Both the position numbers and the translations under genes were made by a program. A DNA stretch of 64,000 nt, taken from the NCBI RefSeq assembly GCF_000269805.1, contig NZ_JH711482.1, forward strand, positions 224,304-288,303, read 5' to 3'. Positions 1 to 64,000 of the stretch are shown here, in pieces; the stretch's first letter is position 1, and each line of letters starts with the position of its first letter. Source of the stretch: Actinomyces massiliensis 4401292. Lineage in GTDB: Bacteria > Actinomycetota > Actinomycetes > Actinomycetales > Actinomycetaceae. A model generated the notes under the pieces. It made no database searches. It saw only the letters and a program-made list of their open reading frames with translations, and was not told the DNA's origin.

Positions 1-155
1 TCTAGAAGCTCGACGAGCTCGGTAACGTCCGCGGGTGATTCGGTCAGTCGGTAGACGATGCTTGCCCTCATCGGGTGTGCGAGTGCCTTGAACAGGTGAA
101 CGACTGGGGAGTCGTTCCTCAGGAGCGCCCCAGATGGCGTCTCGGCATCTCGCAT
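1..155 (-). CDS. ArsR-family transcriptional regulator (N-terminal fragment, cut by window edge)
   Basis: Reading the minus strand from the ATG at 155 gives 51 codons open to the window edge. The protein starts MRDAETPSG and continues VVHLFKALAHPMRASIVYRL, the first helix-turn-helix helices typical of ArsR/SmtB repressors (ALAHPMR-x-I-V-x-x-L). The rest of the winged helix and any metal-binding residues lie outside the window, so the signal sensed cannot be read. A consensus-like promoter with an inverted repeat between its -35 and -10 boxes stands directly before the start codon, which suggests autoregulation. ArsR proteins usually repress metal efflux or uptake genes; no such gene is visible on this side. 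Confidence 0.75.
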   Translation of the reverse strand, partial: MRDAETPSGALLRNDSPVVHLFKALAHPMRASIVYRLTESPADVTELVELL

Positions 156-161
156 AAGACT

Positions 162-190
162 ATTTTTATATCAAAGAATCTTGATGTCAA
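162..190 (-). promoter_or_regulatory. Promoter and ArsR-type operator of the 155 (-) gene
   Basis: On the minus strand TTGACA (190-185) is followed, 16 bases later, by TAAAAA (168-163), only 7 bases before the ATG at 155. The spacer holds the inverted repeat ATCAA-N6-TTGAT (170-185), which would let a dimeric repressor block RNA polymerase. The distance from the -10 box to the start codon implies a leaderless transcript. Seen directly; binding by the ArsR protein is inference. Confidence 0.55.
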
Positions 191-339
191 GTGGGCGTGC
201 GCTTCCCGACGCCTCCGGTGCTGGGCTCCGGTAGCTGAGGCAGTGTGTGTGGTCGAGTGCTCGGATGGTCGCCTGCCAAGGGTTGAGGTGTCCGGATTCG
301 AGGGCATGAGCCTCTGGCGAGCCTACGTCAAGCTCGCCT

Positions 340-906
340 TCAGGCTCGACGGGGCCGGTGCCTGCGCCGGAAGCCGATCAGGGCAACGGTCAAAGCAATC
401 GGCCACAGCAGCATGGGGGAGTAGCACAGGGCAAAGATGATGGTCTGCGTGGTGCTCATGCCCTGGGCGGGGGTCCATCCCGGCGGCTGTTGGAGCAGCG
501 CTATTGGGAACAGGGTCGCTACGCTGAAGATGATGATGTATAGAAGTGCATTCCCCAGTGCGCCTGCCATGAGGGGCAGCTTGGGGTTAATGCCCCTGCT
601 GCCCAGGACCGGCACCCACCTCGGCACTTCTTCGCCCCATCGGCGGCACAGTCCGAGGCAGAGCAGAGCTGAGCCGATTTGGACCAGCTCCAGGACCACG
701 ACGTAAGCGATCGCCCCTGCGCTCTCGCGGTAGCGGTAGGCCTGGCCGAACCCCACATCCGCTCCTACCATCATCGCCACCCGCCAGGCCGCGGAGGGTA
801 ACGCGCTCAGAAAGGCCAGCCAGCAGGCGGCCCTTGCCCAGGGCTGGACCGGTGGCGAGGGGGAAGGGGTAATCAACGGAAATAGACTAGAAATTCTAGA
901 ACGCAT
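340..906 (-). CDS. Small four-helix membrane protein of unknown function
   Basis: A 188-residue protein that I do not recognise. After a short arginine/proline-rich N-terminus it has about four hydrophobic segments: AACWLAFLSALPSAAWRV, AIAYVVVLELVQIGSALLCL, ALGNALLYIIIFSVATLF and a last one around SPMLLWPIALTVALIGF, ending in a basic tail RRRHRPRRA. The ATG at 906 is preferred over the TTG at 912 because a good promoter (TTGCCA, 17-base spacer, TTAATT) ends 7 bases before it. The gene diverges from a TetR gene at 936, whose repressor is the obvious candidate regulator. Function could be transport, sensing or none; no motif decides it. Confidence 0.6.
   Translation of the reverse strand: MRSRISSLFPLITPSPSPPVQPWARAACWLAFLSALPSAAWRVAMMVGADVGFGQAYRYRESAGAIAYVVVLELVQIGSALLCLGLCRRWGEEVPRWVPVLGSRGINPKLPLMAGALGNALLYIIIFSVATLFPIALLQQPPGWTPAQGMSTTQTIIFALCYSPMLLWPIALTVALIGFRRRHRPRRA
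887..899. promoter_or_regulatory. Perfect palindrome ctagaaattctag, candidate TetR operator
   Basis: A 13-base perfect palindrome (ctagaa-a-ttctag) lies just inside the start of the membrane protein gene and about 37 bases upstream of the divergent TetR start. Its place between the two starts fits a TetR operator controlling both genes. Palindrome seen; protein binding is inference. Confidence 0.4.
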
Positions 907-913
907 ATTCAAA

Positions 914-942
914 AATTAACTTGTACCCTCCCCCTATGGCAA
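914..942 (-). promoter_or_regulatory. Promoter of the membrane protein gene (overlaps TetR start)
   Basis: Minus-strand TTGCCA (942-937), a 17-base spacer and TTAATT (919-914), 7 bases before the ATG at 906. The -35 box overlaps the start codon of the divergent TetR gene, so transcription in one direction should interfere with the other. Confidence 0.45.
924..929 (+). promoter_or_regulatory. -10 box TACCCT of the TetR gene, leaderless
   Basis: TACCCT ends 6 bases before the ATG at 936, and there is no purine-rich Shine-Dalgarno sequence between them, only a C/T run. This fits a leaderless mRNA. No clear -35 box is visible. Confidence 0.35.
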
Positions 943-1523
943 GACCCGCGAAGTTCAGCCTTGATGACCTGCTCGACGCTGCCGGTCGCGTCCTCCTGGA
1001 GAAGGGGCGCGATATCACCATGGCTCAGATCGCCGATGCCGCGGGCGCCCCGACCGGTTCGGTCTACCACCGCTTCGCATCTCGCGAGGAGCTCCTCATC
1101 CGCTTGTGGTTGCGATCCATCAAACGATTCCAAGTCGGCTTCATCCGTGCTGGGGAGCGGGAGGAGGCGCGGCGCGCCGTGATCGAGATGGCGCTGTGCG
1201 TGCCGCGGTTCTGCCGCAAGCATCCGGCCGATGCCAAGGCGACGACGCTCTACCGGCAGGAGGACTTGCTCGCCACCACCAGCGGCGACTTGCGCAACGA
1301 GGTCGAGTCCCTCAACGAGGACATTGATGCCGTTACCGAAAACCTGGGGGTGCGGCGCTATGGGACGATCAACGAGCGCCGTCGGGCGCTGCTGTACGTT
1401 GCGACGCGGATAAGCCCCTACGGCCTCGTGCGTCCCTTCATCGGTGCGGAGATCCCCTCCTGGATCGACGATGCCGTTGCGGCCAGCGCTGGAGCGATCG
1501 CCGACTTGGGCGATGAGTCATAG
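936..1523 (+). CDS. TetR/AcrR-family transcriptional regulator
   Basis: A 195-residue protein with the classic N-terminal TetR DNA-binding domain: residues ~5-50 read FSLDDLLDAAGRVLLEKG, then MAQIADAAGAPTGSVYHRF, the recognition helix with the characteristic G-S-x-Y-x-x-F pattern. The C-terminal two thirds is an all-helical ligand-binding domain with no family-specific motif that I recognise. The ATG at 936 is preferred to the TTG at 921, because the residues between them are poor and a -10 box sits just before 936. The gene is divergent from the four-helix membrane protein at 906, the likeliest target. The ligand is unknown. Confidence 0.85.
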   Translation: MARPAKFSLDDLLDAAGRVLLEKGRDITMAQIADAAGAPTGSVYHRFASREELLIRLWLRSIKRFQVGFIRAGEREEARRAVIEMALCVPRFCRKHPADAKATTLYRQEDLLATTSGDLRNEVESLNEDIDAVTENLGVRRYGTINERRRALLYVATRISPYGLVRPFIGAEIPSWIDDAVAASAGAIADLGDES

Positions 1524-1553
1524 CCGGAGCTGTGTGAGCGCAGTCACCAGAGG

Positions 1554-1559
1554 TAGGCT
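1554..1559 (+). promoter_or_regulatory. -10 box TAGGCT of the YciO gene, leaderless
   Basis: TAGGCT ends exactly 6 bases before the ATG at 1566; a weak -35 candidate TGTGTG lies at 1531-1536 with a 17-base spacer. The same box and spacing recur before the PaiB gene at 19276. Confidence 0.4.
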
Positions 1560-1565
1560 GAAGGC

Positions 1566-2183
1566 ATGTCACGTTATATCGAGTTGCACCCGGTCAACCC
1601 ACAGGCACGTCTGGTCGAGAAGGTGGTGGACAAGCTGCGTGAGGGCGGCTTGATCGCCTATCCCACCGACTCGGGCTACGCCCTGGCCTGTGCTCCTGGG
1701 AATAAGGAGGGGCTGGACCGCATCCGCGCTATTCGTCAGCTCGACAGCAAACACAATTTCACGTTCGTGTGTGCCAGCTTCGCCCAAGTCGGTCCGGTGG
1801 CGATCGTCGGGAACAACGCCTTCCGCCTCATCAAGCGCCTGACCCCCGGGCCGTGGACCTTCATCCTCAAGGGCACCAAGGACGTGCCCAGGATGACGCT
1901 CAATCCGAAGAAGCACACGCTGGGCGTGCGCATCCCGAACCATGCGATCACCCAGGCCCTCGTCGCCGGCTTCGACGCCCCCATCCTGTCGTCGACCCTC
2001 ATCCGCCCCGGGCAGACCGAGCCGGAGAGCTCGGGGTGGGAGGTTGAAGATGCTCTCGGGCACCTGATCGACATCGTCATCGAGGGCCCTGTGACGTCCA
2101 CTGAGTCCACCACCGTCGTCGATCTCACCGATGACGCCCCCGAGGTCGTGCGCGAGGGGGCGGGGGACATCTCTCTGCTGTGA
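1566..2183 (+). CDS. YciO/Sua5/YrdC-family protein (L-threonylcarbamoyladenylate synthase fold)
   Basis: A 205-residue single-domain YrdC-fold protein. Visible hallmarks are the dinucleotide/ATP loop LIAYPTDSGYALAC (residues ~29-42), the basic RAIRQLDSKHNFTFVC segment and LTPGPWTFILKGTKDVPR, the family signature L-T-P-G-P-x-T. These residues bind ATP, threonine and bicarbonate in TsaC/Sua5, which makes threonylcarbamoyl-AMP for the t6A37 modification of ANN-decoding tRNAs. The short length and the sequence LNPKKHTLGVRIPNH look closer to the YciO branch, whose role is less certain, and a dedicated TsaC may exist elsewhere. It is transcribed alone, convergent with the MMPL exporter. Confidence 0.85.
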   Translation: MSRYIELHPVNPQARLVEKVVDKLREGGLIAYPTDSGYALACAPGNKEGLDRIRAIRQLDSKHNFTFVCASFAQVGPVAIVGNNAFRLIKRLTPGPWTFILKGTKDVPRMTLNPKKHTLGVRIPNHAITQALVAGFDAPILSSTLIRPGQTEPESSGWEVEDALGHLIDIVIEGPVTSTESTTVVDLTDDAPEVVREGAGDISLL

Positions 2184-2189
2184 GCCGGT

Positions 2190-2234
2190 ACCGGGGCCGG
2201 TCGGGAGAACTGACAGCTCCGGATCGGCCCCGGT
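2190..2234. terminator. Bidirectional hairpin between yciO and the MMPL gene
   Basis: accggggccg (2190-2199) pairs perfectly with cggccccggt (2225-2234), and an inner gggag/ctcc stem extends the structure. It lies in the gap between two convergent genes. There is no U-tract, so this is a GC-rich actinobacterial-type terminator at best. Confidence 0.45.
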
Positions 2235-2341
2235 CAAGACCTCGGTGCCGGAGGGAGGGCCGGGCGCGCCCGTAACTCGGGCTGCTGATTCAGTCGACTC
2301 AGTGGACTCGGCGCTGAACCTACTGCTGACTCATTGCCGAC

Positions 2342-4684
2342 TCAGACTGCGGCCGAGGGCCTCGTGCTCATCCCCAGGTCCGCTGCCTCCTCCGCTTCTT
2401 CCGTGTAGCGATCGCGCATGTTCTGCAGGAAGCCCGGCGCCCACCAGTTCCAACGTCCGAGCAGGCTCATGATCGCGGGCACCAGGAGCATTCGCACCAC
2501 GGTGGCGTCCAGCGCCACCATGACCGCAAGGGCCAGGCCGATCTCCTTGACGATGAGCAAGTCGCCCGATACGAAACCGAGGAAGACGATCATCATGATG
2601 AGGGCTGCTGAGGTCACGACTCCCCCTGACCGCTGCAGCCCCCTCTCGACCGCAGTGTTGTTGTCGTCTCCGCCGTCCCAGTACTCCTTGATCCTGGCCA
2701 GGATGAAGACCTCGTAGTCCATCGCCAGGCCGAAGCCCACGCCGACCGCTGTCACGATCACATACGCCTCGACTCCGCCGATCGGGGTGAAGCCGAGCAG
2801 CCCACTGAGGTGGCCGTCTTGGAACACCCACACCAGGACGCCGAGTGACGCCGCCAATGAGATCGTGTTGATCAGCAGCGCCTTGAACGGCACGAGCACG
2901 GAGCCGGTCATGAGGAACAGGAGCACGAAGGACGCCGCCACCAGCAGCCCGACCGCCCAGGGCAGCCCATGAATAATGATCTGATGGAAGTCGTACTGGC
3001 TGGCGGCCTGGCCCGTGACCCAGGCGTCGGCAGGCGCGTCGAGAGCCAGGATCCCGGCGACGGCGTGCTCGGCGGTGACTGAGGAGGCGTCGCCTTCGAG
3101 ATCGAGGTACACCACGGTGTAGTCGCCGGCCGTCGCCAATCGGAGCACCTGAACAACACCGTCCGTTGAAGCCACCTGGTCGTTGATGTACGACGTGACC
3201 CGTTCTCCGGTCGCGGCCACAATGAGTGTGGCGTCCTCCTCCGCGGCCGTCGAATAATCGGTCTGCAGAGCCGTCAAGTACGTTCGCTGATCGGATTGGG
3301 GCGGTAGAAGCTCGGTGGTGGAGGTCAGCATGTGCAGCCCGCGCAACGGTGAGGCCAGCACCACCAGCAGTGCCACGCAGGCGACGAGGACTACCCAGGG
3401 CATTCGGTGGACCTGTCGGGCGACCCAGGAGAACATCCCGGATTCGGGGGTGATGCCGCCTGTTGGCCGCCGGCGCGCGGTCGATCTCAGGAGTCGCTGG
3501 GGAAGGGATGGGTGCAGGAGCCTTCGCCCCAGAAGCACCAGCAGAGCTGGAACCAGCGTCAGGGCCGCGGCGATGGCGATCAGAACGACGGCCATGCCCG
3601 CTACACCGATGGACCACAGGATGTTGGTTCCCATGAGCACCAGGCCCAGCAGCGCCACGGCCACTGTCAGTCCGGAGAACAGCACAGTGCGCCCGGCTGT
3701 GGCCAGCGTCGTCGTCATGCACTGGGCGATGAGCGGATCGCGCCGACCGGTGCGTCGTCGACGCAGGCGTCCGTCCCACGTGGATTCGATGTCATCGCGG
3801 TTGCGGGCGAGCTCCTCGCGGTAGCGAGAGGTCAATAACAGCCCGTAGTCGATGGACAGCCCCAGGCCGATGACCGAGATGATGATCACGACGAAGGACT
3901 GCAGATCGGTGAAGAAACTCAGCGCGTACAGCACGCCCAGGGAGCCGGCGATCGACGCCAGCGCGCCGATCAGGGGCATGCCCGCCACGAGAAAGCCTCC
4001 GAAGACCAGCACCATGACCAGCAGCGCCAGGGGCAGGGCGATGATCTCTCCCCGGATCAGGTCCTTCTCGACCTGGTCGTTGACCGTCTGCGACATGAGC
4101 GCCTTGTCGGAGACGACGCCGGTCGCATCCGGACTGATGGAGTGCAGCTCATCGGGGATCGCGCGCAGTCGCTCCTCGACCTTGTGCGTCACGGCGGCGA
4201 CTTCCTCCGCATAGGCCTTGTCGCTGGCAGAGGCGACCTTGTCACCGTTGGGGTTGACGGTCACGATCATGAGGAAGCCGTCCAGCTCTGTGGACGCCAG
4301 GGCCTGTGCCGCGGGCTCGGAGAGCATGCCGGGAACGACGAAGGGATCCAGGACATTCTGCTCGCCCACCAGGGCCCGCAGATCCGTGTGCGCTCCAGTC
4401 AGGGCGGAAGCGACCTCCTTCTGGACCCCCGTGTCCGAGATGTCGATGCCGGTGACCAGCAGGCTCACGGTTTGCGAGTCGCCGGCCAGAGTACGCAGGA
4501 TCTGCTCGCCTTGGGCGCTCTGAGTGCCCGAAGCCGACGAGTTGCCCGCCTCGAGCCGTCCGAACAGGCCGGTTCCGCCCGGACCGCCCAGCGAAAGAGC
4601 GAGAAGCGTGACAGCGAGCACCGCCCATGTACCGACGACGTACCAGGCGTCCTTGACGACGCGACGGGAGAGCCAGACGAGCAT
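2342..4684 (-). CDS. MMPL/RND-family membrane exporter
   Basis: A 780-residue RND-superfamily transporter of the actinobacterial MMPL type. Two repeated halves are visible, each with an N-terminal helix, a large extracytoplasmic domain and about five further helices. Each half carries the proton-relay Asp-Tyr pair in transmembrane helix 4: [19 protein letters not shown] (first half) and [21 protein letters not shown] (second half). Such pumps export lipids, lipid-linked compounds or drugs by proton motive force. The start at 4684 ([15 protein letters not shown]) puts the first helix at the usual place; upstream codons are low-complexity and would overlap the promoter region of rarA. The C-terminus is a short acidic cytoplasmic tail. 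Substrate unknown; no regulator or accessory protein is adjacent. Confidence 0.88.
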
Positions 4685-4857
4685 GACTGCATTGTCGCAG
4701 ACCCATGCCCCCATGTTGTTGAAGGATCGCCCGCTGATCCGAGGCTCGTGTCCGGCTTCCGGCGCCGATGCGGCCCTGAACGCTCTCGATGCTGGGGATG
4801 CTGGGGATGCTGGGGGATGTTGTGAATACTGCGACGCTGCGGGCGCTGCGGAGGGTT

Positions 4858-4863
4858 TAGGGT
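4858..4863 (+). promoter_or_regulatory. -10 box TAGGGT of rarA, leaderless
   Basis: TAGGGT ends 8 bases before the rarA ATG at 4872 with no Shine-Dalgarno sequence in between. A triple 9-base repeat (4789-4815) lies just upstream, beyond the -35 region. Confidence 0.35.
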
Positions 4864-4871
4864 CTGCGGGT

Positions 4872-6275
4872 ATGGACCTGTTCGAGAGCGCCGGAACAGA
4901 CGATGCCGGACTTCCGATGGACGCCCGCGCTCCGCTGGCCGTGCGCATGCGTCCGCGCTCCTTGGATGAGGTCGTCGGTCAGGATCATCTGCTCGCACCC
5001 GGGTCGCCTCTGCGCCGCCTCGTCGACGTGCCCCAAGGTCAGGAGCGCGGCGCGGGTGTGTCGAGCATTGTCCTGTGGGGGCCTCCGGGTACGGGGAAGA
5101 CGACCTTGGCCTATCTCGTCGCCAGGGGCAGCGGGCGCCGCTTCGTCGAACTGTCGGCGGTGAGCGCAGGGGTCAAGGACATCCGCCAGGTCGTGACGGA
5201 TGCCAGGCGCAGGCTCGCCGGCGGCGAGGAGACCGTGCTCTTCGTCGATGAGGTTCACCGCTTCTCGCGCTCCCAGCAGGATGCCCTGTTGCCCAGCGTC
5301 GAGAATCGCTGGGTCACCCTCGTCGCCGCCACCACGGAGAACCCGAGTTTCACCGTGGTCTCGCCGCTCCTGTCCCGATCCCTGCTGCTCACTCTTCAGC
5401 CGCTGGGCGCCGAGGCGGTCCGCGCATTGGTGGATCGTGCAGTCATCGACGAGCGCGGACTGCGCGGCGAGGTCGTCGTCGATGATGATGCTCGTGAGCA
5501 GATCGTGCGCATGGCCGGATCGGATGCGCGCAAGTCGTTGACCATTCTCGAGGCCGCGGCCGGTGCGGTCCTGACGGAGGACGCATCGGCCCAGGAGCCG
5601 GCGTCGGTCGCAACGGATCGGGGTGACGATCGGCCCCTGCCCCGTGTCTCCCTGGAGGATGTCGAGCGCGCCGTCGATGTTGCCGCCGTGCGTTATGACC
5701 GGCAGGGGGATCAGCACTACGACGTCGTGAGCGCATTCATCAAATCCATGCGCGGTTCTGATCCCGATGCCACCCTTCACTACCTGGCGCGAATGGTGGC
5801 GGCCGGCGAGGATCCCCGCTACATCGCGCGGCGCATCACGATCCAAGCGGCCGAGGATGTGGGCCTGGCCGATCCCACCGTGCTGTCCACCGCGGTGGCC
5901 GCCCAGCAGGCGGTCGCCCTCATCGGGATGCCCGAGGCGCAACTGGTCCTGGCCGAGGCCGCCCTGGCGGTCGCCACCGCGCCGAAGTCGAATGCGGTCA
6001 CGGTCGGCATCGGCCAGGCTCTGGCGGATGTGCGCGCGGGCGAGGGCACTCATGTCCCGCTCCACCTCCGTGACGCCCACTACGCGGGTGCCGAGCGCAT
6101 GGGGCATGGCCAGGGCTACCTGTATCCGCACGACTTCCCGCACGGCGTCGTCGCTCAGCGCTACCTGCCCGATGAGCTGGCCGGACGCCGCTACTACGAG
6201 CCGACCGGCAACGGCTTCGAGAAGCAACTCGCCTCCCGGGTCGAGGCTGTGCGCCGCATCCTGGATCAGCGATGA
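4872..6275 (+). CDS. rarA: RarA/MgsA replication-associated recombination AAA+ ATPase
   Basis: A 467-residue AAA+ protein. After [17 protein letters not shown] come Walker [11 protein letters not shown] (residues ~73-82), Walker [11 protein letters not shown], sensor 1 AATTENPSF and the arginine-finger region [10 protein letters not shown]. The C-terminal part holds the tetramerisation domain signature [21 protein letters not shown] and [19 protein letters not shown], diagnostic of RarA/MgsA/WRNIP1. It acts at stalled replication forks with single-strand binding protein. The start at 4872 gives the normal family N-terminus; a longer frame upstream is low-complexity. The stop overlaps the start of the TauE/SafE gene (ATGA), so the two are co-transcribed. 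Confidence 0.95.
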
Positions 6276-7117
6276 GCGAGGCGGCCGCATCACCCTCCTC
6301 CAGGGGCGGCGCCATGCGCAGGACCGGTCTGGTTCTGGCCACGGGAGTGTGCGCCGGGTTCCTGTCCGGCCTGTTCGGCGTGGGCGGGGGATTGGTGATC
6401 GTTCCCGCGCTCATGAGCGTGCTCGGCATGAGCCAGCGCAGGGCTGCGGCCACCTCTCTGGCCGCCATCGTGCTGACCGCCGTCACCGGTTCGGCCTCCT
6501 ACGGCATCCGCGGCGAGGTCTCGCTCCCCGCTGCGGGTCTCCTCGTCGTGGGCGCGCTCGTCGGCGCGCAGGGCGGTGTTCTGGCGCTGCGACGCCTGCC
6601 CGAACGCGTGCTGCCCTGGATCTTCATCGGCTTCGCAGTCCTCGTGGCCGTCTCCATGCGACTGCGCGTGCCCGTTCGCGAGGCGGCGCTCACGCTTGAC
6701 GGGCCGCGCGCCATCGCGCTGATCGCCGTCGGAGCAGTCGCCGGCATCCTGTCGGGACTCGTCGGTGTGGGCGGGGGCAGTGTCATTGTGCCCGGTCTCG
6801 AGCTCGTCATCGGTGTGGGCGACCTTCTCGCCCGGGGCACTTCGCTGCTCGTCATGATCCCGACCGCGGTCACTGGAACATGGACCAATCTCAAGCACGG
6901 CATCGTGGACCTGACGTCCGGATTGCTCGTCGGAATCGGAGCGGTGATCGCCGCCCCGGTCGGAGTCGCGGTGGCCGCCCGCATCAGTCCGGCAACGGGA
7001 TCCGTCCTGTTCGACCTCTTCCTCGTGAGCGTCGTCATCAACATGCTGCGCAAGGAGCGTGCTCGTCAGCGCGCCCGAGCCGCAGCGGTGAGCACGAGCT
7101 TGAGGCCTCATGACTGA
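6272..7117 (+). CDS. TauE/SafE-family sulfite/anion permease
   Basis: A 281-residue membrane protein with two copies of the TauE/SafE repeat. Each half begins with the family motif: [19 protein letters not shown] (residues ~28-46) and [19 protein letters not shown] (~158-176), both followed by [13 protein letters not shown] / [14 protein letters not shown]. About eight hydrophobic segments are predicted by eye. The family (PF01925) exports sulfite, sulfoacetate or related organosulfur anions, but many actinobacterial members are unassigned. The start overlaps the rarA stop by four bases. The C-terminus is a basic tail ([12 protein letters not shown]). Substrate cannot be read from the sequence. 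Confidence 0.88.
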
Positions 7118-7310
7118 GGATCAGCTCACAACCCGGGATTGTGAGATGCGGTTCGCGGCCAACGGTCGGTAGAGTTCCCGCGCTGCCGCTGTGCGCGGCT
7201 GCTGTCCTGGGGTCTCGGCCGAACACGGCTACCACAGCGAATACAGGCTGACCCCGTGCCGCGGGCGCCCGTCCGTGACATGCGATCCATTCCGACAGGA
7301 AGAAGAACTC

Positions 7311-7934
7311 ATGAGCTCCTCCCGCTCCCGCCGCCAGGTGCGTCTGTCCCGCGCTCTCGGCATTCCGCTCACCCCCAAGGCCGTGCGCTACTTCGAGAAG
7401 CGCCCCTACGGTCCGGGCGAGCACGGTCGCGCCCGTCGTCGCGCCGAATCCGACTACGCCGTCCGTCTGAAGGAGAAGCAGCGCCTGCGCGCTCAGTACG
7501 GCATCCGGGAGGCGCAGCTGCAGCGCGTCTTCAAGGAGGCCAGGCGTGAGAAGGGACTGACCGGTGAGTCCCTGGTTGAGCTGCTCGAGATGCGCCTGGA
7601 CGCCCTGGTGCTTCGCTCGGGCTTCGCCCGGACCATCGCCCAGGCTCGCCAGGTTGTGGTTCACCGTCACATCCTTGTCGACGGAAGGGTTGTCGACCGC
7701 CCCTCCTTCCGCGTCAAGCCGGGGCAGACCATCCAGGTGCGCCCGCGCTCCCAGGTGATGACGCCTTTCCAGATCGCCGCCGCCGGCACCCACCGCGACG
7801 TCCTTCCCCCCGTGCCCGATTACCTCAAGGTCGAGCTGGAGAAGCTGTCCGCCACGCTCGTGCGCCGGCCCAAGCGCGATGAGGTCCCCGTGACCTGTGA
7901 CGTCCAGATGGTCGTTGAGTACTACTCTCGCTGA
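7311..7934 (+). CDS. rpsD: 30S ribosomal protein S4
   Basis: A 207-residue S4 protein with the N-terminal R-rich region, the conserved RPYGPGEHGRARRRAESDYAVRLKEKQRLRAQYGIRE block and the S4 RNA-binding domain RLDALVLRSGFARTIAQARQVVVHRHILVDGR. It lacks the N-terminal zinc-binding cysteines, so it is the Zn-free form. It is a primary 16S rRNA binder that nucleates the 30S body. The ATG at 7311 follows GGAAGAAG at a good distance. The gene stands alone between the rarA block and alaS, outside the ribosomal-protein operons, as in other actinobacteria. The ~190-base region upstream may hold its promoter (TAGAGT near 7172) but no defined S4 autoregulatory fold was recognised. Confidence 0.96.
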   Translation: MSSSRSRRQVRLSRALGIPLTPKAVRYFEKRPYGPGEHGRARRRAESDYAVRLKEKQRLRAQYGIREAQLQRVFKEARREKGLTGESLVELLEMRLDALVLRSGFARTIAQARQVVVHRHILVDGRVVDRPSFRVKPGQTIQVRPRSQVMTPFQIAAAGTHRDVLPPVPDYLKVELEKLSATLVRRPKRDEVPVTCDVQMVVEYYSR

Positions 7935-7953
7935 TCTCCGCGTCATCAGATGT

Positions 7954-7986
7954 GATGCCCCGGACCGTTCGCCGGTTCGGGGCATC
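7954..7986 (+). terminator. Stem-loop after rpsD
   Basis: gatgccccggacc (7954-7966) pairs with ggttcggggcatc (7974-7986), a 13-bp stem with one G-U pair and a 7-base loop, 20 bases after the rpsD stop. There is no U-run, only a mildly T-rich tail. Probable rpsD terminator. Confidence 0.6.
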
Positions 7987-8089
7987 GCTGCATTTCGCGG
8001 TACTCTCACTTCGGCTCTCTCCCGCTCGGCTCTCGACGGCCCCTGGATGCAGTTGCCGCTCATACACGACACACACTGCGAGGAACTCC

Positions 8090-10789
8090 ATGCGCACCTC
8101 TGAGATCCGTACTCGCTGGCTCGATTACTTCGCCGCGAACGACCACGAGATCCGTCCCTCCGTGCCCCTGGTCTCCCCGGAGCCCTCGATCCTGTTCACC
8201 GTGGCGGGCATGGTTCCGTTCATCCCCTACATCCTGGGCACCGAACCCGCGCCGTGGCCCCGGGCCGCCAGTGTGCAGAAGTGCATCCGCACCAACGACA
8301 TCGACAATGTCGGCAAGACCACTCGGCACGGAACGTTCTTCCAGATGAACGGCAACTTCTCCTTCGGCGATTACTTCAAGGAGGGGGCGATCGACTACGC
8401 CTGGAATCTGCTGACCGGTTCCACGGACGAGGGCGGCTACGGTCTGGACGGCGACCGCCTGTGGATGACGATCTGGGAGAAGGATCAGGTCTCCTTCGAT
8501 CACTGGACCCGGGTCATCGGGGTCCCGGCCGAACGCGTCCAGAAGCTCCCGTTCGAGGAGATCTCCTGGTCCACGGGGCAGCCGGGACCGGCCGGCTCCT
8601 GCTGCGAAATCCACTACGACCGCGGCTCCGCCTACGGCCCGGACGGGGGCCCGGAGGTCGACGTGCAGGGAGACCGCTTCCTGGAGATCTGGAACCTCGT
8701 CTTCGACGAGTTCGTGCGCGGCGAGGGCAAGGGGCACGACTTCGAGCTGGTGGGCAAGCTCGACCGGACCGCGATCGATACCGGTGCCGGTCTGGAGCGC
8801 CTCGCCTTCCTCCTGCAGGACAAGCCCAACATGTATGAGATCGATGAGGTGTATCCGGTCATCGCTGCCGCTCAGGAGATGTCCGGGAGAACCTACGGTC
8901 TCGGCGCGGCCGGCCCTGAGGCGGGCGATGCCTACCATGACGATGTGCGCATGCGGGTGGTTGCCGACCACGTGCGCTCTTCGCTCATGCTCATCGGCGA
9001 CGGCGTGCGCCCGGGCAATGACGGGCGCGGTTACGTGCTCCGCCGTCTTATCCGCCGCGCGGTGCGCTCGATGCGGCTGCTGGGTGTGGATTCCGCCTCA
9101 TTGCCAACACTTCTGACCGTGTCGAAGGAGGCGATGAAGGCCTCCTACCCGGAGCTCGACACCAACTGGTCCACTATCTCCGAGGTCGCTTACGCCGAGG
9201 AGGACGCCTTCCGCCGGACCCTGACCGCGGGTACGACCATTCTGGACACAGCGGTGGCCGAGGCCAAGAATCGATCCGGCAGGCCCGTACTGGCCGGCGA
9301 CCGCGCCTTCGCCCTCCACGACACCTATGGTTTCCCCATCGACTTGACTCTGGAGATGGCCGCCGAGCAGGGCGTGGAAGTCGATGAGGACGGATTCCGC
9401 GTCCTCATGGAGGAGCAGAGGGAGCGCGCCCGCGCTGACTCCCGCGCCAAGAAGACCGGCTTGAGCGACGTGCGCGTCTTCCACGAGATTCAGAAGTCCA
9501 TGGGGGGGCCTTCGATTTTCCTGGGTTACACCGAGTCGGCGGCCGACGCCGTCGTCACCGGTCTACTCGTCGATGGCGGGCCCCAGCCCGTCGCCACCGC
9601 TCCGGCCGAGGTCGAGGTCGTGCTGGACCGAACCCCGTTCTACGCCGAAATGGGCGGCCAGCTCGCCGATCACGGCACCATCCGCCTGGCCGACGGGGGC
9701 GTCATCGAGGTTCTCGACGTCCAGGCGCCAGTCAAGGGGCTGTTCGTCCATCGCGGCACTCTCACCGAGGGCACGGCGGCCGTGGGGGAGCGCGCCTACG
9801 CAGAGATCGATGCTGTGCGTCGCCTGGCCATCGCGCGGGCGCACACCTCCACGCACATGGTCTATGCAGGCCTGCGCCACGTGGTCTCCCCGGACGCCCC
9901 GCAGGCCGGCTCCGAGAACTCGCCGGCACGACTCCGCTTCGACTTCCGCCACTCCTCGGCAGTCAGCGGCACTCAGATGGACGACATCGAGTCACTGGTC
10001 AACGACAAGGTGGCCGAGGACCTCGTGGTGGCCACTGAGGTGATGCCACTGGAGGAGGCCCGCCGGCAGGGCGCCATCGCCCTATTCGGTGAGAAGTACG
10101 GCAAGGACGTGCGCGTGGTCACCATCGGTGAGAACTTCGATAAGGAGCTGTGCGGCGGAACCCACGTGCCCTCCACCGGTCATATCGGTCGGATCGCGCT
10201 GCTCTCCGAAGGCTCCATCGGCTCGGGCGTGCGGCGCATCGACGCCCTCGTGGCGGACTCGGCCTATCGCTTCCAGCACAAGGAGCACGCGCTGGTCTCC
10301 CAGTTGTCCACCCTGGTGGGAGGGCGACCCGAGGAGTTGCCGGGGCGTGTGGAATCCCTCATGAGCCGCCTGAAGGAGGCCGAGAAGAAGCTCGCCGCCG
10401 CCCAGCAGGCCGCACTGGCCTCGCGCGCTGCGGAGATCGCGGCCTCGGCCACCCGTGAGGGCGACTTCCTTCTGGTGACCGCAGACGTGGGCGCCGTTGG
10501 CTCGGCTGACGCGTTGCGCAGCCTGGCTCTGGACGTGCGCGGGCGCTTGGCCGACTCCGAGCCCGTGGTCGTCGCGGTGGCGGGCACGGCCGGCGACCGG
10601 CCCCTCGTGGTGGCCACCACCAACGCCGCCGCCCGCGCCGTCGGGGCCAAGGCGGGAGCGCTCGTGCGCACCGCCGCAGCTGTTCTCGGCGGCGGCGGCG
10701 GGGGCAAGGACGATCTCGCGCAGGGAGGCGGACAGGACGTTCGCAAGATCGACGCCGCCCTGGCGGCGATCGCCGGCGAGCTCGTGTGA
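8090..10789 (+). CDS. alaS: Alanyl-tRNA synthetase
   Basis: An 899-residue AlaRS, normal length. The class II core begins MRTSEIRTRWLDYFAANDHEI and VAGMVPFIPYILG; motif 2 region GRTTFFQMNGNFSFGDYFKEG-type sequence is present (GTFFQMNGNFSFGDYFKEGA). The editing domain shows both metal-binding signatures, HTSTH (residues ~585-589) and C-G-G-T-H in ELCGGTHVPSTGHIG (~687). The C-terminal glycine-rich GGGGGGKDDLAQGGG motif of the C-Ala domain is intact. It charges tRNA-Ala and hydrolyses mischarged Ser/Gly-tRNA-Ala. The ATG at 8090 follows GAGGA at 7 bases. ruvX starts 12 bases after the stop, so alaS-ruvX-mltG-aroE are probably co-transcribed. Confidence 0.97.
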   Translation: MRTSEIRTRWLDYFAANDHEIRPSVPLVSPEPSILFTVAGMVPFIPYILGTEPAPWPRAASVQKCIRTNDIDNVGKTTRHGTFFQMNGNFSFGDYFKEGAIDYAWNLLTGSTDEGGYGLDGDRLWMTIWEKDQVSFDHWTRVIGVPAERVQKLPFEEISWSTGQPGPAGSCCEIHYDRGSAYGPDGGPEVDVQGDRFLEIWNLVFDEFVRGEGKGHDFELVGKLDRTAIDTGAGLERLAFLLQDKPNMYEIDEVYPVIAAAQEMSGRTYGLGAAGPEAGDAYHDDVRMRVVADHVRSSLMLIGDGVRPGNDGRGYVLRRLIRRAVRSMRLLGVDSASLPTLLTVSKEAMKASYPELDTNWSTISEVAYAEEDAFRRTLTAGTTILDTAVAEAKNRSGRPVLAGDRAFALHDTYGFPIDLTLEMAAEQGVEVDEDGFRVLMEEQRERARADSRAKKTGLSDVRVFHEIQKSMGGPSIFLGYTESAADAVVTGLLVDGGPQPVATAPAEVEVVLDRTPFYAEMGGQLADHGTIRLADGGVIEVLDVQAPVKGLFVHRGTLTEGTAAVGERAYAEIDAVRRLAIARAHTSTHMVYAGLRHVVSPDAPQAGSENSPARLRFDFRHSSAVSGTQMDDIESLVNDKVAEDLVVATEVMPLEEARRQGAIALFGEKYGKDVRVVTIGENFDKELCGGTHVPSTGHIGRIALLSEGSIGSGVRRIDALVADSAYRFQHKEHALVSQLSTLVGGRPEELPGRVESLMSRLKEAEKKLAAAQQAALASRAAEIAASATREGDFLLVTADVGAVGSADALRSLALDVRGRLADSEPVVVAVAGTAGDRPLVVATTNAAARAVGAKAGALVRTAAAVLGGGGGGKDDLAQGGGQDVRKIDAALAAIAGELV

Positions 10790-10801
10790 GCGCGGGGCGA
10801 C

Positions 10802-11272
10802 GTGCGCTCTGGGGCTCGGCTGGCTTTCGACGTCGGCAAGGTGCGAATCGGTGTGGCCCGGTGCGATGCGCAGGCCATTCTCTCGGTACCGGTAATGACA
10901 CTGAAACGTGACCGTTTCGGGGCTGAGCTTGAGGAGGCTGCCGATCTGATCGAGGAGTACGATGCCATTGAGGCGATCGTCGGTCTGCCACGTCGTATGA
11001 ATGGCGGTTCGTCGGCCTCGACCGAGGACGCCCGGAGGTGGGCACACGAGTTGGCACAGGTCACATCAATGAGCGTGCGTCTGGTAGACGAGCGGTTGTC
11101 CACTGTGACGGCCCACCGAGAGCTTCACGAATCCGGTCGAACGGAGGCGAGTTTTCGGAAGGTCGTTGATCAGGCTGCGGCTGTGGTTATCCTCGATCAA
11201 GCCCTTGATATAGAGCGAATGACGAACGCCCCGGCGGGCGAGCTCGTCCCCCCGATCCGGAGAGACAGATAG
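10802..11272 (+). CDS. ruvX: RuvX/YqgF Holliday junction resolvase-like nuclease
   Basis: A 156-residue RNase H-fold protein. It carries the metal-binding aspartate in LAFDVGKVRIGVA (residues ~7-19), the glycine-rich IVGLPRRMNG motif and DERLSTVTA with the second acidic residue; the final acidic site is in VVDQAAAVVILDQAL. The family acts in pre-16S rRNA 5' processing and possibly recombination. The start is GTG, 12 bases behind alaS, and the stop overlaps the mltG start (TAGTG), placing it inside the alaS-mltG-aroE operon, the standard actinobacterial order. Confidence 0.92.
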   Translation: MRSGARLAFDVGKVRIGVARCDAQAILSVPVMTLKRDRFGAELEEAADLIEEYDAIEAIVGLPRRMNGGSSASTEDARRWAHELAQVTSMSVRLVDERLSTVTAHRELHESGRTEASFRKVVDQAAAVVILDQALDIERMTNAPAGELVPPIRRDR

Positions 11273-12537
11273 TGAGCCAGGACGACGATTTCTTCACTCA
11301 GCTGGGTATTGAGCCGCGTGAACCCAACCAGGCCGCGGGCGGTCGTCTCGATGCGACTCGTACTCAGCGTCGGGAGGAGCGTGTTCGGCGCCGCAAGAAG
11401 CGCAGGCGCCGGCTGATCACCGTCCTCATCCTGGTGCTCGTTCTCTCAGTTGCGGGCGGGGTCGGCTTTATGGCCTACTGGAATAGCGGAATCGCCTCCC
11501 TTATAACCGGACCCCAGGACTACGAGGGCGCCGGCGAGGGGGAGGTCGTCGTTGAGATCCCCGATGGCTCCTCTGGCAAGGACATTGCCCAGATCCTCGC
11601 GGACGCCGGTGTCGTGAAGACCGCCGGCGCCTTCGCGAACGCCTATGCGAAGAACGCCAACTCCGGGAACATCCAGCCGGGCACCTACACGCTGCGCAGT
11701 GGCATGTCGGCGGATAACGCCGTGGCCATGCTGCTGGACCCGGCATCGAAGTCCGATCACACCATGAACATCTCCGAGGGGGCGACGAAGGCTCAGGTCA
11801 AGGAGCGCCTCAAGAGTGTCGGCCACTACACGGACGCGCAGGTCGAGGAGGCCTTCGGCGCCACCGATGCCATCGGCCTGCCCGAAGCGGCCAACGGCAA
11901 CGTCGAGGGATGGCTCGCGCCTGGAACCTACGATATTGCCGATGACGCCTCGGCGACCGACATTGTCGCCTCAATGGTCTCCACCACCATCGAAGGCTTG
12001 AAGGATCTGGGCGTGGCGAAGGCGGACTATGAGTCCGTGCTGACCAAGGCCTCGATTGTGGAGCGCGAGGCCACCCCTGAGTACTACGGGAAAGTCGCCC
12101 GGGTCATCGACAACCGTTTGCGGGACACCGATGGGCCGACCCGCGGTTATCTTCAGATGGATTCCACTGTTCTGTACGGAGTGGGACGTTCGGGTGGAAT
12201 CCCAACGGCCGATCAGATCGCCGATGCCTCCAACGCCTACAACACCTATGCCCACGAGGGTCTGCCTCCCAGCCCGATCGGCAACCCCGGCAAAGAGACC
12301 ATCAAGTCGGTGCTCAACCCCGAGGCGGGCGACTGGCTGTACTTCGTCACGGTCGATCTCGACACCGGGGAGACGCTCTTCGCCACCACCCATGAGGAGC
12401 AGGAGGAGAACAAGAAGAAATTCGACGCCTACTGCGAGGCGCACAACGACACGTGTTACGGCAGCAGCTCCAGTCCGGGGCCGAAGCCCTCGGCCACGCC
12501 CAAGCCTCCGGAGGCCTCGGCCGGGACGGACGGCTGA
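11272..12537 (+). CDS. mltG: Endolytic murein transglycosylase MltG
   Basis: A 421-residue membrane-anchored protein. The N-terminal cytoplasmic region is strongly basic (RRKKRRRR), followed by one transmembrane helix (~48-70). The extracellular part has a LysM-like region (VVEIPDGSSGKDIAQILADAGVV) and the YceG catalytic domain, with the active-site glutamate in LTKASIVEREA (~264) and the conserved YLQMDSTVLYGVG and NTYAHEGLPPSPIGNPG blocks. It cleaves nascent glycan strands and sets their length. The tail is a Ser/Pro-rich extension. Start is GTG overlapping the ruvX stop by one base; aroE follows 5 bases after the stop. Confidence 0.94.
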   Translation: MSQDDDFFTQLGIEPREPNQAAGGRLDATRTQRREERVRRRKKRRRRLITVLILVLVLSVAGGVGFMAYWNSGIASLITGPQDYEGAGEGEVVVEIPDGSSGKDIAQILADAGVVKTAGAFANAYAKNANSGNIQPGTYTLRSGMSADNAVAMLLDPASKSDHTMNISEGATKAQVKERLKSVGHYTDAQVEEAFGATDAIGLPEAANGNVEGWLAPGTYDIADDASATDIVASMVSTTIEGLKDLGVAKADYESVLTKASIVEREATPEYYGKVARVIDNRLRDTDGPTRGYLQMDSTVLYGVGRSGGIPTADQIADASNAYNTYAHEGLPPSPIGNPGKETIKSVLNPEAGDWLYFVTVDLDTGETLFATTHEEQEENKKKFDAYCEAHNDTCYGSSSSPGPKPSATPKPPEASAGTDG

Positions 12538-12542
12538 CCGCC

Positions 12543-13490
12543 GTGACCACTCCAGGGTCCGGCGACTCGGCGCGCCGTGCGGCCGTCATCGGTCTGCCCG
12601 TCGCGCACTCTCTGTCTCCGGTGCTGCACCGAGCCGCATACAGAATGCTCGGACTGGAGGGGTGGATGTACGACCTGTGGGAAGTGAACCCGGAGCATCT
12701 GCCCGCGATACTGGCTGAGGTCGCTGCTCCGAGCACCACTGAGCCCGCTTGGGCGGGCTTGAGCGTGACTATGCCGCACAAGCAGACAGTGCTTCCCATG
12801 CTCGACGCCGTCGACCCGCTGGCCACTGTGGCCGGTGCGGTCAACACCGTCGTCGCCCAGCGTGCGGGAACCGGGAGGGCGCTGCTGACCGGTTTCAATA
12901 CCGACGTCGCCGGGATCGTCGGTGCTCTGCGGGAAGCGGCGCCGGCGGATGCGGATGACGGCACCGCTGCCGGCGGTGGAGCGCGGGCCCTGGTGCTCGG
13001 GTCGGGAGCGACCGCATGCTCGGCACTCGCAGCCCTGGCCGAGATCGGCGCCACGGATCTGGTCGTGGCCGCTCGCCGGCATGCGGGTCCTGGACGTGCC
13101 GCGGCAGCAGCGCATCGCATGGGCCTGGATGTCACCCTTCTGACCTGGAATCCCGGAGACGCCAAGTCCGATCAGACTGTCGCCGAGGCCTGCGCACGTG
13201 CCGACATCGTCGTGTCGACGCTGCCTGCGGGCGCCGCCGACATGCTCGTCGAGCCGTTGGCGGCGGCCCTCGACCCCAGGGGAGCGGCTCGCGCCATCAT
13301 GCTCGACGTCGTGTACGCGTCGTGGCCCACACCGCTGGCCGCCACCTGGATGGCCACCGGCAGGCATGCGGTGCCCGGCTGGCTCATGCTGCTCCACCAG
13401 GCCGTGCCGCAAGTCGCGCTCATGACCGGGCTCACCCCGCCGATTGCGCCCATGCGAGAGGCCCTCGAGAACGCTGTGGCTGATCGCTGA
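12543..13490 (+). CDS. aroE: Shikimate dehydrogenase
   Basis: A 315-residue protein. The substrate domain shows [22 protein letters not shown] and GLSVTMPHK, whose lysine is the catalytic residue paired with the aspartate in NTDVAGI. A Rossmann domain follows with [15 protein letters not shown]; its normal G-x-G-G-A pattern is modified to GSGAT. It reduces 3-dehydroshikimate with NADPH. The GTG at 12543 follows mltG by 5 bases and gives the usual N-terminus; longer versions would overlap mltG. aroC lies about 105 bases downstream, so the shikimate genes form one cluster (aroE, aroC, aroKB, aroK-like). Confidence 0.9.
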
Positions 13491-13597
13491 GTCTCGCCAG
13501 GCCTTGCAGAGGCGAATCCTGCGTGATCTGGCGCCCAGCGGTGCCACGATGCACAGCCTCGTCGGCGAGAGCGGCATGGTGTGCGATGATCATCCTC

Positions 13598-14833
13598 ATG
13601 CTTCGATGGATGACCGCTGGCGAGTCCCACGGGGAAGCCCTCACTGCGCTTATCGAAGGTGTGCCCGCCGGCGTGGAGATCACGAGCGAGCGGATCGAGC
13701 AGGTTCTGGCTCGGCGCAGGCTCGGCCATGGACGGGGCGCTCGCCAGGCCTTCGAACAGGACCGCCTGACGATTCTGGGCGGCATTCGGCATGGACGCTC
13801 GATCGGCAGCCCCATTGTTCTGCAGATCGGGAATTCCGAGTGGCCGAAATGGTCCACCGTGATGAGCGCGGATCCCGTCGACCCCGCAGAGCTTCTCCGC
13901 GATGCCGGTACCGGGGATGCGCGTGAGATCGCCCGCAACCGGCCTCTGACTAGGCCGCGCCCCGGTCATGCGGATCTGCCCGGGCTGCTCAAGTTCGATT
14001 TCGCCGATGCCCGTCCAGTTCTCGAGCGCGCCTCCGCGCGCGAGACCGCTGCTCGCGTTGCGCTCGGCGCGGTGGCGACTGCCATCATCGAGCAGGTGGC
14101 CGGCATTCGACTGGTCAGCCACGTTGTGCGCATTGGCGGAGCGGCGCTGCCCGATGAGGCGGCTCGCCCCACGCCGGATGATGAGGAACGGCTGACCGCT
14201 GATCCCGTGCGGTGCATCGACCCGGCCGTGTCGGCCGCCATGATCGCCGAGATCGACGCCGCCAAGAAGGCGGGCGACACCCTCGGCGGCGTGGTGGAGG
14301 TCATCGCCTCGGGCGTGCCCATAGGGCTGGGGACGCATGTCGAGGCGGACCGGCGCCTCGACGCCCGTCTGGCCGCGGCTGTCATGAGCATTCAGGCGGT
14401 CAAAGGAGTCGAGATCGGTGATGGCTTCTCCGAGGCCGCGTGCCGGGGCAGCCGTGCCCACGACGAGATCCTGGATGTCGCAGCCGGCAGCATCGTGCGC
14501 GGATCGAATCGGGCCGGCGGCATTGAGGGGGGCATGTCCAATGGCGCCCCGATCCGCGTGCGCGCCGCCTACAAGCCGATCTCCACTGTTCCCAGGGCGC
14601 TGCGCACCGTGGACATGAACACGGGCGAAGCGGCCAGCGGGTTGCACCAGCGCTCCGATACCACTGCGGTCGTGCCCGGAGCCGTTATCGCGGAGGCAAT
14701 GGTCGCGCTCGTCCTGGCGGACGCGCTGCTGGTCAAGACCGGCGGGGACAGCGTGGTCGAGGCCAGACGCAACCTGGAGGGCTATCTCGCTCGCATCGCT
14801 GAGCGCACCCGATGGGAGGGAGAAGAGCGATGA
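13598..14833 (+). CDS. aroC: Chorismate synthase
   Basis: A 411-residue chorismate synthase. The start [21 protein letters not shown] matches the family N-terminus; an alternative ATG at 13586 would add four residues. Other signatures are [17 protein letters not shown], the FMN/EPSP-binding [14 protein letters not shown], and the C-terminal [17 protein letters not shown] and [17 protein letters not shown]. It converts EPSP to chorismate using reduced FMN. The stop overlaps the aroKB start (ATGA). Confidence 0.96.
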
Positions 14834-16719
14834 GTCGCCGTCCCGTTCCTCATGTCACTCTCGACCCGGAGCATCTCCCGCTGGTCCTGGTGGGGCTGCC
14901 CGGTGCCGGCAAGACCACAGTGGCGCGGCTGCTCGCCTCGGCTCTGGGATTGCAGGTCACTGATACCGATGCTGAGATCCGCCGACGCGCCCGCATGACC
15001 GTCCCGCAGATCTTCGCCGCTGAGGGAGAAGAGGGCTTCCGGAGGCGAGAGACGCGTGCACTGCATGCGGTTCTCGACTCCCCGGCGTCGGCTCAGGGCG
15101 TGGTCGCACTGGGAGGGGGCGCCATCCTGCGGGACGAGAATCGCTCCCTGCTGCGCGGTCGCACAGTGGTGCACCTCATGGCCTCGCCCGAGACGGCTGC
15201 CGCACATGTCGGTGACGGGACTGGCCGACCGCTGGTGGCGCCCGAAGCGGATTCCGATACCACCGAGGACGCGCTGCATGTCGCGCGGGGGGCGACGCGT
15301 GCGAATCCCGACACGTCCGGTAGGTATTCTGCGGTTCTGGCGCGGATGCAGGCTCTCCACGACCAGCGTGCGCCCCTGTATGCCGATGTCGCCACATTGA
15401 CGGTTCCCACTGATGGCTTGACCCCCCAGCAGGTGGCGGCGCTCATCCTGGTGGGACTCGGCGCCCAGGCACCCCATACCGCGCGGGCGCTGGCAGGTTT
15501 GAAGACCTCTACGTCGCGCGCAGGTGCAGGCTCGGACAAGCCGAGGGCGGCCGGTGCCGGTATGCCTCTTGTACCTCCGTCTCAGCCCCTGCGGGCCGGG
15601 ACTGACGGGCGTTTGCGTCTGACAGTGCCCACTGCACATCCCTACCGGGTCATCATCGGTCGGGATCTGGCCGATGAAGTGGTCAGGGGGGTCGCCGGGG
15701 CGCCTGGAGGGGGAGGCGGGGGTGTCGCTCTTGTGCATGCCCCCGAACTCGCTGCTCGCGTCGGCCGGTACGAGGAGAGTCTGCGCGACGCAGGTCTGAC
15801 AACTGAGCGGATCACCGTTCCCAGTGGCGAGGCGGCCAAGTCCAGCGCAGTGGTGGACATGCTCTGGGAACGGCTGGGCCGGATGCGCATGGGGCGCGAC
15901 GGCTGTGTCGTCGCCGTGGGCGGGGGCGCGACCACTGACCTGGCCGGTTTCGCAGCGGCGACCTGGCTTCGAGGCGTGCCGGTCGTCCAGGTCCCCACGA
16001 CTCTGCTGGCCATGGTCGATGCCGCTGTGGGCGGAAAGACCGGTATCGATACCGCAGCCGGCAAGAATCTAGTGGGCGCCTTCCATTCGCCGTCCGCCGT
16101 CGTGTGCGATGTGGCCGCTCTGGAGACACTGCCTGTCGAGGAGCTGCGAGCGGGATTGGGCGAGGTCGTCAAATGCGGGCTCATCGCCGATCCCGTCATC
16201 CTCGATCGTGTGATGGCCGATCCCGCCGAAGCCATTCGGTGGGATTCGCCCGTGCTCGCCGAATTGGTCGCCCGTTCGGTGGCCGTCAAGGCAGCCGTCG
16301 TCGGCAAGGACCTCGCTGAGACGGGGCTGCGGGAGATCCTCAACTACGGACATACGTATGCTCACGCCGTGGAGACTGCCACCGGCTATCACTGGCGCCA
16401 TGGTGAGGCGGTTGCGGTCGGCTGTGTCTTCGCCGCCGAGGTCGCCCATCGCATGAAGCGCCTGGGCAGTGACGCTCTGGCCCTGCACCGCCAGGCGTTC
16501 ACGGCGGCGGGGCTGCCGGTGTCCTTCCCCGAGGGCGCAGGGCATTTCGAGGAGCTTCTGAAGATCATGCGCTCTGACAAGAAGGTACGCGCTGGAGCGA
16601 TCCGCATGGTTGTCCTCGACGGTATCGGCCTGCCCGCCCGCGGCGTCACCCCCGACCTCGCTGTGCTGCGCGAGGCCCATGAGGCGGTGACCGGAGCGGG
16701 GCCGGGGGACGAGGCGTGA
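14830..16719 (+). CDS. aroKB: Bifunctional shikimate kinase / 3-dehydroquinate synthase (AroK-AroB fusion)
   Basis: A 629-residue fusion of two enzymes normally encoded separately. Residues ~15-215 are a shikimate kinase with Walker [17 protein letters not shown], the DTDAEIRRR acidic motif, FRRRETRAL and [10 protein letters not shown] linker of ~45 residues rich in Pro/Ala/Arg follows. Residues ~262-629 are 3-dehydroquinate synthase with [39 protein letters not shown], and the zinc-ligand region [11 protein letters not shown]...HGEAVAVG. It thus catalyses steps 2 and 5 of the shikimate pathway. It overlaps aroC upstream and the next gene downstream (GTGA). The fusion occurs in some Actinomycetaceae-type actinobacteria. 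Confidence 0.93.
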
Positions 16720-17294
16720 TCACCGACTCGGGCGGCGCGAGTAGCGGTGCCTCCATGGGGACGGCCGCGGGCTCGACCGTCTTCATCGGTCCGCCGGGCG
16801 CCGGATGCAGCGCTGTTGGGCGTACTTTGGCCGCCTCCTGGGGAGTGCCGATGTTGGATCTCGCCGAGGTGGTCGCGCAGGAGCTGGGCACGCGTCCGGA
16901 GCTGGCTCTCGTGGCGATCCCCGAGGCCCGGTACCGAGTGGTCGAGTCCACAGCGGCCCTCAGGCTTCTCGCCGAGGCCGAGCACTACCGACGCGTGGTG
17001 GCGCTCGGATCGGGATGTGTCACGGATGAACGGGTTCGTCAAGAACTGCGAGCCGCGGAGGGCAGAGGCGATCGGGTCGTGGCTCTGACGGCGACTGTGC
17101 GATGCCTGGCCTCGCGAAACGGCCTGAATGCGCCGCGGTCGATGGCGCTGGGCAATGTTCATCATGAGTTCGTCCAGATGCTGCATGCTCGTGAAGCCAC
17201 ATGCCGCGAGCTCGCATCGATGCGGGTGGACACCACGGACATATCACCGCGGCAGGCCGCCGCTGCGATCACAGCGTCCAGTCCGGGACGCTGA
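16716..17294 (+). CDS. Degenerate shikimate-kinase-like protein lacking the P-loop lysine
   Basis: A 192-residue protein whose N-terminal region aligns with shikimate kinase: VFIGPPGAGCSAVGRTLAASWGVPMLDL parallels the kinase P-loop and first strand, but the invariant Walker A lysine is cysteine (GPPGAGCS). The D-T-D Mg/shikimate motif is reduced to DLAEVV, and the glycine-rich VALGSGCVTDERV echoes the kinase GGG motif. It is translationally coupled to aroKB by a GTGA overlap. Conserved placement in the aro operon with lost catalytic residues suggests a decayed or repurposed paralogue of the kinase now fused to AroB, perhaps a structural partner. It is unlikely to be an active kinase. Confidence 0.75.
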   Translation: MITDSGGASSGASMGTAAGSTVFIGPPGAGCSAVGRTLAASWGVPMLDLAEVVAQELGTRPELALVAIPEARYRVVESTAALRLLAEAEHYRRVVALGSGCVTDERVRQELRAAEGRGDRVVALTATVRCLASRNGLNAPRSMALGNVHHEFVQMLHAREATCRELASMRVDTTDISPRQAAAAITASSPGR

Positions 17295-17328
17295 TCCGCA
17301 GTCGCGCTTCGGGCTGTATCAGGTCCCG
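17284..17328 (+). terminator. Stem-loop at the end of the aro operon
   Basis: cgggac-g-ctgat (17284-17295) pairs with atcag-gtcccg (17318-17328), an 11-bp stem with one bulge. It overlaps the stop codon of the kinase-like gene. No U-tract. Confidence 0.45.
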
Positions 17329-17515
17329 AATCGCGCCATCTGCGGCTTGAGTCGCGGTCCGCAGGGTGATGGCCGATTCCGAGATCGAGCGCACGTATGA
17401 CGAGCTCGAAGGTAGGATCAACGCGAGGAGCACCGCCAGGCGACCCTTTCCCTACTGCGTGAGCGGACTTGTGAGGAGACCGTTCGCCGGCCATCACTGT
17501 TTCAATGGAGAAAGA

Positions 17516-19123
17516 ATGTCCGATTCTACGACGTCCACGAGCTCCAAGACCTTCACCACTGATAGTGCTGATAGTGCGGATCCTGGCCCCAAGGGATTTC
17601 ATATACGAGTTCCTTCTGCGTTCACTATTCTTTTCTTCCTGACCATTATCGCAGTCGCGGCGACCTGGCTGGTGCCTGCGGGATCTTATTCGAAGCTCGC
17701 TTACGATTCTGGATCGGAAGAATTTCAGATCACCTCGCCTGCCGGGAACGTCGAGACTATGCCGGCCACTCAGGAGAATCTTGACGATCTGGGCGTCAAG
17801 ATCGAGGTTGAGAAGTTCACATCCGGTTCTATCGATAAACCTGTGTCTATTCCGGGCACATATGAGCGCATGCCGCAGAAGCCGCAGGGGGTCGAGGATA
17901 TCACTGGCTCGATGGTCAAAGGCACCATTGAGGCGATCGACATCATCGTCTTCATTCTCGTCCTGGGAGGCCTGATCGGTGTGGTCAAGGCCACCGGCGC
18001 ATTCGAGTCCGGTCTGGTCGCCCTGACGCAGAAGACGAAGGGGCGCGAGTTCCTGCTCGTCCTGGCTGTGTCTGTTCTCATGCTCCTGGGAGGCACCGCA
18101 TGCGGGCTGGAGGAGGAGGCCGTTGCCTTCTATCCGATTCTGGTACCGATATTCCTCGCAATGGGGTACGACTCGATCATCTGCGTCGGCGCGATCTTCC
18201 TCGCCGGTTCGATGGGGACCACGATGTCGACCATCAATCCCTTCTCGGTCGTCATCGCGTCGAACGCTGCGGGTGTCGTGTTCACCGAAGGGCTGTGGTG
18301 GCGCGTCGCCGGGTGCATCATCGGCGGCATTGCCGTGTGCGCCTACCTGTACCGCTATGCCAAGATGATCAGGCGCGACCCGTCGAGTTCCTACACCTGG
18401 GAGGATCGGGATTCCTTCCGCGAACGCTGGGCAATGGGCTCTCAGAACTCCCAGGGCGAGCAGAACGAATTCTCCTGGCGGAAGAGAATCATCCTCATCC
18501 TGTTCGTATCGGCCTTCGTTCTGATGGTTTGGGGGGTAATGACGCAGGGCTGGTGGTTCCCGACCATGGCCTCCTCCTTCCTGGCGATCTGCATTATCAT
18601 CATGTTCATTGCAATGACGGGGAAGGATCGTCTCGCCGAGAAGCAGCTCGTGGACGCTTTCTCCGAGGGGTCGTCGGCTCTTGTGGCGGTATCACTGATT
18701 ATCGGTCTTGCCCGAGGAATCAATCTGGTGATGAACGAGGGTCTGATCTCCGATACGCTGCTCAACGCGTCATCGCATGTCGTGGAGGGGACCAGCGGTC
18801 CCCTGTTCATTCTGGTCATGCTGCTGATCTTCTTCGTCCTGGGATTCGTGGTTCCATCGTCATCGGGACTCGCCGTCCTGGCGATGCCGATCTTCGCCCC
18901 GCTGGCCGACACGGTCGGGATTCCGAGGTTCATCATCGTGTGCGCCTACCAGTGGGGGCAGTACGCGATGCTGTTCCTCGCTCCGACCGGGCTTGTCATG
19001 GCCACGCTGCAGATGCTTGACATGAAGTACCAGCATTGGCTGAGGTTCGTGTGGCCGATGGTCGTGTTCGTCCTGGGATTCGGAGGTGCGATGCTCGTCG
19101 CGCAGGTGCTCGTCTACTCGTGA
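17516..19123 (+). CDS. YfcC-family (DcuC/ion-transporter superfamily) membrane carrier
   Basis: A 535-residue carrier with 11-12 hydrophobic segments. The N-terminus is short, Ser/Thr-rich and cytoplasmic, and contains a direct repeat encoding DSADSAD. The first helix reads AFTILFFLTIIAVAATWLVPAGSY, the typical YfcC opening with the Val-Pro-Ala-Gly turn. Further family features are LLGGTACGLEEEAVAFYPILVPIF, SMGTTMSTINPFSVVIASNAAG and the C-terminal FVVPSSSGLAVLAMPIFAPL. Members are annotated as C4-dicarboxylate or basic amino-acid (arginine/ornithine-type) exchangers; the substrate here is not decidable from sequence. ATG at 17516 follows GGAG at 5 bases. It could serve the arginine/ornithine-related island 20 kb away, which is speculation. 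Confidence 0.82.
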   Translation: MSDSTTSTSSKTFTTDSADSADPGPKGFHIRVPSAFTILFFLTIIAVAATWLVPAGSYSKLAYDSGSEEFQITSPAGNVETMPATQENLDDLGVKIEVEKFTSGSIDKPVSIPGTYERMPQKPQGVEDITGSMVKGTIEAIDIIVFILVLGGLIGVVKATGAFESGLVALTQKTKGREFLLVLAVSVLMLLGGTACGLEEEAVAFYPILVPIFLAMGYDSIICVGAIFLAGSMGTTMSTINPFSVVIASNAAGVVFTEGLWWRVAGCIIGGIAVCAYLYRYAKMIRRDPSSSYTWEDRDSFRERWAMGSQNSQGEQNEFSWRKRIILILFVSAFVLMVWGVMTQGWWFPTMASSFLAICIIIMFIAMTGKDRLAEKQLVDAFSEGSSALVAVSLIIGLARGINLVMNEGLISDTLLNASSHVVEGTSGPLFILVMLLIFFVLGFVVPSSSGLAVLAMPIFAPLADTVGIPRFIIVCAYQWGQYAMLFLAPTGLVMATLQMLDMKYQHWLRFVWPMVVFVLGFGGAMLVAQVLVYS

Positions 19124-19129
19124 ACGCCT

Positions 19130-19138
19130 GGGGGGGGG
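19130..19138. repeat. Run of nine G residues after the YfcC gene
   Basis: A G9 homopolymer starts seven bases after the stop codon at 19123. Such tracts can slip, but here it is outside coding sequence and no promoter spacing clearly depends on it. Confidence 0.6.
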
Positions 19139-19263
19139 CGCCTGGTTCTCTGAATTCCTCTCTGATTCGCCGAGGCGATCCTGCTCGAGATCGGTTCGCC
19201 TCCATCCGGCCGGTTGTGGCTCGCCCCGGTGAAGTTGCGCTGTTCCACCGCCTCAGTGCGGGC

Positions 19264-19269
19264 TAGGCT
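19264..19269 (+). promoter_or_regulatory. -10 box TAGGCT of the PaiB-type gene, leaderless
   Basis: TAGGCT ends exactly 6 bases before the ATG at 19276, with a weak -35 TGTTCC at 19241-19246 (17-base spacer). Identical box and spacing to the YciO gene at 1566. Confidence 0.4.
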
Positions 19270-19275
19270 CTGCGC

Positions 19276-19953
19276 ATGTACGTCCCGCGACATTTCTCGC
19301 TGCCCGAGGACTACACGCGCAAGCTGTTGGCCCAACCGAGAGTCGGAAACCTCGTGACTGTCCATGCCGCGGGCCCGGAGGCCACGATGGCGCCCTTCTA
19401 CGTCGATGAGGGGGCGAACGCCCTGGTCACCCATCTCGTCAAGAACAATCCTCAGGTCGCCGAGCCCATCATCGGTCCGGGACTCGTTATTCTGGATGAT
19501 GTCGATGCCTATGTGTCGCCGCGCTGGTACGCCACCAATGCGGTCAAACCGAATGTGCCCACGTGGGACTACATCACGATCCACGTGCGCGGTGCGGTGC
19601 GCATCGATTCCACTTCCGAGGCCGCTTTGACGGCGGCTCGCAGACTCACCGAGGTGATGGAGGACGACGACGTGCTGACGCCTGTCGGCCAGGAGAAGCT
19701 CCGCCGCATGGCCCGGGCCATTGTGGCTGTGGAGGTGAGTATGGACGACGTGCGGGGGAAGGCCAAGATGAGCCAGAATCGTCACCCCGAGGACATTCGC
19801 GGTCTCGCTGACGAGTTCGAACGGCAGGGGGAGAACCGAATGGCGGAGTTCCTCCGGACGGTGTCTCTGCCATACGCTGAACAGCGCTTCTCCACCTTGG
19901 CCCGTTTGCGGGAGGCCAAGGCTCTCGGTGAGGACATGGGCAGTTTCCATTGA
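19276..19953 (+). CDS. PaiB-type FMN-binding split-barrel protein
   Basis: A 225-residue member of the PaiB family (flavin-nucleotide-binding split barrel). The N-terminus MYVPRHFSLPEDYTRKLL and the barrel segments NLVTVHAAGPEATMAPFYVD, THLVKNNPQ, VDAYVSPRWYATNAVKPNVPTWDYITIHVRGAVRI are diagnostic. B. subtilis PaiB was described as a negative regulator of sporulation and protease genes; most homologues are of unknown function and may be flavin- or heme-binding oxidoreductases. It seems monocistronic, with a leaderless-type promoter. An 8-base tandem repeat begins at its stop codon. Confidence 0.85.
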   Translation: MYVPRHFSLPEDYTRKLLAQPRVGNLVTVHAAGPEATMAPFYVDEGANALVTHLVKNNPQVAEPIIGPGLVILDDVDAYVSPRWYATNAVKPNVPTWDYITIHVRGAVRIDSTSEAALTAARRLTEVMEDDDVLTPVGQEKLRRMARAIVAVEVSMDDVRGKAKMSQNRHPEDIRGLADEFERQGENRMAEFLRTVSLPYAEQRFSTLARLREAKALGEDMGSFH

Positions 19954-19991
19954 GGCATTTGGAACGTTTGAGGCATTGAGGCATTGAGGTA
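19950..19991. repeat. Degenerate tandem repeat, unit ttgaggca
   Basis: Four near-identical 8-base units (one separated by a 10-base interruption) run from the stop codon of the PaiB gene into the gap before efp. Confidence 0.7.
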
Positions 19992-20089
19992 CTGAGTGAG
20001 GTTTTGAGGCGCGACCATCCGAGGGCGCTCGATCGGCTGCCGTGACCGGCCTCGCAGAAGCGCGCCGGGGAGAGCCCCCGCGTCCGCGG

Positions 20090-20095
20090 TAGACT
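20090..20095 (+). promoter_or_regulatory. -10 box TAGACT, probable efp-nusB promoter
   Basis: TAGACT matches the actinobacterial -10 consensus and would start an mRNA near 20102 with a ~105-base leader containing the 9-base repeats at 20133-20168. No clear -35 box. Confidence 0.35.
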
Positions 20096-20132
20096 CGCGC
20101 CGTCTCCGTGTACTCGTGTACTGCGGCACTCG

Positions 20133-20168
20133 TACTCTCAGTACTCTCGATACTCTCAGTACTCAATG
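20133..20168. repeat. Tandem repeat, unit tactctcag/tactctcga (4 x 9 bases)
   Basis: Four consecutive 9-base units (TACTCTCAG, TACTCTCGA, TACTCTCAG, TACTCAATG) lie in the presumed efp leader, 39 bases before the GTG start. Confidence 0.75.
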
Positions 20169-20206
20169 TGCTTCGCACACGTCCCCCAACAGTGAGGAAT
20201 CCGCCC

Positions 20207-20770
20207 GTGGCAACGACGAACGACCTGAAGAACGGCCTGGTGCTCAATCTCGAAGGCCAGTTGTGGCAGGTGGTCGAGTTCCAGCACGTCAAGCCGGGTA
20301 AGGGGCCCGCCTTCGTGCGCACCAAGATCAAGAACGTCTTGTCCGGCAAAACTGTCGATAAGACCTTCAACGCCGGTCTCAAGGTGGAGACCGCCACCGT
20401 TGACCGTCGTGATATGCAGTACTCGTACAAGGACGGCGAGGGCTATGTCTTCATGGACCTCAAGACCTATGAGCAGACCTACGTGACGGCGGAGACCGTT
20501 GGCGAGGCGGCTGATCTCATGCTCGAGGGCCAGGACGTCATCGTTGCCTTCCATGAGAACGATGTCCTGTTCATCGAGTTGCCCGCTGCCGTCGTCTTGA
20601 CGGTTGCGCACACCGAGCCGGGCCTGCAGGGCGACCGCTCCTCGGCCGGGACCAAGCCCGCCACGCTCGAGACCGGTGCCGAGATTCAGGTTCCGCTGTT
20701 CCTCAACACCGGTGACAAGGTGAAGGTTGACACCCGGTCGCGCTCCTACATCAACCGCGTCACTGACTGA
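20207..20770 (+). CDS. efp: Elongation factor P
   Basis: A 187-residue three-domain EF-P. Domain I starts [44 protein letters not shown], with the loop-tip lysine in PGKGPA that contacts the peptidyl-tRNA CCA end. Domain II/III follow normally to [17 protein letters not shown]. It relieves ribosome stalling at polyproline. The GTG at 20207 follows GAGGA at 8 bases; the frame continues upstream through the repeat-rich leader, but that extension is not EF-P-like. nusB starts 5 bases after the stop. Confidence 0.96.
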
Positions 20771-20775
20771 CGTCC

Positions 20776-21384
20776 ATGGCCACCGAGATGGCTGACGACA
20801 CGGGTGATGTTGAGGGCGACGTCGATCAGGACGAGTCCGTCGATGTCGATGCAGATGCAGTGAACGGGGACAGCCCTTCGAAGAGTGCGAGCAAGCATGC
20901 CGTCACTGCTCGCACCAAGGCCCGTCGCCGTGCTGTCGAGATCCTCTTCGAAGCGGACCAGCGCGGCCTGCTGGGCTCCGCCGGCCGCGAGCCCGATGAT
21001 GGGGAAGAGCTCGACGCCGATTCCAGCGGAGCTGGAGATCGTCTGCGGCGATTCGCGGCCGAGCGGGCTGTGAATTCAGCCAACCACACCGAAGCGCCCA
21101 TTTACACCCGAGAGATCCTGTCCGGGGTGGCGGACCACCTGGGTGAGGTCGATGAGATCATCGAGACTTATTCCCAGGGATGGGTGCTGGCCCGCATGCC
21201 GGCGGTCGATCGTGCGATTGCGCGGGTGGCCACGTGGGAGATCGTGTGGAATGACGACGTCGACGTTCCCGTGGCCGTCGATGAGGCCATGACGCTGGGG
21301 CGTATGCTCTCGACTGATGACTCTCCTCGTTTCCTGAACGGATTGCTCGGTCGCATCGGAGATCTCGCCGACACTCTGCGCTGA
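20776..21384 (+). CDS. nusB: Transcription antitermination factor NusB with acidic N-terminal extension
   Basis: A 202-residue protein. The NusB domain begins at about residue 45 (ARTKARRRAVEILFEADQRG) and ends FLNGLLGRIGDLADTLR; SQGWVLARMPAVDRAIARVATWEI is the typical central helix pair. NusB with S10 binds boxA in rRNA leaders. About 45 residues before the domain are an unusual Asp/Glu/Val-rich low-complexity stretch (GDVEGDVDQDESVDVDADA), and another acidic insert follows GSAGREPDDGEELDAD. A start at the second Met (residue 5) is equally possible. It is coupled to efp. Confidence 0.92.
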   Translation: MATEMADDTGDVEGDVDQDESVDVDADAVNGDSPSKSASKHAVTARTKARRRAVEILFEADQRGLLGSAGREPDDGEELDADSSGAGDRLRRFAAERAVNSANHTEAPIYTREILSGVADHLGEVDEIIETYSQGWVLARMPAVDRAIARVATWEIVWNDDVDVPVAVDEAMTLGRMLSTDDSPRFLNGLLGRIGDLADTLR

Positions 21385-21390
21385 CAGCCG

Positions 21391-21430
21391 GACGAGGGGC
21401 TCTTCGTCGATACGCTCTTCTCTTTTCTTC
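21391..21430 (+). terminator. Probable nusB terminator
   Basis: gacgag...cttcgtc forms a short bulged stem (21391-21408), followed by a pyrimidine tract with ttctcttttctt (21417-21430). Confidence 0.45.
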
Positions 21431-21752
21431 GCGCCGCCATTTAGCGCCGTGGTCCTGGTGGATATCGTTCTCCTCCGGAAGGGAGACTACGGTCTTGGTG
21501 AGTCTTGAGTCGGTCTTGGCCAGTGACGGTCAGTGCTGTCCGCTGTTGGTCTGTGCTGATCACTGCTGGTCACTGCTCCCCATCGACACCGCTGGATCAG
21601 CGTCTAGGCTGTACTCGTCTTCCTGCTCTCTCAGGGCGGTCGTCTTGGCGATCGTTCCATGAACGTTCCATGCACCGTGCGGGTGCACCGAAAACCGATC
21701 CCCGACCTTCGTGGACCTTCGCTCGGCGCCTGGGACTCCAGGGCCTCAGGCC

Positions 21753-21772
21753 CCATGCCCCTAGGGGCATGG
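21753..21772. promoter_or_regulatory. Perfect 20-base palindrome ccatgcccctaggggcatgg
   Basis: Two exact 10-base half-sites with no spacer, ~85 bases upstream of the membrane protein start at 21857. Length and symmetry suit a dimeric regulator; as RNA it would be a loop-less stem, so an operator is likelier than a terminator. Confidence 0.45.
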
Positions 21773-21856
21773 TGAAGACGGATAAGCACATACCAGTTTC
21801 AGGCGGATGCTCGCAGTGGGGCTGTCGCCGTCATGACGCACTTGAAGGAATCGAAC

Positions 21857-22678
21857 ATGGGGCAGTATCCACCACCGTACGACTCCGGCCCTTACGCAGT
21901 GGATTCTCAAGCTTCTCATGGAAACCCGTATCGTGCTGACGGACCGGTTTACACTCCCCCTGCGACGCCGCCGCACAATGGGCCGTACAGCGGCGGGCCG
22001 GTGCCCAACAACGGCATTCAGGTTCCGCCTCACGCCTCCGGTGGGCCGGTTATGCCGGTTTACGGTCCGGCTGCCGGGATGCCAGTCGCATACGTGCCGG
22101 CAGTGCCCGCACCCATGGTCATAGTCCCGCCGCCCAATCCCGAAGAAGTTGCGGAGAAGGGCAGGCGGGTTACCCGGGGCCTGGGACTGGGTGCGGCGAT
22201 CACCGGGCTCATTTCCGTGGCATTCCAGGTCCTGACAGCATTGGGCATCATCTGGGCGATCAGTACCAGCGGCTCCTGGACTGAGGAGGCCACGGTGGCC
22301 GCGGTGCGGTTCGTCATGCTGGGCATTTTCGTCTTGCCCTGGCTGGTCGCGCTGGCCTGGGCCACGGCGTTCGGACTGTCCTTGGCAGCATGTATCAGGG
22401 CGAACATGCGTGGATCGGGCTCGCAATCCGAGCAGTCGGCCGGTAGTGGAGGCGTCATGGGTGCTCTTCTCACCGCGTCTGTTCTGCAGGGCATTCCATC
22501 CGTCATGCTTTTCTTCGCAGCTGTCGCCTCTGCGGATCGATACGATCCCTCCGGCTGGAGTTCTATATTAGTACTGGCGGCGGTTCTCGGGCTGGCACTC
22601 CTCTTCGCCCATATCGCTCTCGTCATCAAAATCCGGAATCTGGACAATTCGATCGAGAAGCAGGTTCCCTACGCATGA
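21857..22678 (+). CDS. Proline-rich four-helix membrane protein
   Basis: A 273-residue protein I cannot name by function. Residues ~1-110 are Pro/Gly/Tyr-rich and disordered (QYPPPYDSGPYA, PPHNGPYSGGPVP). The rest has four hydrophobic helices: GLGLGAAITGLISVAFQVLTALGII, VAAVRFVMLGIFVLPWLVALAWATAFGLSLAA, GGVMGALLTASVLQGIPSVMLFFAAVA and SSILVLAAVLGLALLFAHIALVIKI. This layout resembles DUF4190-type actinobacterial membrane proteins with an N-terminal PxxP tail. The ATG at 21857 follows AAGGAA; an ATG at 21833 would add eight residues without a good Shine-Dalgarno. It sits between nusB and pyrR, is not part of either pathway, and has a palindrome upstream. Confidence 0.7.
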   Translation: MGQYPPPYDSGPYAVDSQASHGNPYRADGPVYTPPATPPHNGPYSGGPVPNNGIQVPPHASGGPVMPVYGPAAGMPVAYVPAVPAPMVIVPPPNPEEVAEKGRRVTRGLGLGAAITGLISVAFQVLTALGIIWAISTSGSWTEEATVAAVRFVMLGIFVLPWLVALAWATAFGLSLAACIRANMRGSGSQSEQSAGSGGVMGALLTASVLQGIPSVMLFFAAVASADRYDPSGWSSILVLAAVLGLALLFAHIALVIKIRNLDNSIEKQVPYA

Positions 22679-22768
22679 GCGCCTGCGTAGAACCCGTACC
22701 ACAAGAGCTGTGAGCTTCGTCCTGCTCCCGGGGGACTGGTTGATGTGCCCAGGTGCGGGAAGAAGCGC

Positions 22769-22774
22769 TAAGAT
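22769..22774 (+). promoter_or_regulatory. -10 box TAAGAT of the pyr operon
   Basis: TAAGAT would start transcription near 22781, giving a ~55-base leader that consists almost entirely of the PyrR-type hairpin. The best -35 candidate is poor. Confidence 0.35.
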
Positions 22775-22790
22775 CAGTCGCGTCAGACAT

Positions 22791-22825
22791 CCTTGAAGCC
22801 CGTCCAGTGAGGCGGAGAAGGAGGT
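22791..22825 (+). promoter_or_regulatory. PyrR-binding RNA hairpin overlapping the pyrR ribosome-binding site
   Basis: The leader contains gtccagtgaggcg (22802-22814), matching the core of the PyrR recognition loop consensus ARUCCNGNGAGGYU at the central TCCNGNGAGG. A GCC (22798-22800)/GGC (22811-22813) stem closes it, and an outer CCTT (22791-22794)/AAGG (22818-22821) stem takes up half of the Shine-Dalgarno AAGGAGG (22818-22824). No terminator/antiterminator pair is present. This predicts UMP-dependent repression of translation initiation, as reported for mycobacterial pyr operons. Confidence 0.65.
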
Positions 22826-22834
22826 CCACTTATC

Positions 22835-23443
22835 GTGGCCGAAGATCAGTCCACCGGGAAGCGGATACTCGGCGCAGCCGAGGTCAAGCGCTCCCTTGTT
22901 CGCATCGCTCACGAGGTCGTTGAGCGCAATCGCGGCGTTGACGATGTCATTCTCCTCGGGATTCCCTCCGGAGGTGTTCCACTGGCTCGCCGACTCGGCG
23001 AGGCCCTGAGCATCGCGCTGGCGGAGGACGCCGCCTTGACCGGCTCTCAGCCGGCCAACGCGGCTGTTCCGGTCGGAACATTGGATATCACGATGTTCCG
23101 CGATGATCTGGGGCGTCACCCGATCCGTGTTCCGCAACCCACATTCATCCCCGGGGATACCTTGGAGGGGCGCACCGTCATCCTGGTCGATGACGTCCTC
23201 TACTCTGGGCGCACCATCCGCGCCGCTCTTGACGCCCTGGGCTCGATCGGGCGCGCGCGAGCCGTCCAGCTCGCCGTCCTGGTGGATCGGGGGCATCGCG
23301 AACTACCGATCCGCGCCGACTACGTCGGTAAGAACCTGCCGACCTCCCGTACCGAGAAGGTCGTCGTCTCGCTGACCGAGCTGGGCGCCGCCGAGGACGC
23401 CGTCACCATTCACAACGTGGCCTCCGAGGAGAACGCCCGATGA
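22835..23443 (+). CDS. pyrR: PyrR bifunctional pyr operon regulator / uracil phosphoribosyltransferase
   Basis: A 202-residue PyrR. It shows [35 protein letters not shown], the phosphoribosyltransferase PRPP loop [21 protein letters not shown] and the C-terminal [26 protein letters not shown], which is diagnostic for PyrR over other PRTases. It binds pyr mRNA in response to UMP and can make UMP from uracil. GTG start at 22835 preceded by GGAGG; the leader hairpin overlaps that site, giving a feedback loop. The stop overlaps pyrB (ATGA). It heads pyrR-pyrB-pyrC-carA-carB-pyrF. Confidence 0.95.
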
Positions 23444-24426
23444 AGCACCTGCTGAGCGCCAAGGACCTGGCTCACGACGAGGCCGTGATGGTTCTCGACA
23501 CCGCTGAGGCGATGGCCGCCACACAGCGCCATGCCGTCAAGAAGCTGCCCACCCTGCGGGGCAAGACCATTGTCAACCTCTTCTTCGAGGACTCCACCCG
23601 CACGCGTCTGTCCTTCGAGGCGGCCGCCAAGCGGCTGAGCGCGGATGTCATCAACTTCTCCGCCAAGGGGTCGTCGGTATCCAAGGGCGAGTCCCTCAAG
23701 GACACCGCCCAGACGATCATGGCCATGGGCGCCGATGCGGTCGTCATCCGCCACTCCGCGTGCGGAGCCGCCCATCTGCTGGCACATGCCGGTTGGATCG
23801 ACGTGCCCGTGCTCAATGCGGGCGACGGCACCCACCAGCACCCTACGCAGGCACTCCTGGATGCGATGACTCTGCGCCGCTGGTACGCGCCCGACGGTAC
23901 CGCCGCAGACGGCTCTCCAGCCCCGCGGGGACGGGACCTGGGCGGGGCGAAGGTCATTATCGTCGGTGATGTCCTCCACTCCCGGGTGGCCCGCTCCAAT
24001 GTCGATCTGATGACCGCCCTGGGCGCTCATGTCACCCTCGTGGCCCCTCCCACCCTGCTGCCCGTCGGCATGGACGACTGGACCTGTGATGTCTCCTTCG
24101 ATCTGGACGAGGCCCTCGAGACTGTCCAGCCGGATGCCGTCATGATGCTGCGCGTTCAGCGTGAGCGCATGAGTGCCGCCGGCGGCGGTTTCTTTCCCAG
24201 TCCTGCTGAGTACTCGCAGGCATACGGCCTGAACCTCGCTCGGCGCGCGGTCATGCCCGAGCATGCCATCGTCATGCACCCCGGCCCGATGAACCGGGGC
24301 CTCGAGATCACCGCGGAGGCCGCTGACGACCCTCGCTCGCGCGTGATCGAACAAGTCGGCAATGGCGTGTCCGTGCGCATGGCCGCCCTCTATCTCCTCC
24401 TCGCCGACGAAGGGAACCAGCTGTGA
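23440..24426 (+). CDS. pyrB: Aspartate carbamoyltransferase catalytic subunit
   Basis: A 328-residue ATCase. The carbamoyl-phosphate site is in [19 protein letters not shown] (residues ~48-66), followed by [26 protein letters not shown] and the C-terminal [12 protein letters not shown] and R-x-Q region [10 protein letters not shown]. It condenses aspartate and carbamoyl phosphate. No pyrI regulatory subunit is present, as usual in actinobacteria. Overlaps pyrR and pyrC by four bases each, so translation is coupled. Confidence 0.96.
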
Positions 24427-25733
24427 CCTCCCATCTTCTGACCGGTGTCCGCCCCTACGGTGAGGATGCCACCGACATTCTCCTGGCCGATGGAGTCATC
24501 GCTGCAATCGGGCCCGACGCCGCCGCTCAGGCTCCAGCCGATGCCGTGCGCCACGACCTGGACGGCCTGGTGACTCTTCCCGGCCTCGTGGATATTCACA
24601 CTCATCTGCGCGAGCCCGGCGGTGAATCCGCGGAGACCGTCTTCACCGGCACCCGTGCAGCCGCCGTGGGCGGGTACACCTCTGTCTTCGCCATGGCGAA
24701 TACCACCCCCGTGCAGGACAGCGCCGGCGTCGTCGAGCAGGTATTGCGCCTGGGGCGCGAGGCCGGCTGGGTGGACGTCCATCCTGTTGGCGCCGTGAGC
24801 GCGGGACTGGAGGGCAAGCACCTGTCCGAGATGAGTGCCATGGCGCATTCGGCGGCCCGTGTGAGGGTCTTCTCCGATGATGGCAAGTGCGTCGCCGATC
24901 CCGTTCTCATGCGCCGTGCGCTCGAGTACGTCAAGTCTTTCGACGGAGTCATCGCCCAGCACGCTCAGGATCCTCGCTTGACGGAGAACTCTCAGATGCA
25001 CGAGGGCGTCGTCTCCGCCGAGCTGGGCCTGCGCGGTTGGCCGGCCGTGGCCGAGGAGTCGATCATCGCCCGCGATGTCCTGCTCGCACAGCATGTGGGA
25101 AGTCGCCTGCACGTGTGCCATCTGTCGACTGCCGGGAGTGTCGATATCATCCGCTGGGCCAAGGCCCGCGGCATCGACGTGACCGCTGAGGTCACTCCTC
25201 ACCACCTGCTGCTCACCGACGAGATGGCGCGCACGTACTCGCCCCTGTACAAGGTCAATCCGCCGCTGCGCACGGCCGAGGACGTCGAGGCGGTGCGGGA
25301 GGCCCTGGCTGACGGCACCATCGACGTGGTCGGCACCGATCACGCCCCCCACCCGCTGGAGGACAAGGACTGTGAATGGCAGGCCGGCGCCTTCGGCATG
25401 ACGGGGCTGGAGACGGCACTGCCGATCCTGATCGAGACCATGGTGTCTTCCGGACGCATGAGCTGGCGCGACCTGGCTCGGGTGATGTCCAGCGCACCGG
25501 CTGCGATCGGGCGGTTGGCCAACCAGGGACAGGGACTCGAAGTGGGTGCGCCCGCGAATGTCACCGTGGTCAACCCGGAGACGCGGCGCATCGTCGATGG
25601 CGGAGCGCAGTGGACGCATTCGGCGAACACCCCTTATGCCGGCATGGAACTGCCCGGTCAGGTCCGGGCCACCTTCCTGCACGGGCGGGCGACCGTGCTC
25701 GACGGGGCTCCGGTTCCCACGCAAGCAGCCTGA
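24423..25733 (+). CDS. pyrC: Dihydroorotase
   Basis: A 436-residue amidohydrolase of the class I (PyrC/AllB-like) type. The metal-binding HxH is in [17 protein letters not shown] (residues ~54-70), the substrate arginine follows, and the distal His and Asp are in [34 protein letters not shown] and [15 protein letters not shown]. The cyclised product of carbamoyl-aspartate is dihydroorotate. GTG start overlapping the pyrB stop (GTGA). carA follows after 12 bases. Confidence 0.95.
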
Positions 25734-25745
25734 GGGCTGCCCGCA

Positions 25746-27005
25746 GTGCCCGTCACATCCGCGTCGCCGCGTGCCGGCGTCCGTGAGAACGCCCTGCTCG
25801 TCCTGGAGGACGGCTATGTCCTGCGCGGCAGCTCCTATGGGGCCACGGGCAGGACGGTCGGGGAGATCGTCTTCAACACCGGCATGACCGGCTACCAGGA
25901 GACGCTCACCGATCCCTCCTATCACCGTCAGATCGTTGTCATGACGGCACCGCACATCGGCAACACCGGTGTCAACGACGAGGATGCGGAGTCTGCGGGA
26001 ATCCGGGTCGCCGGCTTCGTCGTGCGCGATCCCGCGCGGCGCGCCTCGAGCTGGCGGTGCCGCCGCGAGCTCGAGGACGAGCTGGCGGACGCGGGCGTGG
26101 TGGGCATCTGCCGGATCGACACGCGGGCGCTGACCCGGCATCTGCGCGACCGCGGCGCCATGCGGGCGGGCATCTTCTCCTCGGATGCCCTGCCCGCGGG
26201 CGCCGCCGACGCGGCTGGCCCGTCCCGGACCGCCGTGGACATCTGCCTGGAGGCCGTGCGCGCTGCGCCTCCCATGGCCGGCAGGGCCCTGGCCGCCGAG
26301 GTGAGCGCTCGGCAGCGCTATGTCGTCGAGCCTTCCGGGCGCTTCGAGGGATGCGAGCCGGTCGCCGTCGTCGCCGCTATCGACTTGGGGATCAAGGCCC
26401 GTACTCCGTGGCAGCTCGCCGAGCGGGGCGTGCGCGTCCACGTCCTGCCGCAGACGACGACATTCGAGGAGGTACTCGCCCTCCATCCGGATGGTGTTTT
26501 CTTCTCCAACGGGCCGGGTGATCCGGGTACTGCGCACAGCGAGGTCGAGCTGCTGCGGGGGGTTCTGGACGCCCGTATTCCCTTCTTCGGCATCTGCCTG
26601 GGCAATCAGATATTCGGGCGGGCCCTGGGCTATGGCACGTACAAGCTGAGCTACGGCCACCGGGGCATCAACCAGCCCGTCCTGGACCGCGCCGCCGGAC
26701 GAGTGGAGATCACCGCCCATAACCACGGCTTCGCGGTTGACGCCCCGATCGGTGAGCCGAGCCTGGCGCCCTACGACGGCGGCCGCTACGGACGCGTTGA
26801 AGTCTCCCATGTGGGACTGAACGACCATGTCGTTGAAGGGCTGCGCGCCCTCGACGTGCCGGCCTTCTCCGTCCAGTTCCACCCCGAGGCGGCCGCCGGC
26901 CCGCACGATGGGGAGCATCTGTTCGACCGATTCGTGCGTTTGATGGCCGACCACCGTCACCGCCGTGACGGGGCTGCTGCCCGGACGATCCAGGAGGAGC
27001 GCTGA
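25746..27005 (+). CDS. carA: Carbamoyl-phosphate synthase small (glutaminase) subunit
   Basis: A 419-residue CarA. The N-terminal domain reads [20 protein letters not shown] and [20 protein letters not shown]; the class I glutaminase domain has the nucleophile in [17 protein letters not shown], with the His/Glu pair in [16 protein letters not shown]. It hydrolyses glutamine and channels ammonia to CarB. GTG start at 25746, twelve bases after pyrC. The gene that sits between pyrC and carA in mycobacteria, a small membrane protein, is missing here. Confidence 0.96.
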
Positions 27006-27006
27006 G

Positions 27007-30338
<3,332 letters not shown>

Positions 30339-30342
<4 letters not shown>

Positions 30343-31265
30343 GTGCTTCCACTCCTTCTGCCGGCGGACCTGCGCCCCAGGGCACTGAGGGCGTTCGGGG
30401 TCGATCGGCCTTCGGCGCTGCGCTTGCCGAGGCCATGGATGCCCATGGCCCGCTGTGCGTGGGCATCGACCCGCATCAGGCCCTGCTGGCCTCCTGGGAT
30501 CTTCCGGATACGCCTCGGGGGCTGCGGGACTTCGCTCTGCGCATCGTGGACGCCGTTGGAGGAAGAATCGCCGCGGTCAAGCCGCAATCCGCCTTCTTCG
30601 AGAGGCATGGCAGTGCGGGTATCGCTGTTCTGGAGGAGACCCTTGCTGCGCTGCGCGCTGTCGGCACCTTGTCCATCTTGGATGTCAAGCGTGGCGATAT
30701 CGGCTCGACCATGAGCGGCTATGCCCAGGCCTACCTCGTTGAGGGTGCTCCTCTGGCCGCCGATGCCATGACGCTCTCGCCCTACCTCGGATATGACTCC
30801 CTATCACCCGCTCTGGAGCTGGCGAACGCCTCCGGGCGCGGCGTGTTCGTTCTGGCTCTCACCTCGAATCCAGAGGGCGCGAGCGTTCAGCACGCGTCCA
30901 CGGGACAGGGGTCGCGATCGAGTTCCGTGGCGGCCGATGTCGTCGCGGGTGCGGCCCGGTCTAATGCCGCGGCCCGCGATGCCAACACCCTCGGCAGCGT
31001 CGGTCTGGTGGTCGGGGCGACCACCGGCCGGGCCGTGGCCGAGCTGGGGATCGACCTGCTCGGCGCCAATGCGCCGCTGCTGGCCCCGGGGGTGGGGGCT
31101 CAGGGTGCGGGTGCCGCCGAGCTGGAGGCCGTTTTCGGGGCTGCGCGTCGCCATGTGCTGGCCTCGACTTCCCGCGGCGTACTCAGCGCAGGGCCCGACC
31201 TGGTCGCTTTGCGCGCAGCCGCGCAGGCTGCCGCTGCGGAGGCGCTCTCGGCATTGCGGGCCTGA
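30339..31265 (+). CDS. pyrF: Orotidine 5'-phosphate decarboxylase (type 2)
   Basis: A 308-residue PyrF of the longer actinobacterial/myxococcal group. [18 protein letters not shown] opens the barrel, [14 protein letters not shown] binds phosphate, and [21 protein letters not shown] carries the catalytic D-x-K-R-x-D motif. The C-terminal [12 protein letters not shown] and [15 protein letters not shown] form the phosphate pocket. Overlaps carB by four bases (ATGA). pyrD, pyrE and pyrH are not in this window. Confidence 0.94.
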
Positions 31266-31297
31266 ATCCGGGCGATCTCGTGCGGCATCATAGGCGC

Positions 31298-31879
31298 ATG
31301 ACGCATTCCTCGCTCTCGTCCGCTCCCGCGCGCCTGACCGTTCTGGCCGGCCCCACCGCGGTGGGCAAGGGGACCATCGTCGCCGAACTGCGCCGGCGTC
31401 ACCCCGAGTTGTTCGTCTCGGTCTCGGCGACCACTCGGGGGCCGAGACCGGGCGAGATCGACGGCGTGCATTATCTGTTCGTGTCCGACGGCGAGTTCGA
31501 CAGACTCATTGACAGCGGCCAGATGCTGGAGTGGGCACTGGTTCACGGCGCCCATCGCTATGGGACGCCCCGTGGTCCTGTTCAGGCCGAGCTCGACGCC
31601 GGTCGTCCTGCCCTGCTCGAGATCGATCTGGCCGGCGCTCGGCAGGTTCGCGCGTCCATGCCGACCGCACAACTGGTCTTCATCATGCCTCCGAGCTGGG
31701 ATGAGCTCGTGGCCCGGCTTGCCGGGCGAGGCACCGAGGATGCCCGAGAGCGGGAGCGCCGCCTGGCCACCGCACGCACGGAGATGGAAGCGGCACAGGA
31801 GTTCGACCACGTCATTGTCAATGACACCGTGGCGCATGCCACGGACGAGCTCGAAAAACTATTGGGAATCAAGGGCTAA
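31298..31879 (+). CDS. gmk: Guanylate kinase
   Basis: A 193-residue guanylate kinase. P-loop VLAGPTAVGKGTIVAELRRRHP (residues ~13-34), GMP-binding SVSATTRGPRPGEIDGVHYLFVS and EWALVHGAHRYGTPRGPV, lid region RLAGRGTEDARERERRLATA. The ATG at 31298 is preferred to the GTG at 31280. In most actinobacteria the integration host factor mihF lies directly before gmk, but here pyrF ends only 32 bases upstream. rpoZ follows after 54 bases. Confidence 0.95.
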   Translation: MTHSSLSSAPARLTVLAGPTAVGKGTIVAELRRRHPELFVSVSATTRGPRPGEIDGVHYLFVSDGEFDRLIDSGQMLEWALVHGAHRYGTPRGPVQAELDAGRPALLEIDLAGARQVRASMPTAQLVFIMPPSWDELVARLAGRGTEDARERERRLATARTEMEAAQEFDHVIVNDTVAHATDELEKLLGIKG

Positions 31880-31933
31880 ACTGTCCCGGTTACCATCAGG
31901 TATTTCCGACGTCCACCACACGGGAAGAAGCTC

Positions 31934-32341
31934 ATGCTCGGAACCTCCGCACAGCCCGAGGGCATCACCAACCCGCCGATCGACGACCTGCTCGAGAAGG
32001 TCGACTCCAAGTACGGGCTCGTTGTGGAAGCCGCCAAGCGCGCTCGTCAGATCAATACCTATACCCGGCAGCTCGAGGAGAACCAGCTCGACTACTTCGG
32101 TCCTCTCGTTGAGGCCGAGCCTGATGAGAAGCCCCTGACCATCGCTCTGCGCGAGGTGGTCGAGGACAAGCTTCAGGTCATCCCGGGTGATGAGGCTCGG
32201 GCGCGGCGTGCTGAGAATGAGAAGGCTCGTCGCGCCGCGGAAGAAGACATGTTCTCCGATATCCCGCTTGATGCTGTATCCGCCCCGGCGGAGGGTGAGG
32301 ACGCCCCGGCGTCCACCAACCTCGACGAGATCGAGTTCTGA
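31934..32341 (+). CDS. rpoZ: RNA polymerase omega subunit
   Basis: A 135-residue RpoZ. The core is residues ~11-95: [37 protein letters not shown], with the conserved K-Y-x-L-V-x-x-A-A-x-R-A-R-Q-I, then [15 protein letters not shown]. The C-terminal ~40 residues are a charged, probably disordered tail. Omega assists RNA polymerase assembly. GGGAAGAAG precedes the ATG at 31934. Placement after gmk and before coaBC is conserved. Confidence 0.95.
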
Positions 32342-32408
32342 GCGCGCGTCGGTGACGCGGGTGGCTCCGTCCGTTAAGGGCGGTATGTGAGGACATGAGG
32401 GTTCGGTC

Positions 32409-33725
32409 ATGATCATGACGCCTGACGTCCCAACCGGTCCGTGGCGTGTTGTCGTCGGGGTGTCCGGTTCCATCGCCGCCTACAAGGCCCCTTTCGTGGT
32501 CCGTCGTCTGCGACAGGCGGGGCACGAGGTTCGCGTGGTCGCAACGGATGCAGCATTGCGCTTCATCGGCGCGCCGGCTCTGGCAGCGGTCGCAGGGCGG
32601 CCGGTGAGCAGCGGTATTTTCGACGACCCGGCTGCCGTCGAGCATGTCGCGGTGGGAGAGTGGGCGGACCTTGTTGTGGTGGCCCCGGCCTCTGCCGACC
32701 TGCTGGCACGGGTCGCGTCCGGTCGTGCCGACGATCTGCTGACCGCCACGATTCTGACGACGACGGCCCCCGTGGTCCTTGCCCCCGCCATGCATACCCA
32801 GATGTGGGCCAATCCTGCGACCCGGGAGAACGTGGCCACGCTGCAACGCCGTGGCCTGAGCATCATCCACCCGGATTCCGGACGCTTGACGGGCGCCGAC
32901 TCGGGGGAGGGGCGGCTGCCCGATCCTGAGCGCATTGTCGCCGAGGCGCTGGCCGTGCTCGCTGATCGACGGGCGCGCAGGGCGGGGGCGTCCGGGAGCG
33001 GAGCACTGTCGGGCCGGCATGTGGTCGTTTCGGCCGGTGGCACCCGTGAGCCTATCGATCCGGTGCGGTATGTGGGCAACAGCTCTTCGGGACGCCAGGG
33101 GGTCGCTGCGGCGTGCGCCGCCGCAGAGCGCGGTGCGCGAGTGACTCTCGTGGCGGCCAATGTGGCTGACGATGTTCTCGCGGTTCTTGCGACCCTGCCT
33201 CGTGAGGTGGAGGTCGTCGCGGTCGGTACTGCCGTGGAGCTGCACGACGCCGTCCGACGGGCCGCTCGGGATGCCGACGCCGTCATTATGGCCGCGGCCG
33301 TTGCCGACTACCGTCCTGTTGAGGTGTCCGCATCCAAGATCAAGAAGCATGGCCTGCAACGCGGTTCTGCCGCGGACGGGAGTGCTCGTCTGACCATTGA
33401 GCTCGTGGAGAACCCCGATATCCTCGCGAGTCTTGTCGCCGATCCGCCGCGCCGTGATGGCGAGCGGATGCTCACCGTCGGTTTCGCCGCGGAGACCGGT
33501 GATGCTGAGGGGGATGTGCTCGCTCACGGTGCTGCCAAGGCGCGTCGCAAGGGTGCGGATCTTCTCGCCGTCAACGCTGTGGGGGAGCGCCTCGGCTTCG
33601 GAGACGTCCCCAATTCCATCGTGATCCTTGATAACCGCGGCTATGAAGTCGCCCGAGTCGAGGGCTCCAAGATTGATGTCGCCCGCGTCCTCATTGATCT
33701 GGTCGCGTCCAGGCTCTCCGATTGA
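32409..33725 (+). CDS. coaBC: Phosphopantothenoylcysteine decarboxylase / phosphopantothenate-cysteine ligase
   Basis: A 438-residue bifunctional coenzyme A biosynthesis enzyme. The N-terminal flavoprotein decarboxylase half has VVGVSGSIAAYKAPFVVRRL, the GAPALAAVAG and EHVAVGEWADLVVVAPASADL segments and LAPAMHTQMWANPATRENV. The ligase half starts near residue 195 with VVSAGGTREPIDPVRYVGNSSSGRQG and contains AAVADYRPVEVSASKIKKHG. A second in-frame ATG at 32415 is possible. The preceding gap is 67 bases; a 250-base gap with a separate metK promoter follows. Confidence 0.95.
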   Translation: MIMTPDVPTGPWRVVVGVSGSIAAYKAPFVVRRLRQAGHEVRVVATDAALRFIGAPALAAVAGRPVSSGIFDDPAAVEHVAVGEWADLVVVAPASADLLARVASGRADDLLTATILTTTAPVVLAPAMHTQMWANPATRENVATLQRRGLSIIHPDSGRLTGADSGEGRLPDPERIVAEALAVLADRRARRAGASGSGALSGRHVVVSAGGTREPIDPVRYVGNSSSGRQGVAAACAAAERGARVTLVAANVADDVLAVLATLPREVEVVAVGTAVELHDAVRRAARDADAVIMAAAVADYRPVEVSASKIKKHGLQRGSAADGSARLTIELVENPDILASLVADPPRRDGERMLTVGFAAETGDAEGDVLAHGAAKARRKGADLLAVNAVGERLGFGDVPNSIVILDNRGYEVARVEGSKIDVARVLIDLVASRLSD

Positions 33726-33861
33726 CCGTGAGGCGTGCGGGAGGGGGCAGCAGGATCAGAGGGCCGAGAAGGCCATGAGAGGGCCCTGGCGTGTCCGCTG
33801 AATCTGATGAATCTGAATCCCAGGACGTCTGAATAATCACGGAGCAGGCATGATGTCGCCC

Positions 33862-33891
33862 TTCAGGCATCTTGTTGCGCGGGCCTACGAT
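33862..33891 (+). promoter_or_regulatory. Possible metK promoter
   Basis: TTCAGG (33862-33867), an 18-base spacer and TACGAT (33886-33891), giving an mRNA leader of ~75 bases. I looked for a SAM riboswitch in this leader and did not recognise one. Confidence 0.35.
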
Positions 33892-33974
33892 TGGGGTGTT
33901 AGGACAGCGCAGAGCCTCGTCGTCATGAAGCTGCGCATGACAAATACGCACCCATACCTCGCAAGGGACATCAC

Positions 33975-35180
33975 ATGCCATTGAGTTCTCTCCGCCTGTT
34001 CACCTCGGAGTCAGTGACCGAAGGGCATCCCGATAAGGTCTGCGATCGGATCTCGGACTCCATTCTTGACGCCATTCTGGCCCAGGATCCTGCCGCGCAT
34101 GTCGCCGTCGAGACAATGGCGACAACAGGACTGGTCCATGTCGCCGGCGAGGTGACCACCAACGCTTATGTTGAGATCCCCGAGATCGTGCGCTCCGAAA
34201 TCGTATCGATCGGCTACACCTCATCCGAGGTCTGCTTCGACGGCGCCTCCTGCGGTGTGTCGATTTCGATCGGCCAGCAGTCTCCGGATATCGCGGCCGG
34301 TGTGCACAAGGCTCTTGAGGTGCGAGGCGATTCCGGGGACCTCGATCCTCTCGACTTCCAGGGCGCGGGGGATCAGGGCCTCATGTTCGGTTACGCCTGT
34401 ACGGACACGGCTGAGCTCATGCCGCTGCCGATCCACTTGGCGCATCGTCTCGCCGAGCGTCTGACGTTGGTGCGCAAGCAGGGTCTCATGACGGGCCTGC
34501 GTCCCGATGGCAAAACCCAGGTCACCATTGGCTACGACGGGGATCGTGCGGTGAGCCTGAGAAGCGTGGTGGTCTCGACACAGCACGACCCCGGTCGCAC
34601 TCGCGCCTGGCTGACCGACGCCATCACCTCCGAGGTGATCCGGCCGGTGCTTCAGGCCGAAGAGGACAAGGGCCTCCAGCTGGCCACAGCCAATGCCGAG
34701 GTCCTGGTCAATCCGTCTGGCCAGTTCGTCATCGGCGGTCCCGCTGGAGACGCCGGCCTGACCGGCCGCAAGATCATCGTGGACACCTATGGCGGGATGG
34801 CTCGTCATGGCGGAGGCGCTTTCTCCGGCAAGGATCCGTCCAAGGTCGATCGATCCGGCTCCTACGCCATGCGCTGGGTCGCCAAGAACGTCGTCGCAGC
34901 GGGTCTTGCTCGGCGCTGCGAGATTCAGGTTGCCTATGCCATCGGCTCCGCTCATCCCGTGGGCCTGTACATTGAGACCTTCGGTACCGAGACAGTCCCC
35001 GTCGCGCGGATCGCCGCCGCCATCGAGGCGGTCTTCGACCTGCGCCCGGCCGCAATCGTGCGCGATCTCGATCTGCTTCGTCCGATCTACCGCGCTACCA
35101 GCGCCTACGGACACTTCGGCCGTCCTGGTTTCTCCTGGGAGGAGACCGGCCGCGCCGAGGCCCTGCGCGCCGCGGTCTAA
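33975..35180 (+). CDS. metK: S-adenosylmethionine synthetase
   Basis: A 401-residue Met[29 protein letters not shown] holds the ATP-binding histidine, [16 protein letters not shown] the methionine/ATP hexapeptide loop, and [21 protein letters not shown]...[19 protein letters not shown] the P-loop and lysines. It makes SAM from ATP and methionine; a creatine/guanidinoacetate methyltransferase that might use it is not in the window. AAGGGA precedes the ATG. Confidence 0.97.
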
Positions 35181-35207
35181 GCCGCATCTGTCTTGCGGGG
35201 CGGTGCG

Positions 35208-37286
35208 ATGAGCCGGATGAGCCGTGGGGGAAGACCCGCCCAAGGCGCGTTACTGGCTGCACCGGCGCCGTCTGAGCATGGTGTGGACGGCAATGGTGTT
35301 GCCGCGCCCGTGGCCAGAGTGCTGCTCGATTCTCCCTTGCCGCATCTGGACCGCCTTTTCGACTACCTCGTCCCACCGGATCTTGATGCCTCGGCCGCCG
35401 TGGGCACGAGCGTGATCGTCCGCTTCGGTGGGCAGGATATGCGCGGATGGGTCTGGGAGCGCGGCGCGACGACGACCCACGCCGGTCGACTGACCCCGAT
35501 TCGCCGGGTCGTCTCGGACCTGCCGGTGCTCACCGGTGCCACGAAGGCGCTGATCGAGGCGGTCGCGACGAGAAACGCCGGGGTGCGTTCGGACATCATC
35601 CGCCTTGCGGTACCGCCGCGTCATGCGTCTACCGAGCATTCTGAGCGTGGTCGTGGCGCACCGTCGCCGTCTCAGTGGCAGGCGCCGTCCGGAGAGGGAT
35701 GGGACGCATATGGCGGAGCCGGATTCGTGGATGCGCTCGCCGACGGCGGCGCGCCACGTGCCGTGTGGACTGCTCTCCCAGGACGGGCCGGCCTGGTACG
35801 CCGGTGGACTGCGCTGCTCGGCGATGCCATCAGGGCCGCCCTGGCGTCGGGCCGAGGCGCTCTCGTCATAGTCGCGACTGCGGCACAGGCCGAGGCCGTG
35901 GCGACGGCGCTGAAGGAGGAGCTGCTCCCCGCGCTTGACGAACCGATTGTCGTGCTGACCGCAGAGGGGGGCCCTGCTCGTCGCTACCGAGCCTTCCTGC
36001 GTGTGCTGCTCGGAACCGCGCGCATTGTGGTGGGTACACGCGCTGCCGCCTTCGCCCCGGTGCGTGGCCTGGGCCTGGCGGTCATCTGGGATGACGGCGA
36101 CAACCGCCTCGATGAGCGTCATGCTCCCTACACGCACGCTCGCACTGTTCTGGCGCTGCGCTCCGGCCTGGAAGGGGCGGGTTTGCTGGTGGCCGGCTAC
36201 GCCCGCAGCATCGAGGCCCAGAGCTTCGTGGAGCAGGGGTGGGCTGAGGAGCTCAGTGCTCCTCGGTCATTGCGGCGTGCCGCCGTTGCGCGGGTGCACG
36301 CCCCCAATGCGACTCGATTGGAAGCCGAGGGCTCCTCCGGAATCGCCCGAATTCCGTCACTTGCGCACCGAGCGGTGCGTGATGCCCTGGCCGATGGGCC
36401 CGTTCTGGTTCAGGTCTCACGCTCCGGCTATGCCCCGGTGGTGGCGTGCCGGCGATGCGGACAGGCCGCTCGCTGCCCCCATTGCGGGGGCCCGCTGGCC
36501 ATGGAGACGGCCGGGGTCACCACCTGCCGGTGGTGCGCGCGCGGACTGGCGGGTTGGCTCTGTCCCGCATGCGGTGGTGATCAGGTGCGTATGCGCGGCT
36601 CGGGCAGTGCGCGCACCGGCGAGGAACTGGGCCGTGCCTTTCCGGGCACGCCGGTGGCGATCTCCGGTGCGCGCGAGTCGCACGGCGTCATTGAATCCGT
36701 GGACGCCTCGCCCCGCCTGGTAGTCGCCACACCCGGTGCCGAGCCGGTCGCCGACGGCGGGTACTGCGCGGTTCTGCTCCTTGATGGCGCCCTTCTGTCA
36801 GCCCGCCCTGAACTCGGGGCGGGCGCGGAGGCGCTGCGACGATGGACCAACGCGGTGGTCTTGGCACGTGCAGATGCGCGGGTCATTCTTCTGGGCGGTC
36901 CGGATCCGTCAGCCGCGCAGGCGTTAGTGCGGTGGGATCATGCCGGTTACGCTCGTGAGGATCTGCTCGAGCGCGTTGACCTGCACCTCCCCCCAGCCTG
37001 GCGCACGGCGCGGTTGGACGGATCATGGGATGGCGTGGAGGCACTGCTTGCTCAGGCGCAGTCGGAGAATTTCGAGACCTTGGGCCCTGCACCGACGCCT
37101 GTTGCTGGTACAGCGCAGCAGGACCGGTCCGCCCCGGGCGGTGGCTCCACCGCACGGGCTTTGATCCGGGTGCCTGCCGACCGCGGGCGGGAGCTGGCGA
37201 TCATGCTGCGGGTGCGCCAGCGCGAGCGCTCGGCGCATCGGGAGGAGACGGTCCGCGTTGAGCTCGATCCGACCGTGCTGTGGTGA
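35208..37286 (+). CDS. priA: Primosomal protein N' (PriA), ATPase-degenerate actinobacterial type
   Basis: A 692-residue PriA. The N-terminal 3'-DNA-binding domain (VLLDSPLPHLDRLFDYLVP, GTSVIVRFGGQDMRGWVWE) and the zinc-binding insert (CRRCGQAARCPHCGGPLAM...CRWCARGLAGWLCPACGG, eight cysteines) are intact. The helicase motor is degenerate: no G-x-x-G-x-G-K-T Walker A is present (the equivalent region reads LPGRAGLVRR) and the DEEH-type motif is WDDGDN. This is the known actinobacterial pattern of a helicase-dead PriA acting as a DNA-binding primosome assembly factor. ATG 35208 is preferred to TTG 35193. It ends convergent with the island. Confidence 0.9.
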   Translation: MSRMSRGGRPAQGALLAAPAPSEHGVDGNGVAAPVARVLLDSPLPHLDRLFDYLVPPDLDASAAVGTSVIVRFGGQDMRGWVWERGATTTHAGRLTPIRRVVSDLPVLTGATKALIEAVATRNAGVRSDIIRLAVPPRHASTEHSERGRGAPSPSQWQAPSGEGWDAYGGAGFVDALADGGAPRAVWTALPGRAGLVRRWTALLGDAIRAALASGRGALVIVATAAQAEAVATALKEELLPALDEPIVVLTAEGGPARRYRAFLRVLLGTARIVVGTRAAAFAPVRGLGLAVIWDDGDNRLDERHAPYTHARTVLALRSGLEGAGLLVAGYARSIEAQSFVEQGWAEELSAPRSLRRAAVARVHAPNATRLEAEGSSGIARIPSLAHRAVRDALADGPVLVQVSRSGYAPVVACRRCGQAARCPHCGGPLAMETAGVTTCRWCARGLAGWLCPACGGDQVRMRGSGSARTGEELGRAFPGTPVAISGARESHGVIESVDASPRLVVATPGAEPVADGGYCAVLLLDGALLSARPELGAGAEALRRWTNAVVLARADARVILLGGPDPSAAQALVRWDHAGYAREDLLERVDLHLPPAWRTARLDGSWDGVEALLAQAQSENFETLGPAPTPVAGTAQQDRSAPGGGSTARALIRVPADRGRELAIMLRVRQRERSAHREETVRVELDPTVLW

Positions 37287-37304
37287 GACGGCGGGGAATG
37301 TGAT

Positions 37305-37336
37305 GGAGCCTGCCTGACAGGCCGGATGACGGCTCC
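37305..37336. terminator. Branched hairpin between priA and the island's tetR
   Basis: ggagcc (37305-37310) pairs with ggctcc (37331-37336), enclosing a second stem gcct-gac-aggc (37312-37322). It lies between convergent genes and could terminate both. Confidence 0.5.
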
Positions 37337-37377
37337 GCCTAAGATCTCACGGATATGTCGAAGACCCTGAATCTTTG

Positions 37378-38064
37378 TCAATCTCTGTCATCGGGTGGGC
37401 CATCACCCTCAGGACTGTTCTCGTCCTGATCGGGGTCCTGATCGGCCTGCGCCCAGAATGCAGTGATCTTTCCAAGAAGATCAGCAGCAGTGGCGTGCAC
37501 GTCACGACCCTCGCTCAAAGCGGTCACCGCGGCCCCGTCGACGACTGCGATCACCAGGTCGGGGTCGACGACAGCCCCCAATCGTTCCAGCAGACGACCG
37601 ACGGCGGCGTTGAGGCGCTGACGACCCTGGTGATAGGCCTGCTCAACGGGCGCGACGGCGCCCGCGGAGATGAGTTGGATATAGTGCCCGAGATACGGGC
37701 CCTCCGGCGGGAGCGTTGCCTGAAGCACCAGATCCAGTCGTCCGGATAGAGGAGGGATCTGCTCCAGGGCCTCCACTTTGTCCGCCACGTGCTCCGCCCG
37801 CGACGCCCAGATGGCGATATTGATCAGGCCGGCCTGATAAAGCAGGTCGTCCAGGCCCTTGAAGTAGTAGGTCGTCGCTGACAATGAGCAGCCGGCGCGC
37901 CTGGCAACGGCGCGATGACTCACCTCGGCCGGCCCCTCCTCGCGAATGATCGCAGCGGCCGCTTCGATGATCGTCTGTCGTCGTCCCTCTCCGCGCGAAG
38001 TCGGGCGTACGCCGCTCCGAGCCTGGCGAGACGGTTGAAAGGCGGCAGACAAGGGATCAGCCAT
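37378..38064 (-). CDS. TetR-family regulator of the guanidino-compound island
   Basis: A 228-residue TetR regulator. The helix-turn-helix is at residues ~30-80: RRQTIIEAAAAIIREEGPAEVSHRAVARRAGCSLSATTYYFKG, with S-A-T-T-Y-Y-F as recognition helix, of the kind that controls transporters. The C-terminal domain is helical and unassigned; the tail is acidic/proline-rich. The ATG at 38064 lies 8 bases after a TACCCT -10 box. It is the last gene of the minus-strand island, 74 bases beyond the MFS gene, and is the only regulator in it. It is therefore the best candidate for sensing creatinine, creatine or a related compound. That assignment is inference. Confidence 0.82.
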   Translation of the reverse strand: MADPLSAAFQPSRQARSGVRPTSRGEGRRQTIIEAAAAIIREEGPAEVSHRAVARRAGCSLSATTYYFKGLDDLLYQAGLINIAIWASRAEHVADKVEALEQIPPLSGRLDLVLQATLPPEGPYLGHYIQLISAGAVAPVEQAYHQGRQRLNAAVGRLLERLGAVVDPDLVIAVVDGAAVTALSEGRDVHATAADLLGKITAFWAQADQDPDQDENSPEGDGPPDDRD

Positions 38065-38072
38065 GTCTTCGT

Positions 38073-38078
38073 AGGGTA
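38073..38078 (-). promoter_or_regulatory. -10 box TACCCT of the island tetR, leaderless
   Basis: Minus-strand TACCCT ends 8 bases before the ATG at 38064, no Shine-Dalgarno between. The box is the same as that before the TetR gene at 936. Confidence 0.4.
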
Positions 38079-38138
38079 GCAAAGTGCGGGACGCCGTGCG
38101 TCGCGCAGTCGTCCGGCCAGGACGGGACGCCTTATGCC

Positions 38139-39512
38139 TCAGGGCGTCTCAGAATGATCGAGCTCAGTCAGCTCCGAGTTGCGGATGCCCCGCGACATGA
38201 GGATCGCCACCATGGCGATCAATGCCACCACGGTGAGGTAGACGGCTGGAGCCAGTGACGAGCCGGTTGTTTTAATGAGCCATGTCACAATGACGGGCGT
38301 TGTCCCGCCTAGGAGCGCATTGGCTCCGTTGAAGGAGAGAGCGAACCCGGAGTAGCGGACGTTGGTCGGGAAGGACTCGGCCAGGAATGTGGCCAGGGTG
38401 CCGTCATTGGCGGTCAGAACGATCGCGAAGATGATCTGGCACAGGATCACCACTGAGAGCATTCCAGTCGCTTTGGTCATTGCGATGAACAGCGGGATGG
38501 ACAGCACGATGAAGGCGATGCATGCGGCAATGAGCATCCGGCGCCTTCCGAAAGAATCGGAGAGGTGGCCCATGGCGAAGATCGAGACGATATAGACCAC
38601 GAGCATGATGGAGGTCGCCAGGGTGGCAGTCTCCTCCTTGAAGTGAAGCTCTTCCTTGACGTAGGTGGGCATGTAGCTGAGGAGCATGTAGAAGGCCACG
38701 GCGTTGAGGCAGGAGACGCCGAAGGTAATGAGCGTCTCGCGCCAGTGGTAGCGGAATAGCAGGATAAGCGGTTCGATCCAGCTCGTTGCTCTGGGATCCT
38801 GGGGCATTTCCGCGCGCATCGCCTGGTAGGCGGGAGAGTCTTCCAAATGGACTCGGATGTAGCGGCCGATCAGTCCCAACGGCCCGGCCAGGAGGAACGG
38901 GATGCGCCAGCCCCACTGGCTCATTGCGTTGGATTCCTCGCCGCCCAGAACGAAGAGCATGCCCGAGACCATGAGCGACCCAGCAAGGAGACCGCAGGCC
39001 GTGGAGGCCGGGACGAGGCAGGTATAGATGCCTCTCCGCGCGGGAGGTGCGTATTCAGCCAGGAAGGTGCCGGCGCCGGCGTACTCGCCGGAGGCCGAGA
39101 AGCCCTGGATCATGCGCAGAATAAGTAAACCGATAGCGCTCCACATCCCAATCTGGGCGTAGGGCGGAAGAAAGCCGATGAAACAAGTCGATCCCGACAT
39201 GATCAGGATAGACCATGACAGTGCCCATCGGCGCCCAAGACGGTCTCCCAATAGGCCCCAGACCACGGCGCCGATGGGCCGCAGAATGAAGGACATGGCG
39301 AATACCAGGAAGGAATATAGAAGCTGAGCGTATCTATCGGATTCAGGAAAGAATACGCTGCCGATCACACCTGCAAGATAACCGTAGGAAGCATAATCGA
39401 ACCACTCGATGAAATTGCCGATGAAACTCGCCGTGGCAGCACGCCTCAGTGCCTGTGTCCGCTCAGGATCCTTATGATGCTCGGTTGTGCTTCCGTAATG
39501 GACGGTGTTCAT
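38139..39512 (-). CDS. MFS transporter of the metabolite:H+ symporter (MHS) family
   Basis: A 457-residue MFS protein with 12 transmembrane segments. MHS-family marks are GNFIEWFDYASYGYLAGVIG at the first helix, GLLGDRLGRRWALSWSI between helices 2 and 3, and the long GFSASGEYAGAGTFLAEYAPPARRGIYT motif; FPTNVRYSGFALSFNGANALLGG lies in helix 10-11. The family (ProP, KgtP, ShiA, CitH) takes up small polar metabolites, osmolytes and zwitterions with protons. Creatine/creatinine are such molecules, so uptake of the creatininase substrate is plausible. ATG 39512 follows GAAGG. A ~400-base gap with a decayed fragment separates it from the creatininase gene. Confidence 0.88.
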   Translation of the reverse strand: MNTVHYGSTTEHHKDPERTQALRRAATASFIGNFIEWFDYASYGYLAGVIGSVFFPESDRYAQLLYSFLVFAMSFILRPIGAVVWGLLGDRLGRRWALSWSILIMSGSTCFIGFLPPYAQIGMWSAIGLLILRMIQGFSASGEYAGAGTFLAEYAPPARRGIYTCLVPASTACGLLAGSLMVSGMLFVLGGEESNAMSQWGWRIPFLLAGPLGLIGRYIRVHLEDSPAYQAMRAEMPQDPRATSWIEPLILLFRYHWRETLITFGVSCLNAVAFYMLLSYMPTYVKEELHFKEETATLATSIMLVVYIVSIFAMGHLSDSFGRRRMLIAACIAFIVLSIPLFIAMTKATGMLSVVILCQIIFAIVLTANDGTLATFLAESFPTNVRYSGFALSFNGANALLGGTTPVIVTWLIKTTGSSLAPAVYLTVVALIAMVAILMSRGIRNSELTELDHSETP

Positions 39513-39659
39513 TGCCTTCAACTCCGGACGTGAGTGTTGAGGTTCTGCGAGTGCTTCTGGTTTATGCAGTCGATGGTGCTGCCTGCCTGCGGATGCAGAA
39601 CGGATCAACCGCAGGCAGGCGGATCGGTCTTCAATCGGGCGGTGAGGGTCCTTGGTTGC

Positions 39660-39896
39660 GAGTTCCAGGATAGTTGTTGCCAGCCCGCCCCGCCTCCGAT
39701 CACGAGCATCCCTCCGAGGATCCCAAGCTGAGCGGCTCGTGCTACAGTCGGGTGCGTTGGAACAGCCCGACCATTCGAGTTGCGACCACGATGATGACAA
39801 AACCGATCATGGTGACGGACATGCGCCCGAAGACCAGGAAAGCTCCGATAAACCAGCTTGCCGGCTTCGCCAAGCCCGTTGGTGGAATGAGGCATC
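39660..39896 (-). pseudogene. Frameshifted remnant of a small membrane-transport protein
   Basis: The 399-base gap between the MFS and creatininase genes (39513-39911) has no intact gene but shows two adjoining hydrophobic segments in different minus-strand frames. One frame reads GLAKPASWFIGAFLVFGRM and then SVTMIGFVIIVVATRMVGLF before a stop at 39744-39742. The other continues AAQLGILGGMLVIGGGAGW. Joined, they resemble the last two helices of a DMT/EamA- or YdcZ-like permease. There is no start codon with a Shine-Dalgarno sequence. Identity is weak; the fragment may instead be chance hydrophobicity in GC-rich DNA. Confidence 0.3.
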
Positions 39897-39911
39897 CTTA
39901 TCGGAGCCTCG

Positions 39912-40679
39912 CTACATCGTGAATCTGCCTCGAATGGCATCAGTTATCCCGGACACGATGGAATCGGCGAGTATAGCCCCTTTCTCCGCGCTTGCAGCCT
40001 TTGCGGATGAGAGGCAGCCCGACTCTGGAGTGAGGGTCGGGTCCACTGGCAGCAGGTCATAAGGGGGCAGGGCGGCGGCCGGCAGGTCCATGACGCGGTC
40101 CATGTGCACCAGGTCTGGGAAGTACTCGAGCATCAGTGAGGTTTCCATGACTCCGCCGTGCTCGACATCCCATCCTGGAAAGCCATCGGGGTAGAGACCG
40201 GAGATGACTTCCTCGGTCACGAAGTCCCAGTAGGACAGGAGCATGACGTCGGGGATGCTCTGACCCCTCAAGTCGCGCAGAGCCAGATCCACGCCCTCGT
40301 AAATGAATTGGTAGTTCTCATAGTGGCCGTTGATGAACGCGATTCGCTTGAGCCCATGCCGTGCGAACTCCCGCACGAAGGTGCGGCAGATGCCGATGAC
40401 GGTGGCGGCGTCGAAGCCGAAAGAACCGATGATGTGATTGCCTCCGCCGGAGCGCTGCTGCGACTTGTATCCGGTAGTGATGGTCGGCCCCACCAGAGCA
40501 TTAATATTCTCGGCGACGAGTTCGGCCATCTTCGTTGACAGCATCATGTCCACGCCCAGGGGCATGTGCGGGCCGTGCTGCTCAATGGCGCCCACCGGAA
40601 TGAGCATGACCGGATCGTCCTGTATAATCTTGCGGTAGGTGAAGGCGTCCAGGCGGGTGATATTGCGCTCATGAGTCAT
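39912..40679 (-). CDS. crnA: Creatininase (creatinine amidohydrolase)
   Basis: A 255-residue enzyme that from memory aligns nearly end to end with Pseudomonas creatininase, not merely with the broad family. Metal ligands are visible in IPVGAIEQHGPHMPLGVDMML (Glu, His, Asp), INGHYEN (His, Glu) and WDVEHGGVMETSLML (the E-H-G-G-x-x-E-T-S motif). The substrate-specific blocks GYKSQQRSGGGNH, SYWDFV, YPDGFPGWD and PPYDLLPVDP are also kept. It interconverts creatinine and creatine. It lies in an EamA-crnA-MFS group; the usual partners creatinase and sarcosine oxidase are absent from the window. Function as creatininase is likely; related cyclic amides cannot be excluded. Confidence 0.88.
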   Translation of the reverse strand: MTHERNITRLDAFTYRKIIQDDPVMLIPVGAIEQHGPHMPLGVDMMLSTKMAELVAENINALVGPTITTGYKSQQRSGGGNHIIGSFGFDAATVIGICRTFVREFARHGLKRIAFINGHYENYQFIYEGVDLALRDLRGQSIPDVMLLSYWDFVTEEVISGLYPDGFPGWDVEHGGVMETSLMLEYFPDLVHMDRVMDLPAAALPPYDLLPVDPTLTPESGCLSSAKAASAEKGAILADSIVSGITDAIRGRFTM

Positions 40680-40724
40680 TGGTGGTGTCCTTCGTTATTG
40701 TGTTTCTGCATGCTGCCCGTCTGA

Positions 40725-41783
40725 TTATGATGTAACTATCAGATTCTCTGCCTTCTCCTTTTCCGGATCTGGTTCTCCTTCCTTGGGCGTGTGAACCGGT
40801 TTCTCCCTGGTTGAGAAGTACACCTGAGAAACACCGCCGCTGATGATGAGTACGCCACCCAGCATCTGCATGCCGGAGAGGGGCTCGTGGAAGAAGGCGA
40901 GACCCAACAGTGAGGCCATGATGGTCTCCTGATAAGAGATAGTCGCCAGTTCCCCAGCAAGGAGGATCTTGCTCGCCAGAGTGAGGAAGTAGAAGGCGCC
41001 GAATCCGGTCACCAGGGCCGCGATGATAAGTACCGTCCAGGTTCGGGCGTCCATGCTGAAAAGGTCCCAATCGGCGGTCACCGTGTTTCCGGATTTATCG
41101 ACCTTCGTAGTCGGCACTCCGTCAACCTTCTCGCGGACCACGTAGGTGAGCTTCGACCAACGGGTGGCGACCATGATCCCGATGGTCATCACGGCGAAGA
41201 GGAAGTTGTACCAGGCCCGTACGTTGGAGTCGCAGTCCGTACGGTAGCGTGAAGCGAAGAGATAGAGGCCGTAGGCCACGCCCGAGGCCAGTCCGATCAT
41301 GTTTCCGAAGGCGTACTTGGGATCGAGATCGAGCTTGAACCCCTCATCCGAGATGATCTGAACGATCAGCAGAGTTCCTACCACGACTGCTGCCAGGGAG
41401 CCGATCATGGCCGGCTTGAACGGCTCTTTGAGGAATATTGTGGCCAGGATGGTCGAGTACACCGGGCCGGTGTAGATGAGGAAGGATGCGTTGGCGAGGG
41501 TGGTGTACTGGGTGGAGATGACATAGAGGGCCGAGAGAAGCCCCAAGAATAGTCCTGAGAAGAAGATGGAGGGAGTGAACTTAGTGGATTTTACTTTCGC
41601 AAACCCTCCGACGAAGAGGAAGAAAAGTGTCATGCCGATCAAGCCGCTGAAGCTGCGGAAGAAGGAGATGAAATCGCCGGGAGCATCGATATAGCGCGCA
41701 AAAGCCCCAATCCCGCCCATGAGGCTCGACGATAGAAACATAAGCCCAAATCCTTTGAGCTTCACGCGACCTGATGTATCCAA
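40725..41783 (-). CDS. EamA/DMT-superfamily permease
   Basis: A 352-residue protein with ten transmembrane segments in two EamA repeats. It starts FGLMFLSSSLMGGIGAFARYID, and the second repeat contains ALVTGFGAFYFLTLASKILLAGELATISYQETIMASLLGLAFFHEPLSGMQMLGGVLIISGG, with the conserved P-x-x-x-x-x-x-G end pattern. Unusual is a ~35-residue polar insert before the second repeat (EKVDGVPTTKVDKSGNTVTADWD). The family exports amino acids and metabolites. TTG start at 41783 preceded by AAAGGAG. The creatininase start lies 45 bases downstream, so the two are co-transcribed. Likely role is export or exchange of a product of the island; unproven. Confidence 0.82.
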   Translation of the reverse strand: MDTSGRVKLKGFGLMFLSSSLMGGIGAFARYIDAPGDFISFFRSFSGLIGMTLFFLFVGGFAKVKSTKFTPSIFFSGLFLGLLSALYVISTQYTTLANASFLIYTGPVYSTILATIFLKEPFKPAMIGSLAAVVVGTLLIVQIISDEGFKLDLDPKYAFGNMIGLASGVAYGLYLFASRYRTDCDSNVRAWYNFLFAVMTIGIMVATRWSKLTYVVREKVDGVPTTKVDKSGNTVTADWDLFSMDARTWTVLIIAALVTGFGAFYFLTLASKILLAGELATISYQETIMASLLGLAFFHEPLSGMQMLGGVLIISGGVSQVYFSTREKPVHTPKEGEPDPEKEKAENLIVTS

Positions 41784-41822
41784 CTTCCGCTCCTTTGCGG
41801 TAGGTTCATTTTCTATGTGGGG

Positions 41823-41849
41823 TGATTCTCATGCGGATCACGAGAATCA
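41823..41849. promoter_or_regulatory. Inverted repeat upstream of the EamA gene, candidate operator
   Basis: tgattctc (41823-41830) and gagaatca (41842-41849) are perfect 8-base half-sites with an 11-base spacer, 40 bases upstream of the EamA start. Suitable for the island TetR repressor; binding is inference. Confidence 0.4.
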
Positions 41850-41997
41850 TGCATGACAGATGTGATAGGCGCGCTCGCACTGAAAGCGAGGCGGCGGCTG
41901 TGCGCAGAGAATCAAAAAATGTGAGGGGATGCCGTGCGTCATTCCGGCACCATCCGAGTCGCGTTCGACGCGAAAAAATTTAGTGAGATTGAAACTA

Positions 41998-42038
41998 GGT
42001 GGGGGCGGTGGCCCGGTTATGGAGCCGCCGCCCCCACC
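41998..42038 (-). terminator. Strong rho-independent-type stem after the amidinotransferase gene
   Basis: ggtgggggcggtggc (41998-42012) pairs with gccgccgcccccacc (42024-42038): 15 bp with one G-U pair and an 11-base loop, 20 bases beyond the stop on the minus strand. The sequence beyond is T-rich further on (ATTTTTT at ~41975). It separates arcB-arcC-amidinotransferase from the EamA-crnA-MFS unit. Confidence 0.7.
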
Positions 42039-42058
42039 AGCTCTCTGAGAATTAGACC

Positions 42059-43186
42059 TCAGACAAGTGTCGGGTCGTCAACCTGGTTGGGGAAGTAATC
42101 CTCACAGGTGCCCTCGCGGAAGACATCTGCGGTGGCGCAGTGCAGGCCTCCGCCGAAGGCATAGGCGTCGCGGAAGGGCACAGGAATGACGTTCATTCCC
42201 AGCTTGTCCATCTGCTCCATCTGGTGGACCTCACTGGCCTCGACGCATACGGTCTTGTGGTCGATCACCAGACAGTTCATGGACAGCCACACCGAGGAGT
42301 AGCACAGCGGCGGCGGTGTGGTGTGGGCCGGAGGCGCAGCGTCAACGATCTGCCAGTCGTTGGCCTCGAAGATCTTGCGCTGCTCCTCGGGCAGGCGGCG
42401 GTGCGGGTTGTTGATGATCAGACCCGGACGCAGCGGCACGAAGGTCGCATCGATGTGGATCGGATAGGGGTCGCCCGGGAAGTTCACGGCGTGGACGCGG
42501 AACTCGGGGTAGTACCGCTTGAACCACTCCATGGCCTTCCGGTTGGTGGTCAGACCGTGCTGGATGAACAGGTCCTTGCCGACGCGCATGACGTCGGCGG
42601 CATCCCACATGGGCTCAACCTCGGTGGTCACGAAGTCCTTGGCCGCAGTCCGCTCCAGGCGCTCCTCAATGGAGATTCTCTCGTCGTAGTAGTTGTGCTT
42701 GTACGACTTGTCGGTCAGGCGCGGGCGCGGGGCCTGCGTCCACTTGAACTCCGGGTCCTCTTCGAAGTACTCGTTCATGAGCGGCCAGTAGGCGAGGTAC
42801 TCGAAGTAGCGGCAGCGGAAGGAGTTTGCCGATGACATGATCTCGTCACCGATGGTCAGCAGGATGTCTCGCGGAGGCATCTGGGTGAATCCGGACTCCG
42901 TGCGGAAGTCAGGGGTCTGGATCGCCTGGTTCCACTGCAGCGGTGTGGGCCGGTCGACCTTGACGCCCAGACCCTCAAGAATCTTGACGTAGTTGTCGAG
43001 CTGCTCGTTGGCCGCCTCTACGGTGGCGGTGGGGCGTGGGCCCCACATGCCGCGCATTTCGGAGTCGATCGGCACCTTCTCCGAGGTGGCGGGCTCCTCG
43101 GGCGGGATCACCGAGAAGTCTGCGCGTCCTACGATGACGTGCTTGAGCGGGTCGAAGTCGTTCCATGAGTTGACGATCTTCGTCAT
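42059..43186 (-). CDS. Arginine:glycine amidinotransferase-like enzyme (guanidine-modifying superfamily)
   Basis: A 375-residue protein that aligns over its whole length with human AGAT/StrB-type amidinotransferases. The start is SWNDFDPLKHVIVGRA. The catalytic triad is visible: Asp in PMWDAADVMRVGKDLF, His in YPIHIDATFVPL, Cys near the C-terminus in GGGLHCATADVFREG; the second Asp of HIDAT, the Arg of NPHRRL and the Ser of VWLSMN are also kept. Two acceptor-pocket positions differ from human AGAT (Asn-Pro-Met-His becomes Tyr-Pro-Ile-His), so the acceptor or even the reaction may differ. AGAT moves an amidino group between arginine/ornithine and an amine such as glycine, reversibly. Placement downstream of arcB-arcC occupies the place of arginine deiminase, a structural relative. 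ATG 43186; a long alternative frame running into arcC is not protein-like. Confidence 0.85.
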   Translation of the reverse strand: MTKIVNSWNDFDPLKHVIVGRADFSVIPPEEPATSEKVPIDSEMRGMWGPRPTATVEAANEQLDNYVKILEGLGVKVDRPTPLQWNQAIQTPDFRTESGFTQMPPRDILLTIGDEIMSSANSFRCRYFEYLAYWPLMNEYFEEDPEFKWTQAPRPRLTDKSYKHNYYDERISIEERLERTAAKDFVTTEVEPMWDAADVMRVGKDLFIQHGLTTNRKAMEWFKRYYPEFRVHAVNFPGDPYPIHIDATFVPLRPGLIINNPHRRLPEEQRKIFEANDWQIVDAAPPAHTTPPPLCYSSVWLSMNCLVIDHKTVCVEASEVHQMEQMDKLGMNVIPVPFRDAYAFGGGLHCATADVFREGTCEDYFPNQVDDPTLV

Positions 43187-43326
43187 GTGTGTGTCACTCC
43201 CTTGTGCGTTGTGAGTAGCCCGGTATGGGCGATGGATGTGCTGATGAAGCAGTGGAGGCGGCATGACTGCGCCGCCATGACATGGTGTGGTTGAACCACC
43301 TCCTAGAACGGGGCCGGCGCAGCCGT

Positions 43327-44298
43327 TCAGGCGCGCTTGAGTCTGTCGTCCACCGGTTCGGGTGATGATTGGGTGTTGTGAGGGTAGGTGCCGGTGGGGG
43401 TGATGATGGTTCCAGTGGTGCCGTTGAGGATGTCGGCGGCGTGGTGGAGGGGGCCGATGGCGGCGGTGTCGCCGGTGAGCTCGACGAAGCGGCAGGCGGC
43501 TTCGACTTTGGGGCCCATGGATCCGGAGGGTAGGTTGAGTTTGCGGAGAGTGGTGGGGGTGGCGCGGGAGATGTGTTGTTGTTGGGGGGTGTTGTAGTCG
43601 GTGTAGACGCCGTTGGTATCGGTCAGGATGAGCAGGGCGTCGGCTTCGAGGTGTTCGGCGAGGACGGCTGCGGTGAGGTCTTTGTCGATGACTGCTTCGA
43701 TGCCTTGGAGTTTGCCGGTGTGGTTGCGGATGACGGGGATGCCGCCGCCGCCGGCGCAGATGACGATGGCTCCGGTCTGGAGCAGGGTGCGGATGAGTCG
43801 GGTTTCGATGACGCGTTGGGGGGTGGGTGAGCCGATGACGCGGCGGTAGTAGTCGCCGTCGGGTTTGACGGTCCAGCCGTATTGGGCGGCTAGGGTCTGG
43901 GCCTGGTCCTTGGAGTAGACCTCGCCGATGAATTTGGTGGGGTCGGTCAGGGCGGGGTCGCCGGCCAGGACCAGGGTTTGGTTGATCATGGAGGCGACGT
44001 GGCGTCCGGGGAGCGCGTTCTGCATGGCTTGGAGGAGCCAATAGCCGATCATGCCCTGGGTTTGAGCACCGAGGGTGTCGAAGGGGTAGGGGGTGGTCAG
44101 GCGTTCGTCGTTGGCCGATTGCAGGGCGAGGACTCCGATTTGGGGCCCGTTGCCGTGGGTGATGACCAGTTCGTGGTGCTCGGCCAGGGCGGCGAGCTGG
44201 ATCGCGGCGGAGTGGACGTTGGCGATCTGGGTGGAGGCGTTGGGGGTTTGGTTGCGTTCGAGGAGGGCGTTGCCTCCGAGGGCGACGACGATTCTCAT
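43327..44298 (-). CDS. arcC: Carbamate kinase
   Basis: A 323-residue carbamate kinase. [19 protein letters not shown] opens the amino acid kinase fold; [52 protein letters not shown] and [17 protein letters not shown] are family signatures. It makes ATP and carbamate (CO2 + NH3) from carbamoyl phosphate in fermentative arginine or agmatine use. The start codon overlaps the arcB stop (ATGA), so both are made together. The coding strand is unusually rich in A and C (long ACC/CAC/CAA runs) compared with flanking genes, suggesting a different origin from the chromosomal backbone. Confidence 0.95.
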
Positions 44299-45332
44299 GG
44301 CTGGTTCGCCTCCTTGGTTTCGTTGGTGGTGGGGGTGGCGAGGGTGGCGACCATGACGGCTTTGATGGTGTGCATGCGGTTTTCGGCTTGGTCGAAGGCG
44401 GCGTTGAGGGGGGATTCGAAGACGTCGTCGGTGACTTCCAGGCCGTCCATGCCGGTTTTGGTGTAGATGTCTTGGCCTACGGTGGTGTTGCGGTCGTGGA
44501 AGGCGGGTAGGCAGTGCAGGAATTTCACGTTCGGGTTGCCGGTGGCGTGGACCAGGGCTTGGTTGATCTGGTAGGGGCGCAGCAGGTTGATGCGTTCGTC
44601 CCAGACTTCTTTGGGTTCGCCCATGGAGACCCAGACATCGGTGTACAGGAAATCGACGCCGGCCACGCCGGTGGTGGGGTCGTCGGTGATGGTGATGCGC
44701 GCTCCGCTGGTGGCGGCCAGGTCGTGGGCGGCGTCGATGATCTCGGTCTCGGGTTGTAGTTGGGTGGGGGCGACCATGCGCACGTCCATGCCCATCAGCG
44801 CCGCTGAGATCAGCAGTGAGTTGGCGACGTTGTTGCGGGCGTCTCCCAGGTAGGCGAAGGCGATCTGCTGGATCGGTTTGCCCGAGTGCTCGATCATGGT
44901 GAGTTGATCGGCCAGCATCTGGGTGGGGTGCCATTGATCGGTCAGGCCGTTCCATACTGGGACTCCGGACAGCTCGGCCAGGGTCTCGACATGTGCTTGT
45001 TCTTTGCCGCGGAACTCGATCCCGTCGTAGAACCGGCCCAGGACCCGGGCGGTGTCGGCTACTGATTCCTTATGGCCCATCTGCGAGCCTGACGGGTCCA
45101 GATACGTCACCCGTGCGCCTTGATCGTAGGCCGCGACTTCGAACGAGCACCGCGTGCGCGTGGAGGTCTTCTCAAAGATCAACGCGATGTTCTTGCCTAC
45201 CAGCCGCTGCTCCTCACGACCAGCCTTCTTCGCCGCTTTCAACTCCGCCGCCAACTCAAGCAACGAACCCCACTCCACAGCAGTGAAATCCAACTCCTTA
45301 AGAAAATGACGCCCAAACAACAAAGAACCCAT
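44295..45332 (-). CDS. arcB: Ornithine carbamoyltransferase (catabolic type by context)
   Basis: A 345-residue OTC. The carbamoyl-phosphate loop is in [21 protein letters not shown], followed by [11 protein letters not shown], the conserved [19 protein letters not shown] and, specific for ornithine rather than putrescine, [17 protein letters not shown] (the S-M-G loop), then [13 protein letters not shown] with the catalytic cysteine. Fusion in one transcript with arcC argues for the catabolic direction (citrulline + Pi to ornithine + carbamoyl phosphate). ATG 45332 follows AGGAG at 5 bases. The anabolic arg genes are not in this window. Arginine deiminase, which would supply citrulline, is also absent here. 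Confidence 0.92.
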
Positions 45333-45458
45333 AACAACTCCTAAATAGTGGATCTGGTGCGGTGGATGACAGAGACGAATAGATGAGGTTGACGGTCACA
45401 TGGTGAACATAGTGATCGCTTCTTGAAGAATGCGGTGATCTCTGAGGCACATGACCCT

Positions 45459-45638
45459 TCAGCCGCCGCCGAAGAGAATGCTCTCGTTGCGCTCGGGCGC
45501 CTCCCGGGTGAGCTTCGAGTGGAAGTCGTTGCTGAACAAAGATCGATCTTCGCCCTGATGTGCAAGTCGAAGAGCGTCGGCGCCAGCGCGGCGCAGGGCG
45601 GCCTGCTGGAGTTCCTCGATCGTGAAATCGATGGACAT
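45459..45638 (-). CDS. Small hypothetical protein with C-terminal Gly-Gly-Gly, upstream of arcB
   Basis: A 59-residue protein I do not recognise: MSIDFTIEELQQAALRRAGADALRL, then a charged middle, and a tail ending ERNESILFGGG. The start at 45638 lies 8 bases after GGGAG; an ATG two codons earlier is also possible. The N-terminal half looks like one or two amphipathic helices, the C-terminal half is polar. It is on the same strand as arcB, 126 bases before it, with a perfect palindrome just upstream. It could be an island accessory protein, a regulatory small protein, a peptide precursor, or a chance frame. A good Shine-Dalgarno and context favour a real gene. Confidence 0.45.
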   Translation of the reverse strand: MSIDFTIEELQQAALRRAGADALRLAHQGEDRSLFSNDFHSKLTREAPERNESILFGGG

Positions 45639-45656
45639 TGCCATGGCTCCCTTTCT

Positions 45657-45672
45657 GGCACAGCTCTGTGCC
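45657..45672. promoter_or_regulatory. Palindrome ggcacag-ct-ctgtgcc before the small gene
   Basis: Perfect 7-base half-sites with a 2-base spacer, directly upstream of the Shine-Dalgarno sequence of the 59-residue protein gene. It may be an operator for the small gene and the arcB operon. Confidence 0.4.
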
Positions 45673-46404
45673 GTGAAATATGGAGGACAAGAGCGGTGCT
45701 GCGGATCACATCGCGCCTGACTGGTACGAGCGTACTACTTGAAGACAGTGCGGGGAAGCGGCTCTTGCGAACCCGGACAGCTTTGTTGTGATCCTCAGCC
45801 CCTGCGTGCAGTGAGGTGGTGAGGCGATCTTTGCTTTCTATTGGAATAATGCTGTTCCGGTGTGGTCGCATGAGGGCGGTGGGTAGTGGGATTATGTTCT
45901 ATGGTTGTGCGATCTGACGACGCTGGCCCTGCTGGAGATGGTTGAGGTGGTACTGAGCGCTGGTGAGATCGAGCGGCTGTCGGCCGGGCCCCTCAACTAG
46001 ATCTCCTAGGTCCTGCCGTATACCCGCAATGCACATCACGCGTTCGACATGGACGCCTGGAAGCTTGTTCATGGGCTCTCTTGTGTTTCTGCAAGTTATG
46101 TCTGTTGTGCGAGGGGCGGTCTTCAAGAGTCGTAGGGCGGGATACGCGGTTGGGCGCCCCCGGGGGTGCCTCGCAGTGAAGGCTGGAATTGGTGAGGGTT
46201 CTGGCCGTCAGCGGGGGCTGCTGCCTTCAAGGCCGGCTTCGTCCCTGATGATGAGGCCCTGACCCTCGTGATCGGTCTCGAACCCGCGTTGGCGGTGCAA
46301 GCCCTCGTCCATGACAAGGCCCAGACACCCTCGAGTGCCCCGCCCCAGCCCGGCCCCCCGGATGGCCCTGCTCTGGTGTCGGGACGGCGCATTGAGGGGG
46401 CCAG

Positions 46405-46551
46405 GTGTCCAAAACGGAGGAGATCAGCCCGGGCACCATGCAGCGCGACACCGAAAGCACACCGGAAACACAACGAAAACACCGGGTCATCGCACGGTTT
46501 CTTGAAGATACCCCAGGCCACCGAGACTTTAATCCCCTCCGTTTTGGACAC
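46405..46551. mobile_element. MITE-like element with 20-bp terminal inverted repeats
   Basis: gtgtccaaaacggaggagat (46405-46424) is repeated inverted at 46532-46551 with a single mismatch, bounding a 147-bp non-coding segment. Inside are tandem units of the type acaccgaaagc/acaccggaaac. No transposase is encoded and no clear target-site duplication is seen. Terminal repeats of this length on a short non-coding body suggest a non-autonomous transposon relic; a large regulatory stem is the alternative. Confidence 0.5.
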
Positions 46552-46640
46552 ATCCGGCCTGACAACCCCATCAACCGATCCCACCAGCACGCCGCCCCAC
46601 CGAAACAACCGACACCTCACACGTAGAGGCCCACGAATAA

Positions 46641-46681
46641 GCCTCCTGATGTACGCCTGCTGATGCGGGCGGTAGGGAGGC
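46641..46681. terminator. Long interrupted hairpin, possible terminator
   Basis: gcctcc (46641-46646) pairs with ggaggc (46676-46681) and, inside, cgcctgc pairs with gcgggcg around a tgat loop. Strong structure, no U-tract, no clear gene ending before it. Confidence 0.35.
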
Positions 46682-46881
46682 GGCAATCCGATTGCACCAA
46701 TGCGCTTTTGACGCGCCGCCGGTCCCAGCTCCGTGTATTTGTGTATTTATCTTGGATGACCGGTCGCCGAGTGCGGTACCGGCGGCCCTCGATCGTGTAC
46801 ATGCTTGTCGCCCTTGACGGACCTCGCTTTCCTCACCGGAACTCGCATCGAGAGAAGCTGAGCGAAGCCGAGAGAAGTATT

Positions 46882-46902
46882 CCGCAGCCGCGAGGGCTGC
46901 GG
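46882..46902. terminator. Hairpin upstream of fmt
   Basis: ccgcagcc (46882-46889) and ggctgcgg (46895-46902) form a perfect 8-bp stem with a 5-base loop, ending ~20 bases before the fmt -10 box. It could insulate fmt from upstream transcription. Confidence 0.4.
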
Positions 46903-46922
46903 CCGTGCCCGTAGTCTGCCCG

Positions 46923-46928
46923 TAGACT
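46923..46928 (+). promoter_or_regulatory. -10 box TAGACT of fmt, leaderless
   Basis: TAGACT ends exactly 6 bases before the fmt ATG at 46935, with no Shine-Dalgarno sequence. This fits a leaderless fmt-rsmB mRNA. No good -35 box. Confidence 0.4.
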
Positions 46929-46934
46929 GACGTC

Positions 46935-47882
46935 ATGCGCGTTCTCTTCGCCGGCACTCCCGAGGTGGCCCTGCCGACTCTTCAGGCCCTCATGAATCAT
47001 CCCGAGCACGAGCTCGTCGGCATCCTCACCCGCGCCGACGCCCGCAAGGGGCGCGGCCGCGCTCTCCACGCCTCGCCTGTGGCGGCCCTCGCTCGAGAGG
47101 CCGGTCTCGATGTGCATACGCCCGCCACCCTTAGAGATGAAAGCGCTCGTATCTGGGTGCGGACCTTGGATGCCGATGTCGCCGTCGTCGTCGCCTATGG
47201 GCGTCTCATTCCTGCCGCACTTCTAGATATTCCCAAGCACGGCTGGCTCAATCTCCATTTCTCGCTCCTGCCCGCATGGCGCGGTGCCGCCCCTGTTCAG
47301 CGCGCTCTTATCGCCGGCGATACCACCACGGGTGCCAGCGTTTTCCGCCTTGAGGAGGGAATGGACACCGGCCCGGTCTATGCGCGGCTGACCGAGGCGA
47401 TCCGTCCCACTGATACGTCGGGCGAGCTTCTGACACGTCTTGCTGAAGCCGGTGCGCCTCTGGTTCTCGACGTTCTACGCACTTTGAATCGCGGCACGGC
47501 GGCTCCCGAGCCGCAAGCTGAAGAGGGCGTTACGGTAGCGCCCATGCTCACGTCCGCCGATGGTGAGATCCGCTGGTCTGATCCCGCGCCCGCCATCGAC
47601 TGCCGTGTGCGCGGGGTGACTCCCGCCCCGGGCGCCCACACCTTCTACGACGGCGCCCGTCTGCGGCTCGGACCGGTCGCAGTTGTTCCCGAGGTCGCTG
47701 ACCTTCTGCCGGGACGACTCAGGGTGAACAAGCATGACGTGCTCGTCGGTACTGGTGCCTGCGCTGTGCGACTGGGGCAGGTCGCTCCTGCGGGAAAGAA
47801 ATGGATGGCCGCAGAGGCCTGGGCACGCGGCGCCCGCCTACCGGTCGGGGCTGTCCTGGGCGTGCAGGGGAGGGAACTGTGA
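46935..47882 (+). CDS. fmt: Methionyl-tRNA formyltransferase
   Basis: A 315-residue Fmt. MRVLFAGTPEVALPTLQAL starts the formyltransferase domain; VVAYGRLIPAALLDIPKHGWLNLHFSLLPAWRGAAPVQRAL carries the catalytic Asn-His region and the S-L-L-P-x-x-R-G-A-A-P motif; GASVFRLEEGMDTGPV follows. The OB-like C-terminal domain (from about residue 205) binds tRNA. It formylates Met-tRNAfMet. Overlaps rsmB by four bases (GTGA). Confidence 0.96.
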   Translation: MRVLFAGTPEVALPTLQALMNHPEHELVGILTRADARKGRGRALHASPVAALAREAGLDVHTPATLRDESARIWVRTLDADVAVVVAYGRLIPAALLDIPKHGWLNLHFSLLPAWRGAAPVQRALIAGDTTTGASVFRLEEGMDTGPVYARLTEAIRPTDTSGELLTRLAEAGAPLVLDVLRTLNRGTAAPEPQAEEGVTVAPMLTSADGEIRWSDPAPAIDCRVRGVTPAPGAHTFYDGARLRLGPVAVVPEVADLLPGRLRVNKHDVLVGTGACAVRLGQVAPAGKKWMAAEAWARGARLPVGAVLGVQGREL

Positions 47883-49438
47883 CGGGGCATGCGGAGCGCC
47901 GCGGGAGCGCGCGCCACGGAGGCGATGGGCGCTCCGACGGATCGGGCAACCGTTCCGGGGGTCATCGCGGACGACGAGGAGATGCCCACCGTCGGAATCG
48001 GCGGGGCGATGACCGCCGTCGTTTCCGAGAGCCCAAGGTCGATGACGCTCGGCTCATCAGCCTTCAGGTCCTCACAAAGGTGCGCGAGGACGACGCCTAT
48101 GCCAACCTCGTGCTGCCCGGCCTTCTGGACAGGGCCGACCTGGGTCGGCGCGATGCCGGCTTCGCCACGACTCTGACCTACGGCACCCTGCGGCTGCAGG
48201 GTCGCTATGACGCGATCATCGCCCACTGCGTGGACCGGCCGCTGCGTCAGGTCGATGACGTCGTGCTCGACATCCTGAGGCTGGGAGCCCATCAGTTGCT
48301 CGGCATGCGTGTGCCGAGTCATGCCGCAGTCTCGTCGACGGTCGATCTGGCCGCCTGTGCTGCTGGGCGGGGCGCCGCAAACTTCGTCAATGCAGTCCTG
48401 CGACGCGTATCAGAACGCGACCTCGATGGCTGGCTGGCCATACTTCGGGCTGAGGCTCCCGATGCGACGACGGCGCTGGCCGCCATCGAGTCCCACCCGA
48501 TATGGGTGGTCAAGGCCATGCGCCAGGCGCTGCTCGCCAACAACCGTTCCGAGGACGAACTGGGCCCACTGCTCCAGGCCGACAATGCTGAGCCCGAGGT
48601 CGTGCTGTGCGCCCGCCCCGGGATGGCCAGCCCCGAAGGCCTCGCGAAGGAGGCGGAGGCCGCCACTCGCCGAGAGCCGCGACCCGGGAATCTGAGTCCT
48701 TGTGCCGTCGTTCTGACCGGGGGAGACCCCGGTCGGATCCGTGCGGTGAGGGAGGCGCGCGCCGGGGTCGAGGATGAGGGCAGTCAGCTGGTCGCTCTCA
48801 TGCTCGCCGATGCTCCCATCGAGGGGCGGGACGAGCGCTGGCTCGATCTGTGCGCCGGGCCGGGTGGTAAGGCCGCACTGCTCGGCGCTCGGGCGGTTCA
48901 GCGCGGTGCGCGACTGGTGGCCAATGAAGTCGCTCCGCATCGCGCTCGTCTGGTCGAGGCCTCGGTGCACGCCCTGCCCCCGGGGGCGGTTGAGGTCACC
49001 TGCAATGACGGTCGGGTCGTCGGCCGGGATGAACCGGGGCGCTATGACCGGATTCTCGTGGACGCCCCTTGCTCGGGACTCGGGTCATTGCGCCGTCGTC
49101 CCGAGGCCCGGTGGCGGCGCGAGCCCAAGGACGTCACCGAGCTCGCCGCTTTGCAGCGCGAGTTGCTGGCCAGCGCATTGGCTGCTGTACGTCCCGGAGG
49201 GGTAGTGGCGTACACGACCTGCTCGCCGCACGTGCTGGAGACCGAGTACGTTGTGCGCGACGTGATCAAGAGGCTCCAAGGGGACGGCGGACGGATTGAG
49301 ATTCTTCATGCGGGTGATGTCGCCACCCGCATTGCGCCGCATCCACCCGCTGGGGCCGATCGGGAAATGCTTCAGCTGTGGCCGCACCTGGAATGCGCGG
49401 ATGCCATGTTCTGCGCGCTGCTGAGACGGATCTCCTGA
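47879..49438 (+). CDS. rsmB: 16S rRNA m5C967 methyltransferase RsmB/Sun
   Basis: A 519-residue protein. The first ~55 residues are Arg/Gly/Asp-rich and disordered (RRGDAHRRNRRGDDRRR), probably an RNA-binding tail. A NusB-like domain follows (DDARLISLQVLTKVREDDAYANLVLPGLL). The methyltransferase domain has the SAM motif WLDLCAGPGGKAALLGA, the motif IV cysteine in DAPCSGLGSLRRRPEARWRR and the catalytic motif VAYTTCSPHVLETE. GTG start overlapping the fmt stop. Conserved fmt-rsmB-rpe order. Confidence 0.93.
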   Translation: MTGHAERRGSARHGGDGRSDGSGNRSGGHRGRRGDAHRRNRRGDDRRRFREPKVDDARLISLQVLTKVREDDAYANLVLPGLLDRADLGRRDAGFATTLTYGTLRLQGRYDAIIAHCVDRPLRQVDDVVLDILRLGAHQLLGMRVPSHAAVSSTVDLAACAAGRGAANFVNAVLRRVSERDLDGWLAILRAEAPDATTALAAIESHPIWVVKAMRQALLANNRSEDELGPLLQADNAEPEVVLCARPGMASPEGLAKEAEAATRREPRPGNLSPCAVVLTGGDPGRIRAVREARAGVEDEGSQLVALMLADAPIEGRDERWLDLCAGPGGKAALLGARAVQRGARLVANEVAPHRARLVEASVHALPPGAVEVTCNDGRVVGRDEPGRYDRILVDAPCSGLGSLRRRPEARWRREPKDVTELAALQRELLASALAAVRPGGVVAYTTCSPHVLETEYVVRDVIKRLQGDGGRIEILHAGDVATRIAPHPPAGADREMLQLWPHLECADAMFCALLRRIS

Positions 49439-49483
49439 GTCCTGGGGCATAGCGAATGTCCTGCTAATCATGAGGAGAACAAC

Positions 49484-50158
49484 ATGACCAGTCCCGCCAT
49501 CCACCCCTCCATCCTCAACGCCGATCAGGCGCACTTGGCCGAAGAGCTCGCACGTATCGCGGGGGCGGATGGCCTGCACGTCGATGTCATGGACAATCAT
49601 TTTGTGCCCAACCAGTTCGGCGGGCCTTCTCTGGTCCAGACCGTTCTGGCGCATACAGAACTTCCAGTGGACGCCCACCTCATGATCGAACAGGCCGACC
49701 GCTGGGCGCCTCAATACGCTGAAATGGGGTGCGCGATCGTAACTGCCCATGTGGAGGCGACGGCAGCTCCCTTCCGTCTTGTCAATGAGCTGCACCGGCT
49801 CGGGGCCGGGGCCGGCCTTGCTCTGCGCCCGGCCACTCCGCTGTCGACGATCACCTCTGTCCTGGGACAGATCGACTTGCTGCTGCTCATGACCGTCGAG
49901 CCCGGCTTCGGCGGCCAGTCCTTCATCGAGGCGATGCTGCCCAAGATCGCCGAGGCGCGGCATCTTGTCAGTTCAGCGGGATTGGAGCTGCGCATCCAGG
50001 TCGATGGCGGGGTCACCGCGCAGACCATCGAGCGGGCTGCTGAGGCCGGAGCCGATGTCTTCGTCGCGGGTTCCGCCGTGTACAGGGCCGACGAGGCCCT
50101 GACCGCGATCACCGAACTGCGCGCGCGGGCCACTGCGGCCACTGCGCTCTCCTGCTGA
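49484..50158 (+). CDS. rpe: Ribulose-phosphate 3-epimerase
   Basis: A 224-residue TIM-barrel epimerase. Visible are IHPSILNADQAHL (serine and start of the barrel), LHVDVMDNHFVPNQFGGP with the metal/catalytic Asp and His, VDAHLMIEQAD, LLMTVEPGFGGQSF and IQVDGGVTAQTI, ending in the phosphate-binding DVFVAGSAVYRADE. It interconverts ribulose-5-P and xylulose-5-P. GAGGAG precedes the ATG at 49484; its own short leader separates it from rsmB by 45 bases. Confidence 0.95.
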   Translation: MTSPAIHPSILNADQAHLAEELARIAGADGLHVDVMDNHFVPNQFGGPSLVQTVLAHTELPVDAHLMIEQADRWAPQYAEMGCAIVTAHVEATAAPFRLVNELHRLGAGAGLALRPATPLSTITSVLGQIDLLLLMTVEPGFGGQSFIEAMLPKIAEARHLVSSAGLELRIQVDGGVTAQTIERAAEAGADVFVAGSAVYRADEALTAITELRARATAATALSC

Positions 50159-50207
50159 CCGCTGCCCAGCGCGGCGCGGGTCACGAGCGGTGGGGGTTCC
50201 GTGTCGC

Positions 50208-50237
50208 CCTCGGTCAGCCCCGGTCGGCCTCGGTCAC
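50208..50237. repeat. Three 10-base units cctcggtcag/ccccggtcgg/cctcggtcac
   Basis: Tandem imperfect 10-mers between the convergent rpe and binding-protein genes, reaching into the stop codon of the latter. Confidence 0.65.
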
Positions 50238-51445
50238 CCGTGAGAGGATGCTGACGGAGACGGCGATGGTGACGGATTCGCTGGGTTCAGAAGCGCCTCG
50301 GCCTCGTCGTCGGTGAGGTCATAGCGGTAGAACAAGGTGTAGAAATCCTTGGTCTTGGCAACCATGTCGTAGTCGAAGGTCTCTGGGTAGAGGACGCTGC
50401 CGAGCCATTGAACGCCCAATAGCCGGTTGAGCCCCGGCGGGCGTCCGATCCAGTTGTAGGGGTCGCCGGCAACCGTGTAGTAGCGGTTGTTCTTCACAGC
50501 ATCCAGTGAGGCCCACGAGGAGTCCTCCGCGACCGTCGAGCCGATCGAGTCCGGGCCGAAGATGATGGCATCCGGGTTCTTATCGAGCACGGTCGTCAAC
50601 GAGACCGTGCCGCCGTCCTTCTGCTTCCTCTCAATGGAGTCCTCGCCCACGACCAGTCTGGCCCCGACCATGTCGAAGGTCTCGGCGTGAATGGAGCCGG
50701 CAACGATGGTGCTCAAGCCGTCCTTCTCCTCGCCGTAGTAGACATTCAGCTGCTGGTCCTCGGAGATGGTGGCGGCCTTGGTCTGCACGTCGCTGATCAG
50801 GTCGTCGGCGTAGGCGCCCAGTTGTTCGCCCAGGTCGGTCTTGCCGAGAGCCTGGCCGAGAAGGCGGAAGGCGTCGCCGGAGGTGCTCAGTGCGCCATCG
50901 ATGAGGATGACCGGAATGCCGAGATCCTCCTGGAGAGAATCGAGCTTGCCCTTGTACTCCTCGTCCCATGGGCCGATGTCGACGATCACCTGGGGATTGG
51001 ACGCCAGTACGGCCTCCTTGTCGAAATCGCCGGAATCCCCGTAGAGATTCCCGTACTCCGGCAGATCGCGGTACCCCGGGTCGATGTACTTGGTGGTGTC
51101 GTTGTCGGGCTTGGACGACCAGCCCACCAACTCGTCGGGCGCCATGGCGTACAGCATCATGTTGGCCAGCTGCCCTGCCGAGGCGACGCGGGTGATCTTC
51201 CGGGGCAGCTCGACCTGGCGACCGGTGGAGTCGGTGAAACTGACGGGGGCGGACTCAATCGATGTCGCCGTGCCGGTGGCTTCGGGGTCGACGTTTGCGG
51301 ACTGGGCGCAGCCGGCCAGGGCCATCGCGACCACCGCCATCAGTGCGAGCAGCTTCCCCAACTTCTTCCGCAGCCTTGTGACAGTCGATGCGATCAATGC
51401 GGTGGTCGATCGATACGGTCCGGAATGCGGCGAATGCAGCGGCAT
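50234..51445 (-). CDS. ABC-type iron-siderophore/cobalamin-class substrate-binding lipoprotein
   Basis: A 403-residue lipoprotein. The N-terminus is basic (RLRKKLGK) followed by a hydrophobic stretch and the lipobox MALAGC, so it is anchored to the membrane outside the cell. The mature part has the class III/FepB-BtuF layout: SFTDSTGRQVELPRKITRVASAG, LVGWSSKP, EAVLASNPQVIVDIGPWDE, a long helix backbone and KNNRYYTVAGDPYNWIGRPPGLNRLLGVQWL, the latter seen in iron-compound binding proteins. The ATG at 51445 follows GAAGGAG. No permease or ATPase gene is adjacent, so it is an orphan or serves a distant transporter. The tail is Ser/Pro repeats. Confidence 0.85.
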   Translation of the reverse strand: MPLHSPHSGPYRSTTALIASTVTRLRKKLGKLLALMAVVAMALAGCAQSANVDPEATGTATSIESAPVSFTDSTGRQVELPRKITRVASAGQLANMMLYAMAPDELVGWSSKPDNDTTKYIDPGYRDLPEYGNLYGDSGDFDKEAVLASNPQVIVDIGPWDEEYKGKLDSLQEDLGIPVILIDGALSTSGDAFRLLGQALGKTDLGEQLGAYADDLISDVQTKAATISEDQQLNVYYGEEKDGLSTIVAGSIHAETFDMVGARLVVGEDSIERKQKDGGTVSLTTVLDKNPDAIIFGPDSIGSTVAEDSSWASLDAVKNNRYYTVAGDPYNWIGRPPGLNRLLGVQWLGSVLYPETFDYDMVAKTKDFYTLFYRYDLTDDEAEALLNPANPSPSPSPSASSHG

Positions 51446-52069
51446 GCTCACTCCTTCGTGTGTGGACGATGGGGCGCGGTCTCGATGGCCGGTACGGCGC
51501 TGGCCCTGTGCGATTGTGTGCGGCATCGGACACCTTCGAAGGCGGTGAGGAGACGAGAACGATCCCTGTGATCGCAGACATGCAGACACGTGATCCGTAC
51601 CGTAGCAGGAGCTCGACGGTGGAATCGAACCCGGCTCGGGGCGGGCGAAAGAGGTCCTCAACAGTCCTCATCGCTCCCGGATGGTCCTGACGCGGTGGGG
51701 CGGTGCGGTCCGAGACCACGAGATGACGAGATGATCCGGGCGGCCCGGGATGACCTCCGTCTCTTCCCTGGAATGCGAGACGCGTGATGTCGGCACTCCT
51801 GAGCGTTGATGCTCGTCGTTTCCAATGTAACTGCTTGTCTTTGTGAGATCTTCACAATGCTGCAATGGTGCTTCGGCGTCATAACGTGACTCCGTGGGTT
51901 GTTCAGACCGATTCTATTGTAGGAACAGGGTGATCCGCCCCAACGGGAGACCGCTTCTCCCACCCAAGACACATGAGCAAGTCGTCTCAGTACGAGCCCT
52001 TGGCGTCCCAGCTGTTCCGCAGGGTCCCGCGTCTCGTGCAGACGGCCGCCTGACGCGAGGAGCACATAG
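51446..52069. other. 624-bp divergent intergenic region
   Basis: This lies between the binding-protein gene (minus) and the acyl-CoA carboxylase operon (plus). No frame looks coding. It contains the palindrome at 51841-51857 and weak promoter-like boxes (TTGTTC 51899-51904, TAGGAA 51920-51925) ~150 bases before the carboxylase gene. I saw no DtxR/IdeR iron box and no cobalamin riboswitch. Confidence 0.6.
51841..51857. promoter_or_regulatory. Palindrome TTGTGA-N5-TCACAA upstream of the carboxylase-FAS operon
   Basis: ttgtga (51841-51846) and tcacaa (51852-51857) are perfect half-sites with a 5-base spacer. It resembles a Crp/GlxR box (TGTGA-N6-TCACA) but is one base short. About 210 bases before the carboxylase start. 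Confidence 0.4.
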
Positions 52070-53956
52070 GTGACCATCCGGACACTCAACCGCATCCTTA
52101 TCGCCAATCGTGGTGAGATCGCCCTGCGCGTGGTGCGCACAGTCCGGGACCTGGGAGGCGCATCCATCCTCCCGTACACCCCCGAGGACCTTATGAGCCC
52201 GGCCGCCGAGCTCGCTGACGAGGCCCATGCTCTGCCGGAGGGCTCGTCGTACACCGACGCCGATGCGATCCTGTCCATGGCCCGCGCCACCGGTGCCGAT
52301 GCGGTGCATCCGGGTTACGGATTCCTGTCCGAGAACGACGCCTTCGCTCAAGCGGTCGCCGACGCCGGTATCGTCTGGGTGGGCCCTTCGCCGTCGGCCA
52401 TGCGGGCACTGGGCGACAAGATGAGCGCTCGGGCCACTGCCGAGCGCGCTGGAGTCGCCCCTGTTCCCGGAATCACCGAATCGGTCACGGACGCCGAGAC
52501 GGTCATGGCATTCGCAGCCGCCCACGGTTATCCCGTCGCCCTGAAGCGAACTGACGGCGGTGGGGGACGCGGCATCACCGTGCTGGGCTCGGACGAGGAG
52601 GTTCGTGCCACGCCGGCTTTCGACTCTGCGGCCGCCGGAGGCGGCACGCTGATTCTCGAGAAGTTCGTGACGGCCGCACGACACGTGGAGACCCAGTGCG
52701 CTCGCGACAGCCACGATGCCTTCGCCGTCGTGTCAACCCGCGACTGCACTCTGCAGCGCCGCAACCAGAAGCTTCTCGAGGAGGCCCCGGCTCCCTGCTT
52801 GCCCGCGGGCGTGCATGATCGGCTCGTGGAGGCCTCCCGCCGTCTGCTGGAGACCGTCGATTACGTCGGAGTCGCCACGTGCGAATTCCTGCTCACCCCT
52901 GCCGGGGACCTGTGGTTCCTCGAAGTCAATCCTCGCCTGCAGGTCGAGCACTGCGTCTCGGAGGAAGTCACCGGCGTCGATCTGGTGGAACTGCAGCTGC
53001 GTATAGCCGCCGGCGGACATGTGGGGCCGATCCCCGAGCCCCGCGGTCACTCCATCGAGCTGCGCATCACCTGTGAGGACCCGGCTCGTGGCCTGGCCCC
53101 GTCCACGGGCGCCATCACCCGCCTGCGCTGGCCCGCCGGACCCGGTATCCGCATCGAGTCCGGCGTCGTCGAAGGCGACGTCGTCACCCCCATGTTCGAC
53201 CCCATGCTCGCCAAGATCGTCGTCACCGGCGCTACCCGCGACCAGGCCATCCGCCGTGCACGGCGCGCCCTGAGCGAGATGATCGTCGAAGGCGTCACCG
53301 TGTGCACGGCGCTGCATGAGCACGTTCTGACCCGCCCTGAGCTGACCGAGCCCTCTGCTGACGGTGCTGACGGATCGCTCAGCGTGACCACGCGCTGGCT
53401 TGAGAACGATGTCCTGCCTGAGCTCGCCGATCCCGCGTCCGTCGCCACTGGGGCAGAGCCGGCACCGGAGAATCGTCGCACCCGGTCCTCTTACGTCATC
53501 GAGCTCAATGGCCAGCGCGTGCAGCTCACAATCCCAGACGGCATTCTGGGCGGACACGGGCCTCGTTTGGGCGTGGGATACCCCGGCGCACCGAGCCAGC
53601 GCCTGACACAGCAGCCGCTCCGCGGACGCGCGAGCGCCCGATCGGGAGCGCGTGAGGCAGCGGAGCCGGCCGCCGCCGATCCCTCCGTCATCCCCGCCCC
53701 CATGCAGGCGATCGTCACGCGCATCTGCGTCGAGCCGGGCCAACAGGTTCATGCCGGTGAACTTCTCGTCGTTCTGGAGTCGATGAAGATGGAGAACTAC
53801 GTTCACGCCCCCAACGACGCCACGGTGGAGGAGATCCCCGTCAGCGCCGGACGCACCGTCTCCGCGGGTGAAGTTCTTGTACGCATGAAGAGCGATGCTG
53901 AGACCCCATCCGAGTCAACAGCCTCGCCCCAGCAGTCGATACAGCAGGAGGCCTGA
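52070..53956 (+). CDS. Acyl-CoA carboxylase alpha subunit (biotin carboxylase + biotin carboxyl carrier)
   Basis: A 628-residue AccA3-type protein. The biotin carboxylase part (residues ~1-450) has RILIANRGEIALRVVRTVRDLG, HPGYGFLSENDAFA, the ATP-grasp loop LKRTDGGGGRGITVL (the usual lysine after GGGG is arginine), and FLEVNPRLQVEHCVSEEVTGVDLV. After an Ala/Pro/Arg-rich linker, residues ~545-610 are a biotinyl domain with VVLESMKMENYVHAP, whose lysine is biotinylated. It supplies carboxybiotin to the beta subunit. GTG 52070 follows GAGGAG; the beta subunit begins 3 bases after the stop. Confidence 0.93.
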   Translation: MTIRTLNRILIANRGEIALRVVRTVRDLGGASILPYTPEDLMSPAAELADEAHALPEGSSYTDADAILSMARATGADAVHPGYGFLSENDAFAQAVADAGIVWVGPSPSAMRALGDKMSARATAERAGVAPVPGITESVTDAETVMAFAAAHGYPVALKRTDGGGGRGITVLGSDEEVRATPAFDSAAAGGGTLILEKFVTAARHVETQCARDSHDAFAVVSTRDCTLQRRNQKLLEEAPAPCLPAGVHDRLVEASRRLLETVDYVGVATCEFLLTPAGDLWFLEVNPRLQVEHCVSEEVTGVDLVELQLRIAAGGHVGPIPEPRGHSIELRITCEDPARGLAPSTGAITRLRWPAGPGIRIESGVVEGDVVTPMFDPMLAKIVVTGATRDQAIRRARRALSEMIVEGVTVCTALHEHVLTRPELTEPSADGADGSLSVTTRWLENDVLPELADPASVATGAEPAPENRRTRSSYVIELNGQRVQLTIPDGILGGHGPRLGVGYPGAPSQRLTQQPLRGRASARSGAREAAEPAAADPSVIPAPMQAIVTRICVEPGQQVHAGELLVVLESMKMENYVHAPNDATVEEIPVSAGRTVSAGEVLVRMKSDAETPSESTASPQQSIQQEA

Positions 53957-53959
53957 GCC

Positions 53960-55612
53960 GTGACCGATACCTTCCCCAGGAGCAGTACGCCTGCAGCCGG
54001 TGCGGCTTCCGATACCGGCTCAGCTGGCTCACAGGCCCGTACTATTGCGGACTCGGAGGCCACAACGGCCTTCCGCGAGCACATCGCACGGGTCAACACC
54101 AATGCTGAGGACCGCGCCATCGCGCGTCAGCACGCCAAAGGCAAGCAGACCGCTCGCGAGCGCATTGAAGGGCTGCTGGATGCCGGCACCTTCCTCGAGA
54201 TCGGCCGCTACACGGGCTCCGGCGCCGGATCGGGGGCCCGGCCCTCGGGCGTCGTCACCGGGTTCGGTCAGATAGACGGGCGCCAGGTGGCCGTCTACTC
54301 CCAGGACTTCTCCGTTTCCGGCGGAGCGCTTGGCACGATCGAGGGCGACAAGATCGTCCGTCTGCTCAACGACGCTCTGCGTCTGCGCATCCCCGTGATC
54401 GGCTTGATCGACTCCGGTGGCGCCAAGATCCAGGAGGGCGTGGGAGCGCTGCGCCAGTACGGGCGCATCTTCAACCGTACCTGCGCGGCCTCCGGACTGG
54501 TGCCCCAGATCAGTGTCATCCTCGGCCCTTGCGCGGGCGGTGCGGTCTACAGTCCCGCTTTGACGGACTTCGTCATCGCCACCCGGGAAGCCTCCCACAT
54601 GTTCGTCACCGGTCCTGATGTCGTGCGCGCCGTCACGGGGGAGAGCATCAGTGCCGAGGAGCTCGGCGGGGCTCGGATCCACGGCATGGTCTCAGGCGTC
54701 GTGCATTACGTCGCCGAGGACGAGACGGATGCCCTGGAGCAGGTTCGCACGTTCCTGGCCTACCTGCCCTCCTCCGCCGATCAGGAGGCCCCGCGCTACG
54801 ACTACGATGCGAGCGCTCGTACGTCAGATGCCTCCCCGGCCTCCCGGGTGGGTTCTCTCGTGCCCGCCTCATCCCGCCAGGCCTATGACGTCGCCGAGGT
54901 GGTCGCGGCTCTGGTGGACCATGGCGAGCTCGTGCAGGTCCAGGAGGTCTTCGCGCCCAATGTCGTCATCGGCTTCGCCTGCTTCGAGGGCCGCCCGGTC
55001 GGCATCGTGGCCAATCAACCGCTTCACGACGCCGGCACCCTGGACGTGGACGCCTCGGAGAAACTCGCCCGCTTCGTACGGTTCTGCGACGCCTTCGGGC
55101 TGCCGGTCGTCACGTTCGTCGACGTGCCCGGATACCGTCCGGGGGCCGAGCAGGAGCACGCCGGCATCATTCGGCGCGGAGCCAAGGTCATCAACGCCTA
55201 CGCCACCGCCACTGTCCCCCTGGTGACCATTATCCTGAGGAAGGCCTATGGCGGCGCCTACATCGTCATGGGCTCCAAGGCCATCGGGGCGGATCTCAAC
55301 TTCTGCTGGCCCGGTGCGGAGATCGCTGTTCTGGGTGCCGCCGGCGCAGTGGGGATCATCCACCGCCGAGACCTGCAGACTGTGCGCGACGAGCGCGGTG
55401 AGCAGGCCGAGACGGCCGAACGGGAGCGGCTCGTCGAGGAGTACACCCGGGCGGTCATCAATCCCGACAAGGCCGTGGCCATCGGTGAGATCGACGCGGT
55501 GATAGCCCCGGAGGACACTCGTACAGTCATTGTGGACTCCTTGGCCGCTCTGGCCGACAAGCGCGACTCACGCAACACGCCCATCAAGAAGCACGACAAC
55601 ATCCCCCTGTGA
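53960..55612 (+). CDS. Acyl-CoA carboxylase beta subunit (carboxyltransferase)
   Basis: A 550-residue fused carboxyltransferase of the AccD/PccB type. N-half: RQHAKGKQTARERIEGLLDAGTFLEIG, YSQDFSVSGGALG, GLIDSGGAKIQEGVGALRQYGRIF and GPCAGGAVYSPALTDF (oxyanion hole Gly-Gly-Ala). C-half: FVDVPGYRPGAEQEHAGIIRRGAKVINAYATATVPLVTIILRKAYGGAYIVMGSK. It could carboxylate acetyl-CoA or propionyl-CoA; direct coupling to fas makes acetyl-CoA to malonyl-CoA the likely role. GTG start; fas begins 8 bases after the stop. Confidence 0.92.
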   Translation: MTDTFPRSSTPAAGAASDTGSAGSQARTIADSEATTAFREHIARVNTNAEDRAIARQHAKGKQTARERIEGLLDAGTFLEIGRYTGSGAGSGARPSGVVTGFGQIDGRQVAVYSQDFSVSGGALGTIEGDKIVRLLNDALRLRIPVIGLIDSGGAKIQEGVGALRQYGRIFNRTCAASGLVPQISVILGPCAGGAVYSPALTDFVIATREASHMFVTGPDVVRAVTGESISAEELGGARIHGMVSGVVHYVAEDETDALEQVRTFLAYLPSSADQEAPRYDYDASARTSDASPASRVGSLVPASSRQAYDVAEVVAALVDHGELVQVQEVFAPNVVIGFACFEGRPVGIVANQPLHDAGTLDVDASEKLARFVRFCDAFGLPVVTFVDVPGYRPGAEQEHAGIIRRGAKVINAYATATVPLVTIILRKAYGGAYIVMGSKAIGADLNFCWPGAEIAVLGAAGAVGIIHRRDLQTVRDERGEQAETAERERLVEEYTRAVINPDKAVAIGEIDAVIAPEDTRTVIVDSLAALADKRDSRNTPIKKHDNIPL

Positions 55613-55620
55613 GGCCCCGG

Positions 55621-58600
55621 ATGACCGATAGCACCGATAACACCGATAGTTCTGTTAGTTCTGTCTCGCCGGCGCCGCCCCGCACCACTGTTCCAACCAT
55701 CGACCTGCCCACCACGACTGAGGACCGCATGAGCACCCAGCCCACCACCTCCACCACTGTCGAGGCCGCTGCCCCGACCTCCGCCGAGCGCTTGAGCGGG
55801 GACGAGCCCTACGTTCTCGCCTTCGGCGGACAGGCCACGCCCTGGCGCGCCACTCTCGACGAGCTCGTCGGCCTGGACCAGGAGCTGGCGGGCGCGCTCG
55901 TCAAGCTGGATGCCGCGGTCGCTGCGCGCCTGGCTCCTGTGGCCACCGATCTGCTGACCATCACTCCTCGCGGTGCGCGTTTCCTGACCGATGACGCCGC
56001 ACCGGTGACCCCGGCCATTGCCGCTGCGGGCGGTACTGCGGCCGACACCGCCGACATCTCCGTGCCGGGAATCCTGTTCGCTCAGCACGCGGCCATCGCG
56101 TCTTTGCCCGCCGCGGGCGTCGACATCACGGGGGCAGCGGCTCCCGCCGCCGCTATTGGCCACTCTCAAGGAGTGCTCGGGGTCGCTCTGCTCCAGGCGC
56201 TGACCCGGGCCGACACCATTGATGAGGAGCAGGTCGTCGAGGTTCACGCCATCGCCCGCCTGATCGGTGCCGCCGCCGCCCGCGATACTCGTCGTCTCGA
56301 CCTGGGCACCGTGGGGGAGTCCACCCCGATGCTCTCAGTGCGCGGTGTGACCCGTCAGGTCTTGGATACCGTGCTCTCCCGGGTTCCCGGGGCGGAGAGT
56401 CTCAGCATCGGAGTGACCAACGGCCGTCAGGCCCACATCCTGTCGGGCCGTCCCGCCGAACTGGAGGCCGTGGTCAGCGCCCTGGAGGCTGCTGCTCGTC
56501 GAAGTGCCAATGACCGCAAGGAGCGCCGCCGCGGAGGGGCGGTCCTGAATCCGGTCACCGAGTTCCTCGTCACCTCTGTGCCCTTCCACACCCCTCTGCT
56601 GGCTCCGGCGGTGGAGGACGTCGTCGCTTGGGCCGAGCGCGCTGGACTGAACACCACCTTGGCCCGCGAGCTCGCCGTCGCCGTTCTCATCGACCCGGTC
56701 GACTGGCCTGCGCTGGTCGACCAGGCGCTCGCCTCGACCGGATCCCGTCTCGTCGTCGATCTCGGGCCCGGCACCGTGCTCACGCGTCTGACCGAGGCCA
56801 TCGTTGCCGGTACCGGTACAACCGTCATCCCGGCCGGTACGGCCCGCAGCATCGACGACCTGGATCGTCCTGGCGCCACGCCTGTTGCCGCAGTGGATCG
56901 CGCTCGCTTCGCCCCACGCCTGACCCGCCTGCCTGATGGACGTTTGACCCTCGACACCGCTTTCACCCGCCTTACCGGGCGCTCTGCCGTGCTCCTGTCC
57001 GGTATGACCCCCACCACTGTCGATCCCGAGATCGTTGCGGCCGCCGCTAACGCCGGCTACTGGGCCGAGCTCGCCGGTGGTGGCCAGACCACCGCCACGG
57101 TCCTGACTGAGAACCTGGCCGGGCTGGAGGCCGCCCTGGAGCCGGGGCGCACGGCCGCCTTCAACGCCATGTTCATGGATCGGTACCTGTGGAACCTCCA
57201 CCTGGGCACCCAGCGTCTGCTGTCCAAGGCTCGCGGTGCCGGTTCTCCGGTGGACGGCGTCGTCATCTCCGCCGGCATCCCCGAGCTCGATGAGGCGGTC
57301 GCTCTGCTGGCCCGTCTGCATGCCGAGGGCTTCCCCTACGTGGCCTTCAAGCCCGGCACCGTGGATCAGATCCGTCAGGTCATCGCCATCGCCAAGGCCG
57401 TGCCCGACAGCCCGGTCATCATGCAGATCGAGGACGGGCACGCCGGTGGCCATCACTCGTGGGAGGACCTGGACACCATGCTCCTGGCCACCTACGACGC
57501 CATTCGGGCATGTGACAACCTCGTGCTGTGCGTCGGCGGAGGCATCGGCACTCCGGAGCGGGCCGCCGACTACCTCACCGGGCGCTGGGCCGAGACCTAT
57601 GGCGTTGCGGCGGCTCCTGTGGACGGCGTGATGGTCGGCACCGCCGCCATGACCTGTCTGGAGGCCAAGACCAACGAGGATGTCAAGCAGCTTCTCGTCG
57701 ATACTCCTGGAATCGATCCCGCGCATGAGGGCGGTTGGGTCGCCTCGGGGGCGTCGGTGGGCGGCATGACCTCCGGCCTGTCTCACCTGCGTGCCGACCT
57801 GTACGAGATCGACAACTCCTCGGCGCGCGCCTCCCGCCTCATCCAGGAGATCGCCGGCAACGACGAGGCGATGAATGCTCGACGCGACGAGATGATCGCC
57901 GCCTTGTCGAAGACCGCCAAGCCCTATTTCGGCGACGTCGAGGAGATGACCTACTTGGCGTGGGCCACTCGTTATGCCGAGCTGTGCGTCGCTCCCCACG
58001 ACGGTCGATCCGCTGTGCGTGCGGACTGGGCCGATGAGGGCTGGTACGACCGGTTCCTCGATCTGCTCAACCGCATCGAGGCGCGTCTGAACTCCGCCGA
58101 CCACGGCGAGATAGAGACTCTGTTCGCCTCCGAGGAGGATGTCCTCGACGCCGATGGCGCCCTGGCGGCGCTCGCCGACCGCTATCCGTCCGCCGCCCAG
58201 ACTCTCGTCGAGCCGGTCGATGCCGCCTGGTTCGTCGATCTGTGCCGCAAGCACCCCAAGCCGGTGCCCTTCGTGCCGGTCCTGGACGCCGACATCCTGC
58301 GCTGGTGGGGCACCGACTCCCTGTGGCAGTCCCAGGACCCGCGCTACACCGCCGACCAGGTGCGCATCATTCCCGGTCCGGTTGCGGTGGCGGGCATCAC
58401 CACGATCAATGAGCCCGTCGGTCACCTGCTGGGTCGTTTCGAGACTGCGGCCGTTCAGGCCCTTCAGGACGCGGGCGTATCTGAGCAGGTCGCCGCCGGT
58501 CGCCTCGGCACTGAGGTGACCGCTAGCACGCTCGGCGCCCCAGTCACTGACGCCACCGAGCTGGTCCGCACCACGCCGCACGTGCTGTGGAACGGGCATC

Positions 58601-61600
58601 TGACCATCAATCCGGCTCGCGTGCTGCCGCAGGACGCCTACAAGGTCGTCGCTCGTCCGGATGTTGCAGAGGACGCCTACGACCTGGACATCCGCCTCGA
58701 CACTCATTGGGACTCGACTCCCGGTGGGGAGTCCGTGCACGCCGTGCGCCGTCTCGTGGTTCCCCTGCGCCTGGCCCGCGCCTGGGACGGGGCCGCACCG
58801 CTTGTCGATCCCGAGCGCATCAGTGAGACCATGAACGATCTCCTGCGCGCCACCGCAGGAGTCGGGGCCGTCTCCATCACCGGGGATCTCGTCGAGCACT
58901 TGCCGCAGGTGATCCCCGCCGTCCAGGGAGCCACCGACGCGCTCGATCGCCCCGTCACTCAGCCTTTCGGCACCGTCCACGCCCGTTTCACGCTGGCGGA
59001 CACCCTGGGAGCCGACCACGCCGCGGTGACCGCGAACGCCCTGCCGACGTCCTTGTCGGCCGCCCCGCTGGTCCCCGACGCCCTGCTCGGCCCGTGCTGG
59101 CCCGTGGTCTATGCGGCTCTGGGCAGCGTCGTCGAGGACGGCATGCCGCTCATTGAGGGACTGCTGGGGGCCGTCCACCTCGACCACACCATCGATCTGC
59201 GCCGTTCGCTGGCCGAGCTGCATGCGCAGGCCGGACCCGAGACCGTCATTCAGGTCGACGGGTGGGTCGCCGCCCTGGAGGAGTCCAGCGCGGGACGGGT
59301 CGTGGATGTGCGCTTGGAACTGACCGACGCCTCCGACGGCTCGTTGGTCGCCCTCATGCGCGAACGCTTCGCCATCCGCGGGCGGGCCTCGGGCACCGCC
59401 GTGCCCTCCAGCCCCGAGCTGGCCGGGGGGACGGGGCGCGACACCGCGCCTGCCGCGCGTCGTCTGCTGCGCCGCGTCACCGTGACGGCCCCGGCCGACA
59501 TGACCGCCTTCGCTCGTGTGACCGGCGATTTCAACCCCATCCACACCAGTTACCATGCGGCCAAGGTCGCCGGCATGAAAGCGCCGCTGGTCCACGGCAT
59601 GTGGCTGTCGGCGACCGCTGAGCAGGTGGCGGCCTCCACCGCTGCTGACGGCACCCGCAACGTCCTGGCGGGGTGGACCTATGTCATGCTGGGTACGGTC
59701 GAGCTTGGCGATCGCGTGGAGATCAGCGTTGAGCGCACCGGGCTCGTTCGCGGCGGCGGCCTCGTCCTGGAGGTCACCTGCCGCATTGGCGATGAGGTCG
59801 TCTCCCGCGGCACTGCCGTGACCGAGCCCGAGCCGACCGCCTACATCTATCCCGGTCAGGGCATCCAGTCCCGCGGTATGGGTCTGGACGAGATGAACAG
59901 CTCCAAGGCCGCACGCGAGGTCTGGGAGCGCGCCGACGCCCACACTCGCGCAGAGCTCGGCTTCTCCGTCATCGCCCTGGTGCGCGACAACCCCACCGAG
60001 ATGACCGCTCGCGGTGTGACCTATCGCCACCCTGAGGGGCTGCTCAATCTCACCCAGTTCACCCAGGTCGCTTTGGCGACCGTTGCCATAGCCACCACCG
60101 CGCGCTTGGCCGAGGCCGGTGCTCTGGTTGAGGGCGCCGCCTTCGCCGGGCACTCGCTGGGGGAGTACACCGCCCTGAGCGCCTATGGGCGTGTCATGCC
60201 CGTGGAGACGACGATCTCCATCGTCTTCCAGCGCGGCTCCACCATGCACACCCTGGTCGAGCGCGACGAGCACGGCGCCTCGAACTACCGCATGGGGGCT
60301 CTGCGCCCCAACCAGGCCGGCATCAAGGCGGCTGAGGTCGAGGACTACGTTGCTCGGATCGCTCAGCAGACCGGCGAGTTCCTTCAGATCGTCAACTACA
60401 ACCTCGCAGGTGTGCAGTACGCCGTGGCGGGCACCATTAAGGGCTTGGAGGCCCTGGCAGCCGATTCCCGCGCCAAGGCCAAGGCTCACGGCGGCAAGAA
60501 CCCCTTCATGTTCGTGCCGGGCATTGATGTGCCTTTCCACTCCGAGGTACTCCGCCCCGGCGTTCCCGAGTTCCGCGAGCGCCTCGCAGCCCTCGTGCCG
60601 ACCGATCTTGATGCGGATCGTCTCGTGGGGCGCTATGTGCCCAACCTCGTGGCGCGCCCCTTCGAACTGACTCCCGAATTCGCCCGGGCGATCCTCGATG
60701 TCGTCCCCTCCGAGCCGGTCAAGTCCATCGTCGAGAACTGGGGCGCTTGGGAGAACCGGCCTGTCGAGTTGGCTCGTCAACTGCTCATCGAGCTGCTCGC
60801 CTGGCAGTTCGCCTCTCCGGTCCGCTGGATCGAGACCCAGGATGTCCTCCTGTCCTCGCCCAATCAGGGTGGTCTGGGCGTCGAGCACATCATCGAGGTC
60901 GGCCTGGCCGCTTCCCCCACACTGGCGAACCTGGCCTCCAGGACGCTGCTGCTGCCTCAGCACCACGGGCTCCACGTGACAGTCCACAATGCCCGGCGTG
61001 ATGAGGCCCGCGTGCTGGCCACCGACACCGACCCGGCTGTGAGCCTGGAGGAGGAGAGCTTCGAGCTGCCGTCCACCGAACAGACCACTGATCAGGCCGC
61101 CGACCAGCCTGCTGCGCAGGCCGAGGCTCCCGCAGCCGGGCCCGCAGAGACGCCTGCCGCAGCTGCTCCGGTAGAGGCTCCGGCCGCGACGCCGGTCTCC
61201 TCGGGACCTGTTGACGATCTGCCCTTCACGGCTACGGACGCGCTCACTGTTCTCTTGGCGCACGCCGCGCGCATCCGTCCCGAGCAGATCGGGGCGACCG
61301 ACACCACCGAGACCCTGACCAACGGTGTGTCCTCACGACGCAACCAGTTGCTCATGGATATGGGCACTGAGCTCCAGCTCGCCAGCATCGATGGTGCCGC
61401 GGATGCCGACATGACGGCGCTCGCCGCCACTGTCGCCAAGGGCGCCCCCGGCTACAAGGCTTACGGACCGGTTCTCACCGATGCCATTCGCACTGGCCTG
61501 GGCAGGCTCCTGGGCCCCTCAGGCGTGCGCCCCACGCGCGTCGCCGAGCGCGTGACGGGTACGTGGGGCCTGGGAGAGGGGTGGGTCTCCCATGTCACCG

Positions 61601-64000
61601 CCGAGCTGTTCCTGGGTACTCGCGAGGGCGCTTCCATGCGGGGCGAGGACCTGGCCTCCCTGGGGTCCTCCTCGCCTGTGAGCAGTGCTGGCGCCGTTGA
61701 CGCCCTGATCGACAAGGCCGTGCAGGATGTGGCCTCGGCTCATGGCGTCGCCGTGGCCAAGCCCAGCGCCGCCGGCGGCGCCGGAGGTGCGGTGGTGGAC
61801 TCCGCCGCCCTGGATGCTTTCGCCGCCACCGTGACTGGTGAGAATGGCGTGCTGGCCACTACTGCGCGAACCGTCCTGTCCGCTCTGGGCCTGTCGGATC
61901 GGGTCACGATTCCCGCTGATGCAGGCGATGAGGCCGCGGCTGCGCGCGCCCTGGTGGAGGCCGTCGATGCCGAGCTGGGCACCGGCTGGCTCCGCTCGGT
62001 GACGCCGGCATTCGACGCCGATCGGGCCGTCCTGATCGACGACCGCTGGGCCACGGCACGCGAGGACCTCGCCCGCCTGGGCAACGGCGAGACCTCGTTG
62101 GACCAGGCGCGCGCACTTCTCACCCCGGAGAGGTTCACCGGTCTGGGATCTGCTGTTGCCGACCAGGCCGCCTGGTGGGCCCGGAACCTGCGTGAGGCCG
62201 ACACGCGAGAGGCCGCTGAGCGTGCGGAGATCGCCGAGGCGATCGCGGCCGTGGCTGCCAACCGGCCTGTGGCGGGGGATGAGTCGGTCCGGTGGGCCGA
62301 CGACGTGGCCGTCGTCACCGGAGTCGCCCCTCGTTCCATCGCCGCAGCGGTCGTCGGCGAGCTGTTGGCCGGCGGCGCCACCGTGGTGGCGACCAGCTCG
62401 CGCTTGACCCACGAGCGCTTGGCCTTCGCCGAAGAGCTCTACCGCGAGCACGCCGCTGCTGGCGCCCGTCTGTGGATGGTGCCGGCGAACCTCGCCTCCT
62501 ACCGGGATGTTGACGCCCTTGCCGACTGGATCGGCCATGACCAGGTCATCACCTCCGGCGGCTCCAGCAAGCTGGTCAAGGAGGCGCTCGTCCCGACCCT
62601 CTTGTTCCCCTTCGCCGCGCCGCGCGTATCCGGAACCCTTGCCGACGCCGGTCCGGAGGCGGAATCGCAGACTCGTCTGCTCCTGTGGAGCGTGGAGCGC
62701 ACCATCGCCGTGCTGAGCGCTATCGGTACCGACACCCATGTCGACCATCGTCTCCATGTCGTGCTGCCCGGTTCTCCCAACCGCGGCACTTTCGGCGGGG
62801 ACGGAGCCTATGGCGAGGTCAAGTCCGCGCTGGACGCCATCGTCAACCGGTGGCGCGCCGAGCGGACCTGGGCCCAGCGCGTGACGCTCGCCCACCCGCG
62901 CATCGGCTGGGTCAGGGGCACTGGTCTCATGGGCGGCAACGACCCGCTCGTAGCTGCCGTTGAGAGCGCCGGTGTACGAACCTGGACGACTCAGGAGATC
63001 GCGACCGAGCTAGTTGGTCTGTGCGCTGCCGACGTGCGCGATCGGGCCGTCACCGCTCCGGTCCCGGCGGACCTGACCGGGGGGCTGGACGAGAGCGTCG
63101 ATCTGGTGGCTCTGCGCGAGCAGGCCATCGCACGGGCGGCCGAGAGCACGGATGCCGCAGCGGGCACCCCGGCTCCCGCCACCATCAAGGCTCTGCCGAC
63201 CCCGGTGGTGCCGACCCAGCCGTCCGCGCCAAACTGGGGGGCGGTAGACGTCTCCTTGGACGACATGATCGTCGTGGTCTCCTCCGGCGAGGTCTCCACG
63301 TGGGGGTCGGGTCGCACACGTCGCGAGGCCGAGTTGGGCATGAGCAGCGGCGACGACGTCGAGTTGACCGCAGCGGGGGTGCTGGAGCTGGCCTGGGGCA
63401 TGGGGCTGCTGACCTGGCACGACTCCCCGAAGGCCGGCTGGTACGACGCCGACGGCGAACTGGTGGAAGAGACCGATGTTCTCGAGCGCTACCGCGATGA
63501 GGTCGTGGCGCGCTGCGGCATCCGCGAGTTCGTCGATGACGGGGTCATCGCTCCTGATGCCGAGGAGGACGTCACCGTCTACCTCGACCAGGACATCACT
63601 CTGACTGTGGCGGACGAGGCCACTGCCCGCACCCTGGAGGCCACTGATCCTGAGCACACGCTGGTGGCGCCCGATTCCGAGACGGGGGAGTGGACCGTCA
63701 CCCGCCTGGCGGGCTCGCTCGCTCGTGTGCCGAGGCGCGCGGCTCTGTCACGCACGGTCGGTGGCCAGTTCCCGCTCGACTTCGACCCGCAGCGGTGGGG
63801 CATCCCGGCGGCGATGGCCGAAGGCATGGATCCGATCGCCTCGTGGAATCTCGTCACGGCGGTCGACGCCTTCCTGTCGGCAGGATTCTCCCCGGCCGAG
63901 CTCCTCGCGGCCGTCCACCCCAGCGATGTGGCCTCCACTCAGGGCACCGGTTTCGGAGGCATGGAATCCATGCGCAAGATGTTCGTGGGCCGTCTTCTCG
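55621..64000 (+). CDS. fas: Type I multifunctional fatty acid synthase (3' end beyond window)
   Basis: At least 2793 residues are open to the window edge (typical FAS-I is ~3,050-3,100). Domains in order, with approximate residues: acetyltransferase (IGHSQGVLG, ~180); enoyl reductase (VLLSGMTPTTVDPEIVAAA and LAGGGQTTA, ~455-700); hotdog dehydratase (FARVTGDFNPIHTSYHAAKVAGM, ~1300); malonyl/palmitoyl transferase (AGHSLGEYTAL, ~1510); acyl carrier (TLTNGVSSRRNQLLMDMG, phosphopantetheine Ser ~1902); ketoreductase (VVTGVAPRSIAAAVVGELLAGGATVVATSSRL, ~2230); start of ketosynthase (IPAAMAEGMDPIASWNLV, ~2725, with GTGFGG just before the edge). It makes C16-C18 acyl-CoAs. The first ~16 residues are encoded by 9-base repeats; an ATG at 55729 is a possible alternative start. 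Confidence 0.96.
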   Translation, partial: MTDSTDNTDSSVSSVSPAPPRTTVPTIDLPTTTEDRMSTQPTTSTTVEAAAPTSAERLSGDEPYVLAFGGQATPWRATLDELVGLDQELAGALVKLDAAVAARLAPVATDLLTITPRGARFLTDDAAPVTPAIAAAGGTAADTADISVPGILFAQHAAIASLPAAGVDITGAAAPAAAIGHSQGVLGVALLQALTRADTIDEEQVVEVHAIARLIGAAAARDTRRLDLGTVGESTPMLSVRGVTRQVLDTVLSRVPGAESLSIGVTNGRQAHILSGRPAELEAVVSALEAAARRSANDRKERRRGGAVLNPVTEFLVTSVPFHTPLLAPAVEDVVAWAERAGLNTTLARELAVAVLIDPVDWPALVDQALASTGSRLVVDLGPGTVLTRLTEAIVAGTGTTVIPAGTARSIDDLDRPGATPVAAVDRARFAPRLTRLPDGRLTLDTAFTRLTGRSAVLLSGMTPTTVDPEIVAAAANAGYWAELAGGGQTTATVLTENLAGLEAALEPGRTAAFNAMFMDRYLWNLHLGTQRLLSKARGAGSPVDGVVISAGIPELDEAVALLARLHAEGFPYVAFKPGTVDQIRQVIAIAKAVPDSPVIMQIEDGHAGGHHSWEDLDTMLLATYDAIRACDNLVLCVGGGIGTPERAADYLTGRWAETYGVAAAPVDGVMVGTAAMTCLEAKTNEDVKQLLVDTPGIDPAHEGGWVASGASVGGMTSGLSHLRADLYEIDNSSARASRLIQEIAGNDEAMNARRDEMIAALSKTAKPYFGDVEEMTYLAWATRYAELCVAPHDGRSAVRADWADEGWYDRFLDLLNRIEARLNSADHGEIETLFASEEDVLDADGALAALADRYPSAAQTLVEPVDAAWFVDLCRKHPKPVPFVPVLDADILRWWGTDSLWQSQDPRYTADQVRIIPGPVAVAGITTINEPVGHLLGRFETAAVQALQDAGVSEQVAAGRLGTEVTASTLGAPVTDATELVRTTPHVLWNGHLTINPARVLPQDAYKVVARPDVAEDAYDLDIRLDTHWDSTPGGESVHAVRRLVVPLRLARAWDGAAPLVDPERISETMNDLLRATAGVGAVSITGDLVEHLPQVIPAVQGATDALDRPVTQPFGTVHARFTLADTLGADHAAVTANALPTSLSAAPLVPDALLGPCWPVVYAALGSVVEDGMPLIEGLLGAVHLDHTIDLRRSLAELHAQAGPETVIQVDGWVAALEESSAGRVVDVRLELTDASDGSLVALMRERFAIRGRASGTAVPSSPELAGGTGRDTAPAARRLLRRVTVTAPADMTAFARVTGDFNPIHTSYHAAKVAGMKAPLVHGMWLSATAEQVAASTAADGTRNVLAGWTYVMLGTVELGDRVEISVERTGLVRGGGLVLEVTCRIGDEVVSRGTAVTEPEPTAYIYPGQGIQSRGMGLDEMNSSKAAREVWERADAHTRAELGFSVIALVRDNPTEMTARGVTYRHPEGLLNLTQFTQVALATVAIATTARLAEAGALVEGAAFAGHSLGEYTALSAYGRVMPVETTISIVFQRGSTMHTLVERDEHGASNYRMGALRPNQAGIKAAEVEDYVARIAQQTGEFLQIVNYNLAGVQYAVAGTIKGLEALAADSRAKAKAHGGKNPFMFVPGIDVPFHSEVLRPGVPEFRERLAALVPTDLDADRLVGRYVPNLVARPFELTPEFARAILDVVPSEPVKSIVENWGAWENRPVELARQLLIELLAWQFASPVRWIETQDVLLSSPNQGGLGVEHIIEVGLAASPTLANLASRTLLLPQHHGLHVTVHNARRDEARVLATDTDPAVSLEEESFELPSTEQTTDQAADQPAAQAEAPAAGPAETPAAAAPVEAPAATPVSSGPVDDLPFTATDALTVLLAHAARIRPEQIGATDTTETLTNGVSSRRNQLLMDMGTELQLASIDGAADADMTALAATVAKGAPGYKAYGPVLTDAIRTGLGRLLGPSGVRPTRVAERVTGTWGLGEGWVSHVTAELFLGTREGASMRGEDLASLGSSSPVSSAGAVDALIDKAVQDVASAHGVAVAKPSAAGGAGGAVVDSAALDAFAATVTGENGVLATTARTVLSALGLSDRVTIPADAGDEAAAARALVEAVDAELGTGWLRSVTPAFDADRAVLIDDRWATAREDLARLGNGETSLDQARALLTPERFTGLGSAVADQAAWWARNLREADTREAAERAEIAEAIAAVAANRPVAGDESVRWADDVAVVTGVAPRSIAAAVVGELLAGGATVVATSSRLTHERLAFAEELYREHAAAGARLWMVPANLASYRDVDALADWIGHDQVITSGGSSKLVKEALVPTLLFPFAAPRVSGTLADAGPEAESQTRLLLWSVERTIAVLSAIGTDTHVDHRLHVVLPGSPNRGTFGGDGAYGEVKSALDAIVNRWRAERTWAQRVTLAHPRIGWVRGTGLMGGNDPLVAAVESAGVRTWTTQEIATELVGLCAADVRDRAVTAPVPADLTGGLDESVDLVALREQAIARAAESTDAAAGTPAPATIKALPTPVVPTQPSAPNWGAVDVSLDDMIVVVSSGEVSTWGSGRTRREAELGMSSGDDVELTAAGVLELAWGMGLLTWHDSPKAGWYDADGELVEETDVLERYRDEVVARCGIREFVDDGVIAPDAEEDVTVYLDQDITLTVADEATARTLEATDPEHTLVAPDSETGEWTVTRLAGSLARVPRRAALSRTVGGQFPLDFDPQRWGIPAAMAEGMDPIASWNLVTAVDAFLSAGFSPAELLAAVHPSDVASTQGTGFGGMESMRKMFVGRLL
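55624..55665. repeat. 9-base tandem repeats in the fas N-terminus
   Basis: Units accgatagc, accgataac, accgatagt (55624-55650) are followed by agttctgtt, agttctgtc (55648-55665), coding TDSTDNTDSSVSSV. A change in copy number by whole units would keep the frame. Confidence 0.75.

Follow-up and report, generated by a model that had tools for sequence, protein, structure and literature searches.

Classical creatinine degradation is carried out by creatininase, creatinase and sarcosine oxidase. What, then, could a creatininase gene be doing among genes for arginine breakdown, in a genome where its classical partners are not found? The question is raised by a gene cluster of Actinomyces massiliensis 4401292 that lies within a 64,000-nt stretch of DNA (the window). 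A first-pass annotation made from the sequence had placed seven genes in this cluster, and all seven are found, on the minus strand and at or near the positions it gave. We read the island as a way into the arginine deiminase pathway by amidino transfer, through which creatinine or creatine would be converted via an amidinotransferase to arginine and ATP. We put the probability of this reading at about 0.62, and those parts of the original proposal that were open to sequence tests came out as proposed.

Gene content of the cluster

The region begins upstream at position 45644, with the start codon (ATG) of an N-terminal arcA remnant of 61 codons (45459..45644, minus strand). The remnant is recognised by its similarity to the ArcA of locus L035 (local score 80, best of 500 shuffles 44; tblastn E 7e-6) and occupies the place, directly upstream of the ornithine carbamoyltransferase (OTC) gene, where many relatives have arcA itself. 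A remnant in the same place in A. israelii (L033) was considered and rejected as unconvincing, with matches of only E 0.03-0.08. The window cluster has no full arcA; as the annotation had allowed, arginine deiminase is encoded elsewhere, by a full arcA at C1:319418-320635 that exceeds the cutoff of NF002381 (501.6 bits, cutoff 414) and falls under that of TIGR01078 (443.8, cutoff 489.1). A near-identical copy of OTC adjoins it (96% over 1115 nt). The genome holds arcA, arcB and arcC, the first at C1 and OTC and ArcC in the window.

The OTC gene (arcB, 44295..45332, minus strand) scores 416.7 bits against TIGR00658 (cutoff 280.85), and 267.4 against the putrescine carbamoyltransferase model, under its cutoff of 500. 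Its stop overlaps the start of the carbamate kinase gene arcC (ATGA), at 43327..44298 on the minus strand. ArcC exceeds the NF009008 cutoff (438.2 bits, cutoff 361) and is just under that of TIGR00746 (353.9, cutoff 358.25), in a profile scan that began at 44295, one codon short of the gene start. The start codons given here for arcC, the amidinotransferase gene, the MFS gene and the TetR gene are our choice among open reading frame candidates.

The amidinotransferase, here AGT (42059..43186, minus strand), belongs to the AGAT family. Human AGAT is its best solved relative (1jdx, E 7.2e-80, aligned over residues 5-365), and the PDB structures of SxtG, HsvA and StrB match at E 1.5e-61, 2.4e-57 and 4.2e-47. 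No Pfam or NCBIfam family matches AGT at E 0.001, and family models would therefore miss a pathway built on it. The catalytic Cys, His and Asp of human AGAT are conserved in the alignment to 1jdx, and the catalytic residues C350, H244, D195, D107, D246, R263 and S298 are invariant in 93/93 AGT members. The pocket is altered: N300, M302 and C410 of human AGAT are replaced by Y241, I243 and A353 in all 93 members, and Y164 by M in 70 and by F in 23 (human numbering as applied to the 1jdx alignment). The changes suggest a specificity distinct from that of human AGAT. An AlphaFold model of AGT based on 32 close homologues had a pLDDT of 51.5, too poor for use.

Between AGT and the EamA gene stands a strong hairpin (41992..42043, minus strand). 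The 81-nt stretch that holds it folds at -49.4 kcal/mol (z -6.9), and 0/200 shuffles are as stable. It is a possible transcript end or attenuator and may split the transcript in the window, which fits the earlier suspicion of two transcripts. A promoter and terminator scan gave sites no more numerous than in shuffles, the hairpin not being among them, and an Rfam scan of 36500-47000 gave no match.

Downstream of the hairpin are a permease of the EamA (DMT) family (40725..41783, minus strand, TTG start; PF00892 72.4 bits), here called EamA1, and the creatininase gene (39912..40679, minus strand). The latter had been called a true creatininase, and it exceeds the TIGR04448 equivalog cutoff for EC 3.5.2.10 (326.7 bits, cutoff 235). 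Its closest solved relative is the creatinine amidohydrolase 1j2t (E 6.8e-86); aligned to 1j2t, it keeps the EQH, NGHYEN, YWDF and GWDxEHGG motifs, which we take to be the active-site motifs of Pseudomonas creatininase. The gene is thus a predicted creatinine amidohydrolase. The next gene (38139..39512, minus strand) encodes an MFS carrier, as annotated; its assignment to the MHS subfamily is less firm, since it reaches the cutoff of neither TIGR00883 (361.5 bits, cutoff 443.45) nor the ProP model (337 bits, cutoff 544). The carrier is proposed to import creatine or a similar zwitterion. A TetR-family regulator ends the cluster (37378..38064, minus strand; PF00440 27.7 bits, cutoff 24), with weak BetI-like NCBIfam matches under cutoff. 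A remnant of a BCCT carrier was sought in the window and was not found.

Neighbours of AGT in related bacteria

Linkage was counted by tblastn within 6 kb of AGT at 79 loci; neighbourhood gene maps, which miss some genes (e.g. ArcC in L051, L053 and L063), were not used for the counts. OTC is present at 41/79 loci, ArcC at 42/79, full-length arcA at 36/79, a homologue of the MFS carrier at 67/79 and one of the TetR regulator at 54/79. Since each of the 37 genomes of the genus has arcA, whether AGT is there or not, its mere co-occurrence was discarded as uninformative; the evidence lies in its position. Among 59 genomes (A. massiliensis and 58 relatives), 30 bear AGT, and by our reading 23 of these have an arcA some 2.2-2.3 kb away from it. 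The A. oris loci L040, L041 and L043 carry arcA-OTC-ArcC-AGT-EamA-MFS. Most AGT loci of Eggerthellaceae are without arc genes nearby, the best arcA match of the Desulfosarcina genome has a weak score of 241 bits against a cutoff of 489, and that of Cutibacterium namnetense falls in two pieces.

AGT is much better conserved than its arc partners. At L096 the identities are 83% for AGT, 54% for OTC and 39% for ArcC, and at L106 82%, 66% and 39%; in distant lineages AGT is thus accompanied by arc genes that have diverged. With a single ArcD query, an arcD homologue is seen within 6 kb of AGT at 1/79 loci, and near arcA loci away from AGT at 7/20, including 5/5 of those taken from AGT-bearing Actinomyces. 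A glyA gene (identified for L039) neighbours arcA at five Actinomycetaceae loci and AGT at L105.

Creatininase is within 6 kb at 14/79 AGT loci. A creatininase over the cutoff occurs in 11 of the 59 genomes, in every case 1.1-2.5 kb from AGT, and in 0/29 of the genomes without AGT; the pairing first noticed in the window is borne out in related genomes. EamA1 homologues, 56-87% identical, occur at all 14 creatininase-bearing AGT loci and at none of the other 65. The 14 belong to Actinomycetaceae, Georgenia, other actinomycetes and Eggerthellaceae, and EamA1 is a candidate creatinine or creatine carrier of a type coupled to creatininase. Carriers of BCCT type (7 loci) and NCS1 type (2 loci), both called under their model cutoffs, are likewise confined, within 6 kb of AGT, to creatininase-bearing loci. 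On a quick AGT tree, with weak support on 29/75 inner branches, the creatininase label needs 7 changes, so creatininase has probably joined or been lost repeatedly beside AGT. The gene is absent within 6 kb in 65/79 loci (some of them short), and creatinine is therefore not the general substrate.

A proposed route and its alternatives

In the proposed route the MFS and EamA permeases (with BCCT- and NCS1-type carriers in relatives) would take creatine or creatinine in and let sarcosine out, and creatininase would convert creatinine to creatine. AGT, catalysing the AGAT type of reaction toward arginine, would turn creatine and ornithine into arginine and sarcosine. Arginine deiminase, which would be supplied from C1, the local arcA being a remnant, would yield citrulline and ammonia, and OTC and ArcC would convert citrulline to ornithine with release of CO2 and ammonia and a gain of one ATP. 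Ornithine would act as a catalytic carrier, so that no arginine/ornithine exchanger would be needed; none is found among the window genes in Pfam and NCBIfam scans, and the near absence of arcD beside AGT is as expected if ornithine is recycled. We infer, from sequence and gene context, creatine as the AGT donor where creatininase is present, the direction of AGT toward arginine, the substrates of the carriers and the induction of the genes. AGT is accordingly only proposed to be a creatine:ornithine amidinotransferase, and good use of creatine or sarcosine is not known for the AGATs characterised so far. The broken arcA of the window and a possible split of the transcript at the hairpin count against the route, as do the Eggerthellaceae loci without arc genes, the weak or divided arcA matches in Desulfosarcina and C. 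namnetense, the altered AGT pocket and a true creatinase in one genome with creatininase and AGT. No gene for a dedicated sarcosine outlet was found.

The same logic could hold with another donor, AGT acting mainly on guanidinoacetate or some other guanidino compound while creatine is used on the side or is released. The many AGT loci without creatininase would suit this, as would the use of guanidinoacetate/glycine by known AGATs (PMC9213308), and glyA near arcA or AGT would suit a glycine product, though in the Actinomycetaceae loci it may be no more than an inherited neighbour. Against another donor, none of the 59 genomes has a creatininase over the cutoff away from AGT, and the BCCT-type carriers that accompany creatininase suit creatine; we regard it as unlikely. 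That AGT works in the usual direction, with arginine as amidino donor, a guanidino product exported and the arc genes taking surplus arginine, would agree with AGAT, SxtG, HsvA and StrB, which act in biosynthesis, and with EamA proteins, which are often exporters. Joined to AGT, however, are a creatininase, which opens a ring, and carriers whose families are of import type, and no recurring biosynthetic partner was seen in the mapped neighbourhoods (where many single-locus neighbours are unnamed), so that this direction seems a long shot.

ArcA and AGAT belong to one superfamily, and with arcA only a remnant in the window AGT might act as a hydrolase or deiminase, either in the role of the lost ArcA or on creatine itself; a side option of the first-pass annotation likewise had AGT hydrolyse the guanidine. 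Full-length arcA near AGT in 36/79 loci, and the AGAT catalytic residues kept in 93/93 members, make hydrolysis highly improbable; a replacement of ArcA in particular was rejected, given full arcA near AGT in many relatives and at C1. There was also the worry that, OTC and carbamate kinase being common genes, OTC-ArcC-AGT and EamA-creatininase-MFS are unrelated neighbours, a view to which the strong hairpin between them lends some weight. The gene order recurs across genera, and arcA, OTC, ArcC, EamA and creatininase lie near AGT in many of them; a lack of co-occurrence in relatives, which the first-pass annotation had named as a refutation, is thus not what is seen. Because the AGT loci of relatives keep OTC, ArcC, arcA and creatininase, a chance neighbourhood is ruled out, and with all creatininases over the cutoff in the 59 genomes adjoining AGT we give unrelated neighbours almost no credence.

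Relation to known systems

The amidino-transfer reading could extend beyond this genome. We give even odds to an as yet undescribed, oxygen-independent catabolism of creatinine and creatine among host-associated actinobacteria and certain sulfate reducers. Its creatine:ornithine amidinotransferase would be a new AGAT subfamily that supplies the arginine deiminase pathway; ornithine would be the catalytic carrier, sarcosine would leave the cell and EamA1 would be the creatinine permease. No description of an amidinotransferase feeding this pathway from creatine was recognised among the matches listed (open-licence PubMed Central without preprints, mostly titles and the starts of abstracts). Creatinine serves as the standard marker for the function of the kidney, host fluids are rich in creatine, and Actinomyces, Mobiluncus, Gordonibacter, Adlercreutzia and Slackia inhabit the mouth and gut. 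Which specific bacteria degrade creatinine or creatine is called elusive in a review (PMC10215027). If the reading is true, these five genera hold an ATP-yielding, ammonia-releasing pathway for both compounds, and creatine would be linked to arginine metabolism and alkali production in dental plaque. The cluster, many of whose genes are kept together in related bacteria, may represent an unrecognised oxygen-free consumption of creatine and creatinine.

With the arginine deiminase pathway arcABC(D/E) the cluster shares OTC and carbamate kinase, and arginine deiminase is encoded elsewhere in the genome and in-cluster in many relatives; here, however, an amidinotransferase would be the entry in place of arginine uptake. 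A survey of 124 arc clusters describes arcD or arcE as held with few exceptions (PMC5300872); since it counted clusters with arcABC and at least one of arcD and arcE, any with neither would not have been listed. The AGT loci differ in their single ArcD homologue. AGT itself resembles human AGAT (1jdx/1jdw) in its aligned length and catalytic residues, and departs from it in its pocket, its catabolic context and a direction that is proposed to be reversed. SxtG, HsvA and StrB (inosamine-phosphate) amidinotransferases are of the same family, yet these serve natural-product synthesis, whereas the neighbours of AGT are catabolic.

This cluster and the classical creatinine route have their first step in common, here with a creatininase that exceeds the equivalog cutoff. 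Thereafter the two would part: the proposed route would pass the amidino group to ornithine rather than to urea, dispense with oxygen and yield one ATP. The absence of the classical partners, noted at the outset for the cluster, extends to the genome: there is no Creatinase_N domain match (the control for this search was detected in 13/14 genomes) and no sarcosine oxidase was found, the 13 DAO matches lying in 11 genes whose NCBIfam matches all point to other enzymes, that of the strongest DAO match to glycerol-3-phosphate dehydrogenase. Among 20 further genomes with creatininase and AGT, 16 have no Creatinase_N match. Georgenia thermotolerans, with creatininase and AGT, also carries a true creatinase (1chm, E 2e-169).

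The island and its proposed pathway

In transcription order on the minus strand, the island comprises a remnant of arcA (arginine deiminase), OTC (ArcB, ornithine carbamoyltransferase), ArcC (carbamate kinase), the AGAT-family amidinotransferase AGT (42059-43186), a hairpin (41992-42043), an EamA permease, creatininase, an MHS-type MFS carrier and a TetR regulator. The window is C2:224304-288303 of a 3.37 Mb genome with a stated completeness of 99.98%. The OTC and ArcC genes overlap by ATGA, and the hairpin, in the AGT/EamA gap, may indicate two separate transcripts in this genome. Creatininase scores ~92 bits above its equivalog cutoff in the NCBIfam model search. No Pfam or NCBIfam model matched AGT at E 0.001; in a comparison with PDB sequences, AGT residues 5-365 of 375 aligned with human AGAT. 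The nearest AGT is that of A. israelii, at 98% identity.

We propose, with a probability of roughly 0.6, that AGT passes the amidino group of creatine to ornithine and that the arginine formed enters the arginine deiminase pathway. Creatininase would open creatinine with water to creatine; AGT would exchange creatine plus ornithine for sarcosine plus arginine, reversibly; ArcA, supplied from contig C1, would convert arginine and water to citrulline and NH3; OTC would take citrulline and Pi to ornithine and carbamoyl phosphate; and ArcC would use carbamoyl phosphate and ADP to give ATP, CO2 and NH3. The net products from creatinine would be sarcosine and CO2 together with two ammonia and one ATP, with the transamidination drawn toward arginine by the last three steps and no ornithine exporter predicted to be necessary. 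Each reaction is known chemistry of its enzyme family, creatine use by AGT excepted; that creatine is its substrate we infer from the gene company.

No Creatinase_N protein was found in the genome by domain search (control positive in 13/14), and none of 13 DAO-type matches, in 11 genes, resembles a sarcosine oxidase. Creatinase_N is also absent from 16 of 20 further genomes with creatininase and AGT, the remaining four holding nine matches in total. One is a true creatinase of Georgenia thermotolerans (L178:763-2016; 1chm, E 2e-169), present besides the creatininase-AGT cluster. The other eight look like Xaa-Pro peptidases or kin of ectoine hydrolase, two (L181, L182) by comparison with PDB and six by NCBIfam only, these all below cutoffs. 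Open-licence PubMed Central yielded no recognised description of an amidinotransferase-fed route from creatinine or creatine to the arginine deiminase pathway. In dental plaque, one study assigns arginine deiminase system transcripts to A. naeslundii (PMC10986539).

AGT loci and neighbouring arc genes

A contig scan for AGT relatives gave 143 stretches, the best 80 of which were retained, representing 79 distinct loci. By tblastn within 6 kb of AGT at these loci (best 80 of 143), OTC was found at 41, ArcC at 42, arcA at 36, the MFS carrier at 67, TetR at 54 and creatininase at 14. For the 59 among them with at least 4.5 kb on each side, the respective counts are 33, 31, 31, 52, 45 and 6. Gene c5, upstream of OTC at many loci, is an arginine deiminase (at locus L035, NF002381 529.7, cutoff 414; TIGR01078 492.2, cutoff 489.1); thus a common Actinomyces order is arcA-arcB-arcC-AGT-EamA-MFS-TetR.

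Among 59 genomes (our own and 58 relatives), AGT is present in 30, every one in the window's genus (30/37), and in none of the 22 outside the genus in the same order. arcA is carried by 11 of those 22 and by 37/37 of the genus, with or without AGT, so its mere presence is uninformative. By our reading of match positions, however, 23 of these 30 AGT-bearing genomes have an arcA ~2.2-2.3 kb from AGT; the seven exceptions are our own, G002, G020, G029 and three with AGT near a contig end (G016, G028, G035).

arcA was also sought in 41 genomes whose AGT locus maps had none beside AGT or OTC, or were too short to tell. Matches were obtained in 39, 21 of them above cutoff; the two genomes without a match (L079, L102) are metagenome bins. 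At L077 and L109 arcA lies 2.5 and 8 kb away on the opposite strand. One match (G094) consists only of 23-residue pieces at contig ends, that of Cutibacterium namnetense is split in two pieces, and that of Desulfosarcina is weak (241 bits). Eggerthellaceae AGT loci mostly have no adjacent arc genes (tblastn, 79 loci from the best 80 of 143), and arcA lies elsewhere in nearly all the Eggerthellaceae genomes searched.

The serine hydroxymethyltransferase gene glyA occurs near arcA or AGT at L039 (NF000586 575.7 bits, cutoff 335), L042, L045, L047, L065 and L105; it may suit a glycine-type product or be an inherited neighbour.

Arc gene copies and exchangers

At the island's upstream edge, arcA is a 61-codon remnant. 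In local alignments with ArcA proteins it scores 80 against that of L035, 63 against L057 and 51 against L051, values reached by 0/500 shuffles; against the C1 ArcA it scores 33, attained by 51/500. The genome's sole arcA match lies at C1:319418, with an arginine-ornithine antiporter gene upstream (TIGR03810 585.2 bits, slightly below the cutoff of 591; TIGR00905 532.1, above 409.05) and an OTC gene downstream. This OTC matches window DNA at 96% across 1115 nt, extending through the first 22 arcC codons, where the match ends; we read it as a probable copy transferred from the window locus to C1. On fetched stretch L116, the ~1.1 kb OTC and arcC-start copy occupies 10921-12023 (about 320920-322022 of C1 in G000), behind arcA. 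A second full-length ArcC-like gene (C1:609912) scores 368.1 against TIGR00746 (cutoff 358.25; window ArcC 354.7), and its protein is 36% identical to the window ArcC.

As predicted if no ornithine exporter is needed, an ArcD homologue lies within 6 kb of AGT at one of the 79 loci (L069; best 80 of 143), with a single ArcD query, so other exchanger types may have been overlooked; all seven genes of the L035 cluster have family matches, and none is an ArcD-like exchanger. Among 20 arcA loci distant from AGT, 7 have an ArcD homologue, including 5/5 of those from AGT-bearing Actinomyces, which we chose among the second arcA copies.

In six AGT-free genomes of the Actinomyces genus (L148-L153), arcA is of a type that scores lower (about 345-370 bits); three have an OTC, and the stretches fetched gave no match to arcC, L151 being cut by a contig end.

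AGT residues, creatininase and carriers

The human AGAT positions that we take, mapped by eye, to be catalytic or carboxylate-binding (C407, H303, D254, D170, D305, R322, S354/S355) have retained counterparts among 93 distinct AGT members at 75% identity or more. Unlike human AGAT, all 93 have Y for N300, I for M302 and A for C410; at Y164, 70 members carry M and 23 carry F, and W408 is replaced by A, S or C. The Y and I pair occurs in 0/9 remoter homologues (27-42% identity), several gapped there. AGT is 82-83% identical to its counterparts at L084, L096, L101, L105 and L106 (Eggerthellaceae, Deltaproteobacteria), compared with 59-63% for MetK of the same genomes and 38-67% for the adjoining OTC and ArcC, where present. 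Such unusual similarity across distant lineages would reflect either lineage-to-lineage transfer or strong constraint.

Above-cutoff creatininase occurs in 11 of the 59 genomes (own counted), always 1.1-2.5 kb from AGT; AGT-free G044 and G052 have sub-cutoff matches (126 and 93 bits). The 14 creatininase loci (of 79, best 80 of 143) comprise six with Actinomyces titles (L033, L034, L046, L048, L060 and Actinomycetaceae bin L044), two of Georgenia (L051, L052) and one each from a Micrococcales bin (L053), a Dermatophilus bin (L055), Flaviflexus (L068), Buchananella (L073), Rubneribacter (L080) and Gordonibacter (L082). On a quick AGT tree, 29 of whose 75 inner branches are weakly supported, the creatininase label (14/79 rows) changes seven times. 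At the 65 loci lacking creatininase nearby, the AGT substrate may be imported creatine or another guanidino compound.

The window-like EamA (56-87% identity) is the best EamA match at those 14 loci only. BCCT-type carriers occur at 7/14 and NCS1-type at 2/14, the examples scoring below their model cutoffs, and neither was found by tblastn within 6 kb of AGT at the remaining loci (best 80 of 143).

Two AGT genes per cluster are seen in L053, L060, L081, L093, L096 and L099; in L053 and L060 one adjoins creatininase and the other a second EamA type. Between EamA and MFS, Eggerthellaceae AGT loci encode a 189-aa protein family (L084:12565-13134 and 14 more members), whose L084 member matched no NCBIfam model. 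In Desulfosarcina (L106), the gene after OTC-ArcC-AGT (L106:11165-12577) encodes 470 aa; it matched no NCBIfam model at E 1e-20 and, by eye, resembles cyclic 2,3-diphosphoglycerate synthetases.
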